Positions 1-64,000 are shown, counted from the stretch's first letter. The stretch is 64,000 bases of DNA from a virus (IMGVR_UViG_3300042511_000879:1-64000), one strand, 5' to 3'. Notes: generated by a model from the letters alone, not told the origin. Made by a program: numbers and translations.

Positions 1-1027
1 TTGCTTTTAGAATTCCACCAGGTATCGTATTAAAGTGAAGTAACATTAAGTCTAGATTTTGATTGAATCGCAAACGGATTTCATCAATTGTAGATTTACC
101 AACAACATCATGAATCATATTAACTATAGTTTTAACCTGTTCCTCAGAGAAAAAATGGTCGATGTGGAAGTTACCTTCAATTTCACGATATTTTTCTAGG
201 ATTTGAATTGCCTGTTTTTCAGTTATTGAATAGTTTCGGATAGAACCAGTACTAGTTCTTTTAGTCCATGAAACGACTGATTGAATGTTATCGCTTTTAT
301 CACCTTGTAAGATTTTAGAGAAGATAAAATCATCGCAATTAATCTCTTCTATTTCTACGCCGTTTTTAGCAATCCAACTGATAAAATCACCTTTAAGTTG
401 GTTATTTAGCACATCAGCAGAACCCATGTTAAATAATAAGTCATCATTTGAAATTTCTACCTCATTAGGTTTGTTAATAAGGTTTTCGAAACCTTCGAAT
501 GCTAACAATCTACGCTTAGAATTATAGTACCATAAGGTATATGCATCTGTTGCTTCATTATAATTAACTAATTGAATAAGGTCACGGTCACCTGTCCAAA
601 CAATACAATTTTTACCTTCATTGTTTAACTGTGTCGACCAACCGAATAGAATATCATCTGCTTCTGCACCGGGAACTTTATGAATGATTACACCCTGCTT
701 TGCAAGAATATCTTGGAACTCTGTATAAACATTAAATACATTTTCCCAGTTAACTGAACTATCGGCAACTCTGGTACCTTTATATTCTGCGGTTGGGAAT
801 AGGTCTTTACGCCATGATTTTGAATCGACTGCAACTACGATTTGGTCGACAAAGGGTGTCATCTTTCTGACCTCTGACGCAAAGTCAATACACAATTTTC
901 GCATAAATTGTTCTTGGCCATCTCTGTCTCCTAATAATTGTTCTTTTTTAGGACGTGGAAGTACAAAAAGTCTGCTATGTACGAAATAGTTTCCATCGAT
1001 AATAAGTGTATGTTTTCCTAGTTTCAT
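1..1027 (-). CDS. rnh: 5'-3' exonuclease / RNase H-like flap nuclease (C-terminus outside window)
   Basis: Read on the minus strand from ATG at 1027, the frame stays open to the window edge, so the C-terminus is missing. The start reads MKLGKHTLIIDGNYFVHSR, the first acidic block of the FEN/PIN-like nuclease fold. GAEADDILFGWS and WTGDRDLIQL follow, matching the metal-binding acidic clusters of T4 RNase H and bacterial PolI 5' nucleases. In T4 this enzyme removes RNA primers and flaps on the lagging strand. It is transcribed divergently from nothing nearby: the clamp-loader gene follows upstream on the same strand, and a -33/-7-type promoter lies just before its start. Which of T4 Rnh or a more general phage 5' nuclease it most resembles cannot be settled by eye. 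Confidence 0.85.
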   Translation of the reverse strand, partial: MKLGKHTLIIDGNYFVHSRLFVLPRPKKEQLLGDRDGQEQFMRKLCIDFASEVRKMTPFVDQIVVAVDSKSWRKDLFPTAEYKGTRVADSSVNWENVFNVYTEFQDILAKQGVIIHKVPGAEADDILFGWSTQLNNEGKNCIVWTGDRDLIQLVNYNEATDAYTLWYYNSKRRLLAFEGFENLINKPNEVEISNDDLLFNMGSADVLNNQLKGDFISWIAKNGVEIEEINCDDFIFSKILQGDKSDNIQSVVSWTKRTSTGSIRNYSITEKQAIQILEKYREIEGNFHIDHFFSEEQVKTIVNMIHDVVGKSTIDEIRLRFNQNLDLMLLHFNTIPGGILKA

Positions 1028-1045
1028 AGTTCTATAATTTATTTG

Positions 1046-1078
1046 TAAATATAATCAAAAGTTTTGACACGGGAAAAC
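1046..1078 (-). promoter_or_regulatory. Putative early promoter, Bacteroidota -33/-7 type
   Basis: Minus strand: GTTTTC (1078-1073), exactly 19 nt, then TATATTTA (1053-1046), ending 19 nt before the ATG at 1027. The same two boxes at the same 19-nt spacing occur upstream of 25204 and at 47371-47403. The arrangement resembles the TTTG / TAnnTTTG promoter of Bacteroidota primary sigma factors. Confidence 0.5.
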
Positions 1079-1095
1079 TTTTATCAATTTATTTT

Positions 1096-2046
1096 TTAAT
1101 TTTTTACAATTTCTTGTATTTTGTACGTGCATGAAAGTAACGTAATAACCGGGTCTATTACCAGGGTTCTTTGAGCCTGGTGTTCTGCAACACAGATTGC
1201 AATTTGTGGAATGTGTCGAGCGTTTTGTGGCTTTTCTGTCTGTATGTATTCGATAAATTCTTGGCCAAGTGTTTGGAGCACATCATCAACTCTATTTGAA
1301 TATTCTCCTACAATATACTTATAATTAGTTACAGGGTCCATTTGATTAAAAATCAGGTCAAACATATCCTTGTAGACTGAGTTAAATTTCTTAACATCAT
1401 CGAGTGTAATATTCTGCGTACCTTGAGTTTTATAACCTTGTAACTTATTAAGAGTTGTTCGAAGGTCTGGAAAGTTTCTTTTAACAAATTCTACCAGGGC
1501 TGGTTTTTCAATTGCCATTCCTTCTTTTCCACAAATATCATAAACCCTTCTAATATATTTCTTAGTCAATTCATTCTCTTCAGATTTATCGAAGTCAAAA
1601 TTGATAACTTCAAACCGTGAAAGAATTGGATCTGGAATTTTATTAACATAATTACAAGTTGCAATAAAACGGGAGTTACTTGCAAACTGCTCCATGGTTG
1701 CACGAAGTGCTTTAAAGAATTGGTCAGATACACCATCAACCTCATCTAATATAACAACCTTAAATTTTCCTTGGTCATCTAGGATTGACATCGTTGAACA
1801 GAAATCAGTGATCCGGGTTCTAATCACGTCGACTGAAGTATCGGTAGATGCATTAATATAAAGGTATGGTAATCCAAATTGATTAACAATAGCCTTTGCA
1901 GTTGAAGTTTTACCAGTACCTGGGCTACCTGCCAATAACATATTCTGTGTTAATCCATTTTCAAATTTCGACATTACACGTTCTGGAAGGATTAAATCTT
2001 CTAGATTTTTAGGACGATATTTTTCTGTAAAAAGTGCTTGAATCAT
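1096..2046 (-). CDS. 44: Sliding-clamp loader large subunit, AAA+ ATPase (gp44-like)
   Basis: 316 aa, close to the 319 aa of T4 gp44. It opens the sliding clamp and loads it at primer-template junctions. Residues 8-12 (EKYRP) are the typical clamp-loader opening. Walker A GSPGTGKT is at 40-47 and Walker B VVILDEVD ends at about 104. An SRF motif near 143 takes the place of the RFC SRC arginine finger. The C-terminal third is helical, as in the collar domain. The partner small subunit (gp62) is not visible in the window. Its upstream neighbour on the plus strand diverges from about 2050-2110. Confidence 0.93.
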   Translation of the reverse strand: MIQALFTEKYRPKNLEDLILPERVMSKFENGLTQNMLLAGSPGTGKTSTAKAIVNQFGLPYLYINASTDTSVDVIRTRITDFCSTMSILDDQGKFKVVILDEVDGVSDQFFKALRATMEQFASNSRFIATCNYVNKIPDPILSRFEVINFDFDKSEENELTKKYIRRVYDICGKEGMAIEKPALVEFVKRNFPDLRTTLNKLQGYKTQGTQNITLDDVKKFNSVYKDMFDLIFNQMDPVTNYKYIVGEYSNRVDDVLQTLGQEFIEYIQTEKPQNARHIPQIAICVAEHQAQRTLVIDPVITLLSCTYKIQEIVKN

Positions 2047-2110
2047 TTTTTAGGTTTAAGTTTATAGGTATTATATAAGAAGGTCTCTATAAGTTTCAGA
2101 TAAATATTGT

Positions 2111-2611
2111 ATGGCTTTTAATAACAAATACCCAAAGATTCGTCGTACTGGAGGACCCTATCCAAGGAATAGGTATGGTGTATGTTATGAAGGACTCTCG
2201 CGACAACAGCGTCGATTACTATTAGAGAATCCATTAATGAAAGAAAGGGCTCAATCTGACCAGTTTCTACATATTATCTTTGAGATGTGTAAATATAAAA
2301 ATGATTCGAAGAGGGACAAATATTATTATGATTGGTCTACTGGGGAGCTTATGAAAAGTGAAGAGCTTTCGGATAGTTACGATACAATTGATTGGACTTG
2401 CGCTCTATCTGGAGAACCTATCAGGTCTAATATAAATAACTTTAATGCGGAGAACTTTGTTCATCCTGATTATCACGATACTCTTGGCGGTAAAATGGTG
2501 GATGGTAGAATCCTAAAATCTTCTGTTGCCTTCCAACAGCACGTAAAAAAACTCCTATTGAATCAACAAAAGGAGTTTTTAAATATTGCTAGAAAAAATT
2601 CGAAATTATAG
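2111..2611 (+). CDS. Hypothetical protein, only plus-strand gene of the window
   Basis: 166 aa, not recognised. The N-terminus is basic and rich in Arg/Gly/Pro (KIRRTGGPYPRNRYG); the middle carries YYYDWSTGELMK and WTCALSGEP. No membrane segment or signal peptide is seen. It diverges from the clamp-loader gene and converges with the 2606-3715 gene, overlapping its stop by 6 nt. Its last codons contain a bidirectional terminator hairpin. The long clean frame, a start just after an AT-rich region and the dedicated terminator support a real gene. Being alone on this strand suggests independent regulation. Confidence 0.75.
   Translation: MAFNNKYPKIRRTGGPYPRNRYGVCYEGLSRQQRRLLLENPLMKERAQSDQFLHIIFEMCKYKNDSKRDKYYYDWSTGELMKSEELSDSYDTIDWTCALSGEPIRSNINNFNAENFVHPDYHDTLGGKMVDGRILKSSVAFQQHVKKLLLNQQKEFLNIARKNSKL
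2546..2582. terminator. Bidirectional intrinsic terminator inside the end of the plus-strand gene
   Basis: Stem AAAACTCCT / AGGAGTTTT, flanked by A-runs on one side and T-runs on the other, so it can stop transcription in both directions. It sits within the last codons of the 2111-2611 gene and just past the stop of the convergent 2606-3715 gene. Confidence 0.75.
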
Positions 2612-3715
2612 TAATCTAGAGAATCTATCTTTAACACTTAGATTTTGGTATTTAGATTCATTTAAGGTATTTGAATATTCAGCCTTTTTAATTATTGCAT
2701 CATATTTTTGATACAGTATAGTTCCTTCATCTAATTGCCAATCAAACTTAGAACCAATTTCAGATGCTAATTCATTTAAACCAACTGAGTTTGCTCTATT
2801 AACTAAAGATTCTGAGGATTTTTGTTTTAATGTTTCTAATCTTTTCTTTTTACCTGCAATTGCACCTTTTAATAAATCAATGGCTTTAGTATCTTTTGCT
2901 TCTACTGCATCTGCTAAATTCTTTTCATCACCTGTAATTTCATCTTCTAATGCTTTTACCTTTGGATCTTTTTCAGTTTCTTCTGGAGTTTCAGTTTCTT
3001 CTGGAGTTTCAGTATTGTCTTTTTTAGCAGCTTTAGAAGCAGCTGCATCATCATCTAATTTTTTTTGTGCTGCTTTAGCATCATCAGATTTCTTTTGCTC
3101 TTCTTTCTTTTTTTCAATTTCAGCCTTTTTATCATCTTCCGAAGGTTCAAGTTCTTTAATTGCAGCCTGATCTTCTTTGTATTTATTTTGAAGTTCAGTC
3201 ATTTTTTCTTTATAAGATGCTACCTTTTCCGGGTCATCTTCTAATCCTGAAGCTCTTTTAATTGATGCGATTTGACCAGCTATTTTTGCATTATGAAGTG
3301 CCTTTGCAACTAGTTCACCTTTTGCATTAAATTTATCATCAACCATCTTTTGAAGTTCTCCTGCCTGATCTCTTGCAATTTTTGCTTTTGCATTAATTTT
3401 TGCCTTTTGTTCTGCGTCTGGAGCATCTTCGGCCGCTGATTCCATATCAGTGACATTCAATTTTATTTTATTGACTTTTGACTGTGCTTTTATTGCCTTT
3501 GGCATCCACCAAATCCATTGCCAAACTTTGCTTGGACCTTCAGCATCAGCTTCGTTTAATTCATTAAATTCCGGAGAATCAAGTTCTTCAGTTAATTCTT
3601 TAACAAGACTACCTAAAGAATCTATAATTGTATCGACATCTCTAGATAATGATTTAATAGGAGCTGTTGCAACCTCTTCAAGTATACTTGTATACCAATT
3701 TTCAAATGTTTCCAT
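2606..3715 (-). CDS. Coiled-coil Ala/Lys/Glu-rich protein next to the capsid gene
   Basis: 369 aa, not recognised. After a short N-terminal segment it is almost entirely charged and low-complexity (Ala, Lys, Glu, Asp), with a predicted long coiled coil at about residues 90-310. A perfect short repeat TPEETE lies in the middle. The C-terminus is more ordered (SLVNRANSVGLNELASEIG... DRFSRLL). The N-terminus METFENWYTSILEEV has the F-x-x-(F/W) plus L-x-E pattern of the prohead-protease-processed proteins of this phage, so it may be a prohead core or internal protein. The position just after the major capsid gene and the late-type promoter fit a head role. Function is inferred only from that context. 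Confidence 0.75.
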   Translation of the reverse strand: METFENWYTSILEEVATAPIKSLSRDVDTIIDSLGSLVKELTEELDSPEFNELNEADAEGPSKVWQWIWWMPKAIKAQSKVNKIKLNVTDMESAAEDAPDAEQKAKINAKAKIARDQAGELQKMVDDKFNAKGELVAKALHNAKIAGQIASIKRASGLEDDPEKVASYKEKMTELQNKYKEDQAAIKELEPSEDDKKAEIEKKKEEQKKSDDAKAAQKKLDDDAAASKAAKKDNTETPEETETPEETEKDPKVKALEDEITGDEKNLADAVEAKDTKAIDLLKGAIAGKKKRLETLKQKSSESLVNRANSVGLNELASEIGSKFDWQLDEGTILYQKYDAIIKKAEYSNTLNESKYQNLSVKDRFSRLL

Positions 3716-3741
3716 ATTTTAATTTATTTTGTTATGATAGA

Positions 3742-3749
3742 TTATATAT
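3742..3749 (-). promoter_or_regulatory. Putative late promoter (ATATATAA)
   Basis: Minus-strand GATATATAATC, 27 nt before the ATG at 3715. One of the shared ATATATAA elements described in the findings. Confidence 0.5.
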
Positions 3750-3752
3750 CAC

Positions 3753-3783
3753 AAAAAAGGGAACTGATTTCTCAGTTCCCTTT
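3753..3783 (-). terminator. Intrinsic terminator of the major capsid gene
   Basis: Perfect 12-bp stem (AAAGGGAACTGA / TCAGTTCCCTTT) with a 4-nt loop. On the minus strand it is followed by a T-run. It lies 36 nt past the capsid stop and before the late promoter of the next gene. Confidence 0.85.
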
Positions 3784-3818
3784 AAGTATAATTAGAATGT
3801 TAGTTCTAATTTAAAATA

Positions 3819-5351
3819 TTAAGCTAATGTTAACAAGTTACCAGTAGCAGTTCCATTAACAGTTACATTGAACTCAACGTATTGAGTTTCAGGGTGGAAT
3901 CCTGCATCAACTAGAGCGAATCTAGATTTAACAGCTACTTTAGGAGCCATAGTTCCTTCAGCAATTGCTTGAACTGATTCAGCCATTAAGTAAGGCATGA
4001 ATACGATACCAGGTCCGTTTCCGTCTCCTTTTCTACCAACTGCGATTGAATAATCGTACCAGTCCATTGTAGGGTCAGTATAAATGTTAATTCCAGCAAC
4101 AGATCCTAATGGGTAGATAGCTCCAGCAGCTTGTGCGAAAGTATTTGCCATTGGGTTTGCAACGAAACCAGCGATTGATTGTAAAACTGTAGCAGTTTGT
4201 GGTCCACATACTGCGAAGTTACCAGCACCTCTTCTACCTCTGTTAGCGATCAAGTTAGCAGAAGCTAAGATTTGAGAAAGGATTCTTCTGTGAACAGAAG
4301 GTAAAGTTTCTCCACCAGCTAATGCAGATGCAAGAGGTAAGTTTAAGTCAAATGCATTAGCACTGAATGCTCTAGTAACGTTAAGAGCACCTAATGTTCT
4401 GATTCTTCCTAAGATGTATTGGTTAATACCTTGAGTTAATTCATTAGTTAAAACAGCTTCAACTTGAGCAACAGCATCAACTCCGAATTGTTTTAAATCT
4501 TGAACTTGTTCTCTTGTAACGGCAGCAGCAACTTGGAAAGTTTCAGCTGTAACGCTTTTAGAGAATAAAGATAATCCCATGATTTTATCTGGAGTTTGTT
4601 CTCCAGCTTCTCTTGAGAATGGAGTACCAGATGCATTAGAAGCAGCGAATCCTTTAACGTGATCCTCTAAAGCTTTAACTAATTCTACATCAGTCGCAGT
4701 ACATGCATGTGTTAAACCAACAAATGCTAATTTAATATCGTCATTAACGTTAGCGTTAGCAGCGTCAATAGAATTTACTTTAAAAATCATTTTACCATCA
4801 ATTCTAGAAGTTCCTATTAAAGTATAAGAACCATAAGTTCCACCAACAGCTACAATAGTATCATCAGCAAGTGCTTGAATTTCAGCTAATGCAGTTGCAA
4901 ACGTACCAGTTGCAAGACCTACTTTAACATAAGTTGGAGCAGTAGTAGCAGTTACACCATTAAGACCGATTTTACCACCTTCGTAAACAAAGTCTAAGTA
5001 AGACAATAATCCCATTGGACCAGCCATAGGAACTACTGGTACTAAGTCAAGACCGATAGTTTGAGCAGCAACTTGCATTGCTAAAGGAAGTAAAGAAGGA
5101 GCTTTATCACCAGAACCTTTAGTAGTAGACATACCACCTGAGAAAGTATTACCTGGTAAAGTTGTAGCACCCATACCAAAGATGTTACCAGCAGTACCTA
5201 AAGTCATTTGAGAAGCATCTTCGTATAATTTGTGGTTGTGACAGTATTCTGACATCCAAGCTAATTTGCTTGAATCGTTGATACCTGTCGCAGATTCGAT
5301 AATCGGAGCCCACGTTGCTCTGATTTCTGCTTCATTAATTAAATTTGCCAT
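3819..5351 (-). CDS. 23: Major capsid protein precursor (gp23-like)
   Basis: 510 aa; T4 gp23 is 521 aa. It forms the hexamers of the head shell. The N-terminus (LINEAEIRATWAPIIESA) corresponds to the T4 start region, including the WAPIIE block. The body is the Ala/Gly-rich HK97-type fold with features such as VAAAVTREQVQDLKQFGVDA, which matches the strongly conserved gp23 TREQ region. LINE or IIE near residues 7-18 fit the (I/L)-x-E prohead protease signal, so the N-terminus is probably trimmed. The gene follows protease/scaffold, exactly the T4 22-23 order. A leader of about 110 nt contains its own late promoter, and a strong terminator follows. Codon use is cleaner than in the neighbours, as expected for the most abundant virion protein. 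Confidence 0.95.
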   Translation of the reverse strand: MANLINEAEIRATWAPIIESATGINDSSKLAWMSEYCHNHKLYEDASQMTLGTAGNIFGMGATTLPGNTFSGGMSTTKGSGDKAPSLLPLAMQVAAQTIGLDLVPVVPMAGPMGLLSYLDFVYEGGKIGLNGVTATTAPTYVKVGLATGTFATALAEIQALADDTIVAVGGTYGSYTLIGTSRIDGKMIFKVNSIDAANANVNDDIKLAFVGLTHACTATDVELVKALEDHVKGFAASNASGTPFSREAGEQTPDKIMGLSLFSKSVTAETFQVAAAVTREQVQDLKQFGVDAVAQVEAVLTNELTQGINQYILGRIRTLGALNVTRAFSANAFDLNLPLASALAGGETLPSVHRRILSQILASANLIANRGRRGAGNFAVCGPQTATVLQSIAGFVANPMANTFAQAAGAIYPLGSVAGINIYTDPTMDWYDYSIAVGRKGDGNGPGIVFMPYLMAESVQAIAEGTMAPKVAVKSRFALVDAGFHPETQYVEFNVTVNGTATGNLLTLA

Positions 5352-5460
5352 TTGTAAATTTATTTTTTTTTAATGGTTTTATATTTTCGTATATTACGAG
5401 TTTTCGATATAATTTCAGTTTTTTGCTTCTTAACTGAGCATCGAATATGTTTTAATAGTA

Positions 5461-5468
5461 TTATATAT
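5461..5468 (-). promoter_or_regulatory. Putative late promoter of the capsid gene (ATATATAA)
   Basis: Minus-strand GGATATATAATA, about 110 nt upstream of the capsid ATG at 5351. This would give the capsid mRNA an unusually long AT-rich leader of about 100 nt. Confidence 0.5.
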
Positions 5469-5478
5469 CCTTGTTTTT

Positions 5479-5501
5479 TTGGTTTTTTTAAAAAAACCCA
5501 A
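5479..5501 (-). terminator. Weak terminator-like hairpin after the protease/scaffold gene
   Basis: Stem GGTTTTTTT / AAAAAAACC just beyond the stop at 5510 and immediately before the capsid promoter. It is A/T-dominated, so it is probably only a partial terminator. Confidence 0.35.
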
Positions 5502-5509
5502 AAATAATG

Positions 5510-6844
5510 TTATCTGTTAAATCTTTTTGCAATTTCAGCACCTAATTCAGTAGCGTCATAACCTAGCGTTTGAGTTGTTTCAACCACTGATTCATTTACC
5601 ATAGCGATTTTTTCCATTACTGGAGCAACCTCTCTAAGGTCTCTAGTTTGCCAGAAGTTTGCAACTTGGTAAGCTGTTTCTAATTTATGATATTTAGATT
5701 GTGCTACTATTTGGTTTTTCTTACCTTCAGAACATTTAGCCCAAGTATCATGGTATTCAGTTGGCATTAATTTGATAACATTAGGTGTGTTGTTAGTTTC
5801 TACAACTCCTGATAATGAAGTGTTCCATAGAGCTAAAATTTGTCCTTCAGTAAGGTAACCTCTTCCTTCAACTGCGCTTACAACTTTAGATTTTTCTTCA
5901 ATAGTTAATGTATTAAATTCATTTACTTTCTCTTCAGAGATAAATTTAAAGAATGTTGGATTTTCTGATTTTTTAGAATTTACCTTTTCAACAATTGCTT
6001 CTAATTTAGAAGTAATTGAATTTTTGTAAGCTTCCATTTGGTCAACTTGTTTACCAGCAGCTTCTCCTTCACCTTCAAGGTCTAAGTCTTTTTCTACGTC
6101 TTCTGGTTTTCCAGTGATTACATTACCATCAGCATCAACTACATCAACAGTAACATCTTTAGTAGCAGTTTTAATGTCTTCGGCAGGAATTCCTGCTTCA
6201 GTTCCATCATTTGCTTCTGTAATTTCTTTACCAGCAGCATTTCCTTTACCAGCAAGTTTTATGTCTTTTGCAACATCTTCTGGTTTTCCAGTGATTACAT
6301 TACCATCAGCATCAACTACATCTGGAGAAACATCTTCAGTTTCATCTTTAAGAGCTTCAGCTGGAATTCCTGCTTCGTCTTCTAATAATAGGTTAGTATT
6401 AACTGTTTCTGCAACGTATTCTGCGTATTCAGTTACTTTCTCTAAGTTCTCTCTTAAATATTCAGTATATTTAATTAAGTTGTCATAAGAAGTAGAACCT
6501 TCATTGTAAGATTCAGCTAAATAGTTAGTGTAATTTTTGATAGCATCAACGCTTTCAGCGATATGCTCAGAATATTGAATACCTTGATCAACTTTTTCTG
6601 CAAGTGTTTCTGCATATTGAATACCTTGGTCTGCTTTTTCAGCAACGTGTTCTGAATATGCGATTGATTCTTCTAATTTCTTAGCTAAATAATCGGTATA
6701 TTCTTTTAATGATTGTACTTGAGAACTAGTAGACTCTGCTTCTGTTAAAGAATTCATACTTTCTTTAATAGATTTGATTTCTTCAGAAAGATATTTAGAG
6801 TATTTATTAAAATCCTCAGTCGTAATAAATTTAGACTCTGCCAT
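5510..6844 (-). CDS. 22: Possible internally initiated scaffold protein (gp22-like)
   Basis: In-frame ATG at 6844 (Met197 of the fusion) would give a 444-aa scaffold beginning MAESKFITTEDFNKYSKYLS. The 30 nt before it are A-rich, with no G-rich stretch, just like the leaders of ordinary genes here. Scaffold is normally needed in large excess over protease, which a second start would supply. This is inference; the sequence shows only a plausible start and a domain boundary at that point. Confidence 0.4.
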   Translation of the reverse strand: MAESKFITTEDFNKYSKYLSEEIKSIKESMNSLTEAESTSSQVQSLKEYTDYLAKKLEESIAYSEHVAEKADQGIQYAETLAEKVDQGIQYSEHIAESVDAIKNYTNYLAESYNEGSTSYDNLIKYTEYLRENLEKVTEYAEYVAETVNTNLLLEDEAGIPAEALKDETEDVSPDVVDADGNVITGKPEDVAKDIKLAGKGNAAGKEITEANDGTEAGIPAEDIKTATKDVTVDVVDADGNVITGKPEDVEKDLDLEGEGEAAGKQVDQMEAYKNSITSKLEAIVEKVNSKKSENPTFFKFISEEKVNEFNTLTIEEKSKVVSAVEGRGYLTEGQILALWNTSLSGVVETNNTPNVIKLMPTEYHDTWAKCSEGKKNQIVAQSKYHKLETAYQVANFWQTRDLREVAPVMEKIAMVNESVVETTQTLGYDATELGAEIAKRFNR

Positions 6845-7432
6845 TTTTGTTTCGTTTATATTTTCGATTGATTGTTTTTTGTTTTCTTTATTTATCTCGT
6901 AAATAAATAGGTCGTTTCCTTCATTAACAAAACCATAAGCTTCATTAACTCTTTTCAATTCAGCGTTTTCAAACCCAGGGTCTGCAACTAAATCGTAAGT
7001 AAACAATTGTTTGATTTTTACAGTTCCATTAGATTCAACTGCACCAGCTGCTCTACTTGAAATTTGTAATGGAACTCCAGCATCTACAAGAGCTTTTGCC
7101 TGTCTTCCTGCATCAGTATCTAATAGTCTGATACGTCCTTTAACTTGTTTTGTCTCTGTATCATAAGTAAGTTCTTCAATAATATGTGATACATTTTTTA
7201 AAGAAACATCAAATGTTTGTGGGTGGTCTAATTCACCTAATAGCTTAGATGATTTAATTTTGGCCTGTAGAGCTTCAATTTGCGGTAAGTATTCAGATTC
7301 AGTATAGATTCGGTTATTACGATTTTTCTTATCGATTTCTCCAAAGATACCCTCTAGAACATAAGTCCCACCTTCTTGTTTAAACTCTAATTCCGTTGAC
7401 GATCTTTCTAAGATCAGTAAGTTATTAGTCAT
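5510..7432 (-). CDS. 21: Prohead protease fused to prohead scaffold (gp21-gp22 fusion)
   Basis: 640 aa. Residues 1-175 are a T4 gp21-type prohead serine protease: NRNNRIY (37-43), LGELDHPQ with candidate catalytic His70, and LQISSRAAG with candidate Ser125/126, followed by DPGFENAELK. Residues 197-640 are scaffold-like: a 14-residue repeated coiled coil built on Y-x-(E/N)-x-(V/L)-A-E (about 230-345), then two copies of an acidic segment containing VDADGNVITGKPEDV, then a helical C-terminus. T4 makes these as two genes, 21 and 22. Here the linker (about 178-196) is Lys/Asn/Glu-rich and looks like translated intergenic DNA, and Met197 has a leader-like A-rich upstream sequence. It lies between the core protein and capsid genes as in T4. 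The protease matures the head and is expected to cut after (I/L/V)-x-E. Confidence 0.9.
   Translation of the reverse strand: MTNNLLILERSSTELEFKQEGGTYVLEGIFGEIDKKNRNNRIYTESEYLPQIEALQAKIKSSKLLGELDHPQTFDVSLKNVSHIIEELTYDTETKQVKGRIRLLDTDAGRQAKALVDAGVPLQISSRAAGAVESNGTVKIKQLFTYDLVADPGFENAELKRVNEAYGFVNEGNDLFIYEINKENKKQSIENINETKMAESKFITTEDFNKYSKYLSEEIKSIKESMNSLTEAESTSSQVQSLKEYTDYLAKKLEESIAYSEHVAEKADQGIQYAETLAEKVDQGIQYSEHIAESVDAIKNYTNYLAESYNEGSTSYDNLIKYTEYLRENLEKVTEYAEYVAETVNTNLLLEDEAGIPAEALKDETEDVSPDVVDADGNVITGKPEDVAKDIKLAGKGNAAGKEITEANDGTEAGIPAEDIKTATKDVTVDVVDADGNVITGKPEDVEKDLDLEGEGEAAGKQVDQMEAYKNSITSKLEAIVEKVNSKKSENPTFFKFISEEKVNEFNTLTIEEKSKVVSAVEGRGYLTEGQILALWNTSLSGVVETNNTPNVIKLMPTEYHDTWAKCSEGKKNQIVAQSKYHKLETAYQVANFWQTRDLREVAPVMEKIAMVNESVVETTQTLGYDATELGAEIAKRFNR
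6099..6322. repeat. 47-bp perfect direct repeat (6099-6145 and 6276-6322) within the scaffold coding region
   Basis: The 47 bp are identical by eye and encode the two copies of DADGNVITGKPEDV. Nucleotide identity, not only protein similarity, suggests a recent duplication or gene conversion inside the scaffold part of the fusion. Confidence 0.8.
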
Positions 7433-7456
7433 AATTATTATTTTATTATATTTCTA

Positions 7457-7464
7457 TTATATAT
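7457..7464 (-). promoter_or_regulatory. Putative late promoter (ATATATAA)
   Basis: Minus-strand GGATATATAATA, 25 nt before the protease/scaffold ATG at 7432. Confidence 0.5.
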
Positions 7465-7502
7465 CCAGTTAATTTTTGAAGATTTTTAAAAATTTTAAAT
7501 TT

Positions 7503-7853
7503 TTATAGACCGGCTAACGGATCCTCTTCTTCTCCACCTGCATCGCCTTCTGAATCTTTTTCAGCGTCCTTTTCTTTTTGAGCCACTTCTTCTTGATAAT
7601 CGTTAAAAAATTTAACTAGAGTAAACATATCCTCTTCGGTAAACGCTGTATTTCCGTATTCTTTATAGAAATATTCTTTAAATTCTTTTTCACTTTTTGA
7701 GGACAATATAGTCCCTAAAATTTCAGTAGATTTAATTTCTTTTCCTGAGTCAAGAGTTACATCATCAACTACTACTTTTGAATCTTCTCCTGCATCAATT
7801 GCATCTTCTTGAAGAGAGCTAGTAAATTCTTCAAATGTTTTAATTATTTTCAT
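7503..7853 (-). CDS. Prohead core protein, gp67/gp68-like by position
   Basis: 116 aa, not recognised by sequence alone. The N-terminus MKIIKTFEEFTSSLQED is the tag pattern shared by the internal head proteins of this phage, with a candidate protease site L-Q-E. The C-terminal third is extremely acidic (Glu/Asp runs ending DPLAGL). It lies between portal and protease, where T4 has the small acidic prohead core proteins gp67 and gp68. Those are cleaved by gp21 and their acidic peptides stay in the head. Position, acidity and tag together make a core protein likely. Confidence 0.7.
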   Translation of the reverse strand: MKIIKTFEEFTSSLQEDAIDAGEDSKVVVDDVTLDSGKEIKSTEILGTILSSKSEKEFKEYFYKEYGNTAFTEEDMFTLVKFFNDYQEEVAQKEKDAEKDSEGDAGGEEEDPLAGL

Positions 7854-7874
7854 TTTATTTATATTTTTATTTAA

Positions 7875-9464
7875 TTACATTCCCATCATTGGATTTTCCT
7901 CTTCTGGTTCGGCAGCTTTCTTTGCAGCAGTTCTGGCTTTATATGCATCATTAGCTGCTTTATCATCTGGAGAGAGTTTAAGGTATCTATCAACTAAGAA
8001 GTCCATATCAAAATATGGAGTTTCTTCCATTGTCATTGGATCTGTTTTAACCAGTGAATCTTTCATCGTACTAATAAAATCAAGTCGCTTTTGCATGATT
8101 TCCATTGTCTTTAATTCAGAGAACATATTATCCTCATTAAATCTTAGTGCAATTTGAGTTCTAAATCCTGCATCCTCTTTAAATTCTGGAAATTTAAGAC
8201 ACATTTGAATCCAAAGGGGTTTAATCAATATCTCTTGGAATGAACTACGTAAACGATTAATAAATTTACTGAATTTAATCTCATCTCTAATCATACCATC
8301 AGCAGCTAGATTGAAATCTCCACCTCCATCTTCATACATGAATCTATTGTAAGGAATTTTTGAAACTGCTTTAAGTTTATCTGAGAAGTATTTTAATGAT
8401 TCAGTGTCGCTTAATTCTGGACCTTCTCCACCCAAGGTTTCAATCTCAGGTTGTTCTCCATCCTTGCTAGGTAACCAATATTCTTTGTTAAATTGTAACA
8501 TTGGTTTACCGTTAGTTGTAAGAGATGCACTATCCCAATCAAAATCTACAACTTCTTTATAGTTATTCATTAACTGAGCAAGGGATTGCTTTGCTCTTGT
8601 TTTAGATTTACCACCAACTGGTATAATAAATTTCATTCTATAAGATGAATTTGTAACAGCCCAAATAACTCTGGTATGCTCCATAATTCTCATTAAGTTG
8701 AATGCTCTTACAAGTCGCTCAAGGTAAGAAACCCTTGATGCTGTAGTAATCGAAGAGTATGATATGTACACAATCTGTGAATCATACAATTTTCTCTGTT
8801 TAACTGGATCGTCTTTAAACTGAATCCAAACTTTTTTACCATCTTCATGGTTATATCCTGGAACCAATGTGATTGGATCAATTTCTTTAAATCCAATAAC
8901 ATCTGACATTTCAGGATTATAAATAATCTCAAATGATAGATAACCATCAATTAACCATTTTCTAAAAAAATACCATGCTGATTGGTCTAGATTGAATCCA
9001 AAATATTGATAGAGGTCTCTATATGCTTTATTAAGATATTTCTGCACATCTTCAGAAACTTCCATACCGATAATCTCTGGATTGGCCATGAAGTTTTTGC
9101 TATCATACACAATTGACTCATCGCAAAGTATATCTAAGATGTCTTCAATTTCATCATGTTGTGCAAATGCTCTAAGTTCATCTCTTTTACCACGGTATGC
9201 TTGGTCAAAAAATGGAATATTTTTACGCATTGTAGTATCAGCCATCGAAAGGGCTGCAAATGCGCCATACATGTCATCACTATCAAGACCTGTTGGGTTC
9301 ATTTGGCCATAACCAATTGCATCTTCTACCGGTCCGATTGCTTGAGATTGTCTAAGCACCAAATCGTCATAGTACATACCAAAAGAAGATAACTTCTTAA
9401 GAGTACTACTTAGGTTAAAAGGTCGCTTAGTCAATGGACCATTTCTTTGTACAAATCCTGCCAT
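7875..9464 (-). CDS. 20: Portal vertex protein (gp20-like)
   Basis: 529 aa; T4 gp20 is 524 aa. It forms the dodecameric DNA-entry ring at the head vertex. Recognisable parts include FDQAYRGKRDELRAFAQHDE and the following ILDILCDESIVYD, the FEIIYNPEM...DPITLVPG stem and wing segment, and RFMYEDGGGDFNLAADGMIRDE with IKPLWIQMCLKFPEF near the C-terminus. The last 35 residues are Ala/Glu/Lys-rich. It begins the T4-like head cluster portal - core - protease/scaffold - capsid and has its own late-type promoter. Confidence 0.93.
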   Translation of the reverse strand: MAGFVQRNGPLTKRPFNLSSTLKKLSSFGMYYDDLVLRQSQAIGPVEDAIGYGQMNPTGLDSDDMYGAFAALSMADTTMRKNIPFFDQAYRGKRDELRAFAQHDEIEDILDILCDESIVYDSKNFMANPEIIGMEVSEDVQKYLNKAYRDLYQYFGFNLDQSAWYFFRKWLIDGYLSFEIIYNPEMSDVIGFKEIDPITLVPGYNHEDGKKVWIQFKDDPVKQRKLYDSQIVYISYSSITTASRVSYLERLVRAFNLMRIMEHTRVIWAVTNSSYRMKFIIPVGGKSKTRAKQSLAQLMNNYKEVVDFDWDSASLTTNGKPMLQFNKEYWLPSKDGEQPEIETLGGEGPELSDTESLKYFSDKLKAVSKIPYNRFMYEDGGGDFNLAADGMIRDEIKFSKFINRLRSSFQEILIKPLWIQMCLKFPEFKEDAGFRTQIALRFNEDNMFSELKTMEIMQKRLDFISTMKDSLVKTDPMTMEETPYFDMDFLVDRYLKLSPDDKAANDAYKARTAAKKAAEPEEENPMMGM

Positions 9465-9486
9465 TATATTATTATATTAATTTAAG

Positions 9487-9494
9487 TTATATAT
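9487..9494 (-). promoter_or_regulatory. Putative late promoter of the portal gene (ATATATAA)
   Basis: Minus-strand GAATATATAACT, 23 nt before the portal ATG at 9464. It overlaps the stop codon of the preceding gene. Confidence 0.45.
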
Positions 9495-10122
9495 TCTTTT
9501 TTAAATAGTCATTAAACATTAATCTGACCTTCATTACATTTGTTTTGTTAAAGTCCATAAAATCACATAGTGCTATTTCTGGCCATTTTGAATAACTAAC
9601 AACTGCTTGGTCCCTCTTTCTTGAAGGTATATATTGCCTTAAGGCAAACTCATATCCATCCTTTTTAAGGTATGCTTTGATTCCTTCATAAGTTATCCGG
9701 AGAGGTTTTTCTTTAAGTGCATTATTCTTACTAGGAGTTTCAATTCCTAAAATTTCTGAAATTATGTCTGTTTCTTGTTTATCTACCTTAATATTCATAC
9801 GGGTAAATAATTCATCTAGCAATTTTTCTTTGTAAAGAACCGGCAGTAGGTTTAAATTAATTCCTAAGTCATTATTATTAACTTGTTCAATTGCCAATAC
9901 TACTGGATTTGCATCAAACCATGGAAGTTCTTTCTTGTATTTTGGATCGTATTTAAAAACATAAATCTTTCCAGGTTGAAAACGTGTCCGGGTTATTTTA
10001 GCCTCATTTTGGGTTTTAGATTTAATTCCAGCTTCATACCAATCCATGCATGCCATAGAAGCCTTTACTTTACCTCCAAATTCCTTGCTTAATTCATCTA
10101 TTCTTTGTTTAATGTAACCCAT
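9487..10122 (-). CDS. Conserved T4-like-phage protein of unknown function
   Basis: 211 aa. It contains PGKIYVFKYDPKYKKELPWF followed by PVVLAIE and GINLNLLPVLYKEKLLDEL. From memory this pattern (F-x-Y-D-P-K...LP-x-x-D...P-V/L...GxNLxYL) recurs in uncharacterised proteins of T4-like phages, but I cannot attach a role. No membrane segment. The gene overlaps the gp4-like gene by 14 nt and precedes the portal gene, so a structural or head-tail assembly role is plausible. T4 has gene 53 near gene 4, but this sequence does not look like gp53. Confidence 0.7.
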   Translation of the reverse strand: MGYIKQRIDELSKEFGGKVKASMACMDWYEAGIKSKTQNEAKITRTRFQPGKIYVFKYDPKYKKELPWFDANPVVLAIEQVNNNDLGINLNLLPVLYKEKLLDELFTRMNIKVDKQETDIISEILGIETPSKNNALKEKPLRITYEGIKAYLKKDGYEFALRQYIPSRKRDQAVVSYSKWPEIALCDFMDFNKTNVMKVRLMFNDYLKKNI

Positions 10123-10597
10123 TTTTAATAGTATCTTCAGTTAGGACAATAAATCGCCAATAACGACTAGCCGCATATTCTTTAGCAGCATTATATTTAT
10201 CCATATTTTTTATATATTGTTCCGTAAGAAATTTATAGGATGCAAGACTTTTTTTAGTTGGATTTGCCGGAGGTTTTGGCTTTTGTATTTGATTTTTTGG
10301 TTTGATTTCAGCAAGAAACTCTTCGCTGGAGCCATCTTGCTTTAGTATTTTAAAGTAAAAGTCTGGGTGATATGTTCTTTGTTTGTTTCCCTGACGCGAC
10401 CAATATTTAATCTCAACAGGTTCGCTTGACCAGCAAAGGACTTTGTCATTAATATCACACCAAATCATAAACTTATATTCCCAAGAGCTTCTGTAAATAA
10501 TAGGCAATGGACCTACATATTTTTCAGGGTTCTTGGGATTAAAATATCCTTGGTTAAATCCGGACTTTTTAGTTGGTTTTAAATTCTTAATTGACAT
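10109..10597 (-). CDS. 4: Head completion nuclease-like protein (gp4-like)
   Basis: 162 aa; T4 gp4 is 150 aa. The diagnostic block is present: YRSSWEYKFMIWCDIN, then LCWSSEPVEIKYWSR, YHPDFYFK and FLAEIKPKNQ. Glu, Asp (PDF) and E-x-K (AEIKPK) give the PD-(D/E)XK-type nuclease triad. In T4, gp4 acts late in head completion, on filled heads before tail joining. It overlaps or abuts both neighbours and sits between gp55 and the portal region. The C-terminus has an extra Lys/Pro-rich insertion after the E-x-K. Confidence 0.88.
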   Translation of the reverse strand: MSIKNLKPTKKSGFNQGYFNPKNPEKYVGPLPIIYRSSWEYKFMIWCDINDKVLCWSSEPVEIKYWSRQGNKQRTYHPDFYFKILKQDGSSEEFLAEIKPKNQIQKPKPPANPTKKSLASYKFLTEQYIKNMDKYNAAKEYAASRYWRFIVLTEDTIKNGLH

Positions 10598-10968
10598 TAA
10601 ATAGAATAAATTCCGCCACTATCATCATCGCCCGATGTTCTACTCATAGAAATAGTACCTTTGTATTTTTGTGGGTGAATTTTATTCCAACCTTTGGCAT
10701 ATCCTCTTTTAGCAATTTCTGTAAAGTATGCAAAGGCATTTGGATAGACTGGGTTAAATCCTCTCCAGTATTTTAAGAGGTCTAACATTGCAAACTGAAG
10801 ACAGTCATCTCTATCATCTTTATTAACGTACGACATTCTATTGATTGCACGTTCTGCTAATAGAATTAACATTTTTTCTGCAGTTGGAGTTAATTTATCC
10901 AAATTCTTAGATTCACTCATTGCATCGTGCAAGTCCTTATTATTTAGATAGTTTTTAGTTTTAGCCAT
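10597..10968 (-). CDS. 55: Late-transcription sigma factor (gp55-like)
   Basis: 123 aa, shorter than T4 gp55 (185 aa). The core is the sigma region-2-like segment DDRDDCLQFAMLDLLKYWRG followed by NAFAYFTEIAKRGYAKGWNK, matching the gp55 NPFAYFT block that contacts RNA polymerase and the late -10 element. The C-terminus (DDDSGGIYSI) is short and acidic then hydrophobic, which could be a clamp-binding tail as in T4. In T4, gp55 directs RNA polymerase to the single-element late promoter TATAAATA with gp33 and gp45. The ATATATAA elements in this window are the likely equivalents. Its stop shares a base with the gp4 start. Confidence 0.85.
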   Translation of the reverse strand: MAKTKNYLNNKDLHDAMSESKNLDKLTPTAEKMLILLAERAINRMSYVNKDDRDDCLQFAMLDLLKYWRGFNPVYPNAFAYFTEIAKRGYAKGWNKIHPQKYKGTISMSRTSGDDDSGGIYSI

Positions 10969-11033
10969 TTTAATTTATTTAGTTTAACTTTATATAACAA
11001 AATGTTGGTACTGTTTCAATTCCAGTCTAGACA

Positions 11034-11062
11034 CCAAAGGGGCTGCTTGGCAACCCCTTTAA
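11034..11062 (-). terminator. Terminator-like hairpin after the 11086-11847 gene
   Basis: Stem AAAGGGG / CCCCTTT extended by TGC/GCA around one mismatch. It lies 25 nt past the stop at 11086. The T-run after it on the minus strand is weak. Confidence 0.55.
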
Positions 11063-11085
11063 TATTAATTTAAAAACTATATAGA

Positions 11086-11847
11086 TTATGCATTTAGGGC
11101 AGTAATCTTGTCTTCCCATGAACGGATTTCTCCATTGATTAAAGACTCAGCCTCTTTAATAGCTTCATCATTTCTATCAGCGTTTGATAGTATTCCTTTT
11201 TGGTCTTTTAAGAAAGAAATCATAGCTTCGTATGTTGCTAGTTTTTCCTCTTTAATTGCTAAGTCAGCAGATTCTCCTTCAACCATTTCTTTTAAGAATA
11301 AAAGAGCAGATTCTCCAGTTTCTTTAGTAACATATTCAGCAGCTTCATTAGCACTGTTTGCTTTAAAGAATTTAGTAATTTTATTTGAATGGTTATTACG
11401 TGCAATGTAAATATCTTCGTTTAGTACAAAAAGATTTACAGTTGTGTTATTTCCTTCAAATGTTGCAGCAAAATCAAGAGTTACAAAATTTTCTAAAAGT
11501 GTAGGAAGTGATTCAAATAATTCAGCAATCGGTTTTTCAGCGTATCTGATATGTCCGGCTGCCATAATATGGTTTGAAAATGTGCTTCCAATAATTTCTG
11601 AATTGTTATGTTGAAAAATACCTTCAGCTAAATTGTAAATAAATTTGCTTGGTCCATGGAACCATCTAACAGAATCTTCAGTAAATTGAAAAGATTCAAA
11701 TGCATTAATTGCATTAATTAAGGTTGAATTTTGGGTTCCTTCAACTTCTTTAATTTCAGTGTCATTCATTTCGAAAAGTCTTCCACTTACATAAAATTGG
11801 AAAGATTCGTCTAATTTAACAAATGGTGCAAGAATATTAGTTGTCAT
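11086..11847 (-). CDS. Hypothetical protein
   Basis: 253 aa, not recognised. An N-terminal alpha/beta part contains VRWFHGPSKFIYNLAEGI. The middle is beta-rich (LDFAATFEGNNTTVNLFVLN). The C-terminal 60 residues are a strongly helical, charged segment (EEKLATYEAMISFLKDQKG). There is no signal peptide or transmembrane segment. It has its own late-type promoter and a terminator-like hairpin, so it is probably an independent late gene, perhaps a virion protein; this is inferred from regulation only. Confidence 0.75.
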   Translation of the reverse strand: MTTNILAPFVKLDESFQFYVSGRLFEMNDTEIKEVEGTQNSTLINAINAFESFQFTEDSVRWFHGPSKFIYNLAEGIFQHNNSEIIGSTFSNHIMAAGHIRYAEKPIAELFESLPTLLENFVTLDFAATFEGNNTTVNLFVLNEDIYIARNNHSNKITKFFKANSANEAAEYVTKETGESALLFLKEMVEGESADLAIKEEKLATYEAMISFLKDQKGILSNADRNDEAIKEAESLINGEIRSWEDKITALNA

Positions 11848-11870
11848 ATTGTTTTATTATTTTATTTTAT

Positions 11871-11878
11871 TTATATAT
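11871..11878 (-). promoter_or_regulatory. Putative late promoter (ATATATAA)
   Basis: Minus-strand GAGATATATAAAT, 24 nt before the ATG at 11847. Confidence 0.5.
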
Positions 11879-11882
11879 CTCT

Positions 11883-12062
11883 TTAAATAGGAGCTTCTTC
11901 TATTACATAAGGTTGTTCATCATACCAAGTCCATCCATCTACTGGATATGTATATGTGTCTTTTAATTCTTTCTCTAATGTATAATCCGGCGCACTCACA
12001 AAGTTGGGTGCGTACTGCCAATTATCATCTTCTAATTTGTAAAATCCTGCTGTTGTTTCCAT
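11883..12062 (-). CDS. Small hypothetical protein downstream of the adhesin
   Basis: 59 aa by my own translation, from ATG at 12062 to TAA at 11883. It begins METTAGFYKLEDDNWQYAPN and ends WYDEQPYVIEEAPI. It is acidic and Trp/Tyr-rich, with no membrane segment. It lies 4 nt after the large leucine-rich-repeat gene, so it is translated from the same message. Small acidic proteins next to fibre genes are sometimes assembly chaperones or fibre-tip partners; that role is a guess. Confidence 0.65.
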   Translation of the reverse strand: METTAGFYKLEDDNWQYAPNFVSAPDYTLEKELKDTYTYPVDGWTWYDEQPYVIEEAPI

Positions 12063-12066
12063 GTTA

Positions 12067-14241
12067 TTATCCTGTTACGGTCCATCCTTTAGCAGTTGCT
12101 ATAGACCTTGTGCAACCTGCTGCTCCAGTGCAACCTGTTATATTTATTGTTTTTGATGTTACTGTAGTTAAATCTGTAAATAATTGGTCTAATGCTGCTA
12201 TTCCTAAATCACAGTAAGATACGTTTATTTGCGGAGAACTTCCTACCCATTGTCCTATTGATGTATTTAATAATCTTAGACTATTAAGCTTATTAAAACG
12301 TGAATTAAATGAGCCATTTACAGCTAATTGAGAGAATGGACAATTAAAACTTAGTGATGTTAGTGCATATGTTTGGGATGTAAAAAATGATCCATTAACT
12401 AAAGGAGTAGCTACTAAACTTCCTATTTTGTCTAAATTATTTACTGTTGTTAATACTCCGCATTGAGTTAACATGTTTGAAATAGTATTTATTGCAATCA
12501 TTTGCGTTGTTGGAAGTGTTATAGTTTTTAAATTAGTACATCCAAGAAATGTTTGTTGAAAACTGGAAATTGCTCCTGCTGTTGTAGGTAGCGTGATTGT
12601 TTCTATCTTAATGCAGTTGGTAAATGCTAAGGCTGCACTAGTAAGAGATGTTGTGCTTATAGGTAATGTAAGAGATGTTAAATTGAAACAGTTTAGAAAC
12701 GTATTTGCCATTGTAGTTAAAGAAGGCATTGATGCTGGAAACACTACAGAGGATATTCTTATGCAGTTAGAAAATGTATTTTGCAGTGTATTGACTGAAG
12801 TTAAGCTTGTAGGTAGTGTAATAGATTCTAATTTATAACAGTTGTTAAATGTACCTAACATTGTAGTTATACTATCCTGGGTGTTATTTGGTAAAACAAC
12901 TGTTTTTAAACTAATACAGTTGTTGAAAGCGTTATTTAATGCGCCTAGTGTCCATGCAGATGGAATTGTTATAGATTTTAATGCATAACAACTATTAAAC
13001 GTAGATTGCATGCTAACAGATGCTCCAACAGTAACTGGTAATGTTACTGACGTTAACAAATAACAAGTTTGGAAAGTCTGATCCATCATTGTTAGATTAG
13101 GCATTGGTGATTGAAATATAACGCTTATTAAACTATTACAATTACTAAAAGTATTAACTAGCGTATTGGCGTTGAAGTTTATAGGAAATACTATATTTTT
13201 TAAATTGAAACAACTATTAAAAGCAGAGCTTATATTATAAAAAGCCGTGCTCGAACATTCTGAAGGAAAGTACACATGTTGAAGAGATGAGCACTGAGAA
13301 AACATGCTTGCCGCATTAACAGCAGTCAACCCGGATGAAAACACAGGAAAAGATGTAAATCTAACCCATTGTAATGATTGACATAGTTGAAAAATAGAAC
13401 CTAGATCTATGCATATATTAATACTTGGTAAAGTTACATTTTTTAAAGAAATACAATTCGAAAACGCTGCTTGGAGGGCAGTAACACTATTTAATGTTGT
13501 AGGAAAAGATACAGTTCTTAAAGACCTACAACTAGAAAATGTAGTCTGTAAACTAGCTATTGATGTAGCATTTAATGGTAATGTTATATCTAATAAATTT
13601 ACACATCCATTAAATGTACTTACTAATGTGACTAGAGAACTAGCGGATGTAGGCATAACAACTTTATGCAAATTTACACAGTTTTGAAACATATATTGCA
13701 TTTGAGTAGTCCAAGTAACAACTGCAGGTAATTTTACATATTCTAACTCTGTAAAACTTGCAAAGGAATTAATACCTCCAATAGATGAAAATAAAGATTG
13801 AGATATTTCTTCCATTGTACCATCTCCAAAATAAGCTTCTAATACACCTACACTATAGGATGGATTTCCTCCTGTAACAGAGAAATTAGGAACATGTTTT
13901 ACATTTGTAATTACGCACGTTGCATCTCCATATATTCTAATTTTAAATGTATTATATCCACGCGAGCAAGGAGTACCTCCTGTACTATAAACATGGTTTG
14001 TTGTTTGTACTGTAGGTATAGTTATAGTGTCTATTACACCATCACCCCAATCTATATAGATATTAGCTCCACTATTTTGTGTGAATGTAGTTTCAATAGC
14101 AAATGCTTTTAATCCCGTATCGGCAACTAAAAATTGAACTTCATTTGCTACATCTGTAATTGTTATCCAATCTACAGGTCTTACCCAATCTGCAGGAGTT
14201 GGGTGAGGTGCTATTGAATTTATTGGTATATTAAATGCCAT
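12067..14241 (-). CDS. BspA-type leucine-rich-repeat adhesin, probable receptor-binding fibre protein
   Basis: 724 aa. Residues 1-150 are beta-rich, with IYIDWGDGVIDTI and NHVYS like a PKD-type fold. From about 150 to 600 there are some 16 repeats of 23-26 residues with the pattern (F/M)-x-x-C-x-x-L-x-x-V-x-x-P (for example FSNCISLKNVTLPS, FNNCYKLESITLPT). These are BspA-like leucine-rich repeats, with a Cys in each F-x-x-C corner. The C-terminus is a short non-repeat cap. LRR proteins of this class usually bind surface ligands. Its place between a collagen-like fibre and a tiny downstream gene fits a tail-fibre tip or adhesin. No signal peptide, as expected for a virion protein. The repeats may come from a bacterial surface protein. 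Confidence 0.82.
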   Translation of the reverse strand: MAFNIPINSIAPHPTPADWVRPVDWITITDVANEVQFLVADTGLKAFAIETTFTQNSGANIYIDWGDGVIDTITIPTVQTTNHVYSTGGTPCSRGYNTFKIRIYGDATCVITNVKHVPNFSVTGGNPSYSVGVLEAYFGDGTMEEISQSLFSSIGGINSFASFTELEYVKLPAVVTWTTQMQYMFQNCVNLHKVVMPTSASSLVTLVSTFNGCVNLLDITLPLNATSIASLQTTFSSCRSLRTVSFPTTLNSVTALQAAFSNCISLKNVTLPSINICIDLGSIFQLCQSLQWVRFTSFPVFSSGLTAVNAASMFSQCSSLQHVYFPSECSSTAFYNISSAFNSCFNLKNIVFPINFNANTLVNTFSNCNSLISVIFQSPMPNLTMMDQTFQTCYLLTSVTLPVTVGASVSMQSTFNSCYALKSITIPSAWTLGALNNAFNNCISLKTVVLPNNTQDSITTMLGTFNNCYKLESITLPTSLTSVNTLQNTFSNCIRISSVVFPASMPSLTTMANTFLNCFNLTSLTLPISTTSLTSAALAFTNCIKIETITLPTTAGAISSFQQTFLGCTNLKTITLPTTQMIAINTISNMLTQCGVLTTVNNLDKIGSLVATPLVNGSFFTSQTYALTSLSFNCPFSQLAVNGSFNSRFNKLNSLRLLNTSIGQWVGSSPQINVSYCDLGIAALDQLFTDLTTVTSKTINITGCTGAAGCTRSIATAKGWTVTG

Positions 14242-14245
14242 TGAT

Positions 14246-16063
14246 TTATGTGGTTTGTGTTATTATTATATCTACTACAATATCTGCTTCCGGAGGAAAT
14301 TGAGAGAAAAATATTGCTACAGTATATCCGGTTGATATGTATGGAAGTATTTGTGCGTTATATGCCGTTTGATAACTTTCATTTTGTGGTGTTATTGATA
14401 AATCAGTATTAGGAGTTATATTTGTATTAGAAAATGTATAAGTATAATATAGGCCATTTAATGTCCAAGAGGCAGCATTTAATGTTTGTGAATATAATTT
14501 TATAAATGCAGATGCACCTTGGAAACCTTGAGCACCTTGAGCACCTTGGAAACCTTGAGCACCTTGAAAACCTTGAGCACCTTGAAAACCTTGGACACCT
14601 TGTGCACCTTGGAATCCTTGAAAACCTTGTGCACCTTGGAATCCTTGAAAACCTTGGAAACCTTGAGCACCTTGGAATCCTTGAACTCCTTGCGCACCTT
14701 GGAATCCTTGAGGTCCAAGATCACCAATATCTCCTGTTCTTTGAAACGTAATGTAGACTAATTGGTCAGGTGGCGCACTTCCAGCAACAGGGCTAGAAAG
14801 AAATGCAACTGGTACATCATAATGGTCATTATGTTCTGTATGATTACCAGTAATGCTAAAAAACGCGTAAAGAAGTGGATCGGCCTGTGATGTTATTTTA
14901 AACGTACCTTTGATCTGAGAAGATGAATCATCAATTGTTTGTAAAAATGATTGAATGTTTTCAGAGTTAGAATCTGAATATGAAATGTACATCATTGTAC
15001 CAAATTCATTAATCCTTACATGTCCTGCAGTCAAATTTGTAGGATCAACTGTAATATCATCATAATAGAACTCAAATGTTGCACCACCAAAAGTTCCTGG
15101 TTCACCTTTTTCTCCTTGAGCACCTTGGTATCCTTGAAGTCCTTGGTAACCTTGAGTTCCTTGGTAACCTTGGTAACCTTGGTAACCCTGAGCTCCTTGG
15201 TAACCCTGAGCTCCAAATAAAGAAATTCCAGGAGGTTGGGTTGGCGTAGGTACCTGTATAATATCTCCAATAAATTTTCCAGAGATTTGATTAACATCTT
15301 CGGCGTTTACTATATTATTAATCGTAAACATTCTGTTTCCAGCAAATTGTTCAGTAGAAAGCTTGTTGGAGCCAAACCCTTGTTCATTACCTAAATAGAA
15401 AGAAGGTATGAATGAATTGACTTCAATTGGAAATGTTATTTTAAATTGATCTTTGTCTTCGTATGTAAATCCAACTGGTCTATCTAAAGTATAATCGTCC
15501 GGGAGTGCATAATACGATGCAATTCGATAATTACCCTCTTCTAAATGTCCAACTTCAACATTAAAATAGTTGGATTTGTACATTCTTTTAATTATTGATT
15601 CTGTTATTTTAAACGAATCAAGAGTTGAAGATACTAGGATTTCGACATCAAATCCAATAGTGATTGGAATCATGTCAAATTCAGCAACATAGGATTCTAT
15701 GATACCTTCAGAATTCATTTTGGTATAATTACCCATGATTCTTTTGTTAACTAGTTTTCCAGAATCAATAGAAAGTCCTGTAAAGTTTACAATTCCTCTA
15801 GGTACAACATCGTAATTACCATCGGCGCTTGCTTTATCCGGAGTACAATTCGGTCCAGAAGGTGTTGAGAATAGAAAATTGTCTCTTAAGAACTGGTCAT
15901 CCCCTGTTATTGAGTAGTAAAATGGAACATCCACTACTACTCTTTCTTCGTTAGTTATTTGTCGATGAAAATACAATTTAGTATTCAAATCGGCTAAAAA
16001 TCCTATAATAATGTGTCTAACTACACTATCATCTGAATTAAATTTTTGATTGTAACTTGCCAT
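14246..16063 (-). CDS. Collagen-like tail fibre protein
   Basis: 605 aa. The N-terminal 290 residues are a globular domain starting MASYNQKFNSDDSVVRHIII, probably the virion attachment part. Two collagen-like Gly-x-y tracts follow: one near 297-335 rich in GYQ, ending GEKGEPG, and a longer one near 460-525 built of GFQGAQ triplets. Between them is a beta domain, and a beta-rich C-terminal domain of about 80 residues ends the protein. Gln takes the Y position instead of Pro, so the trimer cannot rely on hydroxyproline. Its start lies only 4 nt from a late promoter-like element. It probably supports or neighbours the LRR adhesin. Confidence 0.85.
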   Translation of the reverse strand: MASYNQKFNSDDSVVRHIIIGFLADLNTKLYFHRQITNEERVVVDVPFYYSITGDDQFLRDNFLFSTPSGPNCTPDKASADGNYDVVPRGIVNFTGLSIDSGKLVNKRIMGNYTKMNSEGIIESYVAEFDMIPITIGFDVEILVSSTLDSFKITESIIKRMYKSNYFNVEVGHLEEGNYRIASYYALPDDYTLDRPVGFTYEDKDQFKITFPIEVNSFIPSFYLGNEQGFGSNKLSTEQFAGNRMFTINNIVNAEDVNQISGKFIGDIIQVPTPTQPPGISLFGAQGYQGAQGYQGYQGYQGTQGYQGLQGYQGAQGEKGEPGTFGGATFEFYYDDITVDPTNLTAGHVRINEFGTMMYISYSDSNSENIQSFLQTIDDSSSQIKGTFKITSQADPLLYAFFSITGNHTEHNDHYDVPVAFLSSPVAGSAPPDQLVYITFQRTGDIGDLGPQGFQGAQGVQGFQGAQGFQGFQGFQGAQGFQGFQGAQGVQGFQGAQGFQGAQGFQGAQGAQGFQGASAFIKLYSQTLNAASWTLNGLYYTYTFSNTNITPNTDLSITPQNESYQTAYNAQILPYISTGYTVAIFFSQFPPEADIVVDIIITQTT

Positions 16064-16066
16064 GGA

Positions 16067-16074
16067 TTATATAT
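16067..16074 (-). promoter_or_regulatory. ATATATAA element abutting the collagen-fibre start
   Basis: Minus-strand GGATATATAATCCATG, so the element ends only 4 nt before the ATG at 16063. If used as a late promoter it would give a leaderless or almost leaderless mRNA; otherwise it is a chance match. Confidence 0.3.
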
Positions 16075-16075
16075 C

Positions 16076-17749
16076 CTATTCTATTAGCTCAATATTAAAT
16101 TTGGAGAATCCATTTTCTCTATAGATTTGAATTTTTTTATCAAAGATTTCATGAGGTAATGGTGTGTGATTAATCACAAAACAATTTATTTTGCTCTCCT
16201 TAATTACTCCACTTAATATTTTTAAAATATTGTGAATTCCATCTTGATCGACAGAACTTAACAACTCATCTAAGAATAACAAGTTTAGTTGTGGGAATCT
16301 TAATTTTAAGATTTTAATAATTGCAATAATAATTATAAAATCTGCCTTCTTTCGCTCTCCTGTTGAAAGGGTCATTGGATTTATTTCTTCTCCTAAGTGA
16401 TTGATAATACAATTGAATTTCTCATCAAACCTGAGGTGGAAGTGAAGGTGCATTGTCTGGGTCATAGCTGCAATATTTGCATTTAGTCCGGGCAATATAG
16501 TCTTGATTGCAAGATTTTTAACTCCATCCTCTCCAAGAACCTCTTCAACCATTTCTAAGAAATTGAAGTCGATAGTTTTAGTATCTTTAAGATTTCCTTT
16601 CTCCAACTCTTGTGTTTCAAAGTCAGAGATAATTTGTTCCATGTGAGAAAAATCAGTTGTACCTTTAATTGAGGCGGCAATTGCTAAGAGTTCAGTTTTA
16701 AAATTTGCAATGTTAATATTTAAGGAAGATACTTTGTCTCGAACAACACTATCTTTATCTCTAAGTCCACTGATTAGGGTTTTAATGTTTGACACTTCTT
16801 GTGTAACTTCTTGAAGTTGATTTGGAATATCTTTTAGTTCGGATTCAAGTTCATCTTTTCTAGAGTTATGGAATTCTCCGGTAAGTTCATGCTCACAAGT
16901 TGGACATGCATTATTTTCATACAATTCCAATTTCTTTTTAAGCTCTGCTATTTTAAACTTTAATTCAGTTTCAGTCGACTGGTTTGATTGTAGGTCCAAA
17001 TTTAAACCTTTAATACTTGCACTAATTTTACCTTGAGCCTCTTCGAGTTTCTTTTTATTCTCATCGTATTTAACAAGAGAATCTTTAAGATGCTGAATTT
17101 TCTTTTTGTCCTTTTCTTGACTTTCAACCATTAACTGGTCCAGTTTAGTCCTAACTGATTGTATATTCTCATTTATTTGGCCTAACTCTCTACCAAATGC
17201 ATCAATATCACTTTTAAGGTTTCTTCTCTCTTCTTTAAGTGCATTTTGCATTTCATTTAAGATAGAGAACCCAAACATTTTATCAATAATTTGTCTTTTG
17301 TCGCTATTACTCATTGTTAAAAAAGACTTAAAGTCATTAACGGAAAGAATAATGATATTTTTAAATACGTGGAATGGAATCCCATAGATTTCCTCTTCAA
17401 GATATTCTTGTACTGAACGTTTACCTGCCTTGTCGAATTCTATTCCATTAAGGAGAACTTTGAATATTCCAGGAGCCAAACCACGCTCAATAACAACCTC
17501 AATACTTTTACATTGTAAGGTTATTCTGACCCAAAGTTCTTTATTAATTCTATTTGGAAGGTCAGATAATTTAACTCCTTCGATTTTGCCGTAAAGCGCA
17601 AAAACTATCGCGTTAGCAATAGTTGTCTTGCCTTCACCATTTTTACCCAGTGTTAAAAATAGTTCAGATTTATCATCTTCAAATCTTATAGTTTGAACTT
17701 GATTACCGTAAGATGCAAAGTTTTTTAGTTCAATACTTTGTATTTTCAT
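16076..17749 (-). CDS. 46: Recombination nuclease subunit, SMC-like ATPase (gp46-like)
   Basis: 557 aa; T4 gp46 is 560 aa. This is the Rad50/SbcC-type ATPase that works with gp47 in DNA end resection, and T4 uses it for recombination-dependent replication. Walker A is LGKNGEGKTT (about 34-43). Long coiled-coil arms flank the zinc hook CPTCEHEL (near 275). The ABC signature LSTGERKK and Walker B LLFLDELLSSVD are near the C-terminus. The start is 3 nt after the gp47 gene stop. All motifs are intact. Confidence 0.95.
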   Translation of the reverse strand: MKIQSIELKNFASYGNQVQTIRFEDDKSELFLTLGKNGEGKTTIANAIVFALYGKIEGVKLSDLPNRINKELWVRITLQCKSIEVVIERGLAPGIFKVLLNGIEFDKAGKRSVQEYLEEEIYGIPFHVFKNIIILSVNDFKSFLTMSNSDKRQIIDKMFGFSILNEMQNALKEERRNLKSDIDAFGRELGQINENIQSVRTKLDQLMVESQEKDKKKIQHLKDSLVKYDENKKKLEEAQGKISASIKGLNLDLQSNQSTETELKFKIAELKKKLELYENNACPTCEHELTGEFHNSRKDELESELKDIPNQLQEVTQEVSNIKTLISGLRDKDSVVRDKVSSLNINIANFKTELLAIAASIKGTTDFSHMEQIISDFETQELEKGNLKDTKTIDFNFLEMVEEVLGEDGVKNLAIKTILPGLNANIAAMTQTMHLHFHLRFDEKFNCIINHLGEEINPMTLSTGERKKADFIIIIAIIKILKLRFPQLNLLFLDELLSSVDQDGIHNILKILSGVIKESKINCFVINHTPLPHEIFDKKIQIYRENGFSKFNIELIE

Positions 17750-17751
17750 AT

Positions 17752-18864
17752 TTAATCCATTTGATTATTATATGCGTAAAAATCGTGAAGTTTCTTTAAA
17801 CGATCTTTGATTTGTGTTTTAACATCTTCAGCATGTATAGTATTATCAACATAGATATTACAAAGATGCAGAATATTATAGTTCTTGTACAGGTCTTCGA
17901 TCTGGTCCATATCGTATGAATCCTCGTCTAGGAATGTGTCCTGTTCGTAGATATTGGGGTCAATTTTTCTACTTATTGTTTGTACTTTATTTATAAGTCT
18001 TGAAAGAGCAGAGGTCGTTGCAATATTTGATGGGACATAAAGGTCTACAAAATTGTTTCTAATGGCATCTTTAAATTCTCCAAGAGGTGTATTATAAAGA
18101 TTGGTTAGATTAAATTTAACAAACTTTGGTGATATTGTATTCTCAAAGAAAGTTTCTTGCATATCTTCTAAATTAACCAAGTCAAATCCTTTAGTGTTAT
18201 CCATATCAGATCGTGTCAATTCATAAGGTGTACCAACCATTCTCAGTTGGCCTCTTCGCTGTCTATAATGAATATGTCCTGAATAAACTGCGGTAAATCG
18301 GTCATAAGTTGTTGAATCAGTTCCATGGTGATTATCAACCTTCTTATTTAATTTAATACCTCGCACTTCTGAATGGCAAAATACAATTTCAGAGTTTGGA
18401 AACAAATCTAAAGTTTCTACTTCATGTTCAACATCTCTTCTCCATGGCATTAATAAGACTTCTCTTCCACCCCAATTAAAAGTTTGAGGTTCTTTGTAGA
18501 TGCTTACATTTGGAATCCATTTAAGAGCATCAATAGAACTTACATCATTACTTTTCTTTGCCCAAATATCATGGTTTCCACAAATTATATGGGTTGGTAG
18601 AATATTTCCAAGTCTTTCAAATAGATCAATAGCATAATGAAGTACTCTAATGTTTACACTTTGTCTATTATCGAATGCATCTCCAACTTGAACCAATATA
18701 TCTCCATCTTCGTAGTTTTCTAGTAAGGTCGGGATGAATTGATTATCATAAAAATCTTTTTGCATTTCTAACCATTCCAAAGAACTCGAACGGACTCCTA
18801 GATGCATATCACCTAGAATCCAAATTCTTTTTACCGGTTTGTTTAAATTTGCTTGTTGAATCAT
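17752..18864 (-). CDS. 47: Recombination nuclease subunit, Mre11/SbcD-like (gp47-like)
   Basis: 370 aa; T4 gp47 is 339 aa. The calcineurin-like phosphoesterase motifs are all present and in order: GDMHLG, GDAFDNRQ, CGNHDIW, FCHSEVRG and SGHIHYRQ. It forms the nuclease complex with gp46, encoded immediately downstream. The C-terminal third is Asp/Glu-rich and helical, the probable gp46-binding region. It follows the 18868-19311 gene by 3 nt in one operon. Confidence 0.95.
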   Translation of the reverse strand: MIQQANLNKPVKRIWILGDMHLGVRSSSLEWLEMQKDFYDNQFIPTLLENYEDGDILVQVGDAFDNRQSVNIRVLHYAIDLFERLGNILPTHIICGNHDIWAKKSNDVSSIDALKWIPNVSIYKEPQTFNWGGREVLLMPWRRDVEHEVETLDLFPNSEIVFCHSEVRGIKLNKKVDNHHGTDSTTYDRFTAVYSGHIHYRQRRGQLRMVGTPYELTRSDMDNTKGFDLVNLEDMQETFFENTISPKFVKFNLTNLYNTPLGEFKDAIRNNFVDLYVPSNIATTSALSRLINKVQTISRKIDPNIYEQDTFLDEDSYDMDQIEDLYKNYNILHLCNIYVDNTIHAEDVKTQIKDRLKKLHDFYAYNNQMD

Positions 18865-18867
18865 AAG

Positions 18868-19311
18868 TTAGAATAATCTATTTATATGCTTTTTCTTGAG
18901 TACGTTTGTCTTCTTGTCTAATACCTCGATTAGCTCCTCTTTAAATTTATTTCCTAATGACTGGTAGAATTTGGTTGGATTAACATTAAAGTAATCACAT
19001 AATTCTGAAAATACTTCAATGATTGAATGATTTGGTCGGAGCTCATCTGAAATAAATTCATAGATTTCGTTAATTTCATTCTTTTTTAATTTAACAGTTT
19101 CGTTAAACTCATTAATATTATTGAAGTGTTTGAATCTTGAGGATTCAATTAGCTCATGAATCTTTGTGATTATTATTTGCGTTTCAATTTTGTCCTCTTC
19201 ATCTCGATTGTCTAGATAGCTTGGTGCAATTTCAAAAGAAAATGAAGTGTTTAATTCAAATTCACTCTCTGCAAATGTATTGTCGAATATTTTATCTCTT
19301 TGTGTTCTCAT
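18868..19311 (-). CDS. Possible late-transcription coactivator (gp33-like) or hypothetical
   Basis: 147 aa, only tentatively placed. The C-terminal half reads FSELCDYFNVNPTKFYQSLG and then NKFKEELIEVLD. This resembles, in spacing, the short helical gp33 proteins of T4-like cyanophages (E-x-x-x-YC...L-x-x-x-LKE-K/L). The protein ends INRLF, which could be a clamp-binding tail like those of gp33 and gp55. It lies between helicase and gp47 genes with 2-3 nt gaps. No other gp33 candidate is obvious in the window. Without alignment this remains a guess. Confidence 0.6.
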   Translation of the reverse strand: MRTQRDKIFDNTFAESEFELNTSFSFEIAPSYLDNRDEEDKIETQIIITKIHELIESSRFKHFNNINEFNETVKLKKNEINEIYEFISDELRPNHSIIEVFSELCDYFNVNPTKFYQSLGNKFKEELIEVLDKKTNVLKKKHINRLF

Positions 19312-19313
19312 TT

Positions 19314-20627
19314 TTATAAGTTGTGTATGTTTGAATTTGTAACATCGTCAGTTTCAGTAAGTCTCATATATTGATAATTAATATCTAGGCGGCATTTAAC
19401 GCCCTTACCTTCACCATCTCTAATTTTTAGTACTTTAAGCCAGTATTCAAATGATGCTCGCATAATATCATCTTGAATAATTCCAAGCATTAAATCTGCG
19501 GTATGTGAAAGTCCTGCAGATTCTGCAACATCTCCCATTCCAATATCACTTGAATTATAATTGTTTCGATTAATCTGCGTTGCAGTAACTATCAACCAAC
19601 CATTTCTTACTCCCATTGCACGTAAATCTTCAGCGATCTGCTTGATTTTAAGGTACATATTTTCAGAGTTTGGATTTCTATAATTTGCTAAGATATTTAT
19701 GTAGTCAATAACAATAGCTCCTAGCTTTATTTTACGTTCTTCTTCGATTTGTTTTAAATAGGCTTCAATATCTGGTACGGTAGCTTGAGATGTCGGAAAT
19801 TGTTTTACAAAAAGATTTCCAGGTGGTGTTAAACCATCACCTACATTTTCAAGCTTTCTTTTAATTAAATCTTTATTTTGGGCTTTTGCATCATATTCAT
19901 TCATTGGAATTGTAAGTAGGTTTGCTCCAATTCTTTTAAGAACTTTATGAGCTGCCATCTCTGCTGAAACAAATGCAGTGTTAACTCCCATTTTAACAAA
20001 ATTTGCAGCGTCATTTGCTAAGAAAATAGACTTACCAATATTTTGTTCTCCAACATAAACTATTAATGAACCATCTTTGTCATAACCTCCAGAAAGTAAT
20101 CTGTCTAAAAAGTTATATCCAGTTGAAAATTTAGCTCGACCTTCTTGGTAGTGGTCTCCTGCATTAAAGAAATCTAATCCAATATCTGAGTTAAATACAA
20201 TTGAATTTCGGTCATTGATTAAACTTTTAACTTTTGAGATAATAGAATCTGCATTCTCTGGAGTAACTTCAGTAGTCTTAATATATTCAATAGTGTCTAT
20301 TAGGGTAGTATCGAACGTTCTCCATTTAATCCAAGCCTCAGCCGTAGAAACTAGCCATTCCTCATCATATTGAGTAAGGTCAGTTTTATAAACCAATTCA
20401 ATAATTCCTTCATCTACTTTTCCTTTAAATTTAGGACTTTGAGAAAGGATTTTCATCTGATCTGCCTTTGGCGATTCATGGAATTTCTCATAGAACTTCG
20501 TTGCTAAAAAGTGCATCGTATCTATTTCGTCTGAAGTATAAAAGCCTTTATGTATTTTTTCTAAGTACTTTGGTTTTGCCAAAGATAACTTAAAGAATAT
20601 TTTTTCAAAATCTTGTCCGAATTTCAT
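19314..20627 (-). CDS. 41: Replicative DNA helicase, DnaB-like (gp41-like)
   Basis: 437 aa; T4 gp41 is 475 aa. It unwinds the fork 5'-3' on the lagging strand and carries the primase. Walker A is VYVGEQNIGKSIFLA, in the RecA-like core. Walker B-type KLGAIVIDYINIL follows, then the DnaB-family segments LRAMGVRNGWLIVTATQINR and ESAGLSHTADLMLGI. The N-terminal helical domain (1-165) contains no zinc motif. It is encoded with UvsX upstream and gp47/46 downstream in a recombination-replication operon. Confidence 0.94.
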   Translation of the reverse strand: MKFGQDFEKIFFKLSLAKPKYLEKIHKGFYTSDEIDTMHFLATKFYEKFHESPKADQMKILSQSPKFKGKVDEGIIELVYKTDLTQYDEEWLVSTAEAWIKWRTFDTTLIDTIEYIKTTEVTPENADSIISKVKSLINDRNSIVFNSDIGLDFFNAGDHYQEGRAKFSTGYNFLDRLLSGGYDKDGSLIVYVGEQNIGKSIFLANDAANFVKMGVNTAFVSAEMAAHKVLKRIGANLLTIPMNEYDAKAQNKDLIKRKLENVGDGLTPPGNLFVKQFPTSQATVPDIEAYLKQIEEERKIKLGAIVIDYINILANYRNPNSENMYLKIKQIAEDLRAMGVRNGWLIVTATQINRNNYNSSDIGMGDVAESAGLSHTADLMLGIIQDDIMRASFEYWLKVLKIRDGEGKGVKCRLDINYQYMRLTETDDVTNSNIHNL

Positions 20628-20667
20628 ATATTTTTTTAGATTATAAGCGTATTTAAAAGAAAGTTTC

Positions 20668-20979
20668 TTATTGGAACGGGTTAATTAGTATCTTATAAGC
20701 CTCTTTTCCCTCTTCAAAATTGGTTTGTTCAATTAAACCAAGTCCAATTGCTTGTTGTAAACCTTTCTCCGCATTTTCAATATTACCACATGCATGATAT
20801 GTCATCAATGAGTGTTTTGTAAAATTGTTTCGAGGACGGTCTGGTTTTTTCATAGTTTCGACAACATAAACATGTATAATATCAAAGGCATCCGGAAAAC
20901 TTTCTAGTTGTTCATGGATGCCTAAAATATATTTAATGGGTAGTTTGTCTTCATCTAGTCGATTAAGATTCACTTCCAT
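20668..20979 (-). CDS. Hypothetical protein between helicase and UvsX
   Basis: 103 aa, not recognised. A helical protein with TKHSLMTYHACGNIENAEKG and LQQAIGLGLIEQ, perhaps a winged-helix-like small domain. It has no signal or membrane segment. It abuts the UvsX stop (1 nt) and precedes the helicase by about 40 nt, so a replication-accessory role (loader or dsDNA binding) is possible. It does not look like T4 gp59 (217 aa). Confidence 0.68.
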   Translation of the reverse strand: MEVNLNRLDEDKLPIKYILGIHEQLESFPDAFDIIHVYVVETMKKPDRPRNNFTKHSLMTYHACGNIENAEKGLQQAIGLGLIEQTNFEEGKEAYKILINPFQ

Positions 20980-20980
20980 A

Positions 20981-22099
20981 TTATTCAGTATCTAAGTCCT
21001 CGTTTAATAAGTCTCCAATTTCATTATTAAGAGTTTCTGCCGAAGTATTGTAATTAAAAATTGGCTTAAGGTGTGTGTTAATTTGCTCAAGTACCTCTCT
21101 TGTAAATACCTTTTCAGTAAAGAATTCTGCATTAGAAACAGTCTCGTCAAGATGTTTACAAATCCATCCTCTTGCAGTTGCTTTAGGAGTTTTAACACCT
21201 TTCTCGATAGAACCTCTTGTGATTCCACAAATATCCCATGTCGCATATTGTTCTAATCCAACATAAGGATTCATACCTTTGGTAAAATCAAGGTGGAATT
21301 TAATTGGGTGAGGTTTAGCAAAACGATTCTTGTCAGGCTTAGCGGTTACAACGATACCAACTTTTTTATCACCATCTTTCAATTGTGCCTTATTTAACAT
21401 AAGAACTATTGAAGCGGCATACTCTGGTCCTGTACCACCTCCGGCAACTTGTCGTGAGATAAAATCTTGGGTTTGGTATGTGTGATTTGTAAATAAGAAT
21501 GGAATCTTTAAGTCAGCCAATGGAGTCATAATAATTCTAAAGATTGACTTTAACATTTTAGAACGTGTCATATCTGCCTTTTCGCTTCCAGTCGCAGCAT
21601 CATCGATTTCTTTTTGTGTTGCAAGGTTACCGGCACTATCTAATATAATCATTATCTTTTGAATCTCTCCGCCTTTTCTTTTAACCTCTTGCATTCTTTG
21701 AGTAATTGAAGTTACTGAAGTTCTAAATGCTTGTACAGTATTTACAGGCTGGTAGTTTACTTTAGTTACATCAATACCAAATTTTACCATCTGGTCTTTG
21801 TCAACTGCAGCTTCTGAATCATAATAGATTACATAGTAACCCATATTAATTGCTTCTCGAACTGAATTAAGTGTCAAGAAAGTTTTACCTGTTCCTGATG
21901 GTCCAGCAATCGAGCAAGACCTATTGTTAGGCCATCCTCCAAATAAATCTCCAGATAGGCATGCGTTTAAATGATAGTTTCCAGTATGAATCCATTCAGT
22001 AACTTCGGAGAAGTCTGATTTATCCATAACAGATCCTAGTGGGTTTAAACTTGCAAGTTCTGCGTTTAAATCGTCAAATGTAAATCTATTTTTTGCCAT
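20981..22099 (-). CDS. uvsX: Recombinase UvsX (RecA-like)
   Basis: 372 aa from ATG at 22099. The start 13 codons further up (22138) would overlap the previous gene more and adds only a Lys/Asn-rich leader, so MAKNRFTFDDLNAEL is preferred. Walker A is AGPSGTGKTFLTLN, Walker B IMIILDSAGNL, with an L2-like region around FTNHTYQTQDFISRQVAGGG. It drives strand exchange with UvsY and gp32 for recombination-dependent replication. The C-terminus (GDLLNEDLDTE) is acidic, as in T4 UvsX. It is the next gene after the small coiled-coil protein and overlaps it by 14 nt. Confidence 0.95.
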   Translation of the reverse strand: MAKNRFTFDDLNAELASLNPLGSVMDKSDFSEVTEWIHTGNYHLNACLSGDLFGGWPNNRSCSIAGPSGTGKTFLTLNSVREAINMGYYVIYYDSEAAVDKDQMVKFGIDVTKVNYQPVNTVQAFRTSVTSITQRMQEVKRKGGEIQKIMIILDSAGNLATQKEIDDAATGSEKADMTRSKMLKSIFRIIMTPLADLKIPFLFTNHTYQTQDFISRQVAGGGTGPEYAASIVLMLNKAQLKDGDKKVGIVVTAKPDKNRFAKPHPIKFHLDFTKGMNPYVGLEQYATWDICGITRGSIEKGVKTPKATARGWICKHLDETVSNAEFFTEKVFTREVLEQINTHLKPIFNYNTSAETLNNEIGDLLNEDLDTE

Positions 22100-22277
22100 T
22101 TTTGTATTGTTTTGTTTCTTTTTTTCTAAGGTCTTCAAGCTCTTCTATTAGAACTTTAGTCTCATTTTGTATTATTGACATTTGAGTCATAAGAGATTCA
22201 AGACGTGTGTTGATTCTCTTGTAATGATTGACATAGTCTTTTTGGTCTGCTGTTAGGTCATCGATGTTTATATCCAT
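22086..22277 (-). CDS. Small coiled-coil protein
   Basis: 63 aa, not recognised. After MDINIDDLTADQKDYVNHYK it is one amphipathic helix (about residues 20-57) followed by a basic tail KQYKNGKK. It lies 3 nt after the polymerase C-terminal gene start side and overlaps the UvsX start by 14 nt, so it is probably translationally coupled. Function unknown. Confidence 0.6.
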   Translation of the reverse strand: MDINIDDLTADQKDYVNHYKRINTRLESLMTQMSIIQNETKVLIEELEDLRKKETKQYKNGKK

Positions 22278-22280
22278 ATT

Positions 22281-23477
22281 TTAAAATAATGATGTTGAAT
22301 AAATTAAGTTTCTATTTAGTGTATGTAAACCAACTGCGGTTAGAACCCGGTTCAATGGATCTATAACACTCTTTTCGAATTGTGTTTCATAGTCAACGGT
22401 TGGCGCAATTTCATAAGGATGAGCTCCAGGTTGGTATGCAAATATTTCGCAAGTTCCATGTTTACAGTGGTATAGTTTTAACTTTTCACCATTACCAATC
22501 ATCTTGTATTTGTTCTTATACTTTGGATTTTGATTCATTAGGAAATTATAAAATCCTGCAGCTTTAACGTTTGGTGGACATTTTAAACCATATTGAAATT
22601 CTACCGTATCGTCTATGATATATTTTTCAATATTATTAGTTCTTTTATTAAAACATATCTCATCAACACTTGCTAATTGAAATTCTTTTTTACATTGTTT
22701 CAAATAATCTACAAGTCTTTTTAATAAGGACGCTGTAGGTTTTTCTGAAAGAATCAGTTTAAGAATCTCAGTCAACTGCTTTCTTGCAAGAGCTGGAGTT
22801 GAACTTTGAATTGTATCAAATCCGATGGTTTTAACTTTCTTAAGCGAAGGGTAACGTTCTTCGATTCCAATTTTATCTTCCCAAGCAATATTTTGCAAGT
22901 ATTTTTTCTTAGCTAACCAAATTCCAGAGTATGCAATCGTTTCTAATTCAAACTGAAGGAAGTTTTCTGTATTAGTTGCTTCCGCATATTTCTCCATACA
23001 CTTAAAGATATATTCTTTAAGTCTGAAGTTATACAATTTCATAATAAATTGGTCAATCGATACCTTGTCTCCGAGCCATTCAATAGATTCATACATCTCT
23101 TCAAATTGTACGTAACAAGAATCGGTATCAATATAAACAACAGAAGGTCTCACCAACTTGTTTTTAACTTGAATATTAAAAAACTCATGAACTACTTTAT
23201 CTTTAGTCCAAAACTCTTGAAAATACTTATTTAGTATCTTCTCAGAATATAGAATCGCAGACTGTCCCTGTAAGGTAATAGATTCTGCGATGTCTATATT
23301 AAAAAAGTGAAACCATTTGTTACCGAAGGCGCCATAGATCGAGTTAAGCATTACTTTTACTGCTTGTTCATAGGCTCCAAACTTTGCTGACAACATAGAA
23401 TAATGCTCAACCAATGTTTTAATTTCATCTTGTGATAAATCACTTTCTGGTTTTAGTATTAATTCTTCGATTGTCAT
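22281..23477 (-). CDS. 43B: DNA polymerase, C-terminal fragment (split gp43: fingers end, palm, thumb)
   Basis: 398 aa. It starts just before motif B, KVMLNSIYGAFGNKW (about residues 41-55), and contains motif C YIDTDSCYVQF, then the palm and thumb ending NLIYSTSLF. Motif A and the exonuclease are missing; they are in the separate gene at 28057-29454. The two parts sum to 863 aa, close to the 898 aa of T4 gp43, so nothing seems lost. The N-terminal 35 residues are helical and could form the interface. The fragment lies 3 nt after the clamp gene. Split gp43 is known from some T4-like Aeromonas phages. Confidence 0.93.
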   Translation of the reverse strand: MTIEELILKPESDLSQDEIKTLVEHYSMLSAKFGAYEQAVKVMLNSIYGAFGNKWFHFFNIDIAESITLQGQSAILYSEKILNKYFQEFWTKDKVVHEFFNIQVKNKLVRPSVVYIDTDSCYVQFEEMYESIEWLGDKVSIDQFIMKLYNFRLKEYIFKCMEKYAEATNTENFLQFELETIAYSGIWLAKKKYLQNIAWEDKIGIEERYPSLKKVKTIGFDTIQSSTPALARKQLTEILKLILSEKPTASLLKRLVDYLKQCKKEFQLASVDEICFNKRTNNIEKYIIDDTVEFQYGLKCPPNVKAAGFYNFLMNQNPKYKNKYKMIGNGEKLKLYHCKHGTCEIFAYQPGAHPYEIAPTVDYETQFEKSVIDPLNRVLTAVGLHTLNRNLIYSTSLF

Positions 23478-23480
23478 AAA

Positions 23481-24236
23481 TTATTCAGCTGTTTGGCAAG
23501 TAGCGATAGTTAGTAATGTTTCTGAATCTTTTGAGCGTAATACTACCCTGTTATCCATAACATTTGCTGAATAATCTTCTTTGTCTAAAAGGTTTAAATA
23601 TTTTTTGAAAAGAGTTACATTGCCAGGATTATTTCCTTGGAATGAATCAGTTACAAGGTAGTTGTAAGTTTTACCTTTCATTCTAACACCTTCTGCATTA
23701 GTTGAGATAGTGAAAGTCTCTTCTTTGTCCAATCCGAAAAGAGAACGAACTTTTGAAGTTGCAGTATAATCCATGTCAAATACATAGTTTGCTGCGTCAA
23801 TATTAAAGATTCCTGCAATTTGAGCATCTGTAAGGTCTTTATAACCTAATGAAGGCTCAGAACATGCAAGTTTAATTTCCAATTCATTGTTGAAAATACG
23901 GAATTCAGTTGCTACGAAATCCTCGTCATTTTCTACGAATTCAATTTCAGCTTGGATGTTTCCAAATTCAAATTGTTTAAATGCGTCAGTTAAACGACCA
24001 GCATCAAAGAAAGCAATTTTTAATTCTTTTGATGTGTTAATAGCACCGTCTTCCAATTGGAATACTTGCGACACTGGAATTCTGTGATGTTTTACAGCAT
24101 CTCTTTGTGGAAGATAGGCGGATGCCTGTACCACTTCATCCTTGATTTTAAAGTAGATAAAGGTATCGATAACCTTAAGTCTATTCACAAAACCGATGAA
24201 ATTGTTTTGGTCTACTTTGTCAATTTTAATTTTCAT
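23481..24236 (-). CDS. 45: Sliding clamp (gp45-like)
   Basis: 251 aa; T4 gp45 is 228 aa. It tethers DNA polymerase to DNA and, in T4, also activates late transcription with gp55/gp33. The call rests on MKIKIDKVDQNNFIGFVNRL, VSQVFQLEDGAINTSKELKI, NNELEIKLACSEPSLGYKDL and the C-terminal VMDNRVVLRSKDSETLLTIA, all typical of phage clamps. The weak sequence is normal for this family. It is encoded directly before the polymerase C-terminal half, and gp45-gp43 neighbourhood is usual in T4-like phages. Confidence 0.82.
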   Translation of the reverse strand: MKIKIDKVDQNNFIGFVNRLKVIDTFIYFKIKDEVVQASAYLPQRDAVKHHRIPVSQVFQLEDGAINTSKELKIAFFDAGRLTDAFKQFEFGNIQAEIEFVENDEDFVATEFRIFNNELEIKLACSEPSLGYKDLTDAQIAGIFNIDAANYVFDMDYTATSKVRSLFGLDKEETFTISTNAEGVRMKGKTYNYLVTDSFQGNNPGNVTLFKKYLNLLDKEDYSANVMDNRVVLRSKDSETLLTIATCQTAE

Positions 24237-24297
24237 ATTTAGTGTTTAAATTATTTTAATATTATAGACAAAAATTGGGTTTTGTTTCACATAAAAA

Positions 24298-24319
24298 AAC
24301 CTGTCATTACTGACAGGTT
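24298..24319 (-). terminator. Intrinsic terminator after the small cargo cassette
   Basis: Perfect stem AACCTGTCA / TGACAGGTT with a 4-nt loop and a run of seven T on the minus strand. Two further small hairpins (24322-24333, and about 24337-24358) sit next to it. Confidence 0.8.
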
Positions 24320-24365
24320 AAACTCGTTTGAGTCGGTCCTCTGATTCTATCCTGAGGAGGGGTTC

Positions 24366-24461
24366 TTATTTAGATTTTCTTAATTCGTCAAAGACAACAA
24401 TTAAAAAAAATAGACCAATTATACCAATAAAGAAAGGTAAGCAATTCGGATCAGAGTTCAC
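24366..24461 (-). CDS. Possible tiny membrane protein (GTG start)
   Basis: 31 aa by my translation, beginning at GTG 24461: VNSDPNCLPFFIGIIG then LFFLIVVFDELRKSK. It has one strongly hydrophobic helix (about residues 8-24) and a basic tail. It follows the 24478-24870 gene by a few bases and precedes the terminator. There is no ATG start, so the call is weak. Confidence 0.3.
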   Translation of the reverse strand: MNSDPNCLPFFIGIIGLFFLIVVFDELRKSK

Positions 24462-24477
24462 TTCATGAAATGATATT

Positions 24478-24870
24478 TTATAATGTTTTTACTAGACGAA
24501 CTGAATAGGCTTGCCCTGCTCCAGTAAAGTATTCTTGTTTTCCTGTACCAAAGTTTTGAACCCAAACTGCATTTTTACCAAATGTTTCAGAAGACATGTA
24601 AAACGCGTTCATTCTAAGGTTAGGTAGTAGGGTAACATTTTGGTACATTGTTTCCAATTCATCTTTAGTCGGTACTCTCCAACCTTTGCCCATTTTTTTG
24701 GCTAAACGATTTGCATTAACCAATTTAAGGTCTGCGCCATTAAGTTCAGTTAAGTCGCGTTCTGCAACTTCTATATTACCAATCGTAACAGGATTTCCTA
24801 TTACGTCTGATGCTGTATATAATCCAGCGATTTCATTAACGAAATCTTCAAATAATTTAATGTGTTTCAT
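24478..24870 (-). CDS. Capsid-targeted protein with DUF1566-like C-terminal domain
   Basis: 130 aa from ATG 24870, chosen because MKHIKLFEDFVNE then begins the protein as in its relatives; the upstream ATG 24891 would overlap the neighbour. The tag ends F-V-N-E, a predicted prohead protease site, so mature protein would start IAGLYTAS. The rest resembles DUF1566 (C-type-lectin-like fold): GKGWRVPTKDELETMY, YMSSETFG, WVQNFGTGKQ and SVRLVKTL. That domain is common in secreted bacterial and phage proteins and binds unknown ligands. Probably an internal head or ejected protein. Confidence 0.75.
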   Translation of the reverse strand: MKHIKLFEDFVNEIAGLYTASDVIGNPVTIGNIEVAERDLTELNGADLKLVNANRLAKKMGKGWRVPTKDELETMYQNVTLLPNLRMNAFYMSSETFGKNAVWVQNFGTGKQEYFTGAGQAYSVRLVKTL

Positions 24871-24871
24871 A

Positions 24872-25204
24872 TTATTTGTACTCATTTTCATATTTAGACT
24901 TTAACTCTTCCCATGCAGCTTTATACTTTGCTGGAATTTTATCAGGTCCATAAACTCTAGAATTAGATTTTTTAGATGAACCTACTTTATAGTTTTCACC
25001 TGTGTAGTATTCCATAAATTCATCTCCAACCTTTCTAGAACCATCGTCTTTAACGTAGATACCATAAGTAATATAAGTATCTGAATCTAAATGTCCTTCT
25101 AAAATATCACAAGATGGATTGTGATTTTTATGTGAGTTAAATTGATAATCAAGAAATTTTACGGCTTCGTTGATAAATTGTTCAAATAATTTAATGTGTT
25201 TCAT
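24872..25204 (-). CDS. Capsid-targeted internal protein, unknown domain
   Basis: 110 aa. It has the tag MKHIKLFEQFINEA, predicted to be cut after FINE, leaving about 97 aa (AVKFLDYQFNSHKNHN..., ending KSKYENEYK). The remainder is small, hydrophilic and beta-rich (YITYGIYVKDDG), with a single Cys. It starts a two- or three-gene cassette with both an early-type and a late-type promoter upstream and a terminator behind, inserted between nrdA and the clamp gene. Function unknown. Confidence 0.75.
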   Translation of the reverse strand: MKHIKLFEQFINEAVKFLDYQFNSHKNHNPSCDILEGHLDSDTYITYGIYVKDDGSRKVGDEFMEYYTGENYKVGSSKKSNSRVYGPDKIPAKYKAAWEELKSKYENEYK

Positions 25205-25226
25205 TATCGTTTTTTATTTTTATTAA

Positions 25227-25234
25227 TTATATAT
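25227..25234 (-). promoter_or_regulatory. Putative late promoter (ATATATAA)
   Basis: Minus-strand CAGATATATAATT, 23 nt before the ATG at 25204. Confidence 0.5.
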
Positions 25235-25248
25235 CTGATTTTGATATA

Positions 25249-25281
25249 CAAATATAAACATTAATTTTTAAACCGGAAAAC
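25249..25281 (-). promoter_or_regulatory. Putative early promoter, -33/-7 type
   Basis: Minus-strand GTTTTC (25281-25276), 19 nt, TATATTTG (25256-25249). This is the best match in the window to the Bacteroidota TAnnTTTG -7 box. Confidence 0.55.
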
Positions 25282-25302
25282 TTTTTATGTTAAATTTTAA
25301 AA

Positions 25303-25338
25303 TAAAAAAGCAGGGAGTAGCGAATTCCCTGCTTAACA
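25303..25338 (-). terminator. Intrinsic terminator of the nrdA transcript
   Basis: Stem AGCAGGGA / TCCCTGCT followed on the minus strand by six T. A second hairpin, GCAATC / GATTGC (25368-25387), lies between it and the nrdA stop. Confidence 0.8.
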
Positions 25339-25394
25339 CCTCCGTGAACTAGTCCCGGTCCTAAAATGCAATCATGTTTCAGATTGCCGGTTCA

Positions 25395-27020
25395 TTATGC
25401 CGAACAGCTATCGCATTCAAGAATATCTCTTGCAAATGATTGCGCTGAACTTTGGCTAAATTGGTAGTATAATGTTTTAACCCCTTCCTCGTGAGCATAA
25501 AGATACAATGTATTAATATCTTTAGCGGGTACTGAAGGATGAATCATCAAATTTAGTGACTGTGATTGGTCAATAAAATGTTGTCTTTGAGCCGCTTGCA
25601 GTACAATTTCTTTTGGACTGATTTCAACGAAAGATTTAAAAACTTCTTTGGTTGGAAAGTCTAAATGTTGTACACTTCCGTCTCTCTTTAAGATTCCTTC
25701 CCAAACTTCTGGTGTATTTAAACCATATTTGTCCAGCTCTTGAATTAAGAAAGGATTTTTGTAAATTGTTTTTGACTTGGCCAAATCTTTAATAAAATAA
25801 TTAGATTTGATTGGTTCAATTCCCATACTTACTTGTCCTAAAATAAATGAACTACTTTTGGTTGGAGCAATCGCAACTAGAGTAGTGTTAGCGTATCCTG
25901 GTCGGATTGATTTGTAACCTTTCTCATCATGCAATAATCTAGAAGCCGCTTCACTCTTTTCTTTTAGTGTTGAAAAGATTTCATGATTCAATTGTTTTGC
26001 TTGAAGTGAATCAAAACTGATTAATTTAGATTGAAACAATGAATGATAACCAAGGACTCCAAGTCCTAAGGCTCTGTGGTCATTTGCAAATCTCCATGCT
26101 CTTTTCATTCCAGGCATATTATAAGATTTATTTATGAACTCATTCATAACTGCGTTTAAGAACATTGTATAAACTTCGATAGCATCAGTTTCTTTAATTT
26201 CGTCCCAGTGTAATAGGTTAATAGAACCTAAACAACAAACAAATGAATTGAATGAATCTGTTGGTAATTGAATTTCACTACAAAGGTTACTTGCAGTAAT
26301 ATCAAGTCCTAATTCTTTGTATGGCGAATTATTGTTTGAGTTATCTTTAAACATAATATATGGAAAACCAAACTCATTACGTCTTTGAATTACCTTAGCC
26401 CAAATTTTACGTTTTTCAGCATCTCCTGATTTCATATCAGCGATCCAAGCATCAGTAACAGTAACTCCATATTGTAGGTTTTGAATTGGATTCCCTTCAG
26501 TTCCAATATCTAAGAATTCTAAAATGTCATTATGTTCAACTGGTAACCAAACCGCGCATGCTCCTCTTCGGGCTTCTGATTGTTTACAAACATCAACTGT
26601 TGTATCATATAATCTGGCATAGTGTACTGGACCATCGGCAGTTCCTCCTGTCGAAATCTTAGTACCTCTTGCCCGGATGTTTCCTAAAAATGCAGAAGTT
26701 CCTCCTCCGTATTTTGACATCATTCCAACTTCTCTACTTCCATTTAAGATACTATCTAAAGTATCATCTACATTACTTCCATAACAACTAACCGGAAGTC
26801 CTTTGTCTTTTCCATAATTAATCCAAACTGGAGTTGATAAACTATAGAATCCTCTAGTCATATAGTCCTCAAACTTTTTTGCAAATCCTTCAATTTTTAA
26901 GTCTTTTTCTGCGGTATTTGCTACATCTTTAATTCGCTGCTCTGGAGATTCAGTAATATAACCTCTAGATAAAAATGTTCTACTGTCTTCGTTAAGCCAG
27001 TAATTCTTCTCGTAATCCAT
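25395..27020 (-). CDS. nrdA: Ribonucleotide reductase, large (alpha) subunit
   Basis: 541 aa. Reduces ribonucleotides for phage DNA synthesis with the beta subunit encoded just upstream. The catalytic residues are present: SCYG (first redox Cys), NLCSEIQLP (Asn-Cys-Glu of the active site), FVCCLGSINL (second Cys), the paired tyrosines in TLYYQFSQSS, and the C-terminal CDSC swinging-arm thiols. It is much shorter than bacterial class Ia enzymes (about 750 aa). It begins at the core (ESPEQRIKDVANTAEKDL) and lacks an N-terminal ATP-cone, so allosteric activity control by dATP is probably absent. Confidence 0.95.
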   Translation of the reverse strand: MDYEKNYWLNEDSRTFLSRGYITESPEQRIKDVANTAEKDLKIEGFAKKFEDYMTRGFYSLSTPVWINYGKDKGLPVSCYGSNVDDTLDSILNGSREVGMMSKYGGGTSAFLGNIRARGTKISTGGTADGPVHYARLYDTTVDVCKQSEARRGACAVWLPVEHNDILEFLDIGTEGNPIQNLQYGVTVTDAWIADMKSGDAEKRKIWAKVIQRRNEFGFPYIMFKDNSNNNSPYKELGLDITASNLCSEIQLPTDSFNSFVCCLGSINLLHWDEIKETDAIEVYTMFLNAVMNEFINKSYNMPGMKRAWRFANDHRALGLGVLGYHSLFQSKLISFDSLQAKQLNHEIFSTLKEKSEAASRLLHDEKGYKSIRPGYANTTLVAIAPTKSSSFILGQVSMGIEPIKSNYFIKDLAKSKTIYKNPFLIQELDKYGLNTPEVWEGILKRDGSVQHLDFPTKEVFKSFVEISPKEIVLQAAQRQHFIDQSQSLNLMIHPSVPAKDINTLYLYAHEEGVKTLYYQFSQSSAQSFARDILECDSCSA

Positions 27021-27042
27021 TTAGTTTAATTTGTTTTTAATT

Positions 27043-28020
27043 TTAAAATAAGTCGTCTTCGGTAATTGCCTTAGACTTTTTGTTGTAGTCAATTGATTTT
27101 TTGTAGAAGAAATCACCTTCTTTTGTTGAAAGAATCTCAACATCAAACCATAGAGATTTTTCAATTTCTGTAAAATCAACTTCAAATACTGGTTTCATTC
27201 CAATTCGTTGTAGGGAATTATTAAAACGATTTTGAATAAATTGTTTGATAGTTTCTTTTGGTAAGAAATCAAGTTCACCATTTTCAAAGATCCAATCAAG
27301 AATTTTAACCTCTGCTAGGTATGCTTTCTTACATGCAGAATCTATAAGTTGTTCAAATTCCTCATCAAACCATTCTGGATTTTCTCTTCTAATAATGTTA
27401 ATTAATTCAGATCCGAAGTTTCCGTGGATTTCCTCCTCTTTACTTGTCGCTTCAACTACATTTGAAATACCTTTAAATAGATTTTTTTCTTTGTTAAAGG
27501 ACATCATAATAAAGAATTGGCTAAATAGACTAACATGTTCTATAAACAATGAAAATAGCAATACGGATTTCGTATACATTTTATTGTCCTTACTTCTTGT
27601 ACCATCCAAATACTTTGTCAAGTATGCAATTCTATCTTTAATTGCTGGAATCTCTACTACATGTTGGAATTCATCTTCTAATCCTAGGATTCTTAATAAT
27701 TGTGCGTAAGCATCTTTGTGTCGCACTTCACTTTCGGCAAATGTCATACCAACATCTCCAATTTCAGTGATTGGCATTCTTTTGTAAAGATCTGCCCAAA
27801 AAGTTTTAACATTAACTTCAATTTGTGCAATTGCTAGCATCGATCTTTTAATTACTTCACGCTCTGGATCAGTGACTTTAGTCATAAAATCATCGATATC
27901 TGTTGTAAAATTAAATTCGGTGTGAATCCAATATGAGTGACGGATTGCGTCTTTGTATGCTAATAGTGAAGGGTATTCGTAAGGTAAAATATTTACGCGT
28001 TTTTGAAAGATATTGCTCAT
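27043..28020 (-). CDS. nrdB: Ribonucleotide reductase, small (beta) subunit
   Basis: 325 aa; T4 NrdB is 388 aa. It houses the di-metal centre and radical. The carboxylate/His ligands are seen in AQIEVNVKTFW, AESEVRHKDAY, FIEHVSLF and EEEIHGNF. Tyr in HKDAY is at the position of the radical tyrosine. The C-terminal tail ends KSKAITEDDLF, the kind of tail that docks on NrdA. It is 22 nt before nrdA, in one operon with a late-type element upstream, though RNR would be expected early; other promoters further upstream could serve it. Confidence 0.95.
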   Translation of the reverse strand: MSNIFQKRVNILPYEYPSLLAYKDAIRHSYWIHTEFNFTTDIDDFMTKVTDPEREVIKRSMLAIAQIEVNVKTFWADLYKRMPITEIGDVGMTFAESEVRHKDAYAQLLRILGLEDEFQHVVEIPAIKDRIAYLTKYLDGTRSKDNKMYTKSVLLFSLFIEHVSLFSQFFIMMSFNKEKNLFKGISNVVEATSKEEEIHGNFGSELINIIRRENPEWFDEEFEQLIDSACKKAYLAEVKILDWIFENGELDFLPKETIKQFIQNRFNNSLQRIGMKPVFEVDFTEIEKSLWFDVEILSTKEGDFFYKKSIDYNKKSKAITEDDLF

Positions 28021-28043
28021 TGGTGATAATTTATTTTAGAAGT

Positions 28044-28051
28044 TTATATAT
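28044..28051 (-). promoter_or_regulatory. ATATATAA element before nrdB
   Basis: Minus-strand TTATATATAAACT, 24 nt before the ATG at 28020. The preceding base differs from the GATATATAA form, so it is a weaker match. Confidence 0.35.
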
Positions 28052-28056
28052 AAGTT

Positions 28057-29454
28057 TTATTGGAGCAGTTTTTTCAACCGGTCAGCTTTTGTGTAATATT
28101 CATAAGAAGTTTTTTTATAATCTTTACGTTGTGCATATAGGTCACTTAATATCTTTCTGAGAATAGAATCTTCGGTCTTATAAACTACGCCATTATCACA
28201 AACGATAACCTCTTTATTTTTTCTGCGCTCTTCAATTTCACTTTTATAAATCTTTTCAATATATGCATCGGGAGATATATTAAATTGTCTCATTATCGAA
28301 GGATATAGTGAAGCAAAATCGAATGCACTTACACCTTCATAGAATCCTAAGATTGGTTCTTTTACAAATGCTCCAGCATATTGGCCATCTTTTTGGCTAT
28401 CAGATTTCTCTTCACTTCCAATTCGCATTCCTTGCTCAGCAAGTTTTCTTGCCATAATTGCTTCAGTAACTGCCACTGGAGAACTTGCTTTGTATAACGG
28501 CATATTTGTAATATTTGCCAGTGTTAGTAGTACCTCCATCGACTTCAACTTCTGGTCAATGTAATATACAAGCACTGAATCGACAACATTGTAATATATG
28601 TACTTGACAAAGTTATCCCGGTATAAGTCCTGTAGTGATCCAGTGAACTTGATTTTGTTAACGTTCAAGACTTGACTTGAAACATAATCTAATGAATTGG
28701 ATTCTTTAACTTTTACAGTTCGGTCATATTTGTCATACAATTGCATATAGTCAAGAATTCCGATATGAAGAGGACGACCATCTGTATGATCGATTGAATG
28801 GGTCATACCAACTTCTTTAATATCGATTTGAAGTCTTTTACATCGATTAACGATATACTGCCAGTCATAGTTGATAAAATTCCACCCAGTCATCATAGGA
28901 AACTTTGGTAAGAATTTCATTAAGAATGTGTAAACCATATCGTACTCAGACTTGAACTTATGGTACTTAAATTCCCAGTCCTGGTCAAAATCTTTGAAGT
29001 ACTCATTAGTATCGTCTTGAATCTTTTGGATTTTATCTGAAGCCATATCTTCCAGTCCAAGCACGATTGCTTTACGGTCTGGAGTAATTATTGAGAATGA
29101 AAGAATTCTACTTTTGGCCTCTTCGGCTTTTGGAAAGCCATCAACAATTTCAGTTTCAATATCGACAAAATAAGTCTTTGGCATATTATATGCTGTTAGG
29201 TCTTTTTTGTCCTTCTCTGAAAGATTATCTAAAAAATAAAGAATTGAAAACTTATTAAATTGTTTTCCATATCCTAATTTAACAGGACGGCCATCCCAGT
29301 TTTTATAGTCTGGACTGGCCGCTCTGTCTTTTTCATCACAAACATACCAATTTTGGAATTTATCCACTGGGTATTGTTTAAATGCTACTTCTCCCTTGTC
29401 ATTATAGTATGAAATGATAACATCTTTTTCACGCTGCTCGATGTCAAGTATCAT
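28057..29454 (-). CDS. 43A: DNA polymerase, N-terminal fragment (split gp43: exonuclease and motif A)
   Basis: 465 aa. It carries the proofreading exonuclease motifs YFVDIETEI (Exo I), TGWNFINYDWQY (Exo II) and YNVVDSVLVYYID (Exo III), then palm motif A FDFASLYPSIMRQF. It ends in the first fingers helix (DLYAQRKDYKKTSYEYYTKA...). Motifs B and C are in the 22281-23477 gene, about 4.6 kb further along the transcript side. The break falls at the fingers tip. No intein, intron or homing-endonuclease signature is visible at either edge. It overlaps the dUTPase-like gene by one base (ATG/stop). Both halves keep their catalytic residues and probably assemble as two chains. Confidence 0.93.
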   Translation of the reverse strand: MILDIEQREKDVIISYYNDKGEVAFKQYPVDKFQNWYVCDEKDRAASPDYKNWDGRPVKLGYGKQFNKFSILYFLDNLSEKDKKDLTAYNMPKTYFVDIETEIVDGFPKAEEAKSRILSFSIITPDRKAIVLGLEDMASDKIQKIQDDTNEYFKDFDQDWEFKYHKFKSEYDMVYTFLMKFLPKFPMMTGWNFINYDWQYIVNRCKRLQIDIKEVGMTHSIDHTDGRPLHIGILDYMQLYDKYDRTVKVKESNSLDYVSSQVLNVNKIKFTGSLQDLYRDNFVKYIYYNVVDSVLVYYIDQKLKSMEVLLTLANITNMPLYKASSPVAVTEAIMARKLAEQGMRIGSEEKSDSQKDGQYAGAFVKEPILGFYEGVSAFDFASLYPSIMRQFNISPDAYIEKIYKSEIEERRKNKEVIVCDNGVVYKTEDSILRKILSDLYAQRKDYKKTSYEYYTKADRLKKLLQ

Positions 29455-29921
29455 TAATAGTTATTTTTCTGACGTTGAACGTTTGCTTCTGCTTTTGCGA
29501 AGTAGTAATTATAGGCTGTTTTGGCATCCAATCCAATCGATGCTGCATAGTTAAATACAAAGTGGATTATGTCGACCCATTCCATATACAATTCTTTTTT
29601 ATCATCTTCCGATAGGTCACTGATTTTCAGGGTTTCATACTTTGAAAAGTCTTTTTTCCAGTATTTCCAAACTGCATTTCCACTACCATCTTTAATACCA
29701 CCAAGAGCATCGGTCATTTCATGAATTTCATCAATAACAGCGTGTGTGTTAACATGCCAAAAGTTCATAATCTCTCTAAGTGTCATATCTTCGAAATTAA
29801 AACCATAGGTTTGCTCTTGCATTTTCTTTTGATTTTCCATGATGTCAGCTAAATGTGTAGTTGATTCATTGTAGAAGTCATTAACTTCCAGGTCTTTACA
29901 TTGATTGTCTATATTTGCCAT
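29454..29921 (-). CDS. All-alpha dUTPase-like (dUTPase_2/MazG-type) NTP pyrophosphatase
   Basis: 155 aa. Helical; the C-terminal part MEWVDIIHFVFNYAASIG then YYFAKAEANVQRQKNNY matches the dimeric dUTPase pattern E-x-x-D-x-x-H-F ... N-x-x-R-Q, which binds metal and nucleotide. An upstream segment NFWHVNTHAVIDEIHEMTDAL supplies the first E-x-x-E acidic helix. It probably hydrolyses dUTP or a related nucleotide, next to RNR and the polymerase half. In a phage with modified thymine or uracil this could also police non-canonical nucleotides. Confidence 0.78.
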   Translation of the reverse strand: MANIDNQCKDLEVNDFYNESTTHLADIMENQKKMQEQTYGFNFEDMTLREIMNFWHVNTHAVIDEIHEMTDALGGIKDGSGNAVWKYWKKDFSKYETLKISDLSEDDKKELYMEWVDIIHFVFNYAASIGLDAKTAYNYYFAKAEANVQRQKNNY

Positions 29922-29963
29922 AAGTTTTTTATATAATAGTTTTATAGGTAATTTTGAACTTGT

Positions 29964-31154
29964 TTAAAATAAACATGAACTTTTAAATGATGGAGCTTCA
30001 ATCTCACAAGATTCACCAATTTGTTCTTTTGAAATTGGAGCATTTGCACGGTTTAAGGCCATCTTTTTACTATCTCTCAATCGTAAAAATACACCAAACT
30101 GACAACAACTAATTTCAGTACCAAATGTAGTAAACCTTCCAGTCTCTGTGATTGTTTGTAAGTAGTCAAAATTCTCTCCTGTAAAATCAAAGAATTCATG
30201 TTGAGTGTCCCGGATTTGTCTGATGACTTTAGCTCCAACGTCAGATGAAATTGAAAAACCTAAGTCTTCATAGAACCAGTTGATTGTAATCATCGCACCA
30301 ACTCCGGGTGCAACAAAATCATCATCTTCGTTAAGATTTCCAGATAAACTATTTGGTCGCAATAGATCAGGAGTACCGATTTCAGGCATTCTGGCAAGGT
30401 TGGTACTAAAATGGTAACCATAATAGTTTCCAATTCCTCGATGAGAAGTTAAAAATTCAAAAGACTCTTCCATCGTCGGTTTCTTAGCATAGAATTCTGC
30501 AAAACGTGGACCTAGTAGAGTAAACCAAAAAAACATATCGCTTGTTCGACTCTGTCTGATTGGATCTGGTTCGGCATTTATTAATACATCATAAGGAGTT
30601 TTAAGTACTCGGGCATAGTTTCTTGATTCAGTCTGAAGACTTGTTCGTAATTCAGTAGTGCCATAAATCTTTTCTCCACGTCTTTTTGCATTTTCCATGT
30701 TAACCATACACTGTAGAACATACTTCTCATCATTAACTAATCGGTCATATTTGACAAATGGAAATCCAGTGTCGTGCGTTAATAGACTAATTGTATTTGA
30801 CGGTCCATAGAATTTTACAATCGCTGCATTAATAAGACGGTCTTCAAATGTACAGTCTGGATTGTAGAACACATTTTCATTTAACCAAATAATCTCATCG
30901 TGAAAAGAACGATTTGGATGGAAGTATGGAACTGAACGTCCATCTACTATAAATCCATGTCCAAACGTGTTTTCTTTTCCAGTTCCTTCACGGTGCCGAA
31001 AGGTATCAAAAGTACATGTTTTTGCAAAACGAACCTCATATTCTCTTCGATTCATTTCATGAACAAAATCTCGAATAAGTTGTCTTTTTTCTACAGGAAT
31101 TAAATCCAATAGGGCTTGAGAATCCATCTCAAGCAGTTTTTTGTTTGAAGTCAT
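29964..31154 (-). CDS. Alpha-glutamyl/putrescinyl-thymine-pyrophosphorylase-like protein (DNA base hypermodification candidate)
   Basis: 396 aa. I place it in or near the aGPT-Pplase/HhH-glycosylase-fold family from the pattern GIGNYYGYHFSTNLAR (240-255), FVAPGVGAMITINWF (280-294) and EISCCQFGVFLRLRD (near 341-355). These correspond to the family segments of the type (Y/F)-x-x-D/N-L ... PG-x-GA ... E-x-x-x-C-x-F. Such proteins attach side groups to activated 5-hydroxymethyl-pyrimidines in phage DNA. It sits downstream of methyltransferase, HAD and inositol-phosphate synthase genes. No other step of that pathway (hydroxymethylase, kinase) is in the window. The family call is by eye. Confidence 0.6.
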   Translation of the reverse strand: MTSNKKLLEMDSQALLDLIPVEKRQLIRDFVHEMNRREYEVRFAKTCTFDTFRHREGTGKENTFGHGFIVDGRSVPYFHPNRSFHDEIIWLNENVFYNPDCTFEDRLINAAIVKFYGPSNTISLLTHDTGFPFVKYDRLVNDEKYVLQCMVNMENAKRRGEKIYGTTELRTSLQTESRNYARVLKTPYDVLINAEPDPIRQSRTSDMFFWFTLLGPRFAEFYAKKPTMEESFEFLTSHRGIGNYYGYHFSTNLARMPEIGTPDLLRPNSLSGNLNEDDDFVAPGVGAMITINWFYEDLGFSISSDVGAKVIRQIRDTQHEFFDFTGENFDYLQTITETGRFTTFGTEISCCQFGVFLRLRDSKKMALNRANAPISKEQIGESCEIEAPSFKSSCLF

Positions 31155-31161
31155 TTTAAGT

Positions 31162-31863
31162 TTATTTTTTAAAGAAGCAATCGTGCGCTATTAAATTATC
31201 GGTAAATATAATCAATGGAACTATTCTAGAATGTGAATAAATTGACTGTAGCCTTTCCATTACTTGGTACATTTCAGCTCTGTGTTTTCCAGCGTGTAAT
31301 TCAATAAATAAATATTTAGGTTGATAATCTATTAAGGTATCGATTAGCGTATATTCAGCAGATTCAATATCCATTTTAATTATATCCGGATTGTATTTCT
31401 TTAGTAATTTTTTTAGATGGATATTTTCAACTGAATCATATTCATTAAACTTTACCTTGTTCTCAATTGAAGTTGAGCAATGCGCATTTTGACTTGACGA
31501 TTTGAATATCTTTAGTGTTTTATCAGGAAGTCCAGAAACTGCAGCATATATTAAATCCACATAATCATCATTTTTAAATGTTGATTGTAATTTTTCAAAG
31601 TTTCGGGCATCACATTCTACAGTACAAACTTTGCTTGCTCCGGAATCTATTGCAATTTGAGTAAAAGCACCAATATTGGCTCCAAGGTCTAAACAAACTG
31701 TTCCATTATAATCAATTTCAGGAACTAAGTAATTAGAAATGCTTTCACCAATCATAGTATCGTCAACACCTTCTGATGCACCTAGTATTTTAACATACTT
31801 CTTTTTAAGTCGAGTCCTTTCTAATTTTGAAATTGGAAACTCTGGAAGTTTAACCCTACTCAT
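31162..31863 (-). CDS. FkbM-family SAM-dependent methyltransferase
   Basis: 233 aa. Rossmann methyltransferase motif I VCLDLGANIGAFTQIA, then VCTVECDARNFEKLQ (motif II region), IIKMDIESAEYTLIDTL (typical of FkbM: K-x-D-I/V-E-G/S-x-E) and YLFIELHAGKH. FkbM enzymes O-methylate sugars or polyols. It lies 8 nt before the pyrophosphorylase-like gene and 1 nt after the HAD gene, so one operon. The neighbouring inositol-phosphate synthase suggests a cyclitol or sugar hydroxyl as substrate (inference). Confidence 0.88.
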   Translation of the reverse strand: MSRVKLPEFPISKLERTRLKKKYVKILGASEGVDDTMIGESISNYLVPEIDYNGTVCLDLGANIGAFTQIAIDSGASKVCTVECDARNFEKLQSTFKNDDYVDLIYAAVSGLPDKTLKIFKSSSQNAHCSTSIENKVKFNEYDSVENIHLKKLLKKYNPDIIKMDIESAEYTLIDTLIDYQPKYLFIELHAGKHRAEMYQVMERLQSIYSHSRIVPLIIFTDNLIAHDCFFKK

Positions 31864-31864
31864 C

Positions 31865-32263
31865 TTATTTTTGTACTAATTTTGATACAATATTAACCAA
31901 TTCTACATCAGGACAATTTTCCTGAAGGATTTGATATTGTATTGGGTCATCTTCAAAAAAACGTGAAACAATAACACCTTCACCCTTTAAACGGTTAATA
32001 GTATGGGCTTTGTGATGCCCAGAATGTCTTCTTGCCGCAACTGTATGATTTCCACGTTCCTCTAGAGTCATTGGATTAAAATACACTTTGCATTTAATTC
32101 CTCTCTCTTTAAGGATTGCGAGAACCTCGTCCTGTTCATCGACACATCTTCCGGTAATAACAAAATCTGTGGTTGCTCTTGGAGTTATTCCAATTGAGAT
32201 TACTCCATCAAAATCGTATCCGTAGATATCGACTGATTTTTTAGTTTTAAATATATTTAACAT
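31865..32263 (-). CDS. HAD-superfamily phosphatase-like protein
   Basis: 132 aa, minimal HAD fold. Motif I is YDFDGVIS with the DxDG nucleophile pair, motif II FVITGR, the Lys of motif III in GHHKAHTINRL, and motif IV FFEDDP. No large cap domain. It could dephosphorylate a small sugar or inositol phosphate or a nucleotide. It sits between the MIPS gene (across a terminator) and the FkbM methyltransferase gene, so dephosphorylation of inositol phosphate is an attractive but unproved idea. Confidence 0.82.
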   Translation of the reverse strand: MLNIFKTKKSVDIYGYDFDGVISIGITPRATTDFVITGRCVDEQDEVLAILKERGIKCKVYFNPMTLEERGNHTVAARRHSGHHKAHTINRLKGEGVIVSRFFEDDPIQYQILQENCPDVELVNIVSKLVQK

Positions 32264-32281
32264 GCTAAAAGTTTTGATAAA

Positions 32282-32308
32282 AAAAGGGAGAGTTATTCTC
32301 TCCCTTTT
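32282..32308 (-). terminator. Intrinsic terminator after the inositol-phosphate synthase gene
   Basis: Perfect 11-bp stem AAAAGGGAGAG / CTCTCCCTTTT, 5-nt loop, T-run on the minus strand. It separates the MIPS gene from the HAD-methyltransferase genes. Confidence 0.85.
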
Positions 32309-32323
32309 GGATTAATTGGATTG

Positions 32324-33514
32324 TTAGTTTTTTGTTTTAGCAACTAACTGGTTTCTTGTAGAATCTGTTAGGCGTCTTGCAGCCAATTCAGTACACTCAT
32401 AAACAGCGTCAGAGAACATCATCTGGTCTGGTGGAGTTTTTTGTGTAAACGCTGAAGGACCTCTTAAGGCTCCTACAACTCCTAATTCTCTTGCAACTCT
32501 TAAGTAACGAACTGCGTCGATTACAACTCCTGCAGAGTTTGGAGAGTCTTGTACACTTAATTGAGCATCAAAAAGAACTGGTGCTCCACCGAATCCTGTA
32601 AGTTCTAAACGGAAGTTAGCAACTTTATTATCACCATAGAATGCGATATATTCAGAAGGACCTGCATGTAAGAATGAATCTTCAGTTGAGATTCCTCTAA
32701 TTTCGTTTTGAGCACGAATAACGTTTTCTTTAGAAATCTTTTTAGATGCTAGACGAGATTTGTCTTCCATGTTTAAGAAATCTGTGTTACCTCCAACGTT
32801 TCTTTGGATGTGCGCTTTTACATGATGTCCTCTTTCAAAGGCAAGTTCTTGTAACATTTGAGAAAGAATACTTGCTCCAAATTGAGAACGCATATCATCT
32901 CCGATAATTGGAATACCTGCATCGATAAATCTTTGCTCCCAAGCTGGGTCAGATGCGATAAAAACTGGAATACAGTTTACTAAAGAGATTCCTGTTTCAA
33001 GACAAATTTCAGCCCAGAATTCAGTTGTTTTTTGTGAACCTACTGGTAAGTAGTTAATAAGTACTTCAACACCGTGGTCTTTTAATTTAGCAATAATTGA
33101 ATCTTTCCACTCACGTGATTTTTTTGGAGTCCAATCAGTACGGTTCATGTCTGTAGAATTTCTTAGTTTTTCGTCAACTAAGAAACGATTTTGCTCTGGA
33201 TAGTTGTCCATAAGAGCTGCGTAACCATCAATAACAGGTGATTCATAAACTGGTGCTGTAGAAGTAATAACATCAACGATGTCATACGCACAGTTTGGTC
33301 TTTGTTTAAGGGCATATCCTAATGTTTGATTAACTTTACGTTCATCAATTTCAAAGGCACATTCAAATTCAATATTTTCTGCCTTGTAACCTCCAATATC
33401 GGACTTCATCATTCCGGTAATATCATTTGGATTTTCTGTGTAATATTGTACACCTTCAACTAATGATTTAGCGCAATTTCCGGCTCCAATAATTCCTACT
33501 TTAATTTTCTTCAT
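32324..33514 (-). CDS. Myo-inositol-phosphate synthase (MIPS)
   Basis: 396 aa. N-terminal NAD-binding motif VGIIGAGNCAKSLVEGVQYY, then AFEIDERKVNQTLGYA, the conserved synthase region INYLPVGSQKTTEFWAEICL, CIPVFIASDPAWEQRF, and the catalytic-domain run GDDMRSQFGASILSQML with TDFLNM. The enzyme turns glucose-6-phosphate into inositol-3-phosphate. Length and motifs are complete and match the shorter prokaryotic form. A phage copy is unusual. Neighbours (SGNH-like, HAD, methyltransferase, pyrophosphorylase-like) suggest that inositol feeds DNA or surface modification. Terminator follows directly. Confidence 0.92.
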   Translation of the reverse strand: MKKIKVGIIGAGNCAKSLVEGVQYYTENPNDITGMMKSDIGGYKAENIEFECAFEIDERKVNQTLGYALKQRPNCAYDIVDVITSTAPVYESPVIDGYAALMDNYPEQNRFLVDEKLRNSTDMNRTDWTPKKSREWKDSIIAKLKDHGVEVLINYLPVGSQKTTEFWAEICLETGISLVNCIPVFIASDPAWEQRFIDAGIPIIGDDMRSQFGASILSQMLQELAFERGHHVKAHIQRNVGGNTDFLNMEDKSRLASKKISKENVIRAQNEIRGISTEDSFLHAGPSEYIAFYGDNKVANFRLELTGFGGAPVLFDAQLSVQDSPNSAGVVIDAVRYLRVARELGVVGALRGPSAFTQKTPPDQMMFSDAVYECTELAARRLTDSTRNQLVAKTKN

Positions 33515-33565
33515 TGTTCTTAAAATTTAATTTATAATTTTTATACTTGTTTTATTTAAAAAGTT

Positions 33566-34615
33566 TCAAAAAAGAGTATTGATAGTCTTCTTTAGGACAA
33601 CATTTTTTTCGGACGTCTCGAAATCATATTGGTAAAACTCTCTAGATAGGTGAACAGAACCTGGCTTTTCCATGTAAGTATCGGCAAAATATTGAGGTTC
33701 TGCTGAATACCAGTGAATTGGCCATTCGATTACGTTCATATTATATATAGCCGAGAGTTTGTCAACCTCTTCGTTAAATATCTCCATCAATTGAGTCCGT
33801 TCTCGTTGAGTTCCGATAAATGGAGTATTTTTGTAGTACCCAGTTTTTGGGATTCTACGACCTTCGAATTCGATTGGCAATAATTTTACAATGGTATTCT
33901 TTTGGATTCCTAAAGATTTAAGGTGTTCAAAGTAATTTGTTACTAGACTTTTAACTGCATCAATAGGTTTTTCTTGTCGACATAGGTGATGTCGAACATC
34001 AATGTTTCCAAAGTATGTAATTAGGTGCTCGGTTCCTTCAGGAATATATGAGGCCATTCCTTCTTTCAAGACTCCAAATAGTGTTTTACCATCATTTCGA
34101 CTAATATTTGCACCAGGATGGTACACTGAAACTGAATGAGAATCTCCCAATACAAATGTTTTTGAATCTAATTTTAATTCAATTGTTTGGGTTTCTAAAC
34201 TTCTTTTGGTAAGCTCTGCTGTATTAAGAGATGCCCATAAAGGAGAACATGATTTCATTCGACTTTCGGCAAATTGGCCAACATTTGGCATTTCTCGATT
34301 CAAACAATATATAGTTCCACTAAAATCTAAGAATCTTTTAATTCTCTCTGCTGGTTCATCAGTAGCTCCACCAAATAGATTATAAGAACCTTGGAATTCC
34401 ATTGGAAGCGCTACTAGCCAGATATCATATTGGTGAATATCTTCTGACTTTGTAAGTACTTCAACTTCTAATCCTAGAGACCTCAATTGATTAGCTAATA
34501 AGAAGGCCCATGCACTTTTATGAGAGGCCTTCTTTGAGCTATAAGTTGTTACAACATCATCAATTGCAATCTTCTTTCCCTTTAATGATTCTAAAACTTC
34601 GTAAATATTAACCAT
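33566..34615 (-). CDS. SGNH-like hydrolase or transferase with N-terminal Rossmann-like part
   Basis: 349 aa from ATG 34615 (MVNIYEVLESL), which overlaps the upstream stop by only 8 nt; ATG 34627 is also possible. The N-terminal half (KIAIDDVVTTYSSKKASHKS, YDIWLVALPMEFQG) is Rossmann-like, as in some glycosyltransferases. From about 155 on, the SGNH blocks are seen: FVLGDSHS, TYFGNIDVRHHLC and the C-terminal GSVHLSREFY. These give Ser, Gly/Asn and Asp/His candidates. Such enzymes acylate or deacylate sugars. It is first or second in the transcript leading to MIPS. Precise chemistry is unknown. Confidence 0.65.
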   Translation of the reverse strand: MVNIYEVLESLKGKKIAIDDVVTTYSSKKASHKSAWAFLLANQLRSLGLEVEVLTKSEDIHQYDIWLVALPMEFQGSYNLFGGATDEPAERIKRFLDFSGTIYCLNREMPNVGQFAESRMKSCSPLWASLNTAELTKRSLETQTIELKLDSKTFVLGDSHSVSVYHPGANISRNDGKTLFGVLKEGMASYIPEGTEHLITYFGNIDVRHHLCRQEKPIDAVKSLVTNYFEHLKSLGIQKNTIVKLLPIEFEGRRIPKTGYYKNTPFIGTQRERTQLMEIFNEEVDKLSAIYNMNVIEWPIHWYSAEPQYFADTYMEKPGSVHLSREFYQYDFETSEKNVVLKKTINTLF

Positions 34616-34901
34616 TGAAAGCGTCATCTATATCGTTTCTATTTTCTTCAATGTAATTGTCTAATCCTTGGATATATGCAACTGCATCTAATAAATTATC
34701 ACGCTTGTGATTGTATGATTCTCTCGAGAATTTAAGTGCAACTAGCGCTTTAAACATGTGTTCACCAGTAACTTCAAGTCCGGTCATACCTTTAAAAATC
34801 ATTGCAGCTCGATCCATACCTTCTGAGAAAGGACCATAATTTCTGTCTGCTTCTTCTGAGCGGTTGTTTACAATTCCGCTTGCTTCATCTAAAATATTCA
34901 T
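34608..34901 (-). CDS. DUF6378-like small phage protein
   Basis: 97 aa. The arrangement ILDEASGIVNNRSEEADRNY-GPFSEGMDRAAMIFKGM followed by VTGEHMFKALVALKFSRES and DNLLDAVAYIQGLDNY matches the helical phage family I know as DUF6378. It is common in phages and prophages, with unknown function. Helix positions with Glu/Asp suggest a MazG-like arrangement, but key motifs are missing. It overlaps the SGNH-like gene and has a late-type element upstream. Confidence 0.72.
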   Translation of the reverse strand: MNILDEASGIVNNRSEEADRNYGPFSEGMDRAAMIFKGMTGLEVTGEHMFKALVALKFSRESYNHKRDNLLDAVAYIQGLDNYIEENRNDIDDAFNG

Positions 34902-34924
34902 AAATTGTGTTTAGTTATTATATG

Positions 34925-34932
34925 TTATATAT
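34925..34932 (-). promoter_or_regulatory. Putative promoter element (ATATATAA)
   Basis: Minus-strand CAATATATAACAT, 24 nt before the ATG at 34901. Confidence 0.42.
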
Positions 34933-34955
34933 TGGTTTTGTTTTTTATGCACTTA

Positions 34956-35180
34956 TTAACGACCAGTTTCCATTTCAAACTGACGTTTTTCATGGTCATG
35001 CTCACTATAAACATTACAGTTTAAGTAAGCTCCATATTTTGAATAATCTCCAATATATGAAGTCGATGTGCGAACTTCTGATGGGTTAATATTAAAACAA
35101 AAATCATACTCTTCTTGGGTCAAGTATGTTTGGTTATTCATAATTTGATTGTAACGTTCTTGCGTTGAAATTGAAGTCAT
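34956..35180 (-). CDS. Small hypothetical protein
   Basis: 74 aa from ATG 35180 (MTSISTQERYNQIMNNQTYL). The ATG at 35219 would put the leader into the promoter region, so it is rejected. Tyr/Asn-rich and acidic-polar, with YDFCFNINPSEVRTSTSYIG in the middle. Not recognised. A weak -33/-7-type promoter lies 26 nt upstream of the start. Confidence 0.62.
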   Translation of the reverse strand: MTSISTQERYNQIMNNQTYLTQEEYDFCFNINPSEVRTSTSYIGDYSKYGAYLNCNVYSEHDHEKRQFEMETGR

Positions 35181-35205
35181 AATATGTTTGTTTAAATTAG
35201 ATATG

Positions 35206-35238
35206 TAAATATAATACAAAAAATCGACATAAAAAAAT
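35206..35238 (-). promoter_or_regulatory. Weak early promoter candidate, -33/-7 type
   Basis: Minus-strand TATATTTA (35213-35206) with a T-rich -33 position at 19-nt spacing (ATTTTT instead of GTTTTM). It overlaps the terminator at 35236-35275. Confidence 0.3.
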
Positions 35239-35275
35239 CCTGACTAAAAAAGTTATTAACAATTTTGTCAGGATT
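35236..35275 (-). terminator. Intrinsic terminator
   Basis: Stem AATCCTGAC / GTCAGGATT with a 22-nt loop and a T-run on the minus strand. It closes the transcript that crosses the unassigned region 35281-35589. Confidence 0.7.
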
Positions 35276-35280
35276 AAATT

Positions 35281-35589
35281 ATTACGGGATCGTTTTTCGT
35301 GATTTTCTTCCCGGCGGAATAACCCATTTTATAGTCTTCGGCATTTACTTTCGCGAGCGTCTACTAAACTTCGACCCATCCTACCGGTTACCTATTGGGG
35401 TGGTGTGACTTGCGATCCATTTTTTATCCTGGTTAAACTTCCATTTGCCTGTTATACTTGATACTATCTCTGTAATACATCTGGCTATCATAGCTGTGTT
35501 TGTACTTTTTGCTGTACCGATCCACCTGGTTCCAATGTTTGCGTAGTTTATAATTGCTTGTATCGTTTGCTGTAAGGAACCAATTATTT
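35281..35589 (-). ncRNA. Gene-free, G+C-rich segment, possible structured RNA
   Basis: About 310 nt without a convincing gene. I count about 41% G+C over 35281-35580, clearly above the surroundings. An inverted repeat TGGTTCC / GGAACCA (35528-35534 and 35576-35582) encloses about 41 nt, and there are several short G/C-rich palindromes (for example ACCGGT). Two minus-strand frames are open for 45-65 codons near the upstream end but have no ATG. It lies between a cargo gene (stop 35590) and a terminator, so it could be a 3' UTR or small RNA. Strand assigned from flanking transcription. Confidence 0.35.
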
Positions 35590-35955
35590 TTATTTAATTA
35601 TTACGAATAAACCTCCTCTAGATGACGCAGATTCAGTGTTACCATTAGCTAAAGTAACTTTAGATAGTACTTCACCACCTAATTCTTTAGCAACTTCTTC
35701 TGCTACTGAATTTACTTCAAAGAAAACAACACTACCTCCATTATCTGCTAGTATGTTATATCCATCGCCTTCTACTACATTTGGCTTTTTAATCATTTTA
35801 TTGATAGGACCATTTACTGATTTACTATCAATGTTAATAATGTAAGTACCACTGCGACTTTTATAAGCTTTTGGACTTTGAGCATTTTCTATAGGCTCAT
35901 ATACATTATGGTCCGATTCATTTACAAAATCTTCGAATAGTTTAATGTGTTTCAT
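35590..35955 (-). CDS. Capsid-targeted internal protein, unknown domain
   Basis: 121 aa. Tag MKHIKLFEDFVNES, predicted cut after FVNE. The mature part is small and beta-rich: SGTYIINIDSKSVNGP, GYNILADNGGSVVFFEV, EVAKELGGEVLSKVTLANG, ending GGLFVIIK. No Cys, no membrane segment. It looks like one compact globular domain of about 100 aa. It has a late-type promoter 19 nt upstream and the possible structured RNA behind it. Probable capsid-internal or ejected protein; activity unknown. Confidence 0.72.
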   Translation of the reverse strand: MKHIKLFEDFVNESDHNVYEPIENAQSPKAYKSRSGTYIINIDSKSVNGPINKMIKKPNVVEGDGYNILADNGGSVVFFEVNSVAEEVAKELGGEVLSKVTLANGNTESASSRGGLFVIIK

Positions 35956-35973
35956 CTTTGAGATATATTTCTT

Positions 35974-35981
35974 TTATATAT
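35974..35981 (-). promoter_or_regulatory. Putative late promoter (ATATATAA)
   Basis: Minus-strand GAATATATAAAAG, 19 nt before the ATG at 35955. Confidence 0.5.
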
Positions 35982-35983
35982 TC

Positions 35984-37408
35984 TTATACAATTGGAGCGT
36001 ATCTCTCACTCAAAATTGTTTTATCCATTATTTGTTGTGGAGATTCGATATCTCCACCAAGTAAACTTGTCATAATTGCTGGAGAGAATCCAGAAACTAA
36101 TGCAGTTCCTTTAGCATCAAATGCAACTGGTACTCCTCCGTTTCGGGATTGAATATTCCAGTAAACAATTTGAGGTACCCTGTAACCTGCATCGGCATAA
36201 AGGGTTTCAATCATCTTCTGAGCAGTTGGATTCCAGTGGCTTTCTCTACCGTAACCTTTTCCTGTTGCCGAATTAAATTCCATATCCGATAGGATTAAGA
36301 TTTTGTTTGGCATTTTGTCTTGAGACAATTTGTGCTTAGTGGCCTGATCTAGGATCAGTTTGAATGTAGCCTCAAGATCTGTTGACATTCCCCAATCAGA
36401 GTCTGACATCTGTGTGTAGCGATCATTCAGTGAGCCACTTAATACTTGTAACTGTGGTTTACTTGAGAATGTGATAAATGCATCTTTGAAAAGACCTTCA
36501 TTTCTTTCAGAAATATAAAGACCTAAAGAGATTGCAACATTCATACAAGTTACAGTTTTACTTCCACCAGCTGGAGTTGACATAGAACCTGAAACATCTA
36601 CTACTGGTAAAATCATATCGTTTGCACCTTCCAAATAGTTTGGTAAGGCTTTCCATTGTTCGTTTGCTACGGTTGCATTTCCACGTTCTAATGATGTAAT
36701 AACGTCATAAGGATAAACTGCACCTGCATTAATTTTAGCCTCACCTTTTACAAGAGAAGCAATGTACGCTGAATAACTTTCGTATGCATTTTTACCAAAG
36801 GCTTTTTGGTATCTAGCCGAAGCAACTGAAGGTAATTTACCAAAATCAATAGAATTCCAGTCTTTAGCACACATTTTAGTTTCAACTACATTAGTTAAAC
36901 CTACAAGAGATTTTCTGTATTGTTTTGGGGACATTCCAGTAAATTTACGTAACTTTTCAGCTATTGGACCTTTACGTGGCATCCATTTAGCACATAAACC
37001 GTTTTCGTTGATTAATGCATCAGAGATTAGGGTGAATGCATCTTTTTCAAGATATGTTCCTGATAGGGCTAATAAGTCATCCCAACGACCATACTCTGAG
37101 ATTAAGTGTAAGTTTGGTTTAAGTACTAAGTCGTGGTTTTCTGCTAAATAAACTAAAATGTCCTTGAAAACTTGACGTTCTCCAGCTCCACCTCGAACAT
37201 CTCTGGCCCAGAAAAGTAGTTTCATAGCACGCTTCGGATCTTCATTAAATGCTTTAGAGAAAGTTGCAATCAAACGTTGCTTGTCTTGTCCTCTCATAGC
37301 TCCAATGTTAAAGAAAAGGTCAACGCAAGCATTCAATGAACTCGAGTTTGTCGCCATTCCATTTTCAGTTACTATATCTTCTTGTCTTAATGCGTCTAAG
37401 AATTCCAT
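35984..37408 (-). CDS. DUF2828 / TROVE-like protein with von Willebrand A domain
   Basis: 474 aa. The N-terminal 270 residues are helical repeats (FNEDPKRAMKLLFWARDVRG-GAGERQVFKD, HLISEYGRWDDLLAL, WMPRKGPIAEKLRK), typical of DUF2828 and distantly like the TROVE/Ro60 RNA-binding ring. Residues from about 275 on form a vWA domain with MIDAS motif VVDVSGSMS and a later conserved Asp in LILSDMEF. Ro60-type proteins bind misfolded or small RNAs, while DUF2828 members are uncharacterised. It has no capsid-targeting tag and is preceded by the 37420-37695 gene. Confidence 0.85.
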   Translation of the reverse strand: MEFLDALRQEDIVTENGMATNSSSLNACVDLFFNIGAMRGQDKQRLIATFSKAFNEDPKRAMKLLFWARDVRGGAGERQVFKDILVYLAENHDLVLKPNLHLISEYGRWDDLLALSGTYLEKDAFTLISDALINENGLCAKWMPRKGPIAEKLRKFTGMSPKQYRKSLVGLTNVVETKMCAKDWNSIDFGKLPSVASARYQKAFGKNAYESYSAYIASLVKGEAKINAGAVYPYDVITSLERGNATVANEQWKALPNYLEGANDMILPVVDVSGSMSTPAGGSKTVTCMNVAISLGLYISERNEGLFKDAFITFSSKPQLQVLSGSLNDRYTQMSDSDWGMSTDLEATFKLILDQATKHKLSQDKMPNKILILSDMEFNSATGKGYGRESHWNPTAQKMIETLYADAGYRVPQIVYWNIQSRNGGVPVAFDAKGTALVSGFSPAIMTSLLGGDIESPQQIMDKTILSERYAPIV

Positions 37409-37419
37409 TTTGTTTATTT

Positions 37420-37695
37420 TTAAGTTCTTAATTTATACTTAGGATTTTTAATTTGTTTCAAAATAATTTGTTTTTTTAAAATTATTCTTAGCCAATAGAG
37501 ATTTACAATCCATTCTAGCTCCTCTGTTTGAATATTGTCTTCGAGAGCAGTAATCATTATGAATGTGTCGATCATCTGTTTGGCTGATTCTAGTTGCCTC
37601 AGAGTATCACATGATTCGATAGTCACATTTATCTTTTCAGTGGCCAGTTCTGACCATCTAACATAATTGTCTGGTTTAAAAAAATATTGCATCAT
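37420..37695 (-). CDS. Small hypothetical helical protein
   Basis: 91 aa, not recognised. Helical, with a hydrophobic middle (QMIDTFIMITALEDN and EELEWIVNLYWLRIILKK) and a basic C-terminal tail (QIKNPKYKLRT). It may be membrane-associated, but no clean transmembrane span is seen. It begins 12 nt past a strong terminator and is followed closely by the DUF2828 gene, so the two may share a transcript. Confidence 0.62.
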   Translation of the reverse strand: MMQYFFKPDNYVRWSELATEKINVTIESCDTLRQLESAKQMIDTFIMITALEDNIQTEELEWIVNLYWLRIILKKQIILKQIKNPKYKLRT

Positions 37696-37706
37696 TGTTA
37701 AATTAA

Positions 37707-37734
37707 AAAAACCTCAGTAGTTATACTGAGGTTT
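37707..37734 (-). terminator. Intrinsic terminator at the end of the cargo operon
   Basis: Perfect 12-bp stem AAAACCTCAGTA / TACTGAGGTTTT with a 4-nt loop. It follows the stop at 37762 and ends the run of cargo genes 37762-42860 and beyond. Confidence 0.85.
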
Positions 37735-37761
37735 TAAATATTGTTTCAATTTTATTATTTG

Positions 37762-38538
37762 TTACTTTAAATAACCATAATCATCTAATTTTCCATTATG
37801 ACGAAGTTCTTGGTATCTACTACCTAAATCAAAAAGAGTACCAAAATGATTTCCATTTTTATCAAAGAAATAAATGGTATCTCCATCTTCTTTATATTCG
37901 TATCTTTCTTTCATATTTCGCAAAAGATCAGTTTTTAAACCAACTAAAATTTTACTTTTAGAATTACTATAATCTACGATTTTTTGCACAGATTCATTAA
38001 TAAATTGTTCAAAGGATTTAAACTTCTTTAAGAACTCTTTACGTCTCTTTTTTTCCTCTTCCTCATCCTCTTTGTCATCTTTCCCAAAATTTGGAATGTC
38101 TCCAGAACCGACTTCAGTTTGTGAAGGTAGAGCAGTTGCTCCCATTCCTCCAATACTTTCAGGAGAAACCATCTCATCTAATTCATGATAACCGTCGTTT
38201 GCCTGTTTAATATAATTATAAGACTGTGAAATATGGTCTTGCAACCATCCTGGTAAGTCCTTTTCTTCTCTTCCAATTTTCTGAAGTAATTCACCAACTG
38301 CTTTTGAAATTGCATTAAGTTGACTCATTGCCATTCCAACTTCATGGTCTTCAGCTTCTTTAACATATTCAGGAAGTCCTTCGTGTTTTGTACTTGCAAA
38401 ATCTTTCAATTGTTGAAGTGTCATAGAATCTGCAAGGTCTTTAACCTCTTGGCTTGCATCTTTAGGGTCCATATCTCCTTTTTTAAGAGCGTATGCCATT
38501 CCCATTAATTGTTGTTGTGCTTTACTCGTACTTGGCAT
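37762..38538 (-). CDS. DUF3008 protein with an internal capsid-targeting tag
   Basis: 258 aa. Residues 1-65 are a DUF3008 domain: MPSTSKAQQQLMGMAYALKK, MDPKDASQEVKDLADSM, LKDFASTKHEGLPEYV. A helical segment and an acidic-basic run (KEDEEEEKKRRKE) follow. FKSFEQFINESV then appears near residue 183, which is the capsid-targeting tag placed inside the chain. The last 70 residues are a small domain ending DDYGYLK. If the tag is cut after FINE, two products result. DUF3008 occurs in many phages and bacteria without known function. It looks like a fusion of two cargo genes. Confidence 0.75.
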   Translation of the reverse strand: MPSTSKAQQQLMGMAYALKKGDMDPKDASQEVKDLADSMTLQQLKDFASTKHEGLPEYVKEAEDHEVGMAMSQLNAISKAVGELLQKIGREEKDLPGWLQDHISQSYNYIKQANDGYHELDEMVSPESIGGMGATALPSQTEVGSGDIPNFGKDDKEDEEEEKKRRKEFLKKFKSFEQFINESVQKIVDYSNSKSKILVGLKTDLLRNMKERYEYKEDGDTIYFFDKNGNHFGTLFDLGSRYQELRHNGKLDDYGYLK

Positions 38539-38539
38539 A

Positions 38540-39076
38540 TTACTTTTGGTCTATTTGTATGATTTCAGAACCTCTGATTTCAACGTTATTTTCTCCAATT
38601 TCGGCATCATATCCACCGTAAATGTCTTCTCCACCTGCAATTGCAGTATTTAACATACCTCCTAATTTGTTCTTAAATTTAGAACCATCAACATCATCCA
38701 TAAAACCAATATTAATTACAAAGTCTCCGGGAATTCTAATATGTAAAGGAGCACCATCTCTATTCAATCTATTAATAGTATCTGGTTCCCATGAAAGATT
38801 TAGTCCTTTGACGTGTACATATACAACTTGGTCCATATCTTTTACAACCTTTTTAATTTCATCTAGGATGATTTTTTCGGCAGTTTTGGTAAAATCCCAC
38901 CATGCACCATTAACCTCTTCTAAAGTATCTGCTGCATCTCCTTCAAAAGTGGCAGTTTCAATTTCTTTTTTAAAAGCCTGCATAACTTTACCAATAATAC
39001 CTTTAGAGGTATAAGGTCCAGTCATTCTGTATGCTTTTTCATTTAAGAAATCTTCAAATAATTTTATGTGTTTCAT
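38540..39076 (-). CDS. Capsid-targeted internal protein, unknown domain
   Basis: 178 aa. Tag MKHIKLFEDFLNEK, predicted cut after FLNE. The mature part of about 165 aa is alpha/beta: KGIIGKVMQAFKKEIETATF, VYVHVKGLNLSWEPDTIN, RIPGDFVINIGFMDDVDG, ending RGSEIIQIDQK. No Cys. It is coupled to both neighbours (1-2 nt). It looks like a real folded domain rather than a peptide. Function unknown; internal head or ejected protein by its tag. Confidence 0.75.
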   Translation of the reverse strand: MKHIKLFEDFLNEKAYRMTGPYTSKGIIGKVMQAFKKEIETATFEGDAADTLEEVNGAWWDFTKTAEKIILDEIKKVVKDMDQVVYVHVKGLNLSWEPDTINRLNRDGAPLHIRIPGDFVINIGFMDDVDGSKFKNKLGGMLNTAIAGGEDIYGGYDAEIGENNVEIRGSEIIQIDQK

Positions 39077-39522
39077 TATTTTATAGGATTTTTATTCATT
39101 GCAGCGTCTTGGTTTTTCTCTTGCCAATTGTAAGATACTTTGTCTTCAGTAATAGGTCCACCTTTTGCCCATGTGTAACATGTTCGAGCTGAATGGCATT
39201 TAAAATGATGCATCCAACAGTATCCTAATTTACCATCGTCGTCACTAATCTCGCCAGGCATACAGTCTAACATTCTTGGTGATATGTCGAAAGCAACACA
39301 ATTTCCACATGTTGATTTTTTAGCAGCTTCAACACTAGTATTCCAATGATCAGCTATATGCTCCCAAAAACCTGCAGGTTCATCAACATTAAGAGGTCCA
39401 TATTCAATAAAGTCTGCTTTAATTGCGCGGTCTCTATTATTAGTGTTAACCTTTAAGTCCTTTGTCGGTACAGGGCAACTAGTTGCTTCTTTAAATTCTT
39501 CGAAAAGTTTTATAGTTTTCAT
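39076..39522 (-). CDS. Capsid-targeted Cys-rich protein (putative metal-binding)
   Basis: 148 aa. It begins MKTIKLFEEFKEATSC, a variant tag without an obvious FxNE site. Seven cysteines follow: C16, C72, C75 (STCGNC), C87 (LDCMPG), C102 (GYCWMHHFKC), C109 and C115 (ARTCYTW). With His in WMHH and KCHS this arrangement resembles small phage Cys-rich proteins that carry an iron-sulphur or zinc site; disulphides are also possible. A Trp-rich N-terminal half (FWEHIADHWN) precedes. Function unknown. Confidence 0.72.
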   Translation of the reverse strand: MKTIKLFEEFKEATSCPVPTKDLKVNTNNRDRAIKADFIEYGPLNVDEPAGFWEHIADHWNTSVEAAKKSTCGNCVAFDISPRMLDCMPGEISDDDGKLGYCWMHHFKCHSARTCYTWAKGGPITEDKVSYNWQEKNQDAAMNKNPIK

Positions 39523-39523
39523 A

Positions 39524-40117
39524 TTATTTTACCTTAGGGTATTTAGTCTTAATTTCTTTATAGAATTTCTTGTAATTAGTAGCATTCATGTGGTCTTCAG
39601 CTGCTCTAAGCAAATCATCTAAAGAAGTCCATTGAACATCCGCTAATTGATCTTGTGTTGTTGAAACTTGAGCCATACGATCTAAAATTCCAAAAATAAT
39701 ATCATCTGTTAATTTTGTTTCGGTACTTGGTTTTTCTTTACCTGCTGCTCTTTTAAGTGTCCACCAATCAACTTTCTTTGGAATTTGATATGATACAATT
39801 CCTCTTTGTTGGTCATTGGGACTAGTTTCTCCAGGTTTACCAATATTACTTTTAATATTATCCAGGTCTAAGTTATCATCAAATCCTTTTAATGCCTTTT
39901 GAATATCTTTAGTTGAATCTATATCTGCCATATCTGGTTCACTCCTAAGAAACATTCTATCAGTTGAACTCATATTAAAATAAATTCCTTTAACAGGTGA
40001 AATAGCTTTGATAAATTGTTTTTGATACTCATCAGAATCTAGACCATTGTTATATCCTGGAAAGGTTTGCATCCTAGCTTCACCTACAAATTGTTCAAAT
40101 AATTTGATATGTTTCAT
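39524..40117 (-). CDS. Capsid-targeted internal protein, unknown domain
   Basis: 197 aa. Tag MKHIKLFEQFVGEAR, predicted cut after FVGE, or none if Gly is not accepted. The body is mixed alpha/beta: ISPVKGIYFNMSSTDRMFLR, IVSYQIPKKVDWWTLKRAAG, and a helical C-terminus ending KKFYKEIKTKYPKVK. It is basic at the end and acidic in the centre. It continues the tight run of cargo genes (1-nt gaps) on one message. Function unknown. Confidence 0.73.
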   Translation of the reverse strand: MKHIKLFEQFVGEARMQTFPGYNNGLDSDEYQKQFIKAISPVKGIYFNMSSTDRMFLRSEPDMADIDSTKDIQKALKGFDDNLDLDNIKSNIGKPGETSPNDQQRGIVSYQIPKKVDWWTLKRAAGKEKPSTETKLTDDIIFGILDRMAQVSTTQDQLADVQWTSLDDLLRAAEDHMNATNYKKFYKEIKTKYPKVK

Positions 40118-40118
40118 C

Positions 40119-42860
40119 TTACCAAGCGTAATTTTTAGCGTCTACTTTCTTAACGTAGTCAACGATTGTTTTAGAACTTTCTTTCATTCTACCTTCATAG
40201 AATTTTCCGCTATAACCAGATGCAGCCTCTTTTTCAATATCTACAGCGTATGCAACATATCTGTTATATTCATCTAGGATGTTTTTCATTAAGTTAGAAG
40301 CATCGCTCATTTTGATTTCTCTACCTCTAGGGTCTAGTCCAATAATAAGTTCTCCATATTTTCCTTTTTCAGCTTTAGTTAGGGCATCTTTGATTTGTGT
40401 AGCAAGAGTATCAATAGCTCCTAATACAATTGAATCCATCGGCATTTCTGAAGCTTTTTGGGCTAATATTTGGTTATAACGGGCTTTGTTTTCTGCTTTA
40501 AAGTCTTTATCACTTTTAAAAGCAGTAGCTCCACGTTTATCATCGGCTCTTTTTGATACTAATGACGTTGTAGAATATCTTGCTTTAAGGACATCTAAGT
40601 CAATAACATAAACAGTATCGGCTAATTCAGCTACTTTAGTAAGTGAAGTGATTCCAGAACCATCGTATCTTTTACTGTCTCTTTTGTCAAATCCTGCTGC
40701 ATCTTCTCTAGAACTTGCTTTTGATATAGTTTCAGTTTTTGAGTATCTATTATATCCGGTAGAGTACCATTCATTTTGTCCATTAGTCATTGCTAATAGG
40801 GTGTTTGATTGGATAATTCCATTATTGTATCTACTTGGAATTCTACCAGCTTCAATATATGGATTCTCTTTTTGGTTAGTTACTATATAGAAGTAAATTG
40901 CGTTAGCTCTTTTTTCTTTACGAGCAGTTTGAGGGTCCATTTCAATAATGTCATAATCTTCGATTTGGTCAATTGCCAATTTTGAGAAGTTATAGAATGC
41001 TCCTGCAAGGTCTTTAGTACCTGCACTTCCTACAGAGAAAAGGTTAGATAATTTAGCACTTTTAAATGCCTCGTTTAATGTACCTTCATTTAATTTGTTT
41101 TCAACAAATTCTGCGAAAGATTCGTAAATAAATTTTGTTTTCATATCGTTGTTATTTTTGTTTTCGTCTAAGTCAATAACCCAAGCATATTCAACGTACT
41201 TGATAGCGTCTTCAGGATTTACATCCCATTTAAGTGCCGCATCTAATACGATTTTTCTTGTAATTTTGCTATTTGGGTATTTTGCAATTTCTTTTTCAAA
41301 TCCTCCAGGAACCCAAATCTTAGGTGCCTTAGTAGTAGCTTCAAATATTTGCTTTAATCTTCCTTTTAATAGTTTTTTAACCTCTATTGACATATTGGTT
41401 TTATTATTATCGAATTCTTTAGAATTTCCTAATTCTTCTCTATTAAAAGCATTTAATTTATCATCAAAATACTCATCAGCATCAAGGTCTTCTATATTAT
41501 CGTCAACATCTAACCATTCATCATCTACAAATTGTTTAGCTAATTTTTTATAGTTTAATCCTTCATTCATAGTAGCTTCAGAAACCATAACATTTTTAAG
41601 GATTCTTGAACCTGTTTTTGATAGGGTAATTCCATCTTCAGATACATTAAAACACTGAGCGTTTCTTCTCAACCATCTTTTAGAATCTGTAGTCATTTCT
41701 TTAAGAATATTATTAAAATCTTCTTGAGAAAGTTTACCATCTTTAATAGCTTCTAGCATTTTGTTACGAACTTTAGCAGCTTTACCTACAGTAACTGCAG
41801 GATTTTTATCAGTATAATGCCTTTTGATTGTGATGTTTCTTTCATTAACTACTGATTCTTTAATAGCATTTTTAACATCGCCTAATGTAGATATTTCCAT
41901 GTTGGTTGCAACTGTTAAAAAATCAAATGCATCTTCATATTCTCCACGATCCCAGAGTTTGTCAAATTCTTCAATATCATCTTCATCACCGATTAGAGCA
42001 TATCCTGGATCAATTCCAATTTCTTTATTAATAAAGTCGATAGTTTTTTTAATGTCAGATTTTTTAAATCCAGTTTCATTAACTACTGATTCATTTAAAC
42101 CAAACTCTCTGATATCGTTTTGTCCATTGTCAAATGATTTTTGAATAGCCGCTAATGCTTCTTTTCTATCGCTTGCAGATTCAAACCCAATTTCGTCATC
42201 GCTAAATGCTTTTGAATATTTTTTCCATGAGTCTTTTGATAAATCAGCAACTTTTCTTAAGTTGATTACTGTAGATTCTATACGGTATTTTGAAGCAGTT
42301 CCGGATGGGTAATTGTTAGTTGATAAACCTAAAACTAAATTAGCCTCATCTAAAGAAGATTCTTTAATAATTTTATCATCTTTATGGAAAATGTATTCCA
42401 TTTTCTTACCAGTTTTCTTAAATTCACCGCTATAAGAAACTTCTCCATCTTTATTTTTAAAAACTTTATCAACTACAAATTCTCCATCAGATGAAGCGTA
42501 AGGAATTACAATACTTCCTTTTTTAACAGTAGCTTCATTTGTAACTGATTCTGATAATTTATTAAGATTTTTAACAATAGTATCTACTGAATCATTCCAT
42601 TTACCATAAACAGGACTTCCAGGTACGGCATTGTTTACAACATCACCATTTGCATGTATAGTATAAGAACCTCCATCGAACTCTTCTCCATTACAATCGA
42701 TGTCGAATGAATCCTCTTCTAATGTTCTAGTGTTAACGGTGCATTTGCTACCATCTGCCTTTGAAAGGGCTTTAGCATAAAGTTCTGCAACTTTTTTAGT
42801 TTTTTCTACAGATAACCCCATCGGTTTAGAGCTTTCGTTTAAGAATTGATCAAAATTCAT
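40119..42860 (-). CDS. Giant capsid-cargo polyprotein with internal protease sites (913 aa)
   Basis: 913 aa. N-terminal tag MNFDQFLNES. Repeated protease-like signals follow: ESVTNE (104-109), ESVVNE (257-262, with LNE just before), ESVVNE (335-340), VSE/MNE (428, 433), and KLNE/TLNE (592, 596). At 573 a second tag-like start MKTKFIYESFAEFVENKLNE lies after a Lys/Asn-rich linker (DENKNNND) that looks like translated intergenic sequence. Segments between sites are small domains of 70-160 aa, with a long C-terminal part (about 597-913) of unknown fold. I see no enzyme motif. It is read as a fusion of several internal head proteins cut by the gp21-like protease. Its own late promoter lies upstream. 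Confidence 0.8.
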   Translation of the reverse strand: MNFDQFLNESSKPMGLSVEKTKKVAELYAKALSKADGSKCTVNTRTLEEDSFDIDCNGEEFDGGSYTIHANGDVVNNAVPGSPVYGKWNDSVDTIVKNLNKLSESVTNEATVKKGSIVIPYASSDGEFVVDKVFKNKDGEVSYSGEFKKTGKKMEYIFHKDDKIIKESSLDEANLVLGLSTNNYPSGTASKYRIESTVINLRKVADLSKDSWKKYSKAFSDDEIGFESASDRKEALAAIQKSFDNGQNDIREFGLNESVVNETGFKKSDIKKTIDFINKEIGIDPGYALIGDEDDIEEFDKLWDRGEYEDAFDFLTVATNMEISTLGDVKNAIKESVVNERNITIKRHYTDKNPAVTVGKAAKVRNKMLEAIKDGKLSQEDFNNILKEMTTDSKRWLRRNAQCFNVSEDGITLSKTGSRILKNVMVSEATMNEGLNYKKLAKQFVDDEWLDVDDNIEDLDADEYFDDKLNAFNREELGNSKEFDNNKTNMSIEVKKLLKGRLKQIFEATTKAPKIWVPGGFEKEIAKYPNSKITRKIVLDAALKWDVNPEDAIKYVEYAWVIDLDENKNNNDMKTKFIYESFAEFVENKLNEGTLNEAFKSAKLSNLFSVGSAGTKDLAGAFYNFSKLAIDQIEDYDIIEMDPQTARKEKRANAIYFYIVTNQKENPYIEAGRIPSRYNNGIIQSNTLLAMTNGQNEWYSTGYNRYSKTETISKASSREDAAGFDKRDSKRYDGSGITSLTKVAELADTVYVIDLDVLKARYSTTSLVSKRADDKRGATAFKSDKDFKAENKARYNQILAQKASEMPMDSIVLGAIDTLATQIKDALTKAEKGKYGELIIGLDPRGREIKMSDASNLMKNILDEYNRYVAYAVDIEKEAASGYSGKFYEGRMKESSKTIVDYVKKVDAKNYAW

Positions 42861-42884
42861 ATGATTTTTATATTTATTTATGTT

Positions 42885-42892
42885 TTATATAT
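42885..42892 (-). promoter_or_regulatory. Putative late promoter (ATATATAA)
   Basis: Minus-strand AAGATATATAAAAC, 25 nt before the ATG at 42860 and overlapping the stop of the preceding gene. Confidence 0.48.
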
Positions 42893-44756
42893 CTTTGTTA
42901 ATAAATTGTTCGAATGTCATGATTTCATTAGTAACTGATTCTGTAACAACTCCCATTGCATCTTCAATTTTAGATTTAAGTTCATTATACATCGAATGAA
43001 CTGCCTTTGGTGTTAGATTGTTAAATTGTTTTTCATTACCATCTAATAGAGCATTTCTAACTGCAGTAGCCGAAATATCATCGTCAGTTCTTGGAATTTC
43101 AAAAAGTCCAAAATCAGCTCTACAATTTAATTGGTCTCTATAAGAATCATTATTAACTTGATAACCATAGCTTGTCATTCTATCACTTCCCGTTCCCCAA
43201 AGTACTGGCTCATATTTAGGTCTCATTTCATTAAACATGATATCGATACCTCCAGTTGGAACTACAAATATTTCTTTTAAGAATGGATATTGTTTTTTAA
43301 CATGATTGAACATATCGATTTGGGTCTTTTCATCGTATGGTCTGCTAAATTCATCACCTTTCTTTTTGGTTTTTGATTTAACTAGGAATACAACTACTGG
43401 AAATCCATTCTCTTTATGTATAGTTTCTAAAACTTTTGCATGGCCTAATGTAAACGGCTGGAATCTTCCAACAAACATATTTACTGGTTGTTTTCCTTGT
43501 TCAACATGAGTAAGTTTAAGTGCCTCGTTTAAATTAACTGAAGATTTGATTTTATCACGCAACATAAAATTTTGGTAGTCATAGATTGCATTTTCATCAG
43601 TGTTTTCAACAAATATTTTATCGTTGATTTTTTCAATAATTTCGTTTAAACGTTCCATAGTATCTTGGTCTATTAAATCTGAAGTTTTAGTTCTTTTCTT
43701 TCTAAAAGAACCTAAAATCATTTTAAAAAGTTCTGCTAGAATATCGTTAGAAACATATTTTAAGGTTTTTTCATCGGTAATATACTTTGAGTTTAATTTA
43801 AAAGATTCTGCTGATGAAAATTCAGCGCTTTCAAAATTAACTCCAATATATTTTGAAGAGTTCTTGTCAACATATTCATTAAATATAATTGACATTATTT
43901 CAAGATATCGATAATCTGCTCGGTCATCTTCAAGCTGTACTTCATCGATCTTAAATTGAGTTATAAATTCTAAAAAGTCGGTGACTGCAATTTGATACAT
44001 GTGACTTGAAGAGTTATCAATTGGATTTTTTCTTGTAAAATCTTCTAATTTAAAAGATTTTATAGATTTTTCATCGATAAAATTAACAACCAATCCATCG
44101 AATTCCTCATCAATATCAGAATTTAGGGCAGTTTCAAAAGCACTAGGATTAAAAAGTTTAACTATTTTACTGGTAAAACTTAATTTGTCCTTTGTTTCTG
44201 GTAAATAGTCGAATGATTCACTAAATTCTCTATCACTCATTCCAAGCAATTCTAGTAACTCATCTCTTTGTAATTGAGATAAATAGCCATCAAATAATAT
44301 GCTTGGCTGTTGAACATCAAGAATTTTTGCCCATTTATTTAAGATTACCGGGTCATTAATAGTTTTCTTAACTTTATTACCTTCTCCAAGTTGTTGGATA
44401 TGCGTTAAGATTAAATTATTTTTTGGAGTTTTTATGTATTTAATTTTAGATACATTAACTTCTGGTAGGTATTCAAAACCAAATCTCCAATCAATTGGCA
44501 TTTGATTTTTAGTAGCACTTGGTAAACTTTGCATGTAGTTGATTGCAATCTCATATAGAGATATAATTGTTCTATCAACTAAATTTAGTTTGTCTGAATT
44601 TGAAGATTTAAAATATTCAAATCCATCAAGATTTCTTTTAACAAGAAATGTAGGCGCAGAAACTTTCTCAGTTACTAACACCCTATTTTTTAACATCTCA
44701 ATAAAGGTTTCTCTATTGGTTTCGTTAAAATACTCTCTTAATTTTTGTAATGCCAT
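42885..44756 (-). CDS. Ligase-fold nucleotidyltransferase fused to NMN-adenylyltransferase-like domain, with C-terminal capsid tag
   Basis: 623 aa. Residues 1-240 look like an RNA/DNA-ligase-fold nucleotidyltransferase: VTEKVSAPTFLVKR with candidate nucleotidyl-lysine Lys31, FGFEYLPE (motif III region), EEFDGLVVNF (217-226, motif IV) and KSFKLEDF (motif V). Residues about 427-600 are a cytidylyltransferase-like domain of the NadM/NadR type: GRFQPFTLGH (430-439, HxGH-like) and ISATAVR (561-567). The protein ends GVVTESVTNEIMTFEQFINK, a capsid tag or protease site at the C-terminus instead of the N-terminus. It may be packaged and ejected. Substrates are unknown; NAD-linked RNA chemistry is possible. 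It sits beside another ligase-like gene. Confidence 0.75.
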   Translation of the reverse strand: MALQKLREYFNETNRETFIEMLKNRVLVTEKVSAPTFLVKRNLDGFEYFKSSNSDKLNLVDRTIISLYEIAINYMQSLPSATKNQMPIDWRFGFEYLPEVNVSKIKYIKTPKNNLILTHIQQLGEGNKVKKTINDPVILNKWAKILDVQQPSILFDGYLSQLQRDELLELLGMSDREFSESFDYLPETKDKLSFTSKIVKLFNPSAFETALNSDIDEEFDGLVVNFIDEKSIKSFKLEDFTRKNPIDNSSSHMYQIAVTDFLEFITQFKIDEVQLEDDRADYRYLEIMSIIFNEYVDKNSSKYIGVNFESAEFSSAESFKLNSKYITDEKTLKYVSNDILAELFKMILGSFRKKRTKTSDLIDQDTMERLNEIIEKINDKIFVENTDENAIYDYQNFMLRDKIKSSVNLNEALKLTHVEQGKQPVNMFVGRFQPFTLGHAKVLETIHKENGFPVVVFLVKSKTKKKGDEFSRPYDEKTQIDMFNHVKKQYPFLKEIFVVPTGGIDIMFNEMRPKYEPVLWGTGSDRMTSYGYQVNNDSYRDQLNCRADFGLFEIPRTDDDISATAVRNALLDGNEKQFNNLTPKAVHSMYNELKSKIEDAMGVVTESVTNEIMTFEQFINKDI

Positions 44757-44777
44757 CTCTTTGTTTTTATTAATTAA

Positions 44778-45245
44778 TTATGATGAACTTTTTGATACTT
44801 CAAATACTCTTCGTTGTTCGTCTAAATAAACTTTAGTATCTACCCAAATAGAACCTAACTTTGTTTCTTTCTTAGGGTCAGTTATATCAGTAAATGTCAA
44901 TAGGGTTACATTAACCTCTTCTCCTCTTTTAGACTGTAGTGCTAATTGATAATCATTCAACCAATACTGTGAATTGTGAATTCTGTATTTTGGAGTATCG
45001 ATGATATTTCCATGTGGTTTTACTTCAAAATATTGATAGTGAACAAACATAGTTTCTCCTTCAAAATCCCAAATCCATTCCATTGCCGTATCTGTTGTTT
45101 TTGCAGTAAGTGGCATTAATTTCTTAAAGAATGTTTCGTCTAATGAATTAGATTTCTTTAATACTTCAGGTTTAAAGTTATTAATTGTTGATTCATATAG
45201 TTGTCTAGTTTCAACAAATTTTTCGAATAGTTTTACGTGTTTCAT
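44778..45245 (-). CDS. Capsid-targeted internal protein, unknown domain
   Basis: 155 aa from ATG 45245 (MKHVKLFEKFVETRQLYES); ATG 45257 adds only MEDK and overlaps the ligase-like gene. The tag ends FVET, so any cut site is altered (FVE). The body contains MEWIWDFEGETMFVHYQYFE, IDTPKYRIHNSQYWLNDYQL and LTFTDITDPKKETKLGSIWV. Beta-rich, with no membrane segment. It lies between the two ligase-fold genes in a tightly packed run. Function unknown. Confidence 0.7.
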   Translation of the reverse strand: MKHVKLFEKFVETRQLYESTINNFKPEVLKKSNSLDETFFKKLMPLTAKTTDTAMEWIWDFEGETMFVHYQYFEVKPHGNIIDTPKYRIHNSQYWLNDYQLALQSKRGEEVNVTLLTFTDITDPKKETKLGSIWVDTKVYLDEQRRVFEVSKSSS

Positions 45246-45246
45246 T

Positions 45247-46536
45247 TTATCTTCCATATTTTATAATTCCCATCAACTGATTAATCGCAGCGAATGTTCC
45301 TGTTAATTTGTACATGTGTCCTTTGTATGAAAATACAATACCTTCAGTCGGTATAATAGATTGGATTCCTCCAATTCTTTCAAGTCTATCAAGTTCTTTT
45401 GCAACTTTCTCGATTTGAGTAAGGTCTCCATTTAGTTTAATTTTATCGGCTTCAGTTCTGATTTCATTATGTAGCCTTTGCATTTCTTTTTCAGGAGAAG
45501 CAGCAACAAAGTTACTTGCATTCTTTAAGATAACACTTCCAAGTTCTAAGAAAAGGTCTTCAAATGGTCTAATGTTTTCTTTGAATTTTACTTTAAAGTC
45601 TTCTTTGTCAAATTTCTTAACAGCATCTGATTGTTGTTTTGTTAATTCTTTGTCTAAAGAGCGCATGTTTAATGTTTTCTTATCATCATATGCCCATCTA
45701 AGTAATAATCCTTCTTTAATATTTTGTGGATATTCTCCGAATAAATTTTCAATTTGCTCTCTCCACCACATTTCATGGTATCTTGCAACTGCATCAGCAT
45801 CTGTTAATTTATAACGATTTTTAAGAGCATCAAGTTTTCCTAGGAATTTAGACTGATTCTCTTCAAAATTCATATCTTTTTGTAGTTTAATAACCTGCGG
45901 AGGGATTATTGTAAATGTTTTTCCAATATCAGCGTTTAGGGATTTAAGTACTCCAGTAACACTTTTTGCCGCACTATTGTCATCTCCAACTATATTTCCT
46001 GCACCATCAGTTTTCTTGATACCATGGAATTGAATTACATCAACATCGTAGTGAATTACATTAGGATTTGCAGAATATATCAACTCCATGTTCATGAAGT
46101 TTAGGCCATTCTGGAACACTTCCTCTTGTGTTTTTGCCGGCAACTTTATAAGCAGGGTTGCTAAATCAGCGGCTGCAAATTGGAAAGTATCTTGTACTAA
46201 TTTGCTAGCATGTCCCTCAAATTTATTTTGGAAATCCTTAAGGCTCATAGGATTTTGCAACTCAGTTTTATTTCTGGCAAATTTAACTTCACCATTTTGA
46301 ATAGTTGCAAATACGTTTTGACCGTCTGTTTTTTCAGTAGGTTCCTCTTCAAAGTTCAATTCACCTTGAAGTCCACCAATAATCATATTCTTGAAGTCTC
46401 CGAATGTTAGGTCATTATTATCGAATGGATGGGACATGTGTCCAGCAGCTCCACCTTCTAATAGTAACTGTTCATTCAATTTAACTTCATACTTTTCAGT
46501 TATGAATCGATTAAAATTAAGGATTCTTGTTTTCAT
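45247..46536 (-). CDS. Ligase-fold nucleotidyltransferase-like protein with capsid tag
   Basis: 429 aa. The start MKTRILNFNRFITEKYEVKL contains FNRFITE, a variant of the capsid tag, and LNE at 20-22. Motif I EKTDGQNVFA carries candidate nucleotidyl-lysine Lys69 in K-x-D-G, followed by GEVKFARNKTE. Motif III-like NMELIYSANPNV, motif IV EGIVFSY (398-404) and motif V MYKLTG (408-413) complete the ligase/capping-enzyme pattern. RNA ligase, polynucleotide ligase or nucleotidylation of another target are all possible. Placed in one run with the 623-aa ligase-like fusion. Cargo role is inferred from the tag and neighbours. Confidence 0.75.
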   Translation of the reverse strand: MKTRILNFNRFITEKYEVKLNEQLLLEGGAAGHMSHPFDNNDLTFGDFKNMIIGGLQGELNFEEEPTEKTDGQNVFATIQNGEVKFARNKTELQNPMSLKDFQNKFEGHASKLVQDTFQFAAADLATLLIKLPAKTQEEVFQNGLNFMNMELIYSANPNVIHYDVDVIQFHGIKKTDGAGNIVGDDNSAAKSVTGVLKSLNADIGKTFTIIPPQVIKLQKDMNFEENQSKFLGKLDALKNRYKLTDADAVARYHEMWWREQIENLFGEYPQNIKEGLLLRWAYDDKKTLNMRSLDKELTKQQSDAVKKFDKEDFKVKFKENIRPFEDLFLELGSVILKNASNFVAASPEKEMQRLHNEIRTEADKIKLNGDLTQIEKVAKELDRLERIGGIQSIIPTEGIVFSYKGHMYKLTGTFAAINQLMGIIKYGR

Positions 46537-46543
46537 ATTTTAA

Positions 46544-47092
46544 TTACTTTGCAACTCTGTTGCTTTTAATGTTTTCCATTGCGATATCATCAATCAATCT
46601 TGTAAAAGAACTTAGGGTTGCAGCGGTATAAAATCCATCTTCACCAGGACCTGCATTGTTTGCTCCTACTTTATAAGCTTGAATGTGTCCAGCAAGTTCT
46701 AATGCTGCATCTCCCCATCCGGTGTCATTTCCTCCATTAGATTTAGCACGTTTAATTGCATCATTAGTAAGTGCTACTAAATCGTTTGCACCTCTAAATG
46801 CTTCGGGTTTTTTACTACTTTTCTTACCAGAAACGTTATTGTGTTCAATATCATCAAGGCCCATATTATTAACCAGTTCTTGGAATAATGATGGTGTTTG
46901 TGGACCATACCATTTGTCTGCCTTTGGGTCAATAGTACTATCAATATATTTTCCAAGGTCTGTTAGGTAATCAAGTACATTTTGACCATTACCGCCACGT
47001 GCAAATATTTTTTTAGAGGCGTCTTTTACGTATTTTACGTAGTCATTTTTTCCTTCGTTAATAAATTGTTCGAATAATTGTATGTGTTTCAT
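46544..47092 (-). CDS. Capsid-targeted internal protein, unknown domain
   Basis: 182 aa. Tag MKHIQLFEQFINEGK, predicted cut after FINE. The mature part is helical and polar: KKIFARGGNGQNVLDYLTDL, TPSLFQELVNNMGLDDIEHN, DAALELAGHIQAYKVGANNA, ending DIAMENIKSNRVAK. Glycine-rich turns suggest a compact all-alpha domain. It is coupled to the 47094 gene (1-nt gap) and the ligase-like gene (7 nt). Function unknown. Confidence 0.75.
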   Translation of the reverse strand: MKHIQLFEQFINEGKNDYVKYVKDASKKIFARGGNGQNVLDYLTDLGKYIDSTIDPKADKWYGPQTPSLFQELVNNMGLDDIEHNNVSGKKSSKKPEAFRGANDLVALTNDAIKRAKSNGGNDTGWGDAALELAGHIQAYKVGANNAGPGEDGFYTAATLSSFTRLIDDIAMENIKSNRVAK

Positions 47093-47093
47093 A

Positions 47094-47366
47094 TTATAAA
47101 TTGCTTAGTTTATTGTTTAAATCAAGTATTGCAGAATTAATTTTTATTTTCTGATTATCAAGTTCAAGAAGTGACATTTTAAGAGTTGCTATTTGCGCTT
47201 GAATTGCAGATTTTGGGTCATCTACCTTTTGATTCAAATCATTTACTTTATTTCTAAGTTCTTTTCTTTTTAGGAATATGTCGTGTGATTTAGCCGACAA
47301 ATCAGATCTTGCATCTGTATAGTCAGATTCATTTAAGAACTCTTCAAATAAGTTAATGTGTTTCAT
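47094..47366 (-). CDS. Capsid-targeted small coiled-coil protein
   Basis: 90 aa from ATG 47366 (MKHINLFEEFLNESDYTD); the upstream ATG 47405 would start inside the terminator and promoter. The tag ends FLNE. The remainder is one long helix pair, KRKELRNKVNDLNQKVDDPK and QIATLKMSLLELDNQKIKIN, ending LNNKLSNL, with coiled-coil heptads. An early-type promoter ends 5 nt before the start, so the message may be leaderless. Confidence 0.72.
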   Translation of the reverse strand: MKHINLFEEFLNESDYTDARSDLSAKSHDIFLKRKELRNKVNDLNQKVDDPKSAIQAQIATLKMSLLELDNQKIKINSAILDLNNKLSNL

Positions 47367-47370
47367 AGTG

Positions 47371-47403
47371 TAAATATAATAAAAATACCTGACATGGTAA
47401 AAC
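47371..47403 (-). promoter_or_regulatory. Putative early promoter, -33/-7 type
   Basis: Minus-strand GTTTTA (47403-47398), exactly 19 nt, TATATTTA (47378-47371). It overlaps the terminator of the upstream gene and ends 5 nt before the ATG at 47366. Confidence 0.45.
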
Positions 47404-47413
47404 ATCAGGTATT
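47384..47413 (-). terminator. Intrinsic terminator after the 1029-aa polyprotein gene
   Basis: Stem AATACCTGA / TCAGGTATT followed on the minus strand by TTTTT. It lies 18 nt past the stop at 47431 and shares bases with the early-type promoter at 47371-47403. Confidence 0.7.
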
Positions 47414-47430
47414 ATTTATTTGAATTATTT

Positions 47431-50400
47431 TTAAGATTCTTGAGCTATCATTGCATCGATAACATCAGATGAAATCCATCCTTTTGCTTTAACAAATTCT
47501 TTTGCAAGTTTTAAAACTTTCTTTTCTCCAGCAGATGTTACCTCATTTTCTTTACCGTTTTCATTATTATCATTCCAATCTTCAACGCAACCTTCTACTT
47601 CTTGCTGTAGTTGAAAATTACCTGGATTTTTACTTTTTGTAGAATCTTCATGATAATCTTCCCAGTAGTTTGCATCAAATGCTTCAGTAACAACTGATTC
47701 TCCAAGAGAACTTGTTAGCATTCCAACCGCAGCTCCATAATCTCCATCACATTTTTTAAGAATTCCATCAACTACTTCTCCAGCTTTAGCTTCATCAAAG
47801 TCTTCTCCGAATGCTTTTTTCAAAACAGCCATCGCATATTCTTTAAATTCGTCATCAGATTTAACTTCAGCTTCATTAACCGTAGATTCAAATACTAACG
47901 TAACATCCTTAACGTTAAGAGTTTTAACTAAATCTCCTAATTTATCATATAAATCATTTAATTCATCTTCAGTGTGGTGTTTATATCCTTTCTTTAAGTT
48001 TATATTTGCACTACCAAATTTAGCCATATAATCATCTTTTCCTTCAGTAACTACTGATTCTTTAGCAGATCCAGCGGCTTTAGCTCTTTTTAATTGGGCT
48101 TTTTTGATTCTGTCCGTTTCTTCTCTATGGTCTCTTAATTTCTTTAATTTCTTTAATTGCTCAGCTTTACGAGTTGCTTCAGCACTTGGACCAGAACGTT
48201 GATAACCACTTTCAGTTACTGTAGATTCAGCAACATTGTTTTCCCACCATGTTTTAAGTTCATTAAAATCAGATTTACCCATGTTAGAAATCATGTATTC
48301 GATAATATCATTGTCGTAATCTTCAGCCTCATCTCTGTAACCTCCTGGAGTATCGATATAATCTTTACCCATGATTCTTTTGATTCTTTGTTCTGGCATA
48401 CCATCGATTTCCTCACAGAATTCTTCAAAGTCTTTAGTTGATTTGAATTTTTCAGCTTCATTAACTACTGATTCATTTGCGTAAGCTCCTAATTCGCTGA
48501 ATTTAACTTTTTTACCTGCTTTTTCTTCATCATTTTCATCAGAATGCGCTAATAAACCTGCATCAAATAATCTTTTAAGAACTTCTCCTTTAACCAGACT
48601 ATAGTCGATAGCATTACTTGAATTTTCCCAAGTATCACCTACATATTCTGGATCGATCCAACCATAACCTGATTTAATATCTTTAATTAAGGTCTGTACA
48701 TCTTTGTCAAATTGCTTAGTACCTTCATTAACTACTGACTCGATCAATTCCATATTATATGCATTTGAAATGTCAGTTTTAATTTCTCCAGTTTCTTTTG
48801 AATGCAACTTCATAGTTTTACCATCAGGATTTAATTTAATGAATGTAACTTCACCGTAGTCTGATGTGTATTTGTGGTTTGGCTTTAAGTCTTTTGCTTT
48901 ACCTTCGTAAACAGTTCCAGCAACCTCATCATAATTGTTAAATTTCTTAGCAGATTTTTTAACAGTGTTTAATTGTTTAATGATAGAATCAATTACTCCA
49001 GGGTCAATATCATTTCCAGCATTTGCACTATTAAATAAGTTGGTTAAATTTTTAGATGCTAAGTATAATTCGTTACCAATAACATCTTTTGGTAATCGGT
49101 TGAATGCTTCAGAAACGGTAGATTCATTACATAATGAATAAAGTTCTTGCGCAATCTTTTTTGCTTTTGAACCAGAATGTCCGTAAGTTTCTACAGTATC
49201 TAATGCATCTTCCATCGACATACCATGTAGTTCTTCCATATCACCATCTCTTTCATCTAAAAGATCGTCTAGTATATTTGAAGCCTCATCAGCCTCTTTT
49301 GATTCAGAAACTACCAATTCTAGGTCTTTATCTTTATCAGCAATTGTTGCATCAAGTTCAGCTTCTAGGGCTTTCTTTTGAGCAGTCATTTCTTTTAATT
49401 TTCCAAGTAATGATTCTTTAGCAGAACCTTCAGCAACTTTCCAATTTTGTGCGGTAGCTTGCATTGAAGTTGTTAACTTAGACCAGTCATATTGAATTTT
49501 AGCAATTGAACGAGCTTCATCAATAGATTCTACTGATTCATTTTTCTTTTGAGATGCTTTTAAATCTTCAAGTTCTTTTTTCAATTTAGGGTCTAATTGT
49601 CTTTCAATTCCCCAGTTAAAACTTGCATTTATTAACATATTCAATGGTAAGTTTTCATTTTTCTTACCGAATACGGATGTTTTAATCCAGTTTAAATAAT
49701 GTTCAGCTAAATCTTTTGATAATTTAATACCTTCTGCTCTTGAAGAATCTCCATCAACAATAGATTGAAGTATCTTTTTAGCCATTCCGTGTGAACCTTC
49801 ATTAACTACAGATTCTTGTATAAAACTAATATCTTTAAGATATAATTCATAGTCAGAACCATCTTGTGTATATCCAGTAAAAGAATCTCCTTTGTCATCT
49901 TTTAATTCTTTAGGGTCAACTGAATACCAGTCATTTCCAACAAAAACTTCTACAGGTTTTCCACTAGTTTGAGTATATAAGTCATGTGCAGTTTTACCTG
50001 TGAATTTGGTTCTTTTAGCCTCTTCGACTTTGTAAGTTTCACCATCAACTTCGAATTCATCTTCGTCATCTTCTTTTGCTTTTTTAACAGCAGCTCCGAA
50101 CGCATTACCTTCGTTTTTTTCGCTTTCGCTAAGACCAGTGTCTTTCTTAATGGTTACTTTATATTTTTTACCATTAAATTCAAACTCAGATTTTCCATCT
50201 TGTTTAGCTTTACTGGCTGCAAAAATAAATGCATTTCCCTCTTCTAGTTTTTTAGGTTCTCCTAATTTATTAAGCTCATCTTCAATATCTTCTGCCTCAT
50301 CTTCTGAAACTGTTCCAAACATTTTGTTAATTAGGGCTTGTTTTTTCTCTTCATCTAACTCAGATAGAGAAGTTAAACCCATTTCATCAAGGATTGCTCC

Positions 50401-50520
50401 AATTTTACCAACAGTTTCCTGTCTTTTTGCATTGTTTGTTTCTCTTAGTTTCATTGTATTTTCCTGATTCTTAACTTCAGTAAAACTCTTAAATGAAGAG
50501 ATTTTGTTAACTTGTGCCAT
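47431..50520 (-). CDS. Giant capsid-cargo polyprotein with eight ESVVNE-type protease signals (1029 aa)
   Basis: 1029 aa. Eight copies of E-S-(V/T)-V-(N/T/S)-E occur at 236-241, 466-471, 594-599, 683-688, 765-770, 821-826, 878-883 and 941-946. They cut the chain into segments of about 56-230 aa with no mutual similarity, each looking like a small helical or mixed domain. The N-terminus MAQVNKISSFKSFTEV has a tag-like FKSFTE. Residues 95-167 hold two copies of a small repeat (GNAF...FEFNGKKYKV and GNAF...FEVDGETYKV). The signal equals the end of the capsid tags (FVNE) and fits (I/L/V)-x-E cleavage. I read it as a polyprotein of internal head peptides; no enzyme motif is recognised. It has its own late promoter and terminator. 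Confidence 0.82.
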   Translation of the reverse strand: MAQVNKISSFKSFTEVKNQENTMKLRETNNAKRQETVGKIGAILDEMGLTSLSELDEEKKQALINKMFGTVSEDEAEDIEDELNKLGEPKKLEEGNAFIFAASKAKQDGKSEFEFNGKKYKVTIKKDTGLSESEKNEGNAFGAAVKKAKEDDEDEFEVDGETYKVEEAKRTKFTGKTAHDLYTQTSGKPVEVFVGNDWYSVDPKELKDDKGDSFTGYTQDGSDYELYLKDISFIQESVVNEGSHGMAKKILQSIVDGDSSRAEGIKLSKDLAEHYLNWIKTSVFGKKNENLPLNMLINASFNWGIERQLDPKLKKELEDLKASQKKNESVESIDEARSIAKIQYDWSKLTTSMQATAQNWKVAEGSAKESLLGKLKEMTAQKKALEAELDATIADKDKDLELVVSESKEADEASNILDDLLDERDGDMEELHGMSMEDALDTVETYGHSGSKAKKIAQELYSLCNESTVSEAFNRLPKDVIGNELYLASKNLTNLFNSANAGNDIDPGVIDSIIKQLNTVKKSAKKFNNYDEVAGTVYEGKAKDLKPNHKYTSDYGEVTFIKLNPDGKTMKLHSKETGEIKTDISNAYNMELIESVVNEGTKQFDKDVQTLIKDIKSGYGWIDPEYVGDTWENSSNAIDYSLVKGEVLKRLFDAGLLAHSDENDEEKAGKKVKFSELGAYANESVVNEAEKFKSTKDFEEFCEEIDGMPEQRIKRIMGKDYIDTPGGYRDEAEDYDNDIIEYMISNMGKSDFNELKTWWENNVAESTVTESGYQRSGPSAEATRKAEQLKKLKKLRDHREETDRIKKAQLKRAKAAGSAKESVVTEGKDDYMAKFGSANINLKKGYKHHTEDELNDLYDKLGDLVKTLNVKDVTLVFESTVNEAEVKSDDEFKEYAMAVLKKAFGEDFDEAKAGEVVDGILKKCDGDYGAAVGMLTSSLGESVVTEAFDANYWEDYHEDSTKSKNPGNFQLQQEVEGCVEDWNDNNENGKENEVTSAGEKKVLKLAKEFVKAKGWISSDVIDAMIAQES

Positions 50521-50552
50521 ATTTGATATGTTTTTTTATTACGTTATTATGT

Positions 50553-50560
50553 TTATATAT
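50553..50560 (-). promoter_or_regulatory. Putative late promoter (ATATATAA)
   Basis: Minus-strand GAGATATATAAAC, 33 nt before the ATG at 50520 and overlapping the UvsW stop. Confidence 0.48.
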
Positions 50561-52061
50561 CTCCATCAAAATCCACTTTCTTTACAGTGTATTCAAATTT
50601 CTCTTGTTTATATATAGATTGTCGCACCTTTCCGTGCTTGTATAGATAATTATCCCATTCAACTGTTCTAATATCATCGACGAAATCAACAATTAATACT
50701 TTGTCTTTTGAGTGATGTTGTCGAAGTCCACGTCCAATTGATTGTCTAATAATTACCTCTGATTTGAATGATTCGGTAAAAAATATGTTGTGAATTTTCT
50801 TAATTGAAATACCTGTAGAAAATGTTCCAAAACTTGCAACAATTACAATTTCATCACCAGCCTCCATTTTCTTTTTGTATTCCTCTCTAATTTCTGAAGC
50901 AGTTCCACCATCAACATAAAATACTCGTTTGTTACTCTCTTGTCGCAGCTTTTCATAAAGTCGCTGTCCATGTTCTATTCGATGAAAAAGTACTAATGAG
51001 TTTCTAGGTACTCTTGCAATTACATTTGAAATAAAATTAAGTCTGGCTTCGCTTGTGATTACAAAGTTTTGCTCCAATGAGAACACATCTTTATTTTCAT
51101 ATCGGTTTTGGGCCAATTCCATAAAGGCAGTTCGCTGTTTTGGAGTTGCATAGTTCATTTCAATAACTTTAACTACGCATTGAGCAATATGCCCCTGCTC
51201 TTGTAAGAAACTTGCCTTAACTTCACTAATAACAGGTCCAGTTTGGCTCATTAGGGTTAATTTGTCAAGTGTACCATCTTTAGGTATTGTACCTGAAAGT
51301 CCAAATCTATATTTTGCATTAACACATTTACTCAGGATTTCTTTGATACTGGCTCCTTTTGCTTTGTGAGTTTCATCAACAATAACTGCGTCGAATTCTG
51401 CAAAATAGGCAGCATCTTTTTTAATTAGTGATTGATAGGTCCCAATAATTATATTTTTATTCTTTTTAACCTCTTGTCCTGCAAATATTTGTTGGATTCG
51501 TAGATCAATTCTATTTTTACAATTATATTCATGGAAATCTTCATGGGCTTGGACTACTAATGAAACGTTTGGAACAATGAAAAGAATCTTTTGAGCATGT
51601 CCCTTTTCAAGCATATATGCAACGGTCATGAAGCTAATCAATGTCTTACCTGCTGAAGTTGCAAGTTCTGCTAGACACTTTCTAAATTTTAAAATGTTAT
51701 ATGCAGTTTCTATTTGATAATCACGTGGAGTAAATTGTGAACCTTTAAAGAATTCTAGTGCCCATTCCTCAAACTGTTCTGCATTAATGTTGGAGTCAAT
51801 AAGTCTCTTAATACCCTCGATTTTAAGTTCGTATCGGTATTCTTTACATATTGTCATAACATGACGCCAAAGTCCGGCTGGAATCCATTTATCATCTTTA
51901 ATATATGATACGTATCCATCCCAAACTCCGCGTTTTACTAGAGGGTGAAACCTCCAACTTTCTATTCTTTTGGTCAGAGAGATTCGAATCTGCTCTAACT
52001 CAATTTCGGTAGCTTCATCAATTCTTAAAAATTGATTATCATCCGTTAATGTTAAAATCAA
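50553..52061 (-). CDS. uvsW: DNA/RNA helicase UvsW
   Basis: 502 aa; T4 UvsW is 503 aa. An SF2 helicase that processes branched DNA and R-loops, reverses forks and switches T4 from origin to recombination replication. Motif I is LATSAGKTLISF, motif II VIVDETHKAKG, motif III LSGTIPKDG, motif VI RQSIGRGLRQHHSKDK. The N-terminal small domain (ESWRFHPLVKRGVWDGYVSY) is the UvsW-type wedge. It is coupled to UvsY through a 16-nt gap. All motifs are intact. Confidence 0.95.
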   Translation of the reverse strand: MILTLTDDNQFLRIDEATEIELEQIRISLTKRIESWRFHPLVKRGVWDGYVSYIKDDKWIPAGLWRHVMTICKEYRYELKIEGIKRLIDSNINAEQFEEWALEFFKGSQFTPRDYQIETAYNILKFRKCLAELATSAGKTLISFMTVAYMLEKGHAQKILFIVPNVSLVVQAHEDFHEYNCKNRIDLRIQQIFAGQEVKKNKNIIIGTYQSLIKKDAAYFAEFDAVIVDETHKAKGASIKEILSKCVNAKYRFGLSGTIPKDGTLDKLTLMSQTGPVISEVKASFLQEQGHIAQCVVKVIEMNYATPKQRTAFMELAQNRYENKDVFSLEQNFVITSEARLNFISNVIARVPRNSLVLFHRIEHGQRLYEKLRQESNKRVFYVDGGTASEIREEYKKKMEAGDEIVIVASFGTFSTGISIKKIHNIFFTESFKSEVIIRQSIGRGLRQHHSKDKVLIVDFVDDIRTVEWDNYLYKHGKVRQSIYKQEKFEYTVKKVDFDGDI

Positions 52062-52077
52062 ATCTCATTTGATATTT

Positions 52078-52506
52078 TTATAAACGACTAATGTCCAACC
52101 TATTTTTGATTGCAAAGCCCATGTTGTCGAGTGTTTTAATTGATCCCTCAAAAAAACCTTTTTGAGTCACTAATAACTCAAGGATGTTTGTATCGTCTGC
52201 GATGTCCGCATCAACGAATTTTTCGCGCATTTTATCGGTGAGCTTATAGTCATAACTATAATACTCAATCCATTTATCTTTATACTTTTTATCTACTACT
52301 GATTTTTGGGTTTTGATTCTATTACCCATGGTTGCTAAGTGCTCAACCAATATTTGTCGATAACTTAAAGTGTACGCGCTTACGTCTTCTAGATTATTAC
52401 CTAACTTAAGTTCCTCAGTTAGACCCTTTATTTTTTGGGTCCAATCTTCTCGCTGTTTAATTAAGTATTCGTCAAGTTGTGTTATCTTGTCTTTGACTTC
52501 TGACAT
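52078..52506 (-). CDS. uvsY: Recombination mediator UvsY-like
   Basis: 142 aa; T4 UvsY is 137 aa. The C-terminus TLDNMGFAIKNRLDISRL matches the UvsY end pattern G-F-A-I-K-x-x-x-D. The rest is helical and charged, with KYKDKWIEYYSYDYKLTDKM as the central basic-aromatic region. UvsY helps load UvsX on gp32-covered ssDNA. The gene lies directly before UvsW as in T4-like phages. Sequence conservation is low except at the C-terminus. Confidence 0.82.
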   Translation of the reverse strand: MSEVKDKITQLDEYLIKQREDWTQKIKGLTEELKLGNNLEDVSAYTLSYRQILVEHLATMGNRIKTQKSVVDKKYKDKWIEYYSYDYKLTDKMREKFVDADIADDTNILELLVTQKGFFEGSIKTLDNMGFAIKNRLDISRL

Positions 52507-52518
52507 ATATGATGCTTT

Positions 52519-52737
52519 TTAAAAAAGTGAATTTCCTTTATTGTTTTCCTTAATGAAAACTGAACTTTTTAACCGGGCCTTTAATCTTGGCTTAGTCATT
52601 TTAAATTCTTTTTCAGTGTGTGAATATGCTGATGCGCTAAAATCTAGCATCATCTTAATATTCTTTCTTTTGTTTTTTTCGTTTTCAAAATCTTCGAATT
52701 CTTGGGCAACCATTTCTAAAAAATCTATTTTTATCAT
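52519..52737 (-). CDS. Small hypothetical basic protein
   Basis: 72 aa, not recognised. Acidic N-terminus (MVAQEFEDFENEKNKRK) then a very basic middle (TEKEFKMTKPRLKARLKSSV), ending NNKGNSLF, a possible clamp-binding tail. It overlaps the primase start/stop by 4 nt and precedes UvsY by 12 nt. It could be an accessory of replication or late transcription. Confidence 0.6.
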   Translation of the reverse strand: MIKIDFLEMVAQEFEDFENEKNKRKNIKMMLDFSASAYSHTEKEFKMTKPRLKARLKSSVFIKENNKGNSLF

Positions 52738-53858
52738 AGGTAATATGCATCTAGTCGAGAGTTAGTAAAATACTTTTGAATCTGTGCAAGGCATTTATTT
52801 TTTGTTAGCCAAGACGCGATCACCAAATCGTTTAAATCACCTATTTGTTTAGGATATTTATCTCTTTCATCTTTGTTCAATTTTAGCAAGTACTCTTCCC
52901 ATTCCTGGTCAATTTTAGTATCTTTGAAAAACTTTTCCCATGTAAATATTTGTTTGCCTCTTCTAATCTTTTCCATCATCTTCTTTTTACCAGTAGTATC
53001 ATTATCAAACATATATCTAATTGTAGGTATTTCATCAAATTCTAAGGTTGAACGGCCTGCTGTTGCTAATCCAATCGAATTCTGCATAAACATTGCATCA
53101 ATAGGTCCTTCAAACATCGTAACATCACGTTCAAAGTCAACCATCATTACTCCAAATAAGGTTGAAAGTTTCTTAACACCAATCAATTCTTCATCAGTCA
53201 GCACAATCTCCCGTTGAATCTCTTGATACATCTTCTCAATGTCATAAGTTAAATAACGAGAATTAGAACGCTTGTCGATTGAACGAGTTTGAAATCCGAT
53301 AACTTTATCATTTGGAGCTAAATTGAGAACTGCAATTCTTTTATCTCTAGGCGAATACATAAAACGATGCATTTGAGAAGACAATAATCTGTTTTTAAGA
53401 TAGAAAAATGCAGGGTCTCCTGGTTCTACTTCTTTAAATTTAAACCATTCCATTAACTCTTTTCGAGTTGGAGCCATATCATATGTGAGTTTAAAAACAT
53501 CATGCTCTAGGACTTCAATCTCATTAGTTTCCATCTTATGTTCTTGAATATAATCAATAACTTGAATGGAATCATCAGTACTTTGAAATTTTATATGATG
53601 GTCTTTTAATAATTGGTATGCGTTTGAATGGACACTGCAGTTAAAACAATGGTATTGTAAAGTGTCCCAGTAGAGATTTCCTCTCTTCTTTTTATGGTCA
53701 GTTGTTGAGTCACCACAATAAGGACATGCCATCGTAATTCTACCCGGCATCTCTTTAATCATATGCTTGCTAGGCTCATTGTGGGCTTTTACAATTGCTT
53801 GTTTAACCAAGCTCCTGATTTTTATCTTTAAATCTTCTGTGATTTTTTGACTTTGCAT
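52734..53858 (-). CDS. 61: DNA primase (gp61-like)
   Basis: 374 aa; T4 gp61 is 342 aa. It makes RNA primers with helicase gp41. An N-terminal zinc-binding region has CPYCGDST and, about 27 residues on, CFNC. The TOPRIM domain has the Glu motif MFEGPIDAMFM, GLATAGRSTLEF and the DxD-type MFDNDTTGKKKMMEKI. It is encoded downstream of gp32 in a SSB-primase-UvsY-UvsW block. The terminator after gp32 separates the two messages. Confidence 0.93.
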   Translation of the reverse strand: MQSQKITEDLKIKIRSLVKQAIVKAHNEPSKHMIKEMPGRITMACPYCGDSTTDHKKKRGNLYWDTLQYHCFNCSVHSNAYQLLKDHHIKFQSTDDSIQVIDYIQEHKMETNEIEVLEHDVFKLTYDMAPTRKELMEWFKFKEVEPGDPAFFYLKNRLLSSQMHRFMYSPRDKRIAVLNLAPNDKVIGFQTRSIDKRSNSRYLTYDIEKMYQEIQREIVLTDEELIGVKKLSTLFGVMMVDFERDVTMFEGPIDAMFMQNSIGLATAGRSTLEFDEIPTIRYMFDNDTTGKKKMMEKIRRGKQIFTWEKFFKDTKIDQEWEEYLLKLNKDERDKYPKQIGDLNDLVIASWLTKNKCLAQIQKYFTNSRLDAYYL

Positions 53859-53874
53859 ACTATTATATAGAAAA

Positions 53875-53900
53875 AAAGGGCTAAGTTTAATTAGCCCTTT
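53875..53900 (-). terminator. Intrinsic terminator of the gp32 gene
   Basis: Perfect stem AAAGGGCTAA / TTAGCCCTTT with a 6-nt loop and T-run on the minus strand, 22 nt past the gp32 stop. Confidence 0.85.
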
Positions 53901-53921
53901 AGTTTATAAAATAACTTTAGA

Positions 53922-54848
53922 TTAAATATCTAAGTCGTTCAAGAATGAATCTAAGTCATCAGATGAATCTACATTAGTAGAACCTCCTGGAGTTCCTACC
54001 ATTTCCGATGGGAATTCAAAATCAGTAGATTCTGAAGTTGGTTCAGATTTTGCTGGAGCTTTTTTAGCTGCAGGTTTATTAACAACTGAATCTATTGAAC
54101 TTCCTGGATTTAAGTAATTTCTAAGAATAGAATTAACAAAATCAAGAGTTTCTCCGTCCCATGCTTTGTATTCGTAAGGCTCTAAACTTGGAGCTGCTTC
54201 CAATTCTGCTTTAATAGCACCCATTGATTCAGGAGTACGTGTTGCACCTTTACCATCAATTTCAACTGGTGAAGTTTTTGAAGAGAACTTTGATTTATCG
54301 TAGTTGTTAAATTCTCCTTGTCTTGTAATAATCAATTCGAAGTTTTTACCTGCAAATAGGTCAAATACTTGAGTTGGTTCTCCAAATGCTGGTTTTAATT
54401 CCTCATCGATTTTCTCTTTGATTTTGTAACCAAATTTAAAAACCTTGTATTGTCCTTCTAATTCAGGGTTTTGTGGGTCTTTAATGATTTTAATAAGTGC
54501 AAAGTATTGTTCACGTCTTTTAAGTTTATCACTCATTTTACGGTCAACTGCTGAGTCACTTTTACGTAACTTAAAGAATACGTCAGCGATAGGACATGGA
54601 GCTCCAACTGTCGATGGAGAATCTACCATTTTACCGTCACCATTAGCATTTGTTAGCCAATGTACGTATTTTTTCACTAAAGAGTTTCTAGGGTTTGTTG
54701 GGTTTGGAACAAAGCGAATCATTGCTTTATAAGTTCCATCTTTACCATCGTCTGCTGTAGGTTTGTAAAGATCGCTTCCAGATGAAGCTTGAGTTTCGTG
54801 TGTGTCGACGTCATTTACGCCAAGATTAAAAATGTCAAATTCTGCCAT
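53922..54848 (-). CDS. 32: Single-stranded DNA-binding protein (gp32-like)
   Basis: 308 aa; T4 gp32 is 301 aa. It coats ssDNA and organises replication and recombination. The core pattern includes YKAMIRFVPNPTNPRNSLVK, KYVHWLTN, REQYFALIKIIKDPQNPELE and GQYKVFKFGYKIKEKIDEEL. The acidic Asp/Ser tail (SSDDLDSFLNDLDI) is the typical protein-interaction end. The T4 zinc site (HxC...CxxC) is not conserved: only one Cys (C85 in APCPIADVFF) remains, so this gp32 is probably zinc-free. A long inverted repeat lies in its leader. Confidence 0.92.
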   Translation of the reverse strand: MAEFDIFNLGVNDVDTHETQASSGSDLYKPTADDGKDGTYKAMIRFVPNPTNPRNSLVKKYVHWLTNANGDGKMVDSPSTVGAPCPIADVFFKLRKSDSAVDRKMSDKLKRREQYFALIKIIKDPQNPELEGQYKVFKFGYKIKEKIDEELKPAFGEPTQVFDLFAGKNFELIITRQGEFNNYDKSKFSSKTSPVEIDGKGATRTPESMGAIKAELEAAPSLEPYEYKAWDGETLDFVNSILRNYLNPGSSIDSVVNKPAAKKAPAKSEPTSESTDFEFPSEMVGTPGGSTNVDSSDDLDSFLNDLDI

Positions 54849-54937
54849 GTCTTTAATTGCTTTAATTTTGTTAAACTTTAATTTAATAAGTCTTAAGGGC
54901 CCTTTAATTACTTATGATATTTATATAGAAACTTTCT

Positions 54938-55047
54938 TTTTTGTTTCAAGAATCTATATTAATTATATATCTTTTTATTAGGAAACATGTCCCTGAAAGC
55001 ATAAAGTTACCTTCTTAAAATATTTTTTAAGATTCTTGAAACAAAAA
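54938..55047. repeat. 18-bp inverted repeat in the gp32 leader
   Basis: Arms 54938-54955 and 55030-55047 are perfect 18-nt reverse complements (TTTTTGTTTCAAGAATCT on the plus strand). They are separated by 74 nt that contain an ATATATAA element at 54963-54970. It lies between the RuvC-like gene and gp32, at the 5' side of gp32. Confidence 0.85.
54963..54970 (-). promoter_or_regulatory. Putative late promoter of gp32 (ATATATAA)
   Basis: Minus-strand AAGATATATAATT, about 115 nt before the gp32 ATG and inside the loop of the 18-bp inverted repeat. Confidence 0.42.
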
Positions 55048-55074
55048 CTCATACGTTGAATATAACTAAAGTCT

Positions 55075-55731
55075 TTAAGCCTCCGGGTAAAATAAACTCC
55101 GAGCTAAGTGGTTTAAAAAATAGGCATCCACCAAATCATCTAAAGGTTTTGGAACTTTTTTAGTCTCTCCGATGTGGGTTTTACAGTATTTAAGCAGTGA
55201 CGAGGTTTCAAGCACTGAATCGTTTAAAACGTTATCCAGGAATTTAACCCAAAGTTCATCCTTCTTCATGTTACCCTTTCCAGCATGCTTCTTAATGGTT
55301 GAAGGCGCGATGGTCATCATATCTAAGACTTTAAGCCTTGACATTAATTCCATCTTTAAGATTGCAGCTCCAGCCGCCATATCAATAATATTATTAGTTC
55401 CGCTAGAAGAACCATAAGAGGAGCCTTCGAAAGCAATCACAAAAGAGGAATCATCGCCTGCAATTTCAATAATCATATTAATAATGTCATTTGCAGTTTG
55501 AGTGTGTCTCTGGATTTTAATCATTTCGCTTTTCGAATAGGCTTCGTTATTCGTCCAATCCGGCTGATGAGAGATCTGGGTATCTTCAAGTAGATGTAAT
55601 TCCTCTTGGAGTTTTTGTTCTGATTTGGTACCTGTGTTTGGTTTTAAATACCCAATAAAATAGTACTTGTTACCTGAGAAGATACAAATACCTGGAGAAT
55701 TTAAGGAAAAGTCAATCGTTACAAAATTCAT
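55075..55731 (-). CDS. RuvC-like Holliday-junction resolvase / RNase H-fold nuclease
   Basis: 218 aa. RNase H-fold with the first Asp in VTIDFSLNSPGICIF, a central Glu in FVIAFEGSSYGSSSG, and the C-terminal DDLVDAYFLNHLARSLF. These supply four acidic residues as in RuvC-type resolvases. APSTIKKHAGKGNMKKDELW matches the conserved basic helix with its K-K. T4 uses gp49 (endonuclease VII) for this step, so the resolvase here is a different type. It lies between gp32 and the virion genes. Confidence 0.82.
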   Translation of the reverse strand: MNFVTIDFSLNSPGICIFSGNKYYFIGYLKPNTGTKSEQKLQEELHLLEDTQISHQPDWTNNEAYSKSEMIKIQRHTQTANDIINMIIEIAGDDSSFVIAFEGSSYGSSSGTNNIIDMAAGAAILKMELMSRLKVLDMMTIAPSTIKKHAGKGNMKKDELWVKFLDNVLNDSVLETSSLLKYCKTHIGETKKVPKPLDDLVDAYFLNHLARSLFYPEA

Positions 55732-55733
55732 AT

Positions 55734-56102
55734 TTAGATTTTACTACCAAGAGAAGAACCAAGAGCGGCTCCTACTAGCCTTGAGGTTAACATGTCATAC
55801 ATAATACCACTTTGGATTCCTAAGATATTAGCAATCGTTTTCCCAATAGTTTTACCAAGTGCAAAACCTGCAAGTCCACCAAAGATACTACCTAAAATAC
55901 CTTCATTAGTAATCTCTTCGTTAAAAGCCTGGATGTTATATGTTCCATCCACGTTTTTATAAGTATTTGAAAATTGCTCTAGGGCAGCATCAACTTTTGC
56001 TTCAAGTTCTTCAGTCCATTCGGTTTGAAGAGACTCATTTAATACTTGAAGTTCAGTCTCTGTTATATTTTGTTCTGCTATGTAATCTAAAAATGTTTTC
56101 AT
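55734..56102 (-). CDS. Capsid-targeted glycine-rich hydrophobic peptide (possible membrane-active cargo)
   Basis: 122 aa. N-terminus MKTFLDYIAEQNITETEL is close to the T4 internal protein tag (MKTYQEFIAE). FNEEITNEGIL near 66-71 is a second predicted protease site. From there on it is glycine-rich and hydrophobic: GSIFGGLAGFALGKTIGKTI and LVGAALGSSLGSKI, a glycine-zipper pattern typical of pore-forming or membrane-inserting peptides. If cut at ITNE, a roughly 51-aa glycine-zipper peptide would be freed in the head. A role in DNA ejection or membrane permeation is inferred. Confidence 0.72.
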   Translation of the reverse strand: MKTFLDYIAEQNITETELQVLNESLQTEWTEELEAKVDAALEQFSNTYKNVDGTYNIQAFNEEITNEGILGSIFGGLAGFALGKTIGKTIANILGIQSGIMYDMLTSRLVGAALGSSLGSKI

Positions 56103-56103
56103 G

Positions 56104-56658
56104 TTAGTTATCTATTTCTAATATTATATTGAATTTGTTATAGTAAAAATTAAGGTCAAATGTTGTAAATTCCGCGATGTTCGAACTCATATTTAACTCC
56201 AAATCTGAAATTGAATTAAGTATTGGTTTTTCAAAAACAGCGCTCATTAAGTGAATTCCTTCCGCATCCATTATTTGAAGTTTAATATCATTAATAAAAG
56301 GCTCTTTAACTGTCTTTGAATAATAATATAGTAAAGTATCTTGCATAATCCAATAATTTATATAACCATCTAGGAGCTGCATCGTTACTTTAAACTGTCT
56401 ATCGATAGTATTTTGTATTGGAATTGAACCTCTGTGATATGTTACAGTACCATCATTTGGTGAAACTTCAACAGGGTCAAAACTAATTCCTGGAAGCCCA
56501 ACGCCTTGGATCGAATAGTTTATAAAATCTATAGGTTCTGTAACTAAATTACCTGGCATTCTATTCAAATACTTTCGATACTTGTCAGCTACCTCTTTAG
56601 GAATAAAAGTCCTAGGAAACTTAAAATTGAATAAATTATTTCTGCTATTTAATATCAT
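56104..56658 (-). CDS. Tail-tube-like or baseplate-tube protein
   Basis: 184 aa. A phage tube fold is suggested by FPRTFIPKEVADKYRKYLNR, IQGVGLPGISFDPVEV, the hydrophobic VTMQLLDGYINYWIMQDTLL, and the C-terminal pattern ISDLELNMSSNIAEFTTFDL followed by NFYYNKF. The latter resembles the end of T4-like gp19 or gp54 tube proteins. The 56658 gene begins at its start codon. Whether it is the main tail tube, a tube initiator or a stabiliser cannot be decided by eye. Confidence 0.6.
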   Translation of the reverse strand: MILNSRNNLFNFKFPRTFIPKEVADKYRKYLNRMPGNLVTEPIDFINYSIQGVGLPGISFDPVEVSPNDGTVTYHRGSIPIQNTIDRQFKVTMQLLDGYINYWIMQDTLLYYYSKTVKEPFINDIKLQIMDAEGIHLMSAVFEKPILNSISDLELNMSSNIAEFTTFDLNFYYNKFNIILEIDN

Positions 56659-58730
56659 TATATGATGTTTACATTTCCGTAGTACAACAGTGATTCAGTA
56701 CTTCCGTTTTTTATGTTAATATAAAATTTGTCTGCATTCTGATTTGTATCACTTTGGTCAAATCTAACCGCTACGCTTTTTGGTACTTTAAAGAAAACTT
56801 CTCCAACTCCTAAGTCGACTCCTGGAAAACTAGGATCGTGAGATATTTGTTGTTCAATAGTTCCACTTTTAATAATAAGTATCAAATCTTCCGCATTAAC
56901 TAGACTTATACTTTTCATCGAATCTCCATCAGGTTGAGCAATTTTAAATTTAACATAATTATCAGAAACTTTTGAAAGATTAATAATTCCATCCCCTTCT
57001 TTTTTATAATCCATCGATGTTGTATCATTTACTGCTGCTCCATCGACTGTTACTGAAGTACTTCCTGCCATAATTCTATAAGTATCTAAGGCTACAGGAA
57101 CATATTTAGTTTCTCCAACACTAGGTCTGATAGAATTTACAAATTGATTAAGTTCTCTATTAGTACTTGTATTTGGCAGAGTATTATAAACTACGCTTGG
57201 CGCAAAATTAGAATTAAGAGCCAGTTTCAGTAATTTCTTACCATATTTTTTAGGTTGAGCATATATTAAAGAAGCAGTCTTTACGATTTGAGTATTATCT
57301 GTTTCATTGTAAATTCTTAAATTAACCGATAATAAAAAGTTACTTGATACTGAAGAGTTTAAAATAACCGGGCGAAATACAATGGCTTCATCATAATTTG
57401 AAGTTTGTGTAAACGTATTATTAAAGGTGTTAATATAATTAAGACCTAATTGTTCTGCAACTTGAACCTCATAAAATAAGGTAATGTCATCTCCAGAAGT
57501 TGCGATTCTTCCTGTTATATAATTTTCAAATGCAGGTTGATTTCCATTATAAGTACCATAGATTTTAAAATAATCTCCATCAGTTGCATGTTCAACATGA
57601 ACTGCAATATCAGTGTACTCATCCTCTTGAGCCAGCGTTAATGATTTTCCTTCAGCAACATTAATATAATCATAACCTCCGAGAGTAATTACACTATCGA
57701 TTAATTTAAAATCAAATTCATAATTAGCAGTTGTTGGAATAGAATCAGCCCCAGATACACCAAAGAAAGTATTTTTAAATTTCTCGTTTGGAATATCTAT
57801 AGTTGAAAACATTTCCACTAAAGAAGGAACTTTAATTTCAATATACTTAGAATATGAAGATTCTCCTAATATAAATGGGTTTGGATTTTGAATTTCAAAA
57901 CTTGAAGAGTTTAAATAAACCGTTGAATTAAAATAATTATAGATTCCAGAGTTTCTTTTAATCTTTGTTTGGAATAAGAAACCATCATAACCTCTACCAC
58001 TAAAAGAATATCCTGTTCTTAAATGTAACTTAATTGTATCATAACATACTGCTTCTACATCAATTGTTGGAACTGGCTGTAAACCAGTAGAATCAGTTCC
58101 TAGCCATTCAGTAGAATCTAAATAACTTAAACTATTCTCAAGAAGAGCCATTGTACCTGCAGTATCAGTAGGAACTGCGTAATATCTTCCAGACTGTCCA
58201 GCTCCGGTTCTAATATCATTTCCAGTGTCTGCTAATGGAACTGAAAATAGGGAACTTGCACGGTCTGAAACTTGGATTTCTCCTCCAGTAAATTCGGTAC
58301 TTGCTAAATTAGTATATTCATAAGCATATTTTCCATTAGTTGTCGGTGTATAAATATAAGTAGTTCCAGCTCCTGATAAATAACCATTTCCGCCTGGAAT
58401 ATTAAATCCAGCAGGATTATTAATAGAAACATCGCTCAAGTCAAATTTATAAGTACTTCCATTTTTTAACAATAGCATTCTTGAAGCGAAATTATTAATA
58501 ACTACAAACCCATTAGAAGTTGTAACTACAAACTCTACAACATCTGCTCCTAATTCGTGTATTAAAAATCTTGATGCACTATTATCGGCATCAACTGTGT
58601 TTAAATACTTAATTTGACTTCCATTATTGTCATTTTCGATTTTGACCAAATCAGCGTTTGATTGGTCATGATACATGAATTCTAATAATACGTCGTCGTC
58701 TAATTTAACGAATCTTGATGATTTTGCCAT
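56658..58730 (-). CDS. Large beta-rich virion protein, probably tail- or fibre-associated
   Basis: 690 aa, not recognised in detail. It starts MAKSSRFVKLDDDVLLEFMY. An early region (TYKFDLSDVSINNPAGFNIP ... NGKYAYEYTN) resembles cupredoxin-like beta domains found in phage tail proteins. The rest is Ser/Thr/Asn-rich beta structure with no coiled coil, ending with a domain of the form SIEQQISHDPSFPG and YINIKNGSTESLLYYGNVNI. No catalytic motif. The tube-like gene follows on one message. A role as a baseplate wedge or fibre-attachment protein is inferred from neighbours. Confidence 0.7.
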   Translation of the reverse strand: MAKSSRFVKLDDDVLLEFMYHDQSNADLVKIENDNNGSQIKYLNTVDADNSASRFLIHELGADVVEFVVTTSNGFVVINNFASRMLLLKNGSTYKFDLSDVSINNPAGFNIPGGNGYLSGAGTTYIYTPTTNGKYAYEYTNLASTEFTGGEIQVSDRASSLFSVPLADTGNDIRTGAGQSGRYYAVPTDTAGTMALLENSLSYLDSTEWLGTDSTGLQPVPTIDVEAVCYDTIKLHLRTGYSFSGRGYDGFLFQTKIKRNSGIYNYFNSTVYLNSSSFEIQNPNPFILGESSYSKYIEIKVPSLVEMFSTIDIPNEKFKNTFFGVSGADSIPTTANYEFDFKLIDSVITLGGYDYINVAEGKSLTLAQEDEYTDIAVHVEHATDGDYFKIYGTYNGNQPAFENYITGRIATSGDDITLFYEVQVAEQLGLNYINTFNNTFTQTSNYDEAIVFRPVILNSSVSSNFLLSVNLRIYNETDNTQIVKTASLIYAQPKKYGKKLLKLALNSNFAPSVVYNTLPNTSTNRELNQFVNSIRPSVGETKYVPVALDTYRIMAGSTSVTVDGAAVNDTTSMDYKKEGDGIINLSKVSDNYVKFKIAQPDGDSMKSISLVNAEDLILIIKSGTIEQQISHDPSFPGVDLGVGEVFFKVPKSVAVRFDQSDTNQNADKFYINIKNGSTESLLYYGNVNII

Positions 58731-58744
58731 TACTCTATAATTTT

Positions 58745-59560
58745 TTAAAACCTAAGCCATTTTGGAGACCATATAAGTCCTACATTTAATGAAGGTCCGA
58801 TACTAACAACTTTATTATTATTTAGGTTAATTCCATAACCAACTCCAACTCCAAGTGACCAACCTGATTTTTTTTCAAGTTTTTGGTTTAATTTGTCGTT
58901 AACTAAATTAATATTTTCAATATTAGTAAATAATACTCCAGGAGAAGGTGATGTAATTTTTAGTTTGTTAACACCTTCTTCGTTTATAATTGCAGCCTTA
59001 AGTTCAATTCCTTGCTCAAAGTTAAATTTATTTGAAAGAACTTTGATATTGTTTGTCTTTTTATTTCTTAAAATGTCAACAGTTCCATTGAACTTCCTCC
59101 AATTATATTTATCCCAATTTTTTTCATCATTAATAGATATTGTCGCAGTTGAATCACTTGTTTGAACAACTAGACTTTGGGCATTAATAATAGAATCTTT
59201 TATTTTAATTTCAGCTCTTAACAATGAATTTACTCCTTTAAGGTCTTTATTAAGACCCAGAGATTTTTGATAATCGCCGATAACTTTTTTATTTTCAGCG
59301 GTTAAGGTATTAATATCAAACTCATACGCCAATTTAATTGCAACTAATTCTCCATTTTTATTTCTTTCGAATTTAATAGTATCTTGAGATGCTTTGAGAT
59401 TGTTATAATTTCTGTTTGAAACCTTTTGCGCAATTTCAGCATCATGTTTGAGCGTTGAATTTCTATCACATTGATGCAATAATAATAAAACAATAATCAC
59501 TAAAACTATGAATTGGATAGTGTTCTTGTTTGTCGGAATGTATTTTTTAAAGTCTATCAT
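58745..59560 (-). CDS. Membrane-anchored coiled-coil protein, spanin-like candidate
   Basis: 271 aa. A short cytoplasmic start is followed by one strong transmembrane helix (TIQFIVLVIIVLLLLHQCDR, residues about 14-33). A coiled coil and beta-rich middle follow. The C-terminus GVGVGYGINLNNNKVVSIGP and LNVGLIWSPKWLRF looks like beta hairpins of an outer-membrane-type protein. One N-terminal membrane helix plus an outer-membrane-like end suits a spanin that fuses inner and outer membranes at lysis, similar to uncharacterised proteins common in Bacteroidota phages. No holin or endolysin is seen nearby. Inference only. Confidence 0.65.
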   Translation of the reverse strand: MIDFKKYIPTNKNTIQFIVLVIIVLLLLHQCDRNSTLKHDAEIAQKVSNRNYNNLKASQDTIKFERNKNGELVAIKLAYEFDINTLTAENKKVIGDYQKSLGLNKDLKGVNSLLRAEIKIKDSIINAQSLVVQTSDSTATISINDEKNWDKYNWRKFNGTVDILRNKKTNNIKVLSNKFNFEQGIELKAAIINEEGVNKLKITSPSPGVLFTNIENINLVNDKLNQKLEKKSGWSLGVGVGYGINLNNNKVVSIGPSLNVGLIWSPKWLRF

Positions 59561-59584
59561 AATTAATCGTATTTATACTTGGTT

Positions 59585-61828
59585 TTAGTATGGTGCGCAA
59601 TTATTTGTAATTGTGCTTTCTTGATAGATAATAGTGCCTACAAATGTAGTCACTATATATTGATATCCGGTACCAAATTCAGGTTGATTATATTGATCAA
59701 AATAATACCAGTTTATATTTTCCGCAGATTCATATGAGTTACTATTGGGATTAAACCACCAATAATATGCCACAGGACTAGAACTATTTGTATATATTAC
59801 GTATGGGTAACCGCATGCTCCTCCTAAACCAGCTTCCATACCTTTTATATATATTTCCGGTAAAGATTCATACGTTCCAGTATCTGGTATAATTATTGCA
59901 GTACCACTCCACATTATAGTAGTAGATCCTCCACTTGGAAAATTAGTATCACTTAACGTTACTTCAATTGTAGTTGAATCAACTAAAGTTTTACTAATTA
60001 TTTGAATTCTACTCGGTGAGCCAGGTTGAAGAGTTAAGTTATCAACTTGAGTTTGTGTAAAATAATATCCACCATTAGCAGTTATTGTAACTGGAAAGGA
60101 ATATGTCGATCCTTGAATTTGAGATGCTTGTTTAATGGAATCCAATGTTCCATCAGTTCCATCATCTACTGCAGTTGCATACGCAGGGCGGTACTCAGGG
60201 GTCGATAATAAATAAGAATGTTGTACTGTTAAAGGACTAATATATGCTGCCGTATTAATATTTAAAGTTGCGGTTTCTGAAGTGGCAGGATGTGAACTTA
60301 TATTAATAACTATAGAAATTGTAGTTGGATCGCCCGGAGCTACAGTTATACCTCCTTCTAGAATCGTAGCATATGCTGGTAATCCGGTAATACTTTCCGG
60401 AGTAACAACTGCCGACCAATAATATCCAGCCGGAAGAGTAACGGTCGACGTGAATGAATATGAATCACCAACTACATGATCAGTTATTGTATTTAACGGA
60501 TGTGGATTTGGTACAAGATTTTCCATCGCATCATCCAATAAAAATGTTAGTATAATTGGTGGATTTTGGCTTCCACCTCCATCGAACCAATATAAATCAG
60601 TTTTCCCTAAATAAATAATTTGAGGTAGTTGTTTGATTTTAAAAGTTGTTCCAGTACCAGTACCTACATTACCTGAAGATGTATCCACTGTAGAAGTAAT
60701 ATTATAAACTAATGTGGAAACTGAAGTTGCAGTCATATTTATGTTTGAACCTCCGGTGATATGTCTTCTAAAATTTGATGTAATTGCACTACCCTGTCCT
60801 GCTGGATTTTCAGAAAACGGGTTGTCATCTATAATGTAATTAAATTGACCTATCGAAGGAACTTGATGAGTATCAACTCCATTTGTCCATTGTTTCCCAT
60901 GACAAAGATACCATCCTTTGTAGTTTCCTACTCCTTTACCTGCCGATATACGTATCGGACTTGTATCACCTTGTGATGTTATACTTTCAGTATTTATAAA
61001 CTTAGTGTTATCCGCAAATATAGAAGGTAAAATTGAAACTATAGTACCAAAAGGAACGGTTCCTCCAAGTTCTTGTACACTTTTAAATGTAACCCTTCCA
61101 GTATTATCTGCTGAAATGGCAATTTCATTAATATCTGCACCTTGATTTCCAATAATTAAACCATTTATAATTGAAGCAGGAGAATCAAATGTTGTTTTAG
61201 TTTTAAAGAATGTTCCACTTAAATTAATTAATAAACTATCTGGAGATGAAATTGAACTACGAAAACTAGTGCTTGCAGATCTATATGTACTTATTGAATT
61301 CTCAATTTCGAGAAATCCCATTGTCATTTGATCTTTTCCACCGAATTTTTCTAATCTAAAATCATAAGCGTTGCCAGGGATATCCCCATTTAAAAATCTT
61401 AAATTAGAAATAGAATACGGTTGTCTATAGATATTCCATTGATACTGTGTTTTTCCTCCAACTAATTCAGATTTTGTCCCGGATTCCGGATCGCTTTCAA
61501 CATAACCAATACTTACAACTGGAGCGGGATAGGAGTTGTTTCCAGAATGAATAGGTATTAAAGTATCTGCATCAATATTTCCAGGAGCGATCTTTTTCCA
61601 ATAGTTACTAGAAATTGGACTTTGAGGTCCTTGGAATCCAGCATCTCCTATAGGTCCTTGGAATCCCGGCTGCCCAGTAGTACCTTGAGTTCCGGTCTGT
61701 CCAATAGGACCTTGAGGACCTCGAGGTCCTCCTCCATTTGCAACAAGTTGATCAAAATTATAATTGACATTGTCAAGTTTAATATTGTCAGAATCTGAAG
61801 TGTTTATATGTTTAAGACTAATTGGCAT
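59585..61828 (-). CDS. Tail fibre with collagen-like tract, long paralogue
   Basis: 747 aa. The first 25 residues (ISLKHINTSDSDNIKLDNVN YNFDQLVANGG in two parts) match those of the 62546-63934 protein. A collagen-like tract GPRGPQGPIGQTGTQGTTGQ ... GFQGPQ follows, then a shared middle (WYLCHGKQWTNGV, IYLGKTDLYWFDGGG). It then adds two similar beta-sandwich repeats (TVTLPAGYYWSAVVT and FPVTITANGGYYFTQTQV) and a C-terminal domain with GGACGYPYVIYTNSS and Tyr/Trp-rich receptor-like loops, ending ITNNCAPY. Probably a receptor-binding fibre. It has its own late promoter. Confidence 0.82.
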   Translation of the reverse strand: MPISLKHINTSDSDNIKLDNVNYNFDQLVANGGGPRGPQGPIGQTGTQGTTGQPGFQGPIGDAGFQGPQSPISSNYWKKIAPGNIDADTLIPIHSGNNSYPAPVVSIGYVESDPESGTKSELVGGKTQYQWNIYRQPYSISNLRFLNGDIPGNAYDFRLEKFGGKDQMTMGFLEIENSISTYRSASTSFRSSISSPDSLLINLSGTFFKTKTTFDSPASIINGLIIGNQGADINEIAISADNTGRVTFKSVQELGGTVPFGTIVSILPSIFADNTKFINTESITSQGDTSPIRISAGKGVGNYKGWYLCHGKQWTNGVDTHQVPSIGQFNYIIDDNPFSENPAGQGSAITSNFRRHITGGSNINMTATSVSTLVYNITSTVDTSSGNVGTGTGTTFKIKQLPQIIYLGKTDLYWFDGGGSQNPPIILTFLLDDAMENLVPNPHPLNTITDHVVGDSYSFTSTVTLPAGYYWSAVVTPESITGLPAYATILEGGITVAPGDPTTISIVINISSHPATSETATLNINTAAYISPLTVQHSYLLSTPEYRPAYATAVDDGTDGTLDSIKQASQIQGSTYSFPVTITANGGYYFTQTQVDNLTLQPGSPSRIQIISKTLVDSTTIEVTLSDTNFPSGGSTTIMWSGTAIIIPDTGTYESLPEIYIKGMEAGLGGACGYPYVIYTNSSSPVAYYWWFNPNSNSYESAENINWYYFDQYNQPEFGTGYQYIVTTFVGTIIYQESTITNNCAPY

Positions 61829-61845
61829 ACCTATCTATATTTAGA

Positions 61846-61853
61846 TTATATAT
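61846..61853 (-). promoter_or_regulatory. Putative late promoter (ATATATAA)
   Basis: Minus-strand GAATATATAATC, 18 nt before the ATG at 61828. Confidence 0.48.
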
Positions 61854-61876
61854 TCTAATTTTTAGAGAGTATACTA

Positions 61877-62527
61877 TTATAGTTTTTGAATAAACAAGGT
61901 AACTATAGATGGTTGAGCATTATTATGTGCTGATCCACCGCCTATCGGTCTTGTAGAAAACTCCTTATTAGGCTTTGAAGTACTTCCGGGCCTATCAGTA
62001 AGTTGAACATTTAAAGCAGCAGGAGGTCCGTCTGTATATAGAGGTGGTACATTACTAGAATGCGAATATATATTTCCAGCCCATCCTCCACCGTCATTAC
62101 CGTGTGTTGGATATTTATGTCCATGCTCCGGCATTTCACCAGTAGTTAAAATATGTGTTTTTTCACCAAAAGTAACTGGTACGCCATTAGCATACATATT
62201 CGGTTGAGCAATACTAGTACCATTATCGTCGGTAGCTGTAGTTCCCCAACCAACAGAAACTCTACCTGTTCGGTTTTTTGTTAAACCATTATATCCGTTA
62301 CAAATCGCCCATCCTAATCTTTCATTAGTTCCTATTCCATTTGCATCGAAGTTATTCGAAATATATGCATCAGTGCAGTCAATTTCTTTTATGTCTCCGG
62401 TTAGCCATTGGCTGTTTGCAAAAGCTAAAATAGCTTCTTCAGCATCTATATGCCTCTCTGCTGTTATATTACTTCCAGGAGCTAGCTTTTCGGAAATAAT
62501 TTGTAATACTTCATTATATGTCGCCAT
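61877..62527 (-). CDS. Short tail fibre / tail-collar-domain protein (gp12-like end)
   Basis: 216 aa. Its second half carries the collar pattern seen in T4 gp12 and many phage fibre tips: ERLGWAICNGYNGLTKNRTG, GEKTHILTTGEMPEHGHKYP with H-x-H metal-binding histidines, and the C-terminal GGGSAHNNAQPSIVTLFIQK. The N-terminus binds the virion or another fibre. It lies between the two paralogous fibres, 19-49 nt apart, so all three are probably made together. Likely a trimeric receptor-binding tip. Confidence 0.85.
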   Translation of the reverse strand: MATYNEVLQIISEKLAPGSNITAERHIDAEEAILAFANSQWLTGDIKEIDCTDAYISNNFDANGIGTNERLGWAICNGYNGLTKNRTGRVSVGWGTTATDDNGTSIAQPNMYANGVPVTFGEKTHILTTGEMPEHGHKYPTHGNDGGGWAGNIYSHSSNVPPLYTDGPPAALNVQLTDRPGSTSKPNKEFSTRPIGGGSAHNNAQPSIVTLFIQKL

Positions 62528-62545
62528 AATTTATTTTTATTTTTA

Positions 62546-63934
62546 TTAACCTGCATTATAATCTGATAATGCATAGTCAGTTTGATTATAGTCTGTTGTT
62601 ATAAGTTGTCCTTCGCCTAATTGTGACCAATATAAATTACTTACTCCTAAATAAACAATTTGAGGTAGTTTTTTAATTTTAAATTGTATACCTGAATTAT
62701 TTGATGAGATTTGTGGATCATTTGAATCATTTGAAAGATCAATATCATACAAAGCGCTACTCTCTCCGGATTCATCTGCATCCACAAAAATAAGAGCTCC
62801 TCCAATTAATTGAATTTCATCATTAGTTACACTTTTATATCCTTGACTATTAGGATCCGCAGACTGTGGATTATTAATAATTTGATATGAATATGAATTA
62901 AGATCAGGAACTTGCCATTTGTAAAAATCAGGATTATTAGGATCAGTAATAACACCATCTGTCCACCTTTGTCCATTACAAACATACCAACCTAGATAAT
63001 CTCCAATTCCAGCTCCCATTTTTATTTTTATAGGATTATTTAGATCTGAATTTGTATCGATGATTTGACTATAAACAAATCTAGACGGGTCACTAAATAT
63101 TGAAGGTAATATAGAAATAATAGTACCTATTTTAACACTACCTCCTAATTCTTCTGTCGTTTTAAAAGTTACATTACCAGCACTGTTAATTGCAGTTACT
63201 ATTTTATTTACATCTGCGCCTTGATTCCCAATACGTAATGCTGCATTAAAAGTAACCTGTTTTTCAAAAAAAGTATTTCCTAGAGTTGATCCACCAGATG
63301 TTGAAATATTAAATAAATCAACTGCAGTATTTCCAGTACTTTTAATAATATGAGATTTTGCTTTTAAATTTAACTGTGAATTTTGATTATCAATAAAACC
63401 TAGATATAATTTAGATAATCCATCAGAATTATCCATGGTAATATCAAACGCATTACCAAAAACACCTGAACTTTTAAATCTTAAATTAGAAGCAACATTG
63501 CTACTACGTCTATTAACAACCCATTGATATTTTGGTAAACCATTGGGTTGCTGCTGTGCTTCATATCCAGTATCTTCATCTGTGTAGCCGGCAGCAATAA
63601 CAGAAGCATATAATGGAGCAGGATCGATATTGTCAATAGGATGCTTTGAAAACATAGTTGCCATTACATTTCCACCATCTATTAAATTCTGAGAAACGAC
63701 TACCCAATATGAATCAGAACCTCCTACGTCCGGTCCTTTGGTTCCTTGACTTCCTCTACCACCCTGAACTCCTAATGCTCCTTTAAATCCTTGAGCACCA
63801 TCATTTCCATTTGATCCTATATAACCTTTAGGACCTCCACCATTTGCAATAAGCTGATCAAAATTATAGTTAATTTTGTCCAGCTTAATATTATCAGTAT
63901 CGAGTACTCTTATCTGTTTAAGGTTAATTGTCAT
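62546..63934 (-). CDS. Tail fibre with collagen-like tract, short paralogue
   Basis: 462 aa. It begins MTINLKQIRVLDTDNIKLDK with NYNFDQLIANGGGP, nearly identical in pattern to the 59585-61828 protein. A short collagen-like tract (GPKGYIGSNGNDGAQGFKGA) and the shared middle (GWYVCNGQRWTDGV, FKIKKLPQIVYLGVSNLYW) follow. It stops soon after that point (LSDYNAG), where the long paralogue continues with repeats and a tip domain. Its start overlaps the preceding gene stop by ATGA. It may be the fibre shaft that the collar protein caps. Confidence 0.85.
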   Translation of the reverse strand: MTINLKQIRVLDTDNIKLDKINYNFDQLIANGGGPKGYIGSNGNDGAQGFKGALGVQGGRGSQGTKGPDVGGSDSYWVVVSQNLIDGGNVMATMFSKHPIDNIDPAPLYASVIAAGYTDEDTGYEAQQQPNGLPKYQWVVNRRSSNVASNLRFKSSGVFGNAFDITMDNSDGLSKLYLGFIDNQNSQLNLKAKSHIIKSTGNTAVDLFNISTSGGSTLGNTFFEKQVTFNAALRIGNQGADVNKIVTAINSAGNVTFKTTEELGGSVKIGTIISILPSIFSDPSRFVYSQIIDTNSDLNNPIKIKMGAGIGDYLGWYVCNGQRWTDGVITDPNNPDFYKWQVPDLNSYSYQIINNPQSADPNSQGYKSVTNDEIQLIGGALIFVDADESGESSALYDIDLSNDSNDPQISSNNSGIQFKIKKLPQIVYLGVSNLYWSQLGEGQLITTDYNQTDYALSDYNAG

Positions 63935-64000
63935 TTAGATTTATATATTATTTTAATTATAACTAACATTCCAATACGTCTATTATTTGACCAGTTGCCG
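63931..64000 (-). CDS. C-terminal end of an upstream gene, cut by the window edge
   Basis: The minus-strand frame stays open from the window edge for 22 codons: GNWSNNRRIGMLVIIKIIYK then SK and TGA. The stop overlaps the next ATG as ATGA, the tight coupling seen elsewhere here. The end resembles collar-type fibre C-termini, but it is too short to identify. Confidence 0.4.
   Translation of the reverse strand, partial: GNWSNNRRIGMLVIIKIIYKSK
63941..63948 (-). promoter_or_regulatory. ATATATAA element before the short fibre gene
   Basis: Minus-strand TAATATATAAAT, 7 nt before the ATG at 63934 and inside the end of the upstream frame. Too close for a normal leader, so a weak candidate. Confidence 0.25.

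Follow-up and report, generated by a model that had tools for sequence, protein, structure and literature searches.

We investigated why a six-residue motif recurs along a 1029-aa protein, PP1 (Polyprotein 1), encoded in a viral DNA stretch of 64,000 nucleotides (hereafter the window). The source of this 64-kb window, which has a 236-kb record, is, by its sequence, a large T4-related myovirus; the best annotated-phage matches of its capsid protein and protease are huge uncultured phages, with Lak phages next for the capsid protein. Sequence comparison and structure models make it very probable that PP1 is a phage-head cargo polyprotein, which would carry one N-terminal tag and, on cleavage in trans, yield about 10-14 small proteins.

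The PP1 reading frame and its repeated motif

PP1 has an ATG start and occupies 47431-50520 on the minus strand; the plus strand of this interval has stops throughout in translation, which rules out plus-strand coding there. Directly upstream lies a uvsW-like helicase (50553-52061), read as UvsW. ES[VT]V[NTS]E occurs in PP1 exactly eight times (residues 236, 466, 594, 683, 765, 821, 878, and 941), as the first-pass annotation had claimed, against a mean of 0.0012 and a maximum of 1 in 20,000 shuffles of the protein; the segment lengths of about 56-230 aa that it gave are correct for these eight sites. Codons vary from one copy to another, so that the motif is not one recent DNA repeat and has been preserved as protein sequence. 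Searching the entire 236-kb genome with a degenerate DNA form of the motif gave 13 matches, always in frame and on one strand only (reversed-pattern control: 2): by coordinates, 7 matches fall in PP1, 3 in PP2 (Polyprotein 2), 1 in an ORF with a cytidylyltransferase domain, and 2 in tagged genes near 149 kb.

We also built a site profile from the tags of stand-alone genes, with the polyproteins left out. At a threshold of 6, it returned 12 sites in PP1 (shuffles: 2.7, maximum 9, n = 1000) and, as a weaker excess, 6 sites in PP2 (shuffles: 1.9, maximum 7). Of 600 proteins 300 aa or longer from the scanned loci, 64 have three or more strict sites, and PP1 of the window tops the list with 10. The short site pattern by itself is found 2-5 times per 1000 aa in unrelated proteins, and the protease must therefore need more than the pattern, e.g., location inside the prohead. 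The parts of PP1 are as follows, from the N- to the C-terminus (the arrow marks the predicted cut; L numbers denote relatives' loci).

50476-50520, minus strand: residues 1-15, capsid-targeting-like N-terminal tag, ends SSFKSFTE↓; relatives MQKLKSFDQFSTE↓
49798-50475, minus strand: residues 16-241, N-terminal region with two GNAF...KxYKV units, ends ESVVNE↓G (motif 49798-49815)
49516-49797, minus strand: residues 242-335, equivalent to the first cargo of the L012 small tagged gene, ends SIDE↓A
49303-49515, minus strand: residues 336-406, helical domain ARSIAKIQ..., directly behind the tag in L023 and L033, ends VVSE↓S
49108-49302, minus strand: residues 407-471, missing as a single unit in L004, ends ESTVSE↓A (motif 49108-49125)
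48724-49107, minus strand: residues 472-599, one or two domains, ends ESVVNE↓G (motif 48724-48741)
48457-48723, minus strand: residues 600-688, missing as a single unit in L004, ends ESVVNE↓A (motif 48457-48474)
48211-48456, minus strand: residues 689-770, AEKFKSTKDFEEF... domain, ends ESTVTE↓S (motif 48211-48228)
48043-48210, minus strand: residues 771-826, 56-aa basic segment, ends ESVVTE↓G (motif 48043-48060)
47872-48042, minus strand: residues 827-883, ends ESTVNE↓A (motif 47872-47889)
47683-47871, minus strand: residues 884-946, most conserved domain, in 21 proteins, ends ESVVTE↓A (motif 47683-47700)
47434-47682, minus strand: residues 947-1029, C-terminal domain, 78% identity to the second domain of the L012 small tagged gene

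The start of PP1, ...KISSFKSFTE↓, is a variant form of the tag. While the eight motifs stand, eight is too low as a count of signals, since further, weaker junctions occur at about E137, at SIDE↓A (335, aligned with ESIVNE↓A in L004), at VVSE↓S (406, aligned with VVSE↓A), and at VYE↓G (539), the last flanking a domain found in L004 and L005. These junctions emerged from comparison with relatives, so that the 230-aa segment is probably three pieces. Within the N-terminal region the weaker junctions lie near residues 94 and 137. The segments had also been described as mutually unlike, which has to be qualified for the GNAF...KxYKV unit, present twice (residues 95 and 138). Many segments are acidic and helical.

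PP1 matched no Pfam or PHROG family at E <= 0.001, scaffold and core families included. FliG_C, DUF4168, and tape-measure fragments, considered as identities for PP1, PP2, and their relatives, were rejected as weak, chance-level Pfam/PHROG matches. The same databases gave no peptidase match in PP1, and none of the 27 PP1 relatives has a Pfam domain of the embedded peptidase or known effector types seen in polyvalent proteins.

Tags, sites, and the prohead protease

MKHIKLFEQFINE or a close variant forms the start of at least eight small ORFs in the window, with others elsewhere in the genome, near 99 kb and 147-151 kb. The tagged genes and the other window genes relevant here are listed below.

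45247-46536, minus strand: tagged internal protein, 429 aa, N-terminal tag MKTRILNFNRFITE↓
46544-47092, minus strand: tagged internal protein, 182 aa, N-terminal tag MKHIQLFEQFINE↓G
47094-47405, minus strand: tagged internal protein, N-terminal tag MKHINLFEEFLNE↓S
39524-40117, minus strand: tagged internal protein, N-terminal tag MKHIKLFEQFVGE↓A
38540-39076, minus strand: tagged internal protein, N-terminal tag MKHIKLFEDFLNE↓K
35590-35955, minus strand: tagged internal protein, N-terminal tag MKHIKLFEDFVNE↓S
24872-25204, minus strand: tagged internal protein, N-terminal tag MKHIKLFEQFINE↓A
40119-42860, minus strand: PP2, 913 aa, tag MNFDQFLNE↓, sites at P1 Glu 109, 262, 340, 433, and 592/597
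42885-44756, minus strand: 623-aa protein with cytidylyltransferase domain, preceded by VNLNE↓A (P1 residue 411)
5510-7432, minus strand: gp21-type prohead protease fused to a scaffold-like C-terminal part (Pfam S77, 1.4e-11; PHROG 207, 1.5e-40)
3819-5351, minus strand: Gp23-type major capsid protein, a context gene
7875-9464: portal protein (Pfam/PHROG scans)

The tag has the same build as the short N-terminal tags of T4 IPI, IPII, IPIII, and Alt: the T4 record gives MKTYQEFIAE↓A at the N-termini of IPII and IPIII, resembling MKHIKLFEQFINE↓A of the phage. T4 gp21 cleaves after L/I-X-E, a cut by which IPIII loses its capsid-targeting sequence, the first 10 residues (PMC9026906). In 69 nonredundant tags of the clade, P1 is always Glu (69/69), P3 is V, I, or L (68/69), Asn and Thr predominate at P2, and Ala, Ser, Lys, and Gly at P1'. 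The ending that motif and capsid tags were said to share is indeed common to both, as each ends in hydrophobic-x-E and the two are equivalent at homologous junctions (below); the site residues end the N-terminal tags of 98 single genes.

Tags and sites also occur in intermediate arrangements. At about 147.5-151.5 kb of the same genome, tagged proteins have one, two, or three domains, with internal ESVTNE, ESTVNE, and ESFMNE. Complete tags stand at some internal junctions (FKSFEQFINE in ORF 37762, LKNFEQFINE in L125). The 623-aa cytidylyltransferase protein has ESVTNE↓I at 606-611 and a conserved, tag-like C-terminus, MTFEQFINKDI.

The gp21-type protease (5510-7432) is presumed to be the enzyme that processes PP1. 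Its alignment with T4 gp21 has the catalytic His (GELDHP) and Ser (ISSRAAG) conserved, and a pair of sites of the same type, RVNE↓AYGFVNE↓G, stands at the junction with the scaffold-like region, consistent with self-processing. Where T4 gp23 is cut, the major capsid protein of the phage shows no clear hydrophobic-x-E site, so that the specificity of the protease has partly to be assumed for this clade. The T4 late promoter TATAAATA was found 10 times in the window (11.4 expected, no enrichment) and not upstream of PP1; expression therefore provides no argument.

Junctions and indels among relatives

We compared mature stand-alone tagged proteins, with the tag stripped before alignment to avoid bias, with their homologues inside longer proteins. 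Of 185 distinct internal junctions, representing 16 tag families, 132 had the Glu of a hydrophobic-x-E no more than one residue from the position aligned to the tag's P1; random positions in the same proteins gave a mean of 23.6 and a maximum of 42 in 2000 trials. In a 294-aa gene, for example, FEQFISE↓SGNAIAQSRPFEQHEV corresponds to ESFISE↓SGNAIAQSRPFEQHEV inside a protein of 451 aa (91% identity), tag end and internal site sharing the mature start SGNAIAQ. Likewise, FESFINE↓ARKQYKVLDV matches ESKVNE↓ARKQYKVLDV (98% identity), FNEFINE↓RNITIKR of a tagged gene matches ESVVNE↓RNITIKR of PP2, and FEQFINE↓ADITQP of a 198-aa cytidylyltransferase matches VNLNE↓ALKLTH within the 623-aa window protein. 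The L012 small tagged gene begins tag...ESMLNE↓ARVKAA and joins relatives of PP1 242-335 and of the last PP1 domain by PVNE↓G, with all intermediate domains absent. Loose clustering of segments fused unrelated PP1 domains by way of two-domain segments, and only single junction examples were taken from it.

Indels between relatives follow the same units. After filtering by flanks, 26 of the 82 clean indels among PP1 relatives are whole inter-site units (expected 1.05, maximum 6 in 10,000 simulations), as are 6 of 35 among PP2 relatives (expected 0.33, maximum 4). Of the clean PP1 indels, roughly half have an end lying over 5 aa away from any strong site; many of them stop at a weaker E↓A or E↓G junction or within the N-terminal region. 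Domain content varies strongly among close relatives of PP1; L005, for instance, has one additional domain between ESVVTE↓AFDA and ESATNE↓AFDA. In aligned junction cells, P1 is Glu in 60 of 63 and P3 hydrophobic in 61 of 63, the remaining letters drifting, and E597 of PP2 is invariant in 29 relatives. Alignments of this kind may lean toward the motif, and the junction and indel tests accordingly weigh more.

AlphaFold models of PP1 (from 27 relatives, mean pLDDT 62.7) and PP2 (from 29, 62.5) are of modest confidence and have separate folded stretches. All eight motif P1 Glu residues of PP1 are in stretches of pLDDT < 50 or at most 2 aa from them, and the PP2 sites behave likewise, although low pLDDT at the sites can reflect poor alignments rather than linkers. 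Foldseek returned no PDB match to either model at E <= 0.001. Together, indels, junctions, and linkers give PP1 the general build of a polyprotein, i.e., independent domains separated by sites of one protease. The sequences themselves support the tag, the sites, the tag/site equivalence, the domain modularity, and the presence of the protease.

Three other explanations have to be weighed. PP1 could be a prohead core or scaffold protein comparable to T4 gp22, gp67, and gp68, the fragments mostly leaving the head without any later role and the sites serving disposal. T4 gp21 does cut these three proteins into several fragments (PMC9026906), and the acidic, helical character of many PP1 segments would suit such a role. 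We nevertheless consider it unlikely, because the protease already has a fused scaffold-like region, PP1 domains reappear as single tagged genes, and a junction of the polyprotein type stands before an enzyme domain, the cytidylyltransferase; the strong differences in domain content between close relatives also fit accessory cargo better.

The motifs might instead be relics of fusion or recombination, i.e., tag remnants left as uncut linkers or crossover points. Domains clearly recombine at these points and a whole tag is retained at some internal junctions, but neutral relics should decay, and here the part of the tag responsible for targeting has gone while that for cleavage (P3-P1') persists: the conserved P1 Glu beside drifting neighbors, the invariant E597 of PP2, and the different codons of the motif copies make this explanation very unlikely. 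Less probable still, to the point of being barely tenable, is that ESVVNE is a structural or binding repeat of a beads-on-a-string protein that stays uncut, whether within the head or outside it. The motif is indeed short and separates the domains at regular positions, and cleavage of PP1 is a prediction only; yet the same residues end the tags of the 98 single genes, where T4-type biology leads one to expect cleavage, the motifs lie in or beside predicted linkers, and the mature starts of stand-alone proteins coincide with the sites.

A probable cargo polyprotein among known systems

The cargo-polyprotein reading, which was also that of the first-pass annotation (a head-internal polyprotein matured by the prohead protease), is supported by every sequence-based comparative test that we ran. 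Its term "peptides" fits less well than "polyprotein", as the predicted products look like small folded domains of about 5-12 kDa. For these products we infer packaging, cleavage, retention in the head, injection, and function. The single capsid-targeting tag (residues 1-15) would carry the entire 1029-aa chain into the prohead core, where the gp21-type protease would cleave the inter-domain linkers, following the Glu at every (V/I/L)-x-E↓(A/G/S) site. Cutting would free about 10-14 proteins in equal numbers, roughly 5-12 kDa each, with loss of the tag. The products would probably remain in the mature head, be injected with the DNA like T4 internal proteins, and act in the newly infected cell. 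The same scheme would apply to PP2 and to several two- and three-domain tagged genes, and domains would pass between polyproteins and single tagged genes in evolution.

Like the T4 internal proteins, PP1 has a cut expected after hydrophobic-x-E and a gp21-type protease in the same genome. The T4 proteins, however, have one gene per cargo and one N-terminal cut (Alt has a C-terminal cut in addition), whereas PP1 has one tag followed by at least 10 domains, with 8 strong and several weaker internal sites. It resembles T4 gp22, gp67, and gp68 in being one chain with several sites of the L/I-X-E type, which gp21 cuts in the prohead (PMC9026906), but the T4 proteins belong to the scaffold or core and lose most of their fragments from the head, while the PP1 sites separate exchangeable domains that recur and are also encoded as single tagged genes. 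The ejection proteins of phiKZ and SPN3US are similar in that the phages have large T4-related heads and a gp21-like protease cutting after Glu (PMC10052503, PMC5694885). Some SPN3US chains are cut several times in their propeptides (PMC10052503), but 13 of the 14 mapped cuts take off N-terminal propeptides and leave one mature protein rather than a series of domains, and cleavage there follows A-X-E. Polyvalent proteins of phages and conjugative elements are injected multidomain chains with shuffled domains, for which separate release has been proposed and which have been compared to RNA-virus polyproteins (PMC5512222); they differ in having an embedded peptidase, PP1 having no peptidase match and its proposed cutter being the prohead protease in trans.

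The earlier statement that such processing is unusual in tailed phages thus needs a limit, given T4 gp22, gp67, and gp68, the SPN3US propeptides, and the polyvalent proteins. On strong comparative evidence from sequence, the strategy of PP1 appears to be a variant on precedents, T4 core-protein fragmentation and polyvalent injected proteins being already known. Our search of the open-access literature found no description of a T4-type cargo polyprotein; an earlier one is possible in the subscription literature, which lay largely outside the search.

Searches (tblastn) of PP1, one PP1 domain, and PP2 against 50,697 annotated phages gave no match, and relatives of PP2 were found in 144 IMG/VR stretches. 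The PP2 profile found no relative in GTDB genome contigs, which consequently offer no clue to the host. The related 462-kb phage LR756500 has the protease-scaffold fusion in a core region of 49 kb, where no comparable polyprotein was found.

A broader, joint reading, to which we give about an even chance, is that large uncultivated T4-related phages, forming a widespread clade, use head polyproteins as an exchangeable cargo cassette, with one tag delivering equimolar amounts of about 10-14 mostly unknown host-acting proteins through the prohead protease in trans, domains being freely swapped between polyproteins and single tagged genes, and at least one enzyme apparently packaged also through a conserved C-terminal tag.

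The polyprotein strategy is familiar from RNA viruses and, if our explanation of PP1 is true, would extend to T4-type head cargo. One tag and one protease acting in trans would then replace a tag per gene, with fixed stoichiometry and easy domain exchange. The explanation predicts the exact N-termini of the products, and it yields a practical rule: splitting ORFs at hydrophobic-x-E linkers would bring out dozens of injected effector domains missed by whole-ORF annotation. The T4 targeting tag is already used for loading foreign proteins into heads, so that a natural design of one tag and many cargoes would be of engineering interest.

Prohead protease, structural proteins and predicted cleavage sites

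5510-7432, minus: single ORF for the prohead protease plus a scaffold-like region
3819-5351, minus: Gp23-type capsid protein
59585-61828, minus; 62546-63934, minus; L070 (genome 142000-156000 of the same phage) 1932-4568, minus: structural proteins in which collagen-like GXY repeats occur

The protease is joined to the scaffold-like region by VNE/AYGFVNE/G (slashes, predicted prohead protease cuts) within one ORF, whereas gp21 and gp22 of T4 are separate genes. The capsid protein begins with LINE/AEI, also found in the related phage LR756500; T4 gp23 is cut near residue 60, but no clear hydrophobic-x-E site was observed around that residue here. The GXY repeats include GPQGPIGQTG... and GFQGAQG...

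Internal and putative C-terminal tags

37762-38538, minus: DUF-like MPSTSKAQQ protein, whole tag within the sequence
42885-44756, minus: cytidylyltransferase protein, tag-like final 12 residues
L070 5549-9504, minus: second cluster of tagged genes

The complete mid-sequence tag is FKSFEQFINE/SVQKIVDYS, with LTFENFVNE or LTFESFVNE at the counterpart position in the relatives L008/L010. The cytidylyltransferase protein ends in IMTFEQFINKDI, which from its sequence looks like a C-terminal capsid tag; Lys replaces Glu following FIN, the FEQF core is C-terminal in nearly all of ~30 relatives, and several family members carry a predicted cleavable ESVTNE or GFTNE ahead of it. Several genes of the second cluster have two or three domains, with ESVTNE, ESTVNE, ESFMNE or RNLNE/A as internal sites, and one cluster domain matches an extra domain of the L010 polyprotein.

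A tagged candidate enzyme

45247-46536, minus: tagged 429-aa protein, containing EKTDGQNVFATI

EKTDGQNVFATI resembles a nucleotidyltransferase/ligase motif, and the protein may be a packaged enzyme that joins RNA or DNA.
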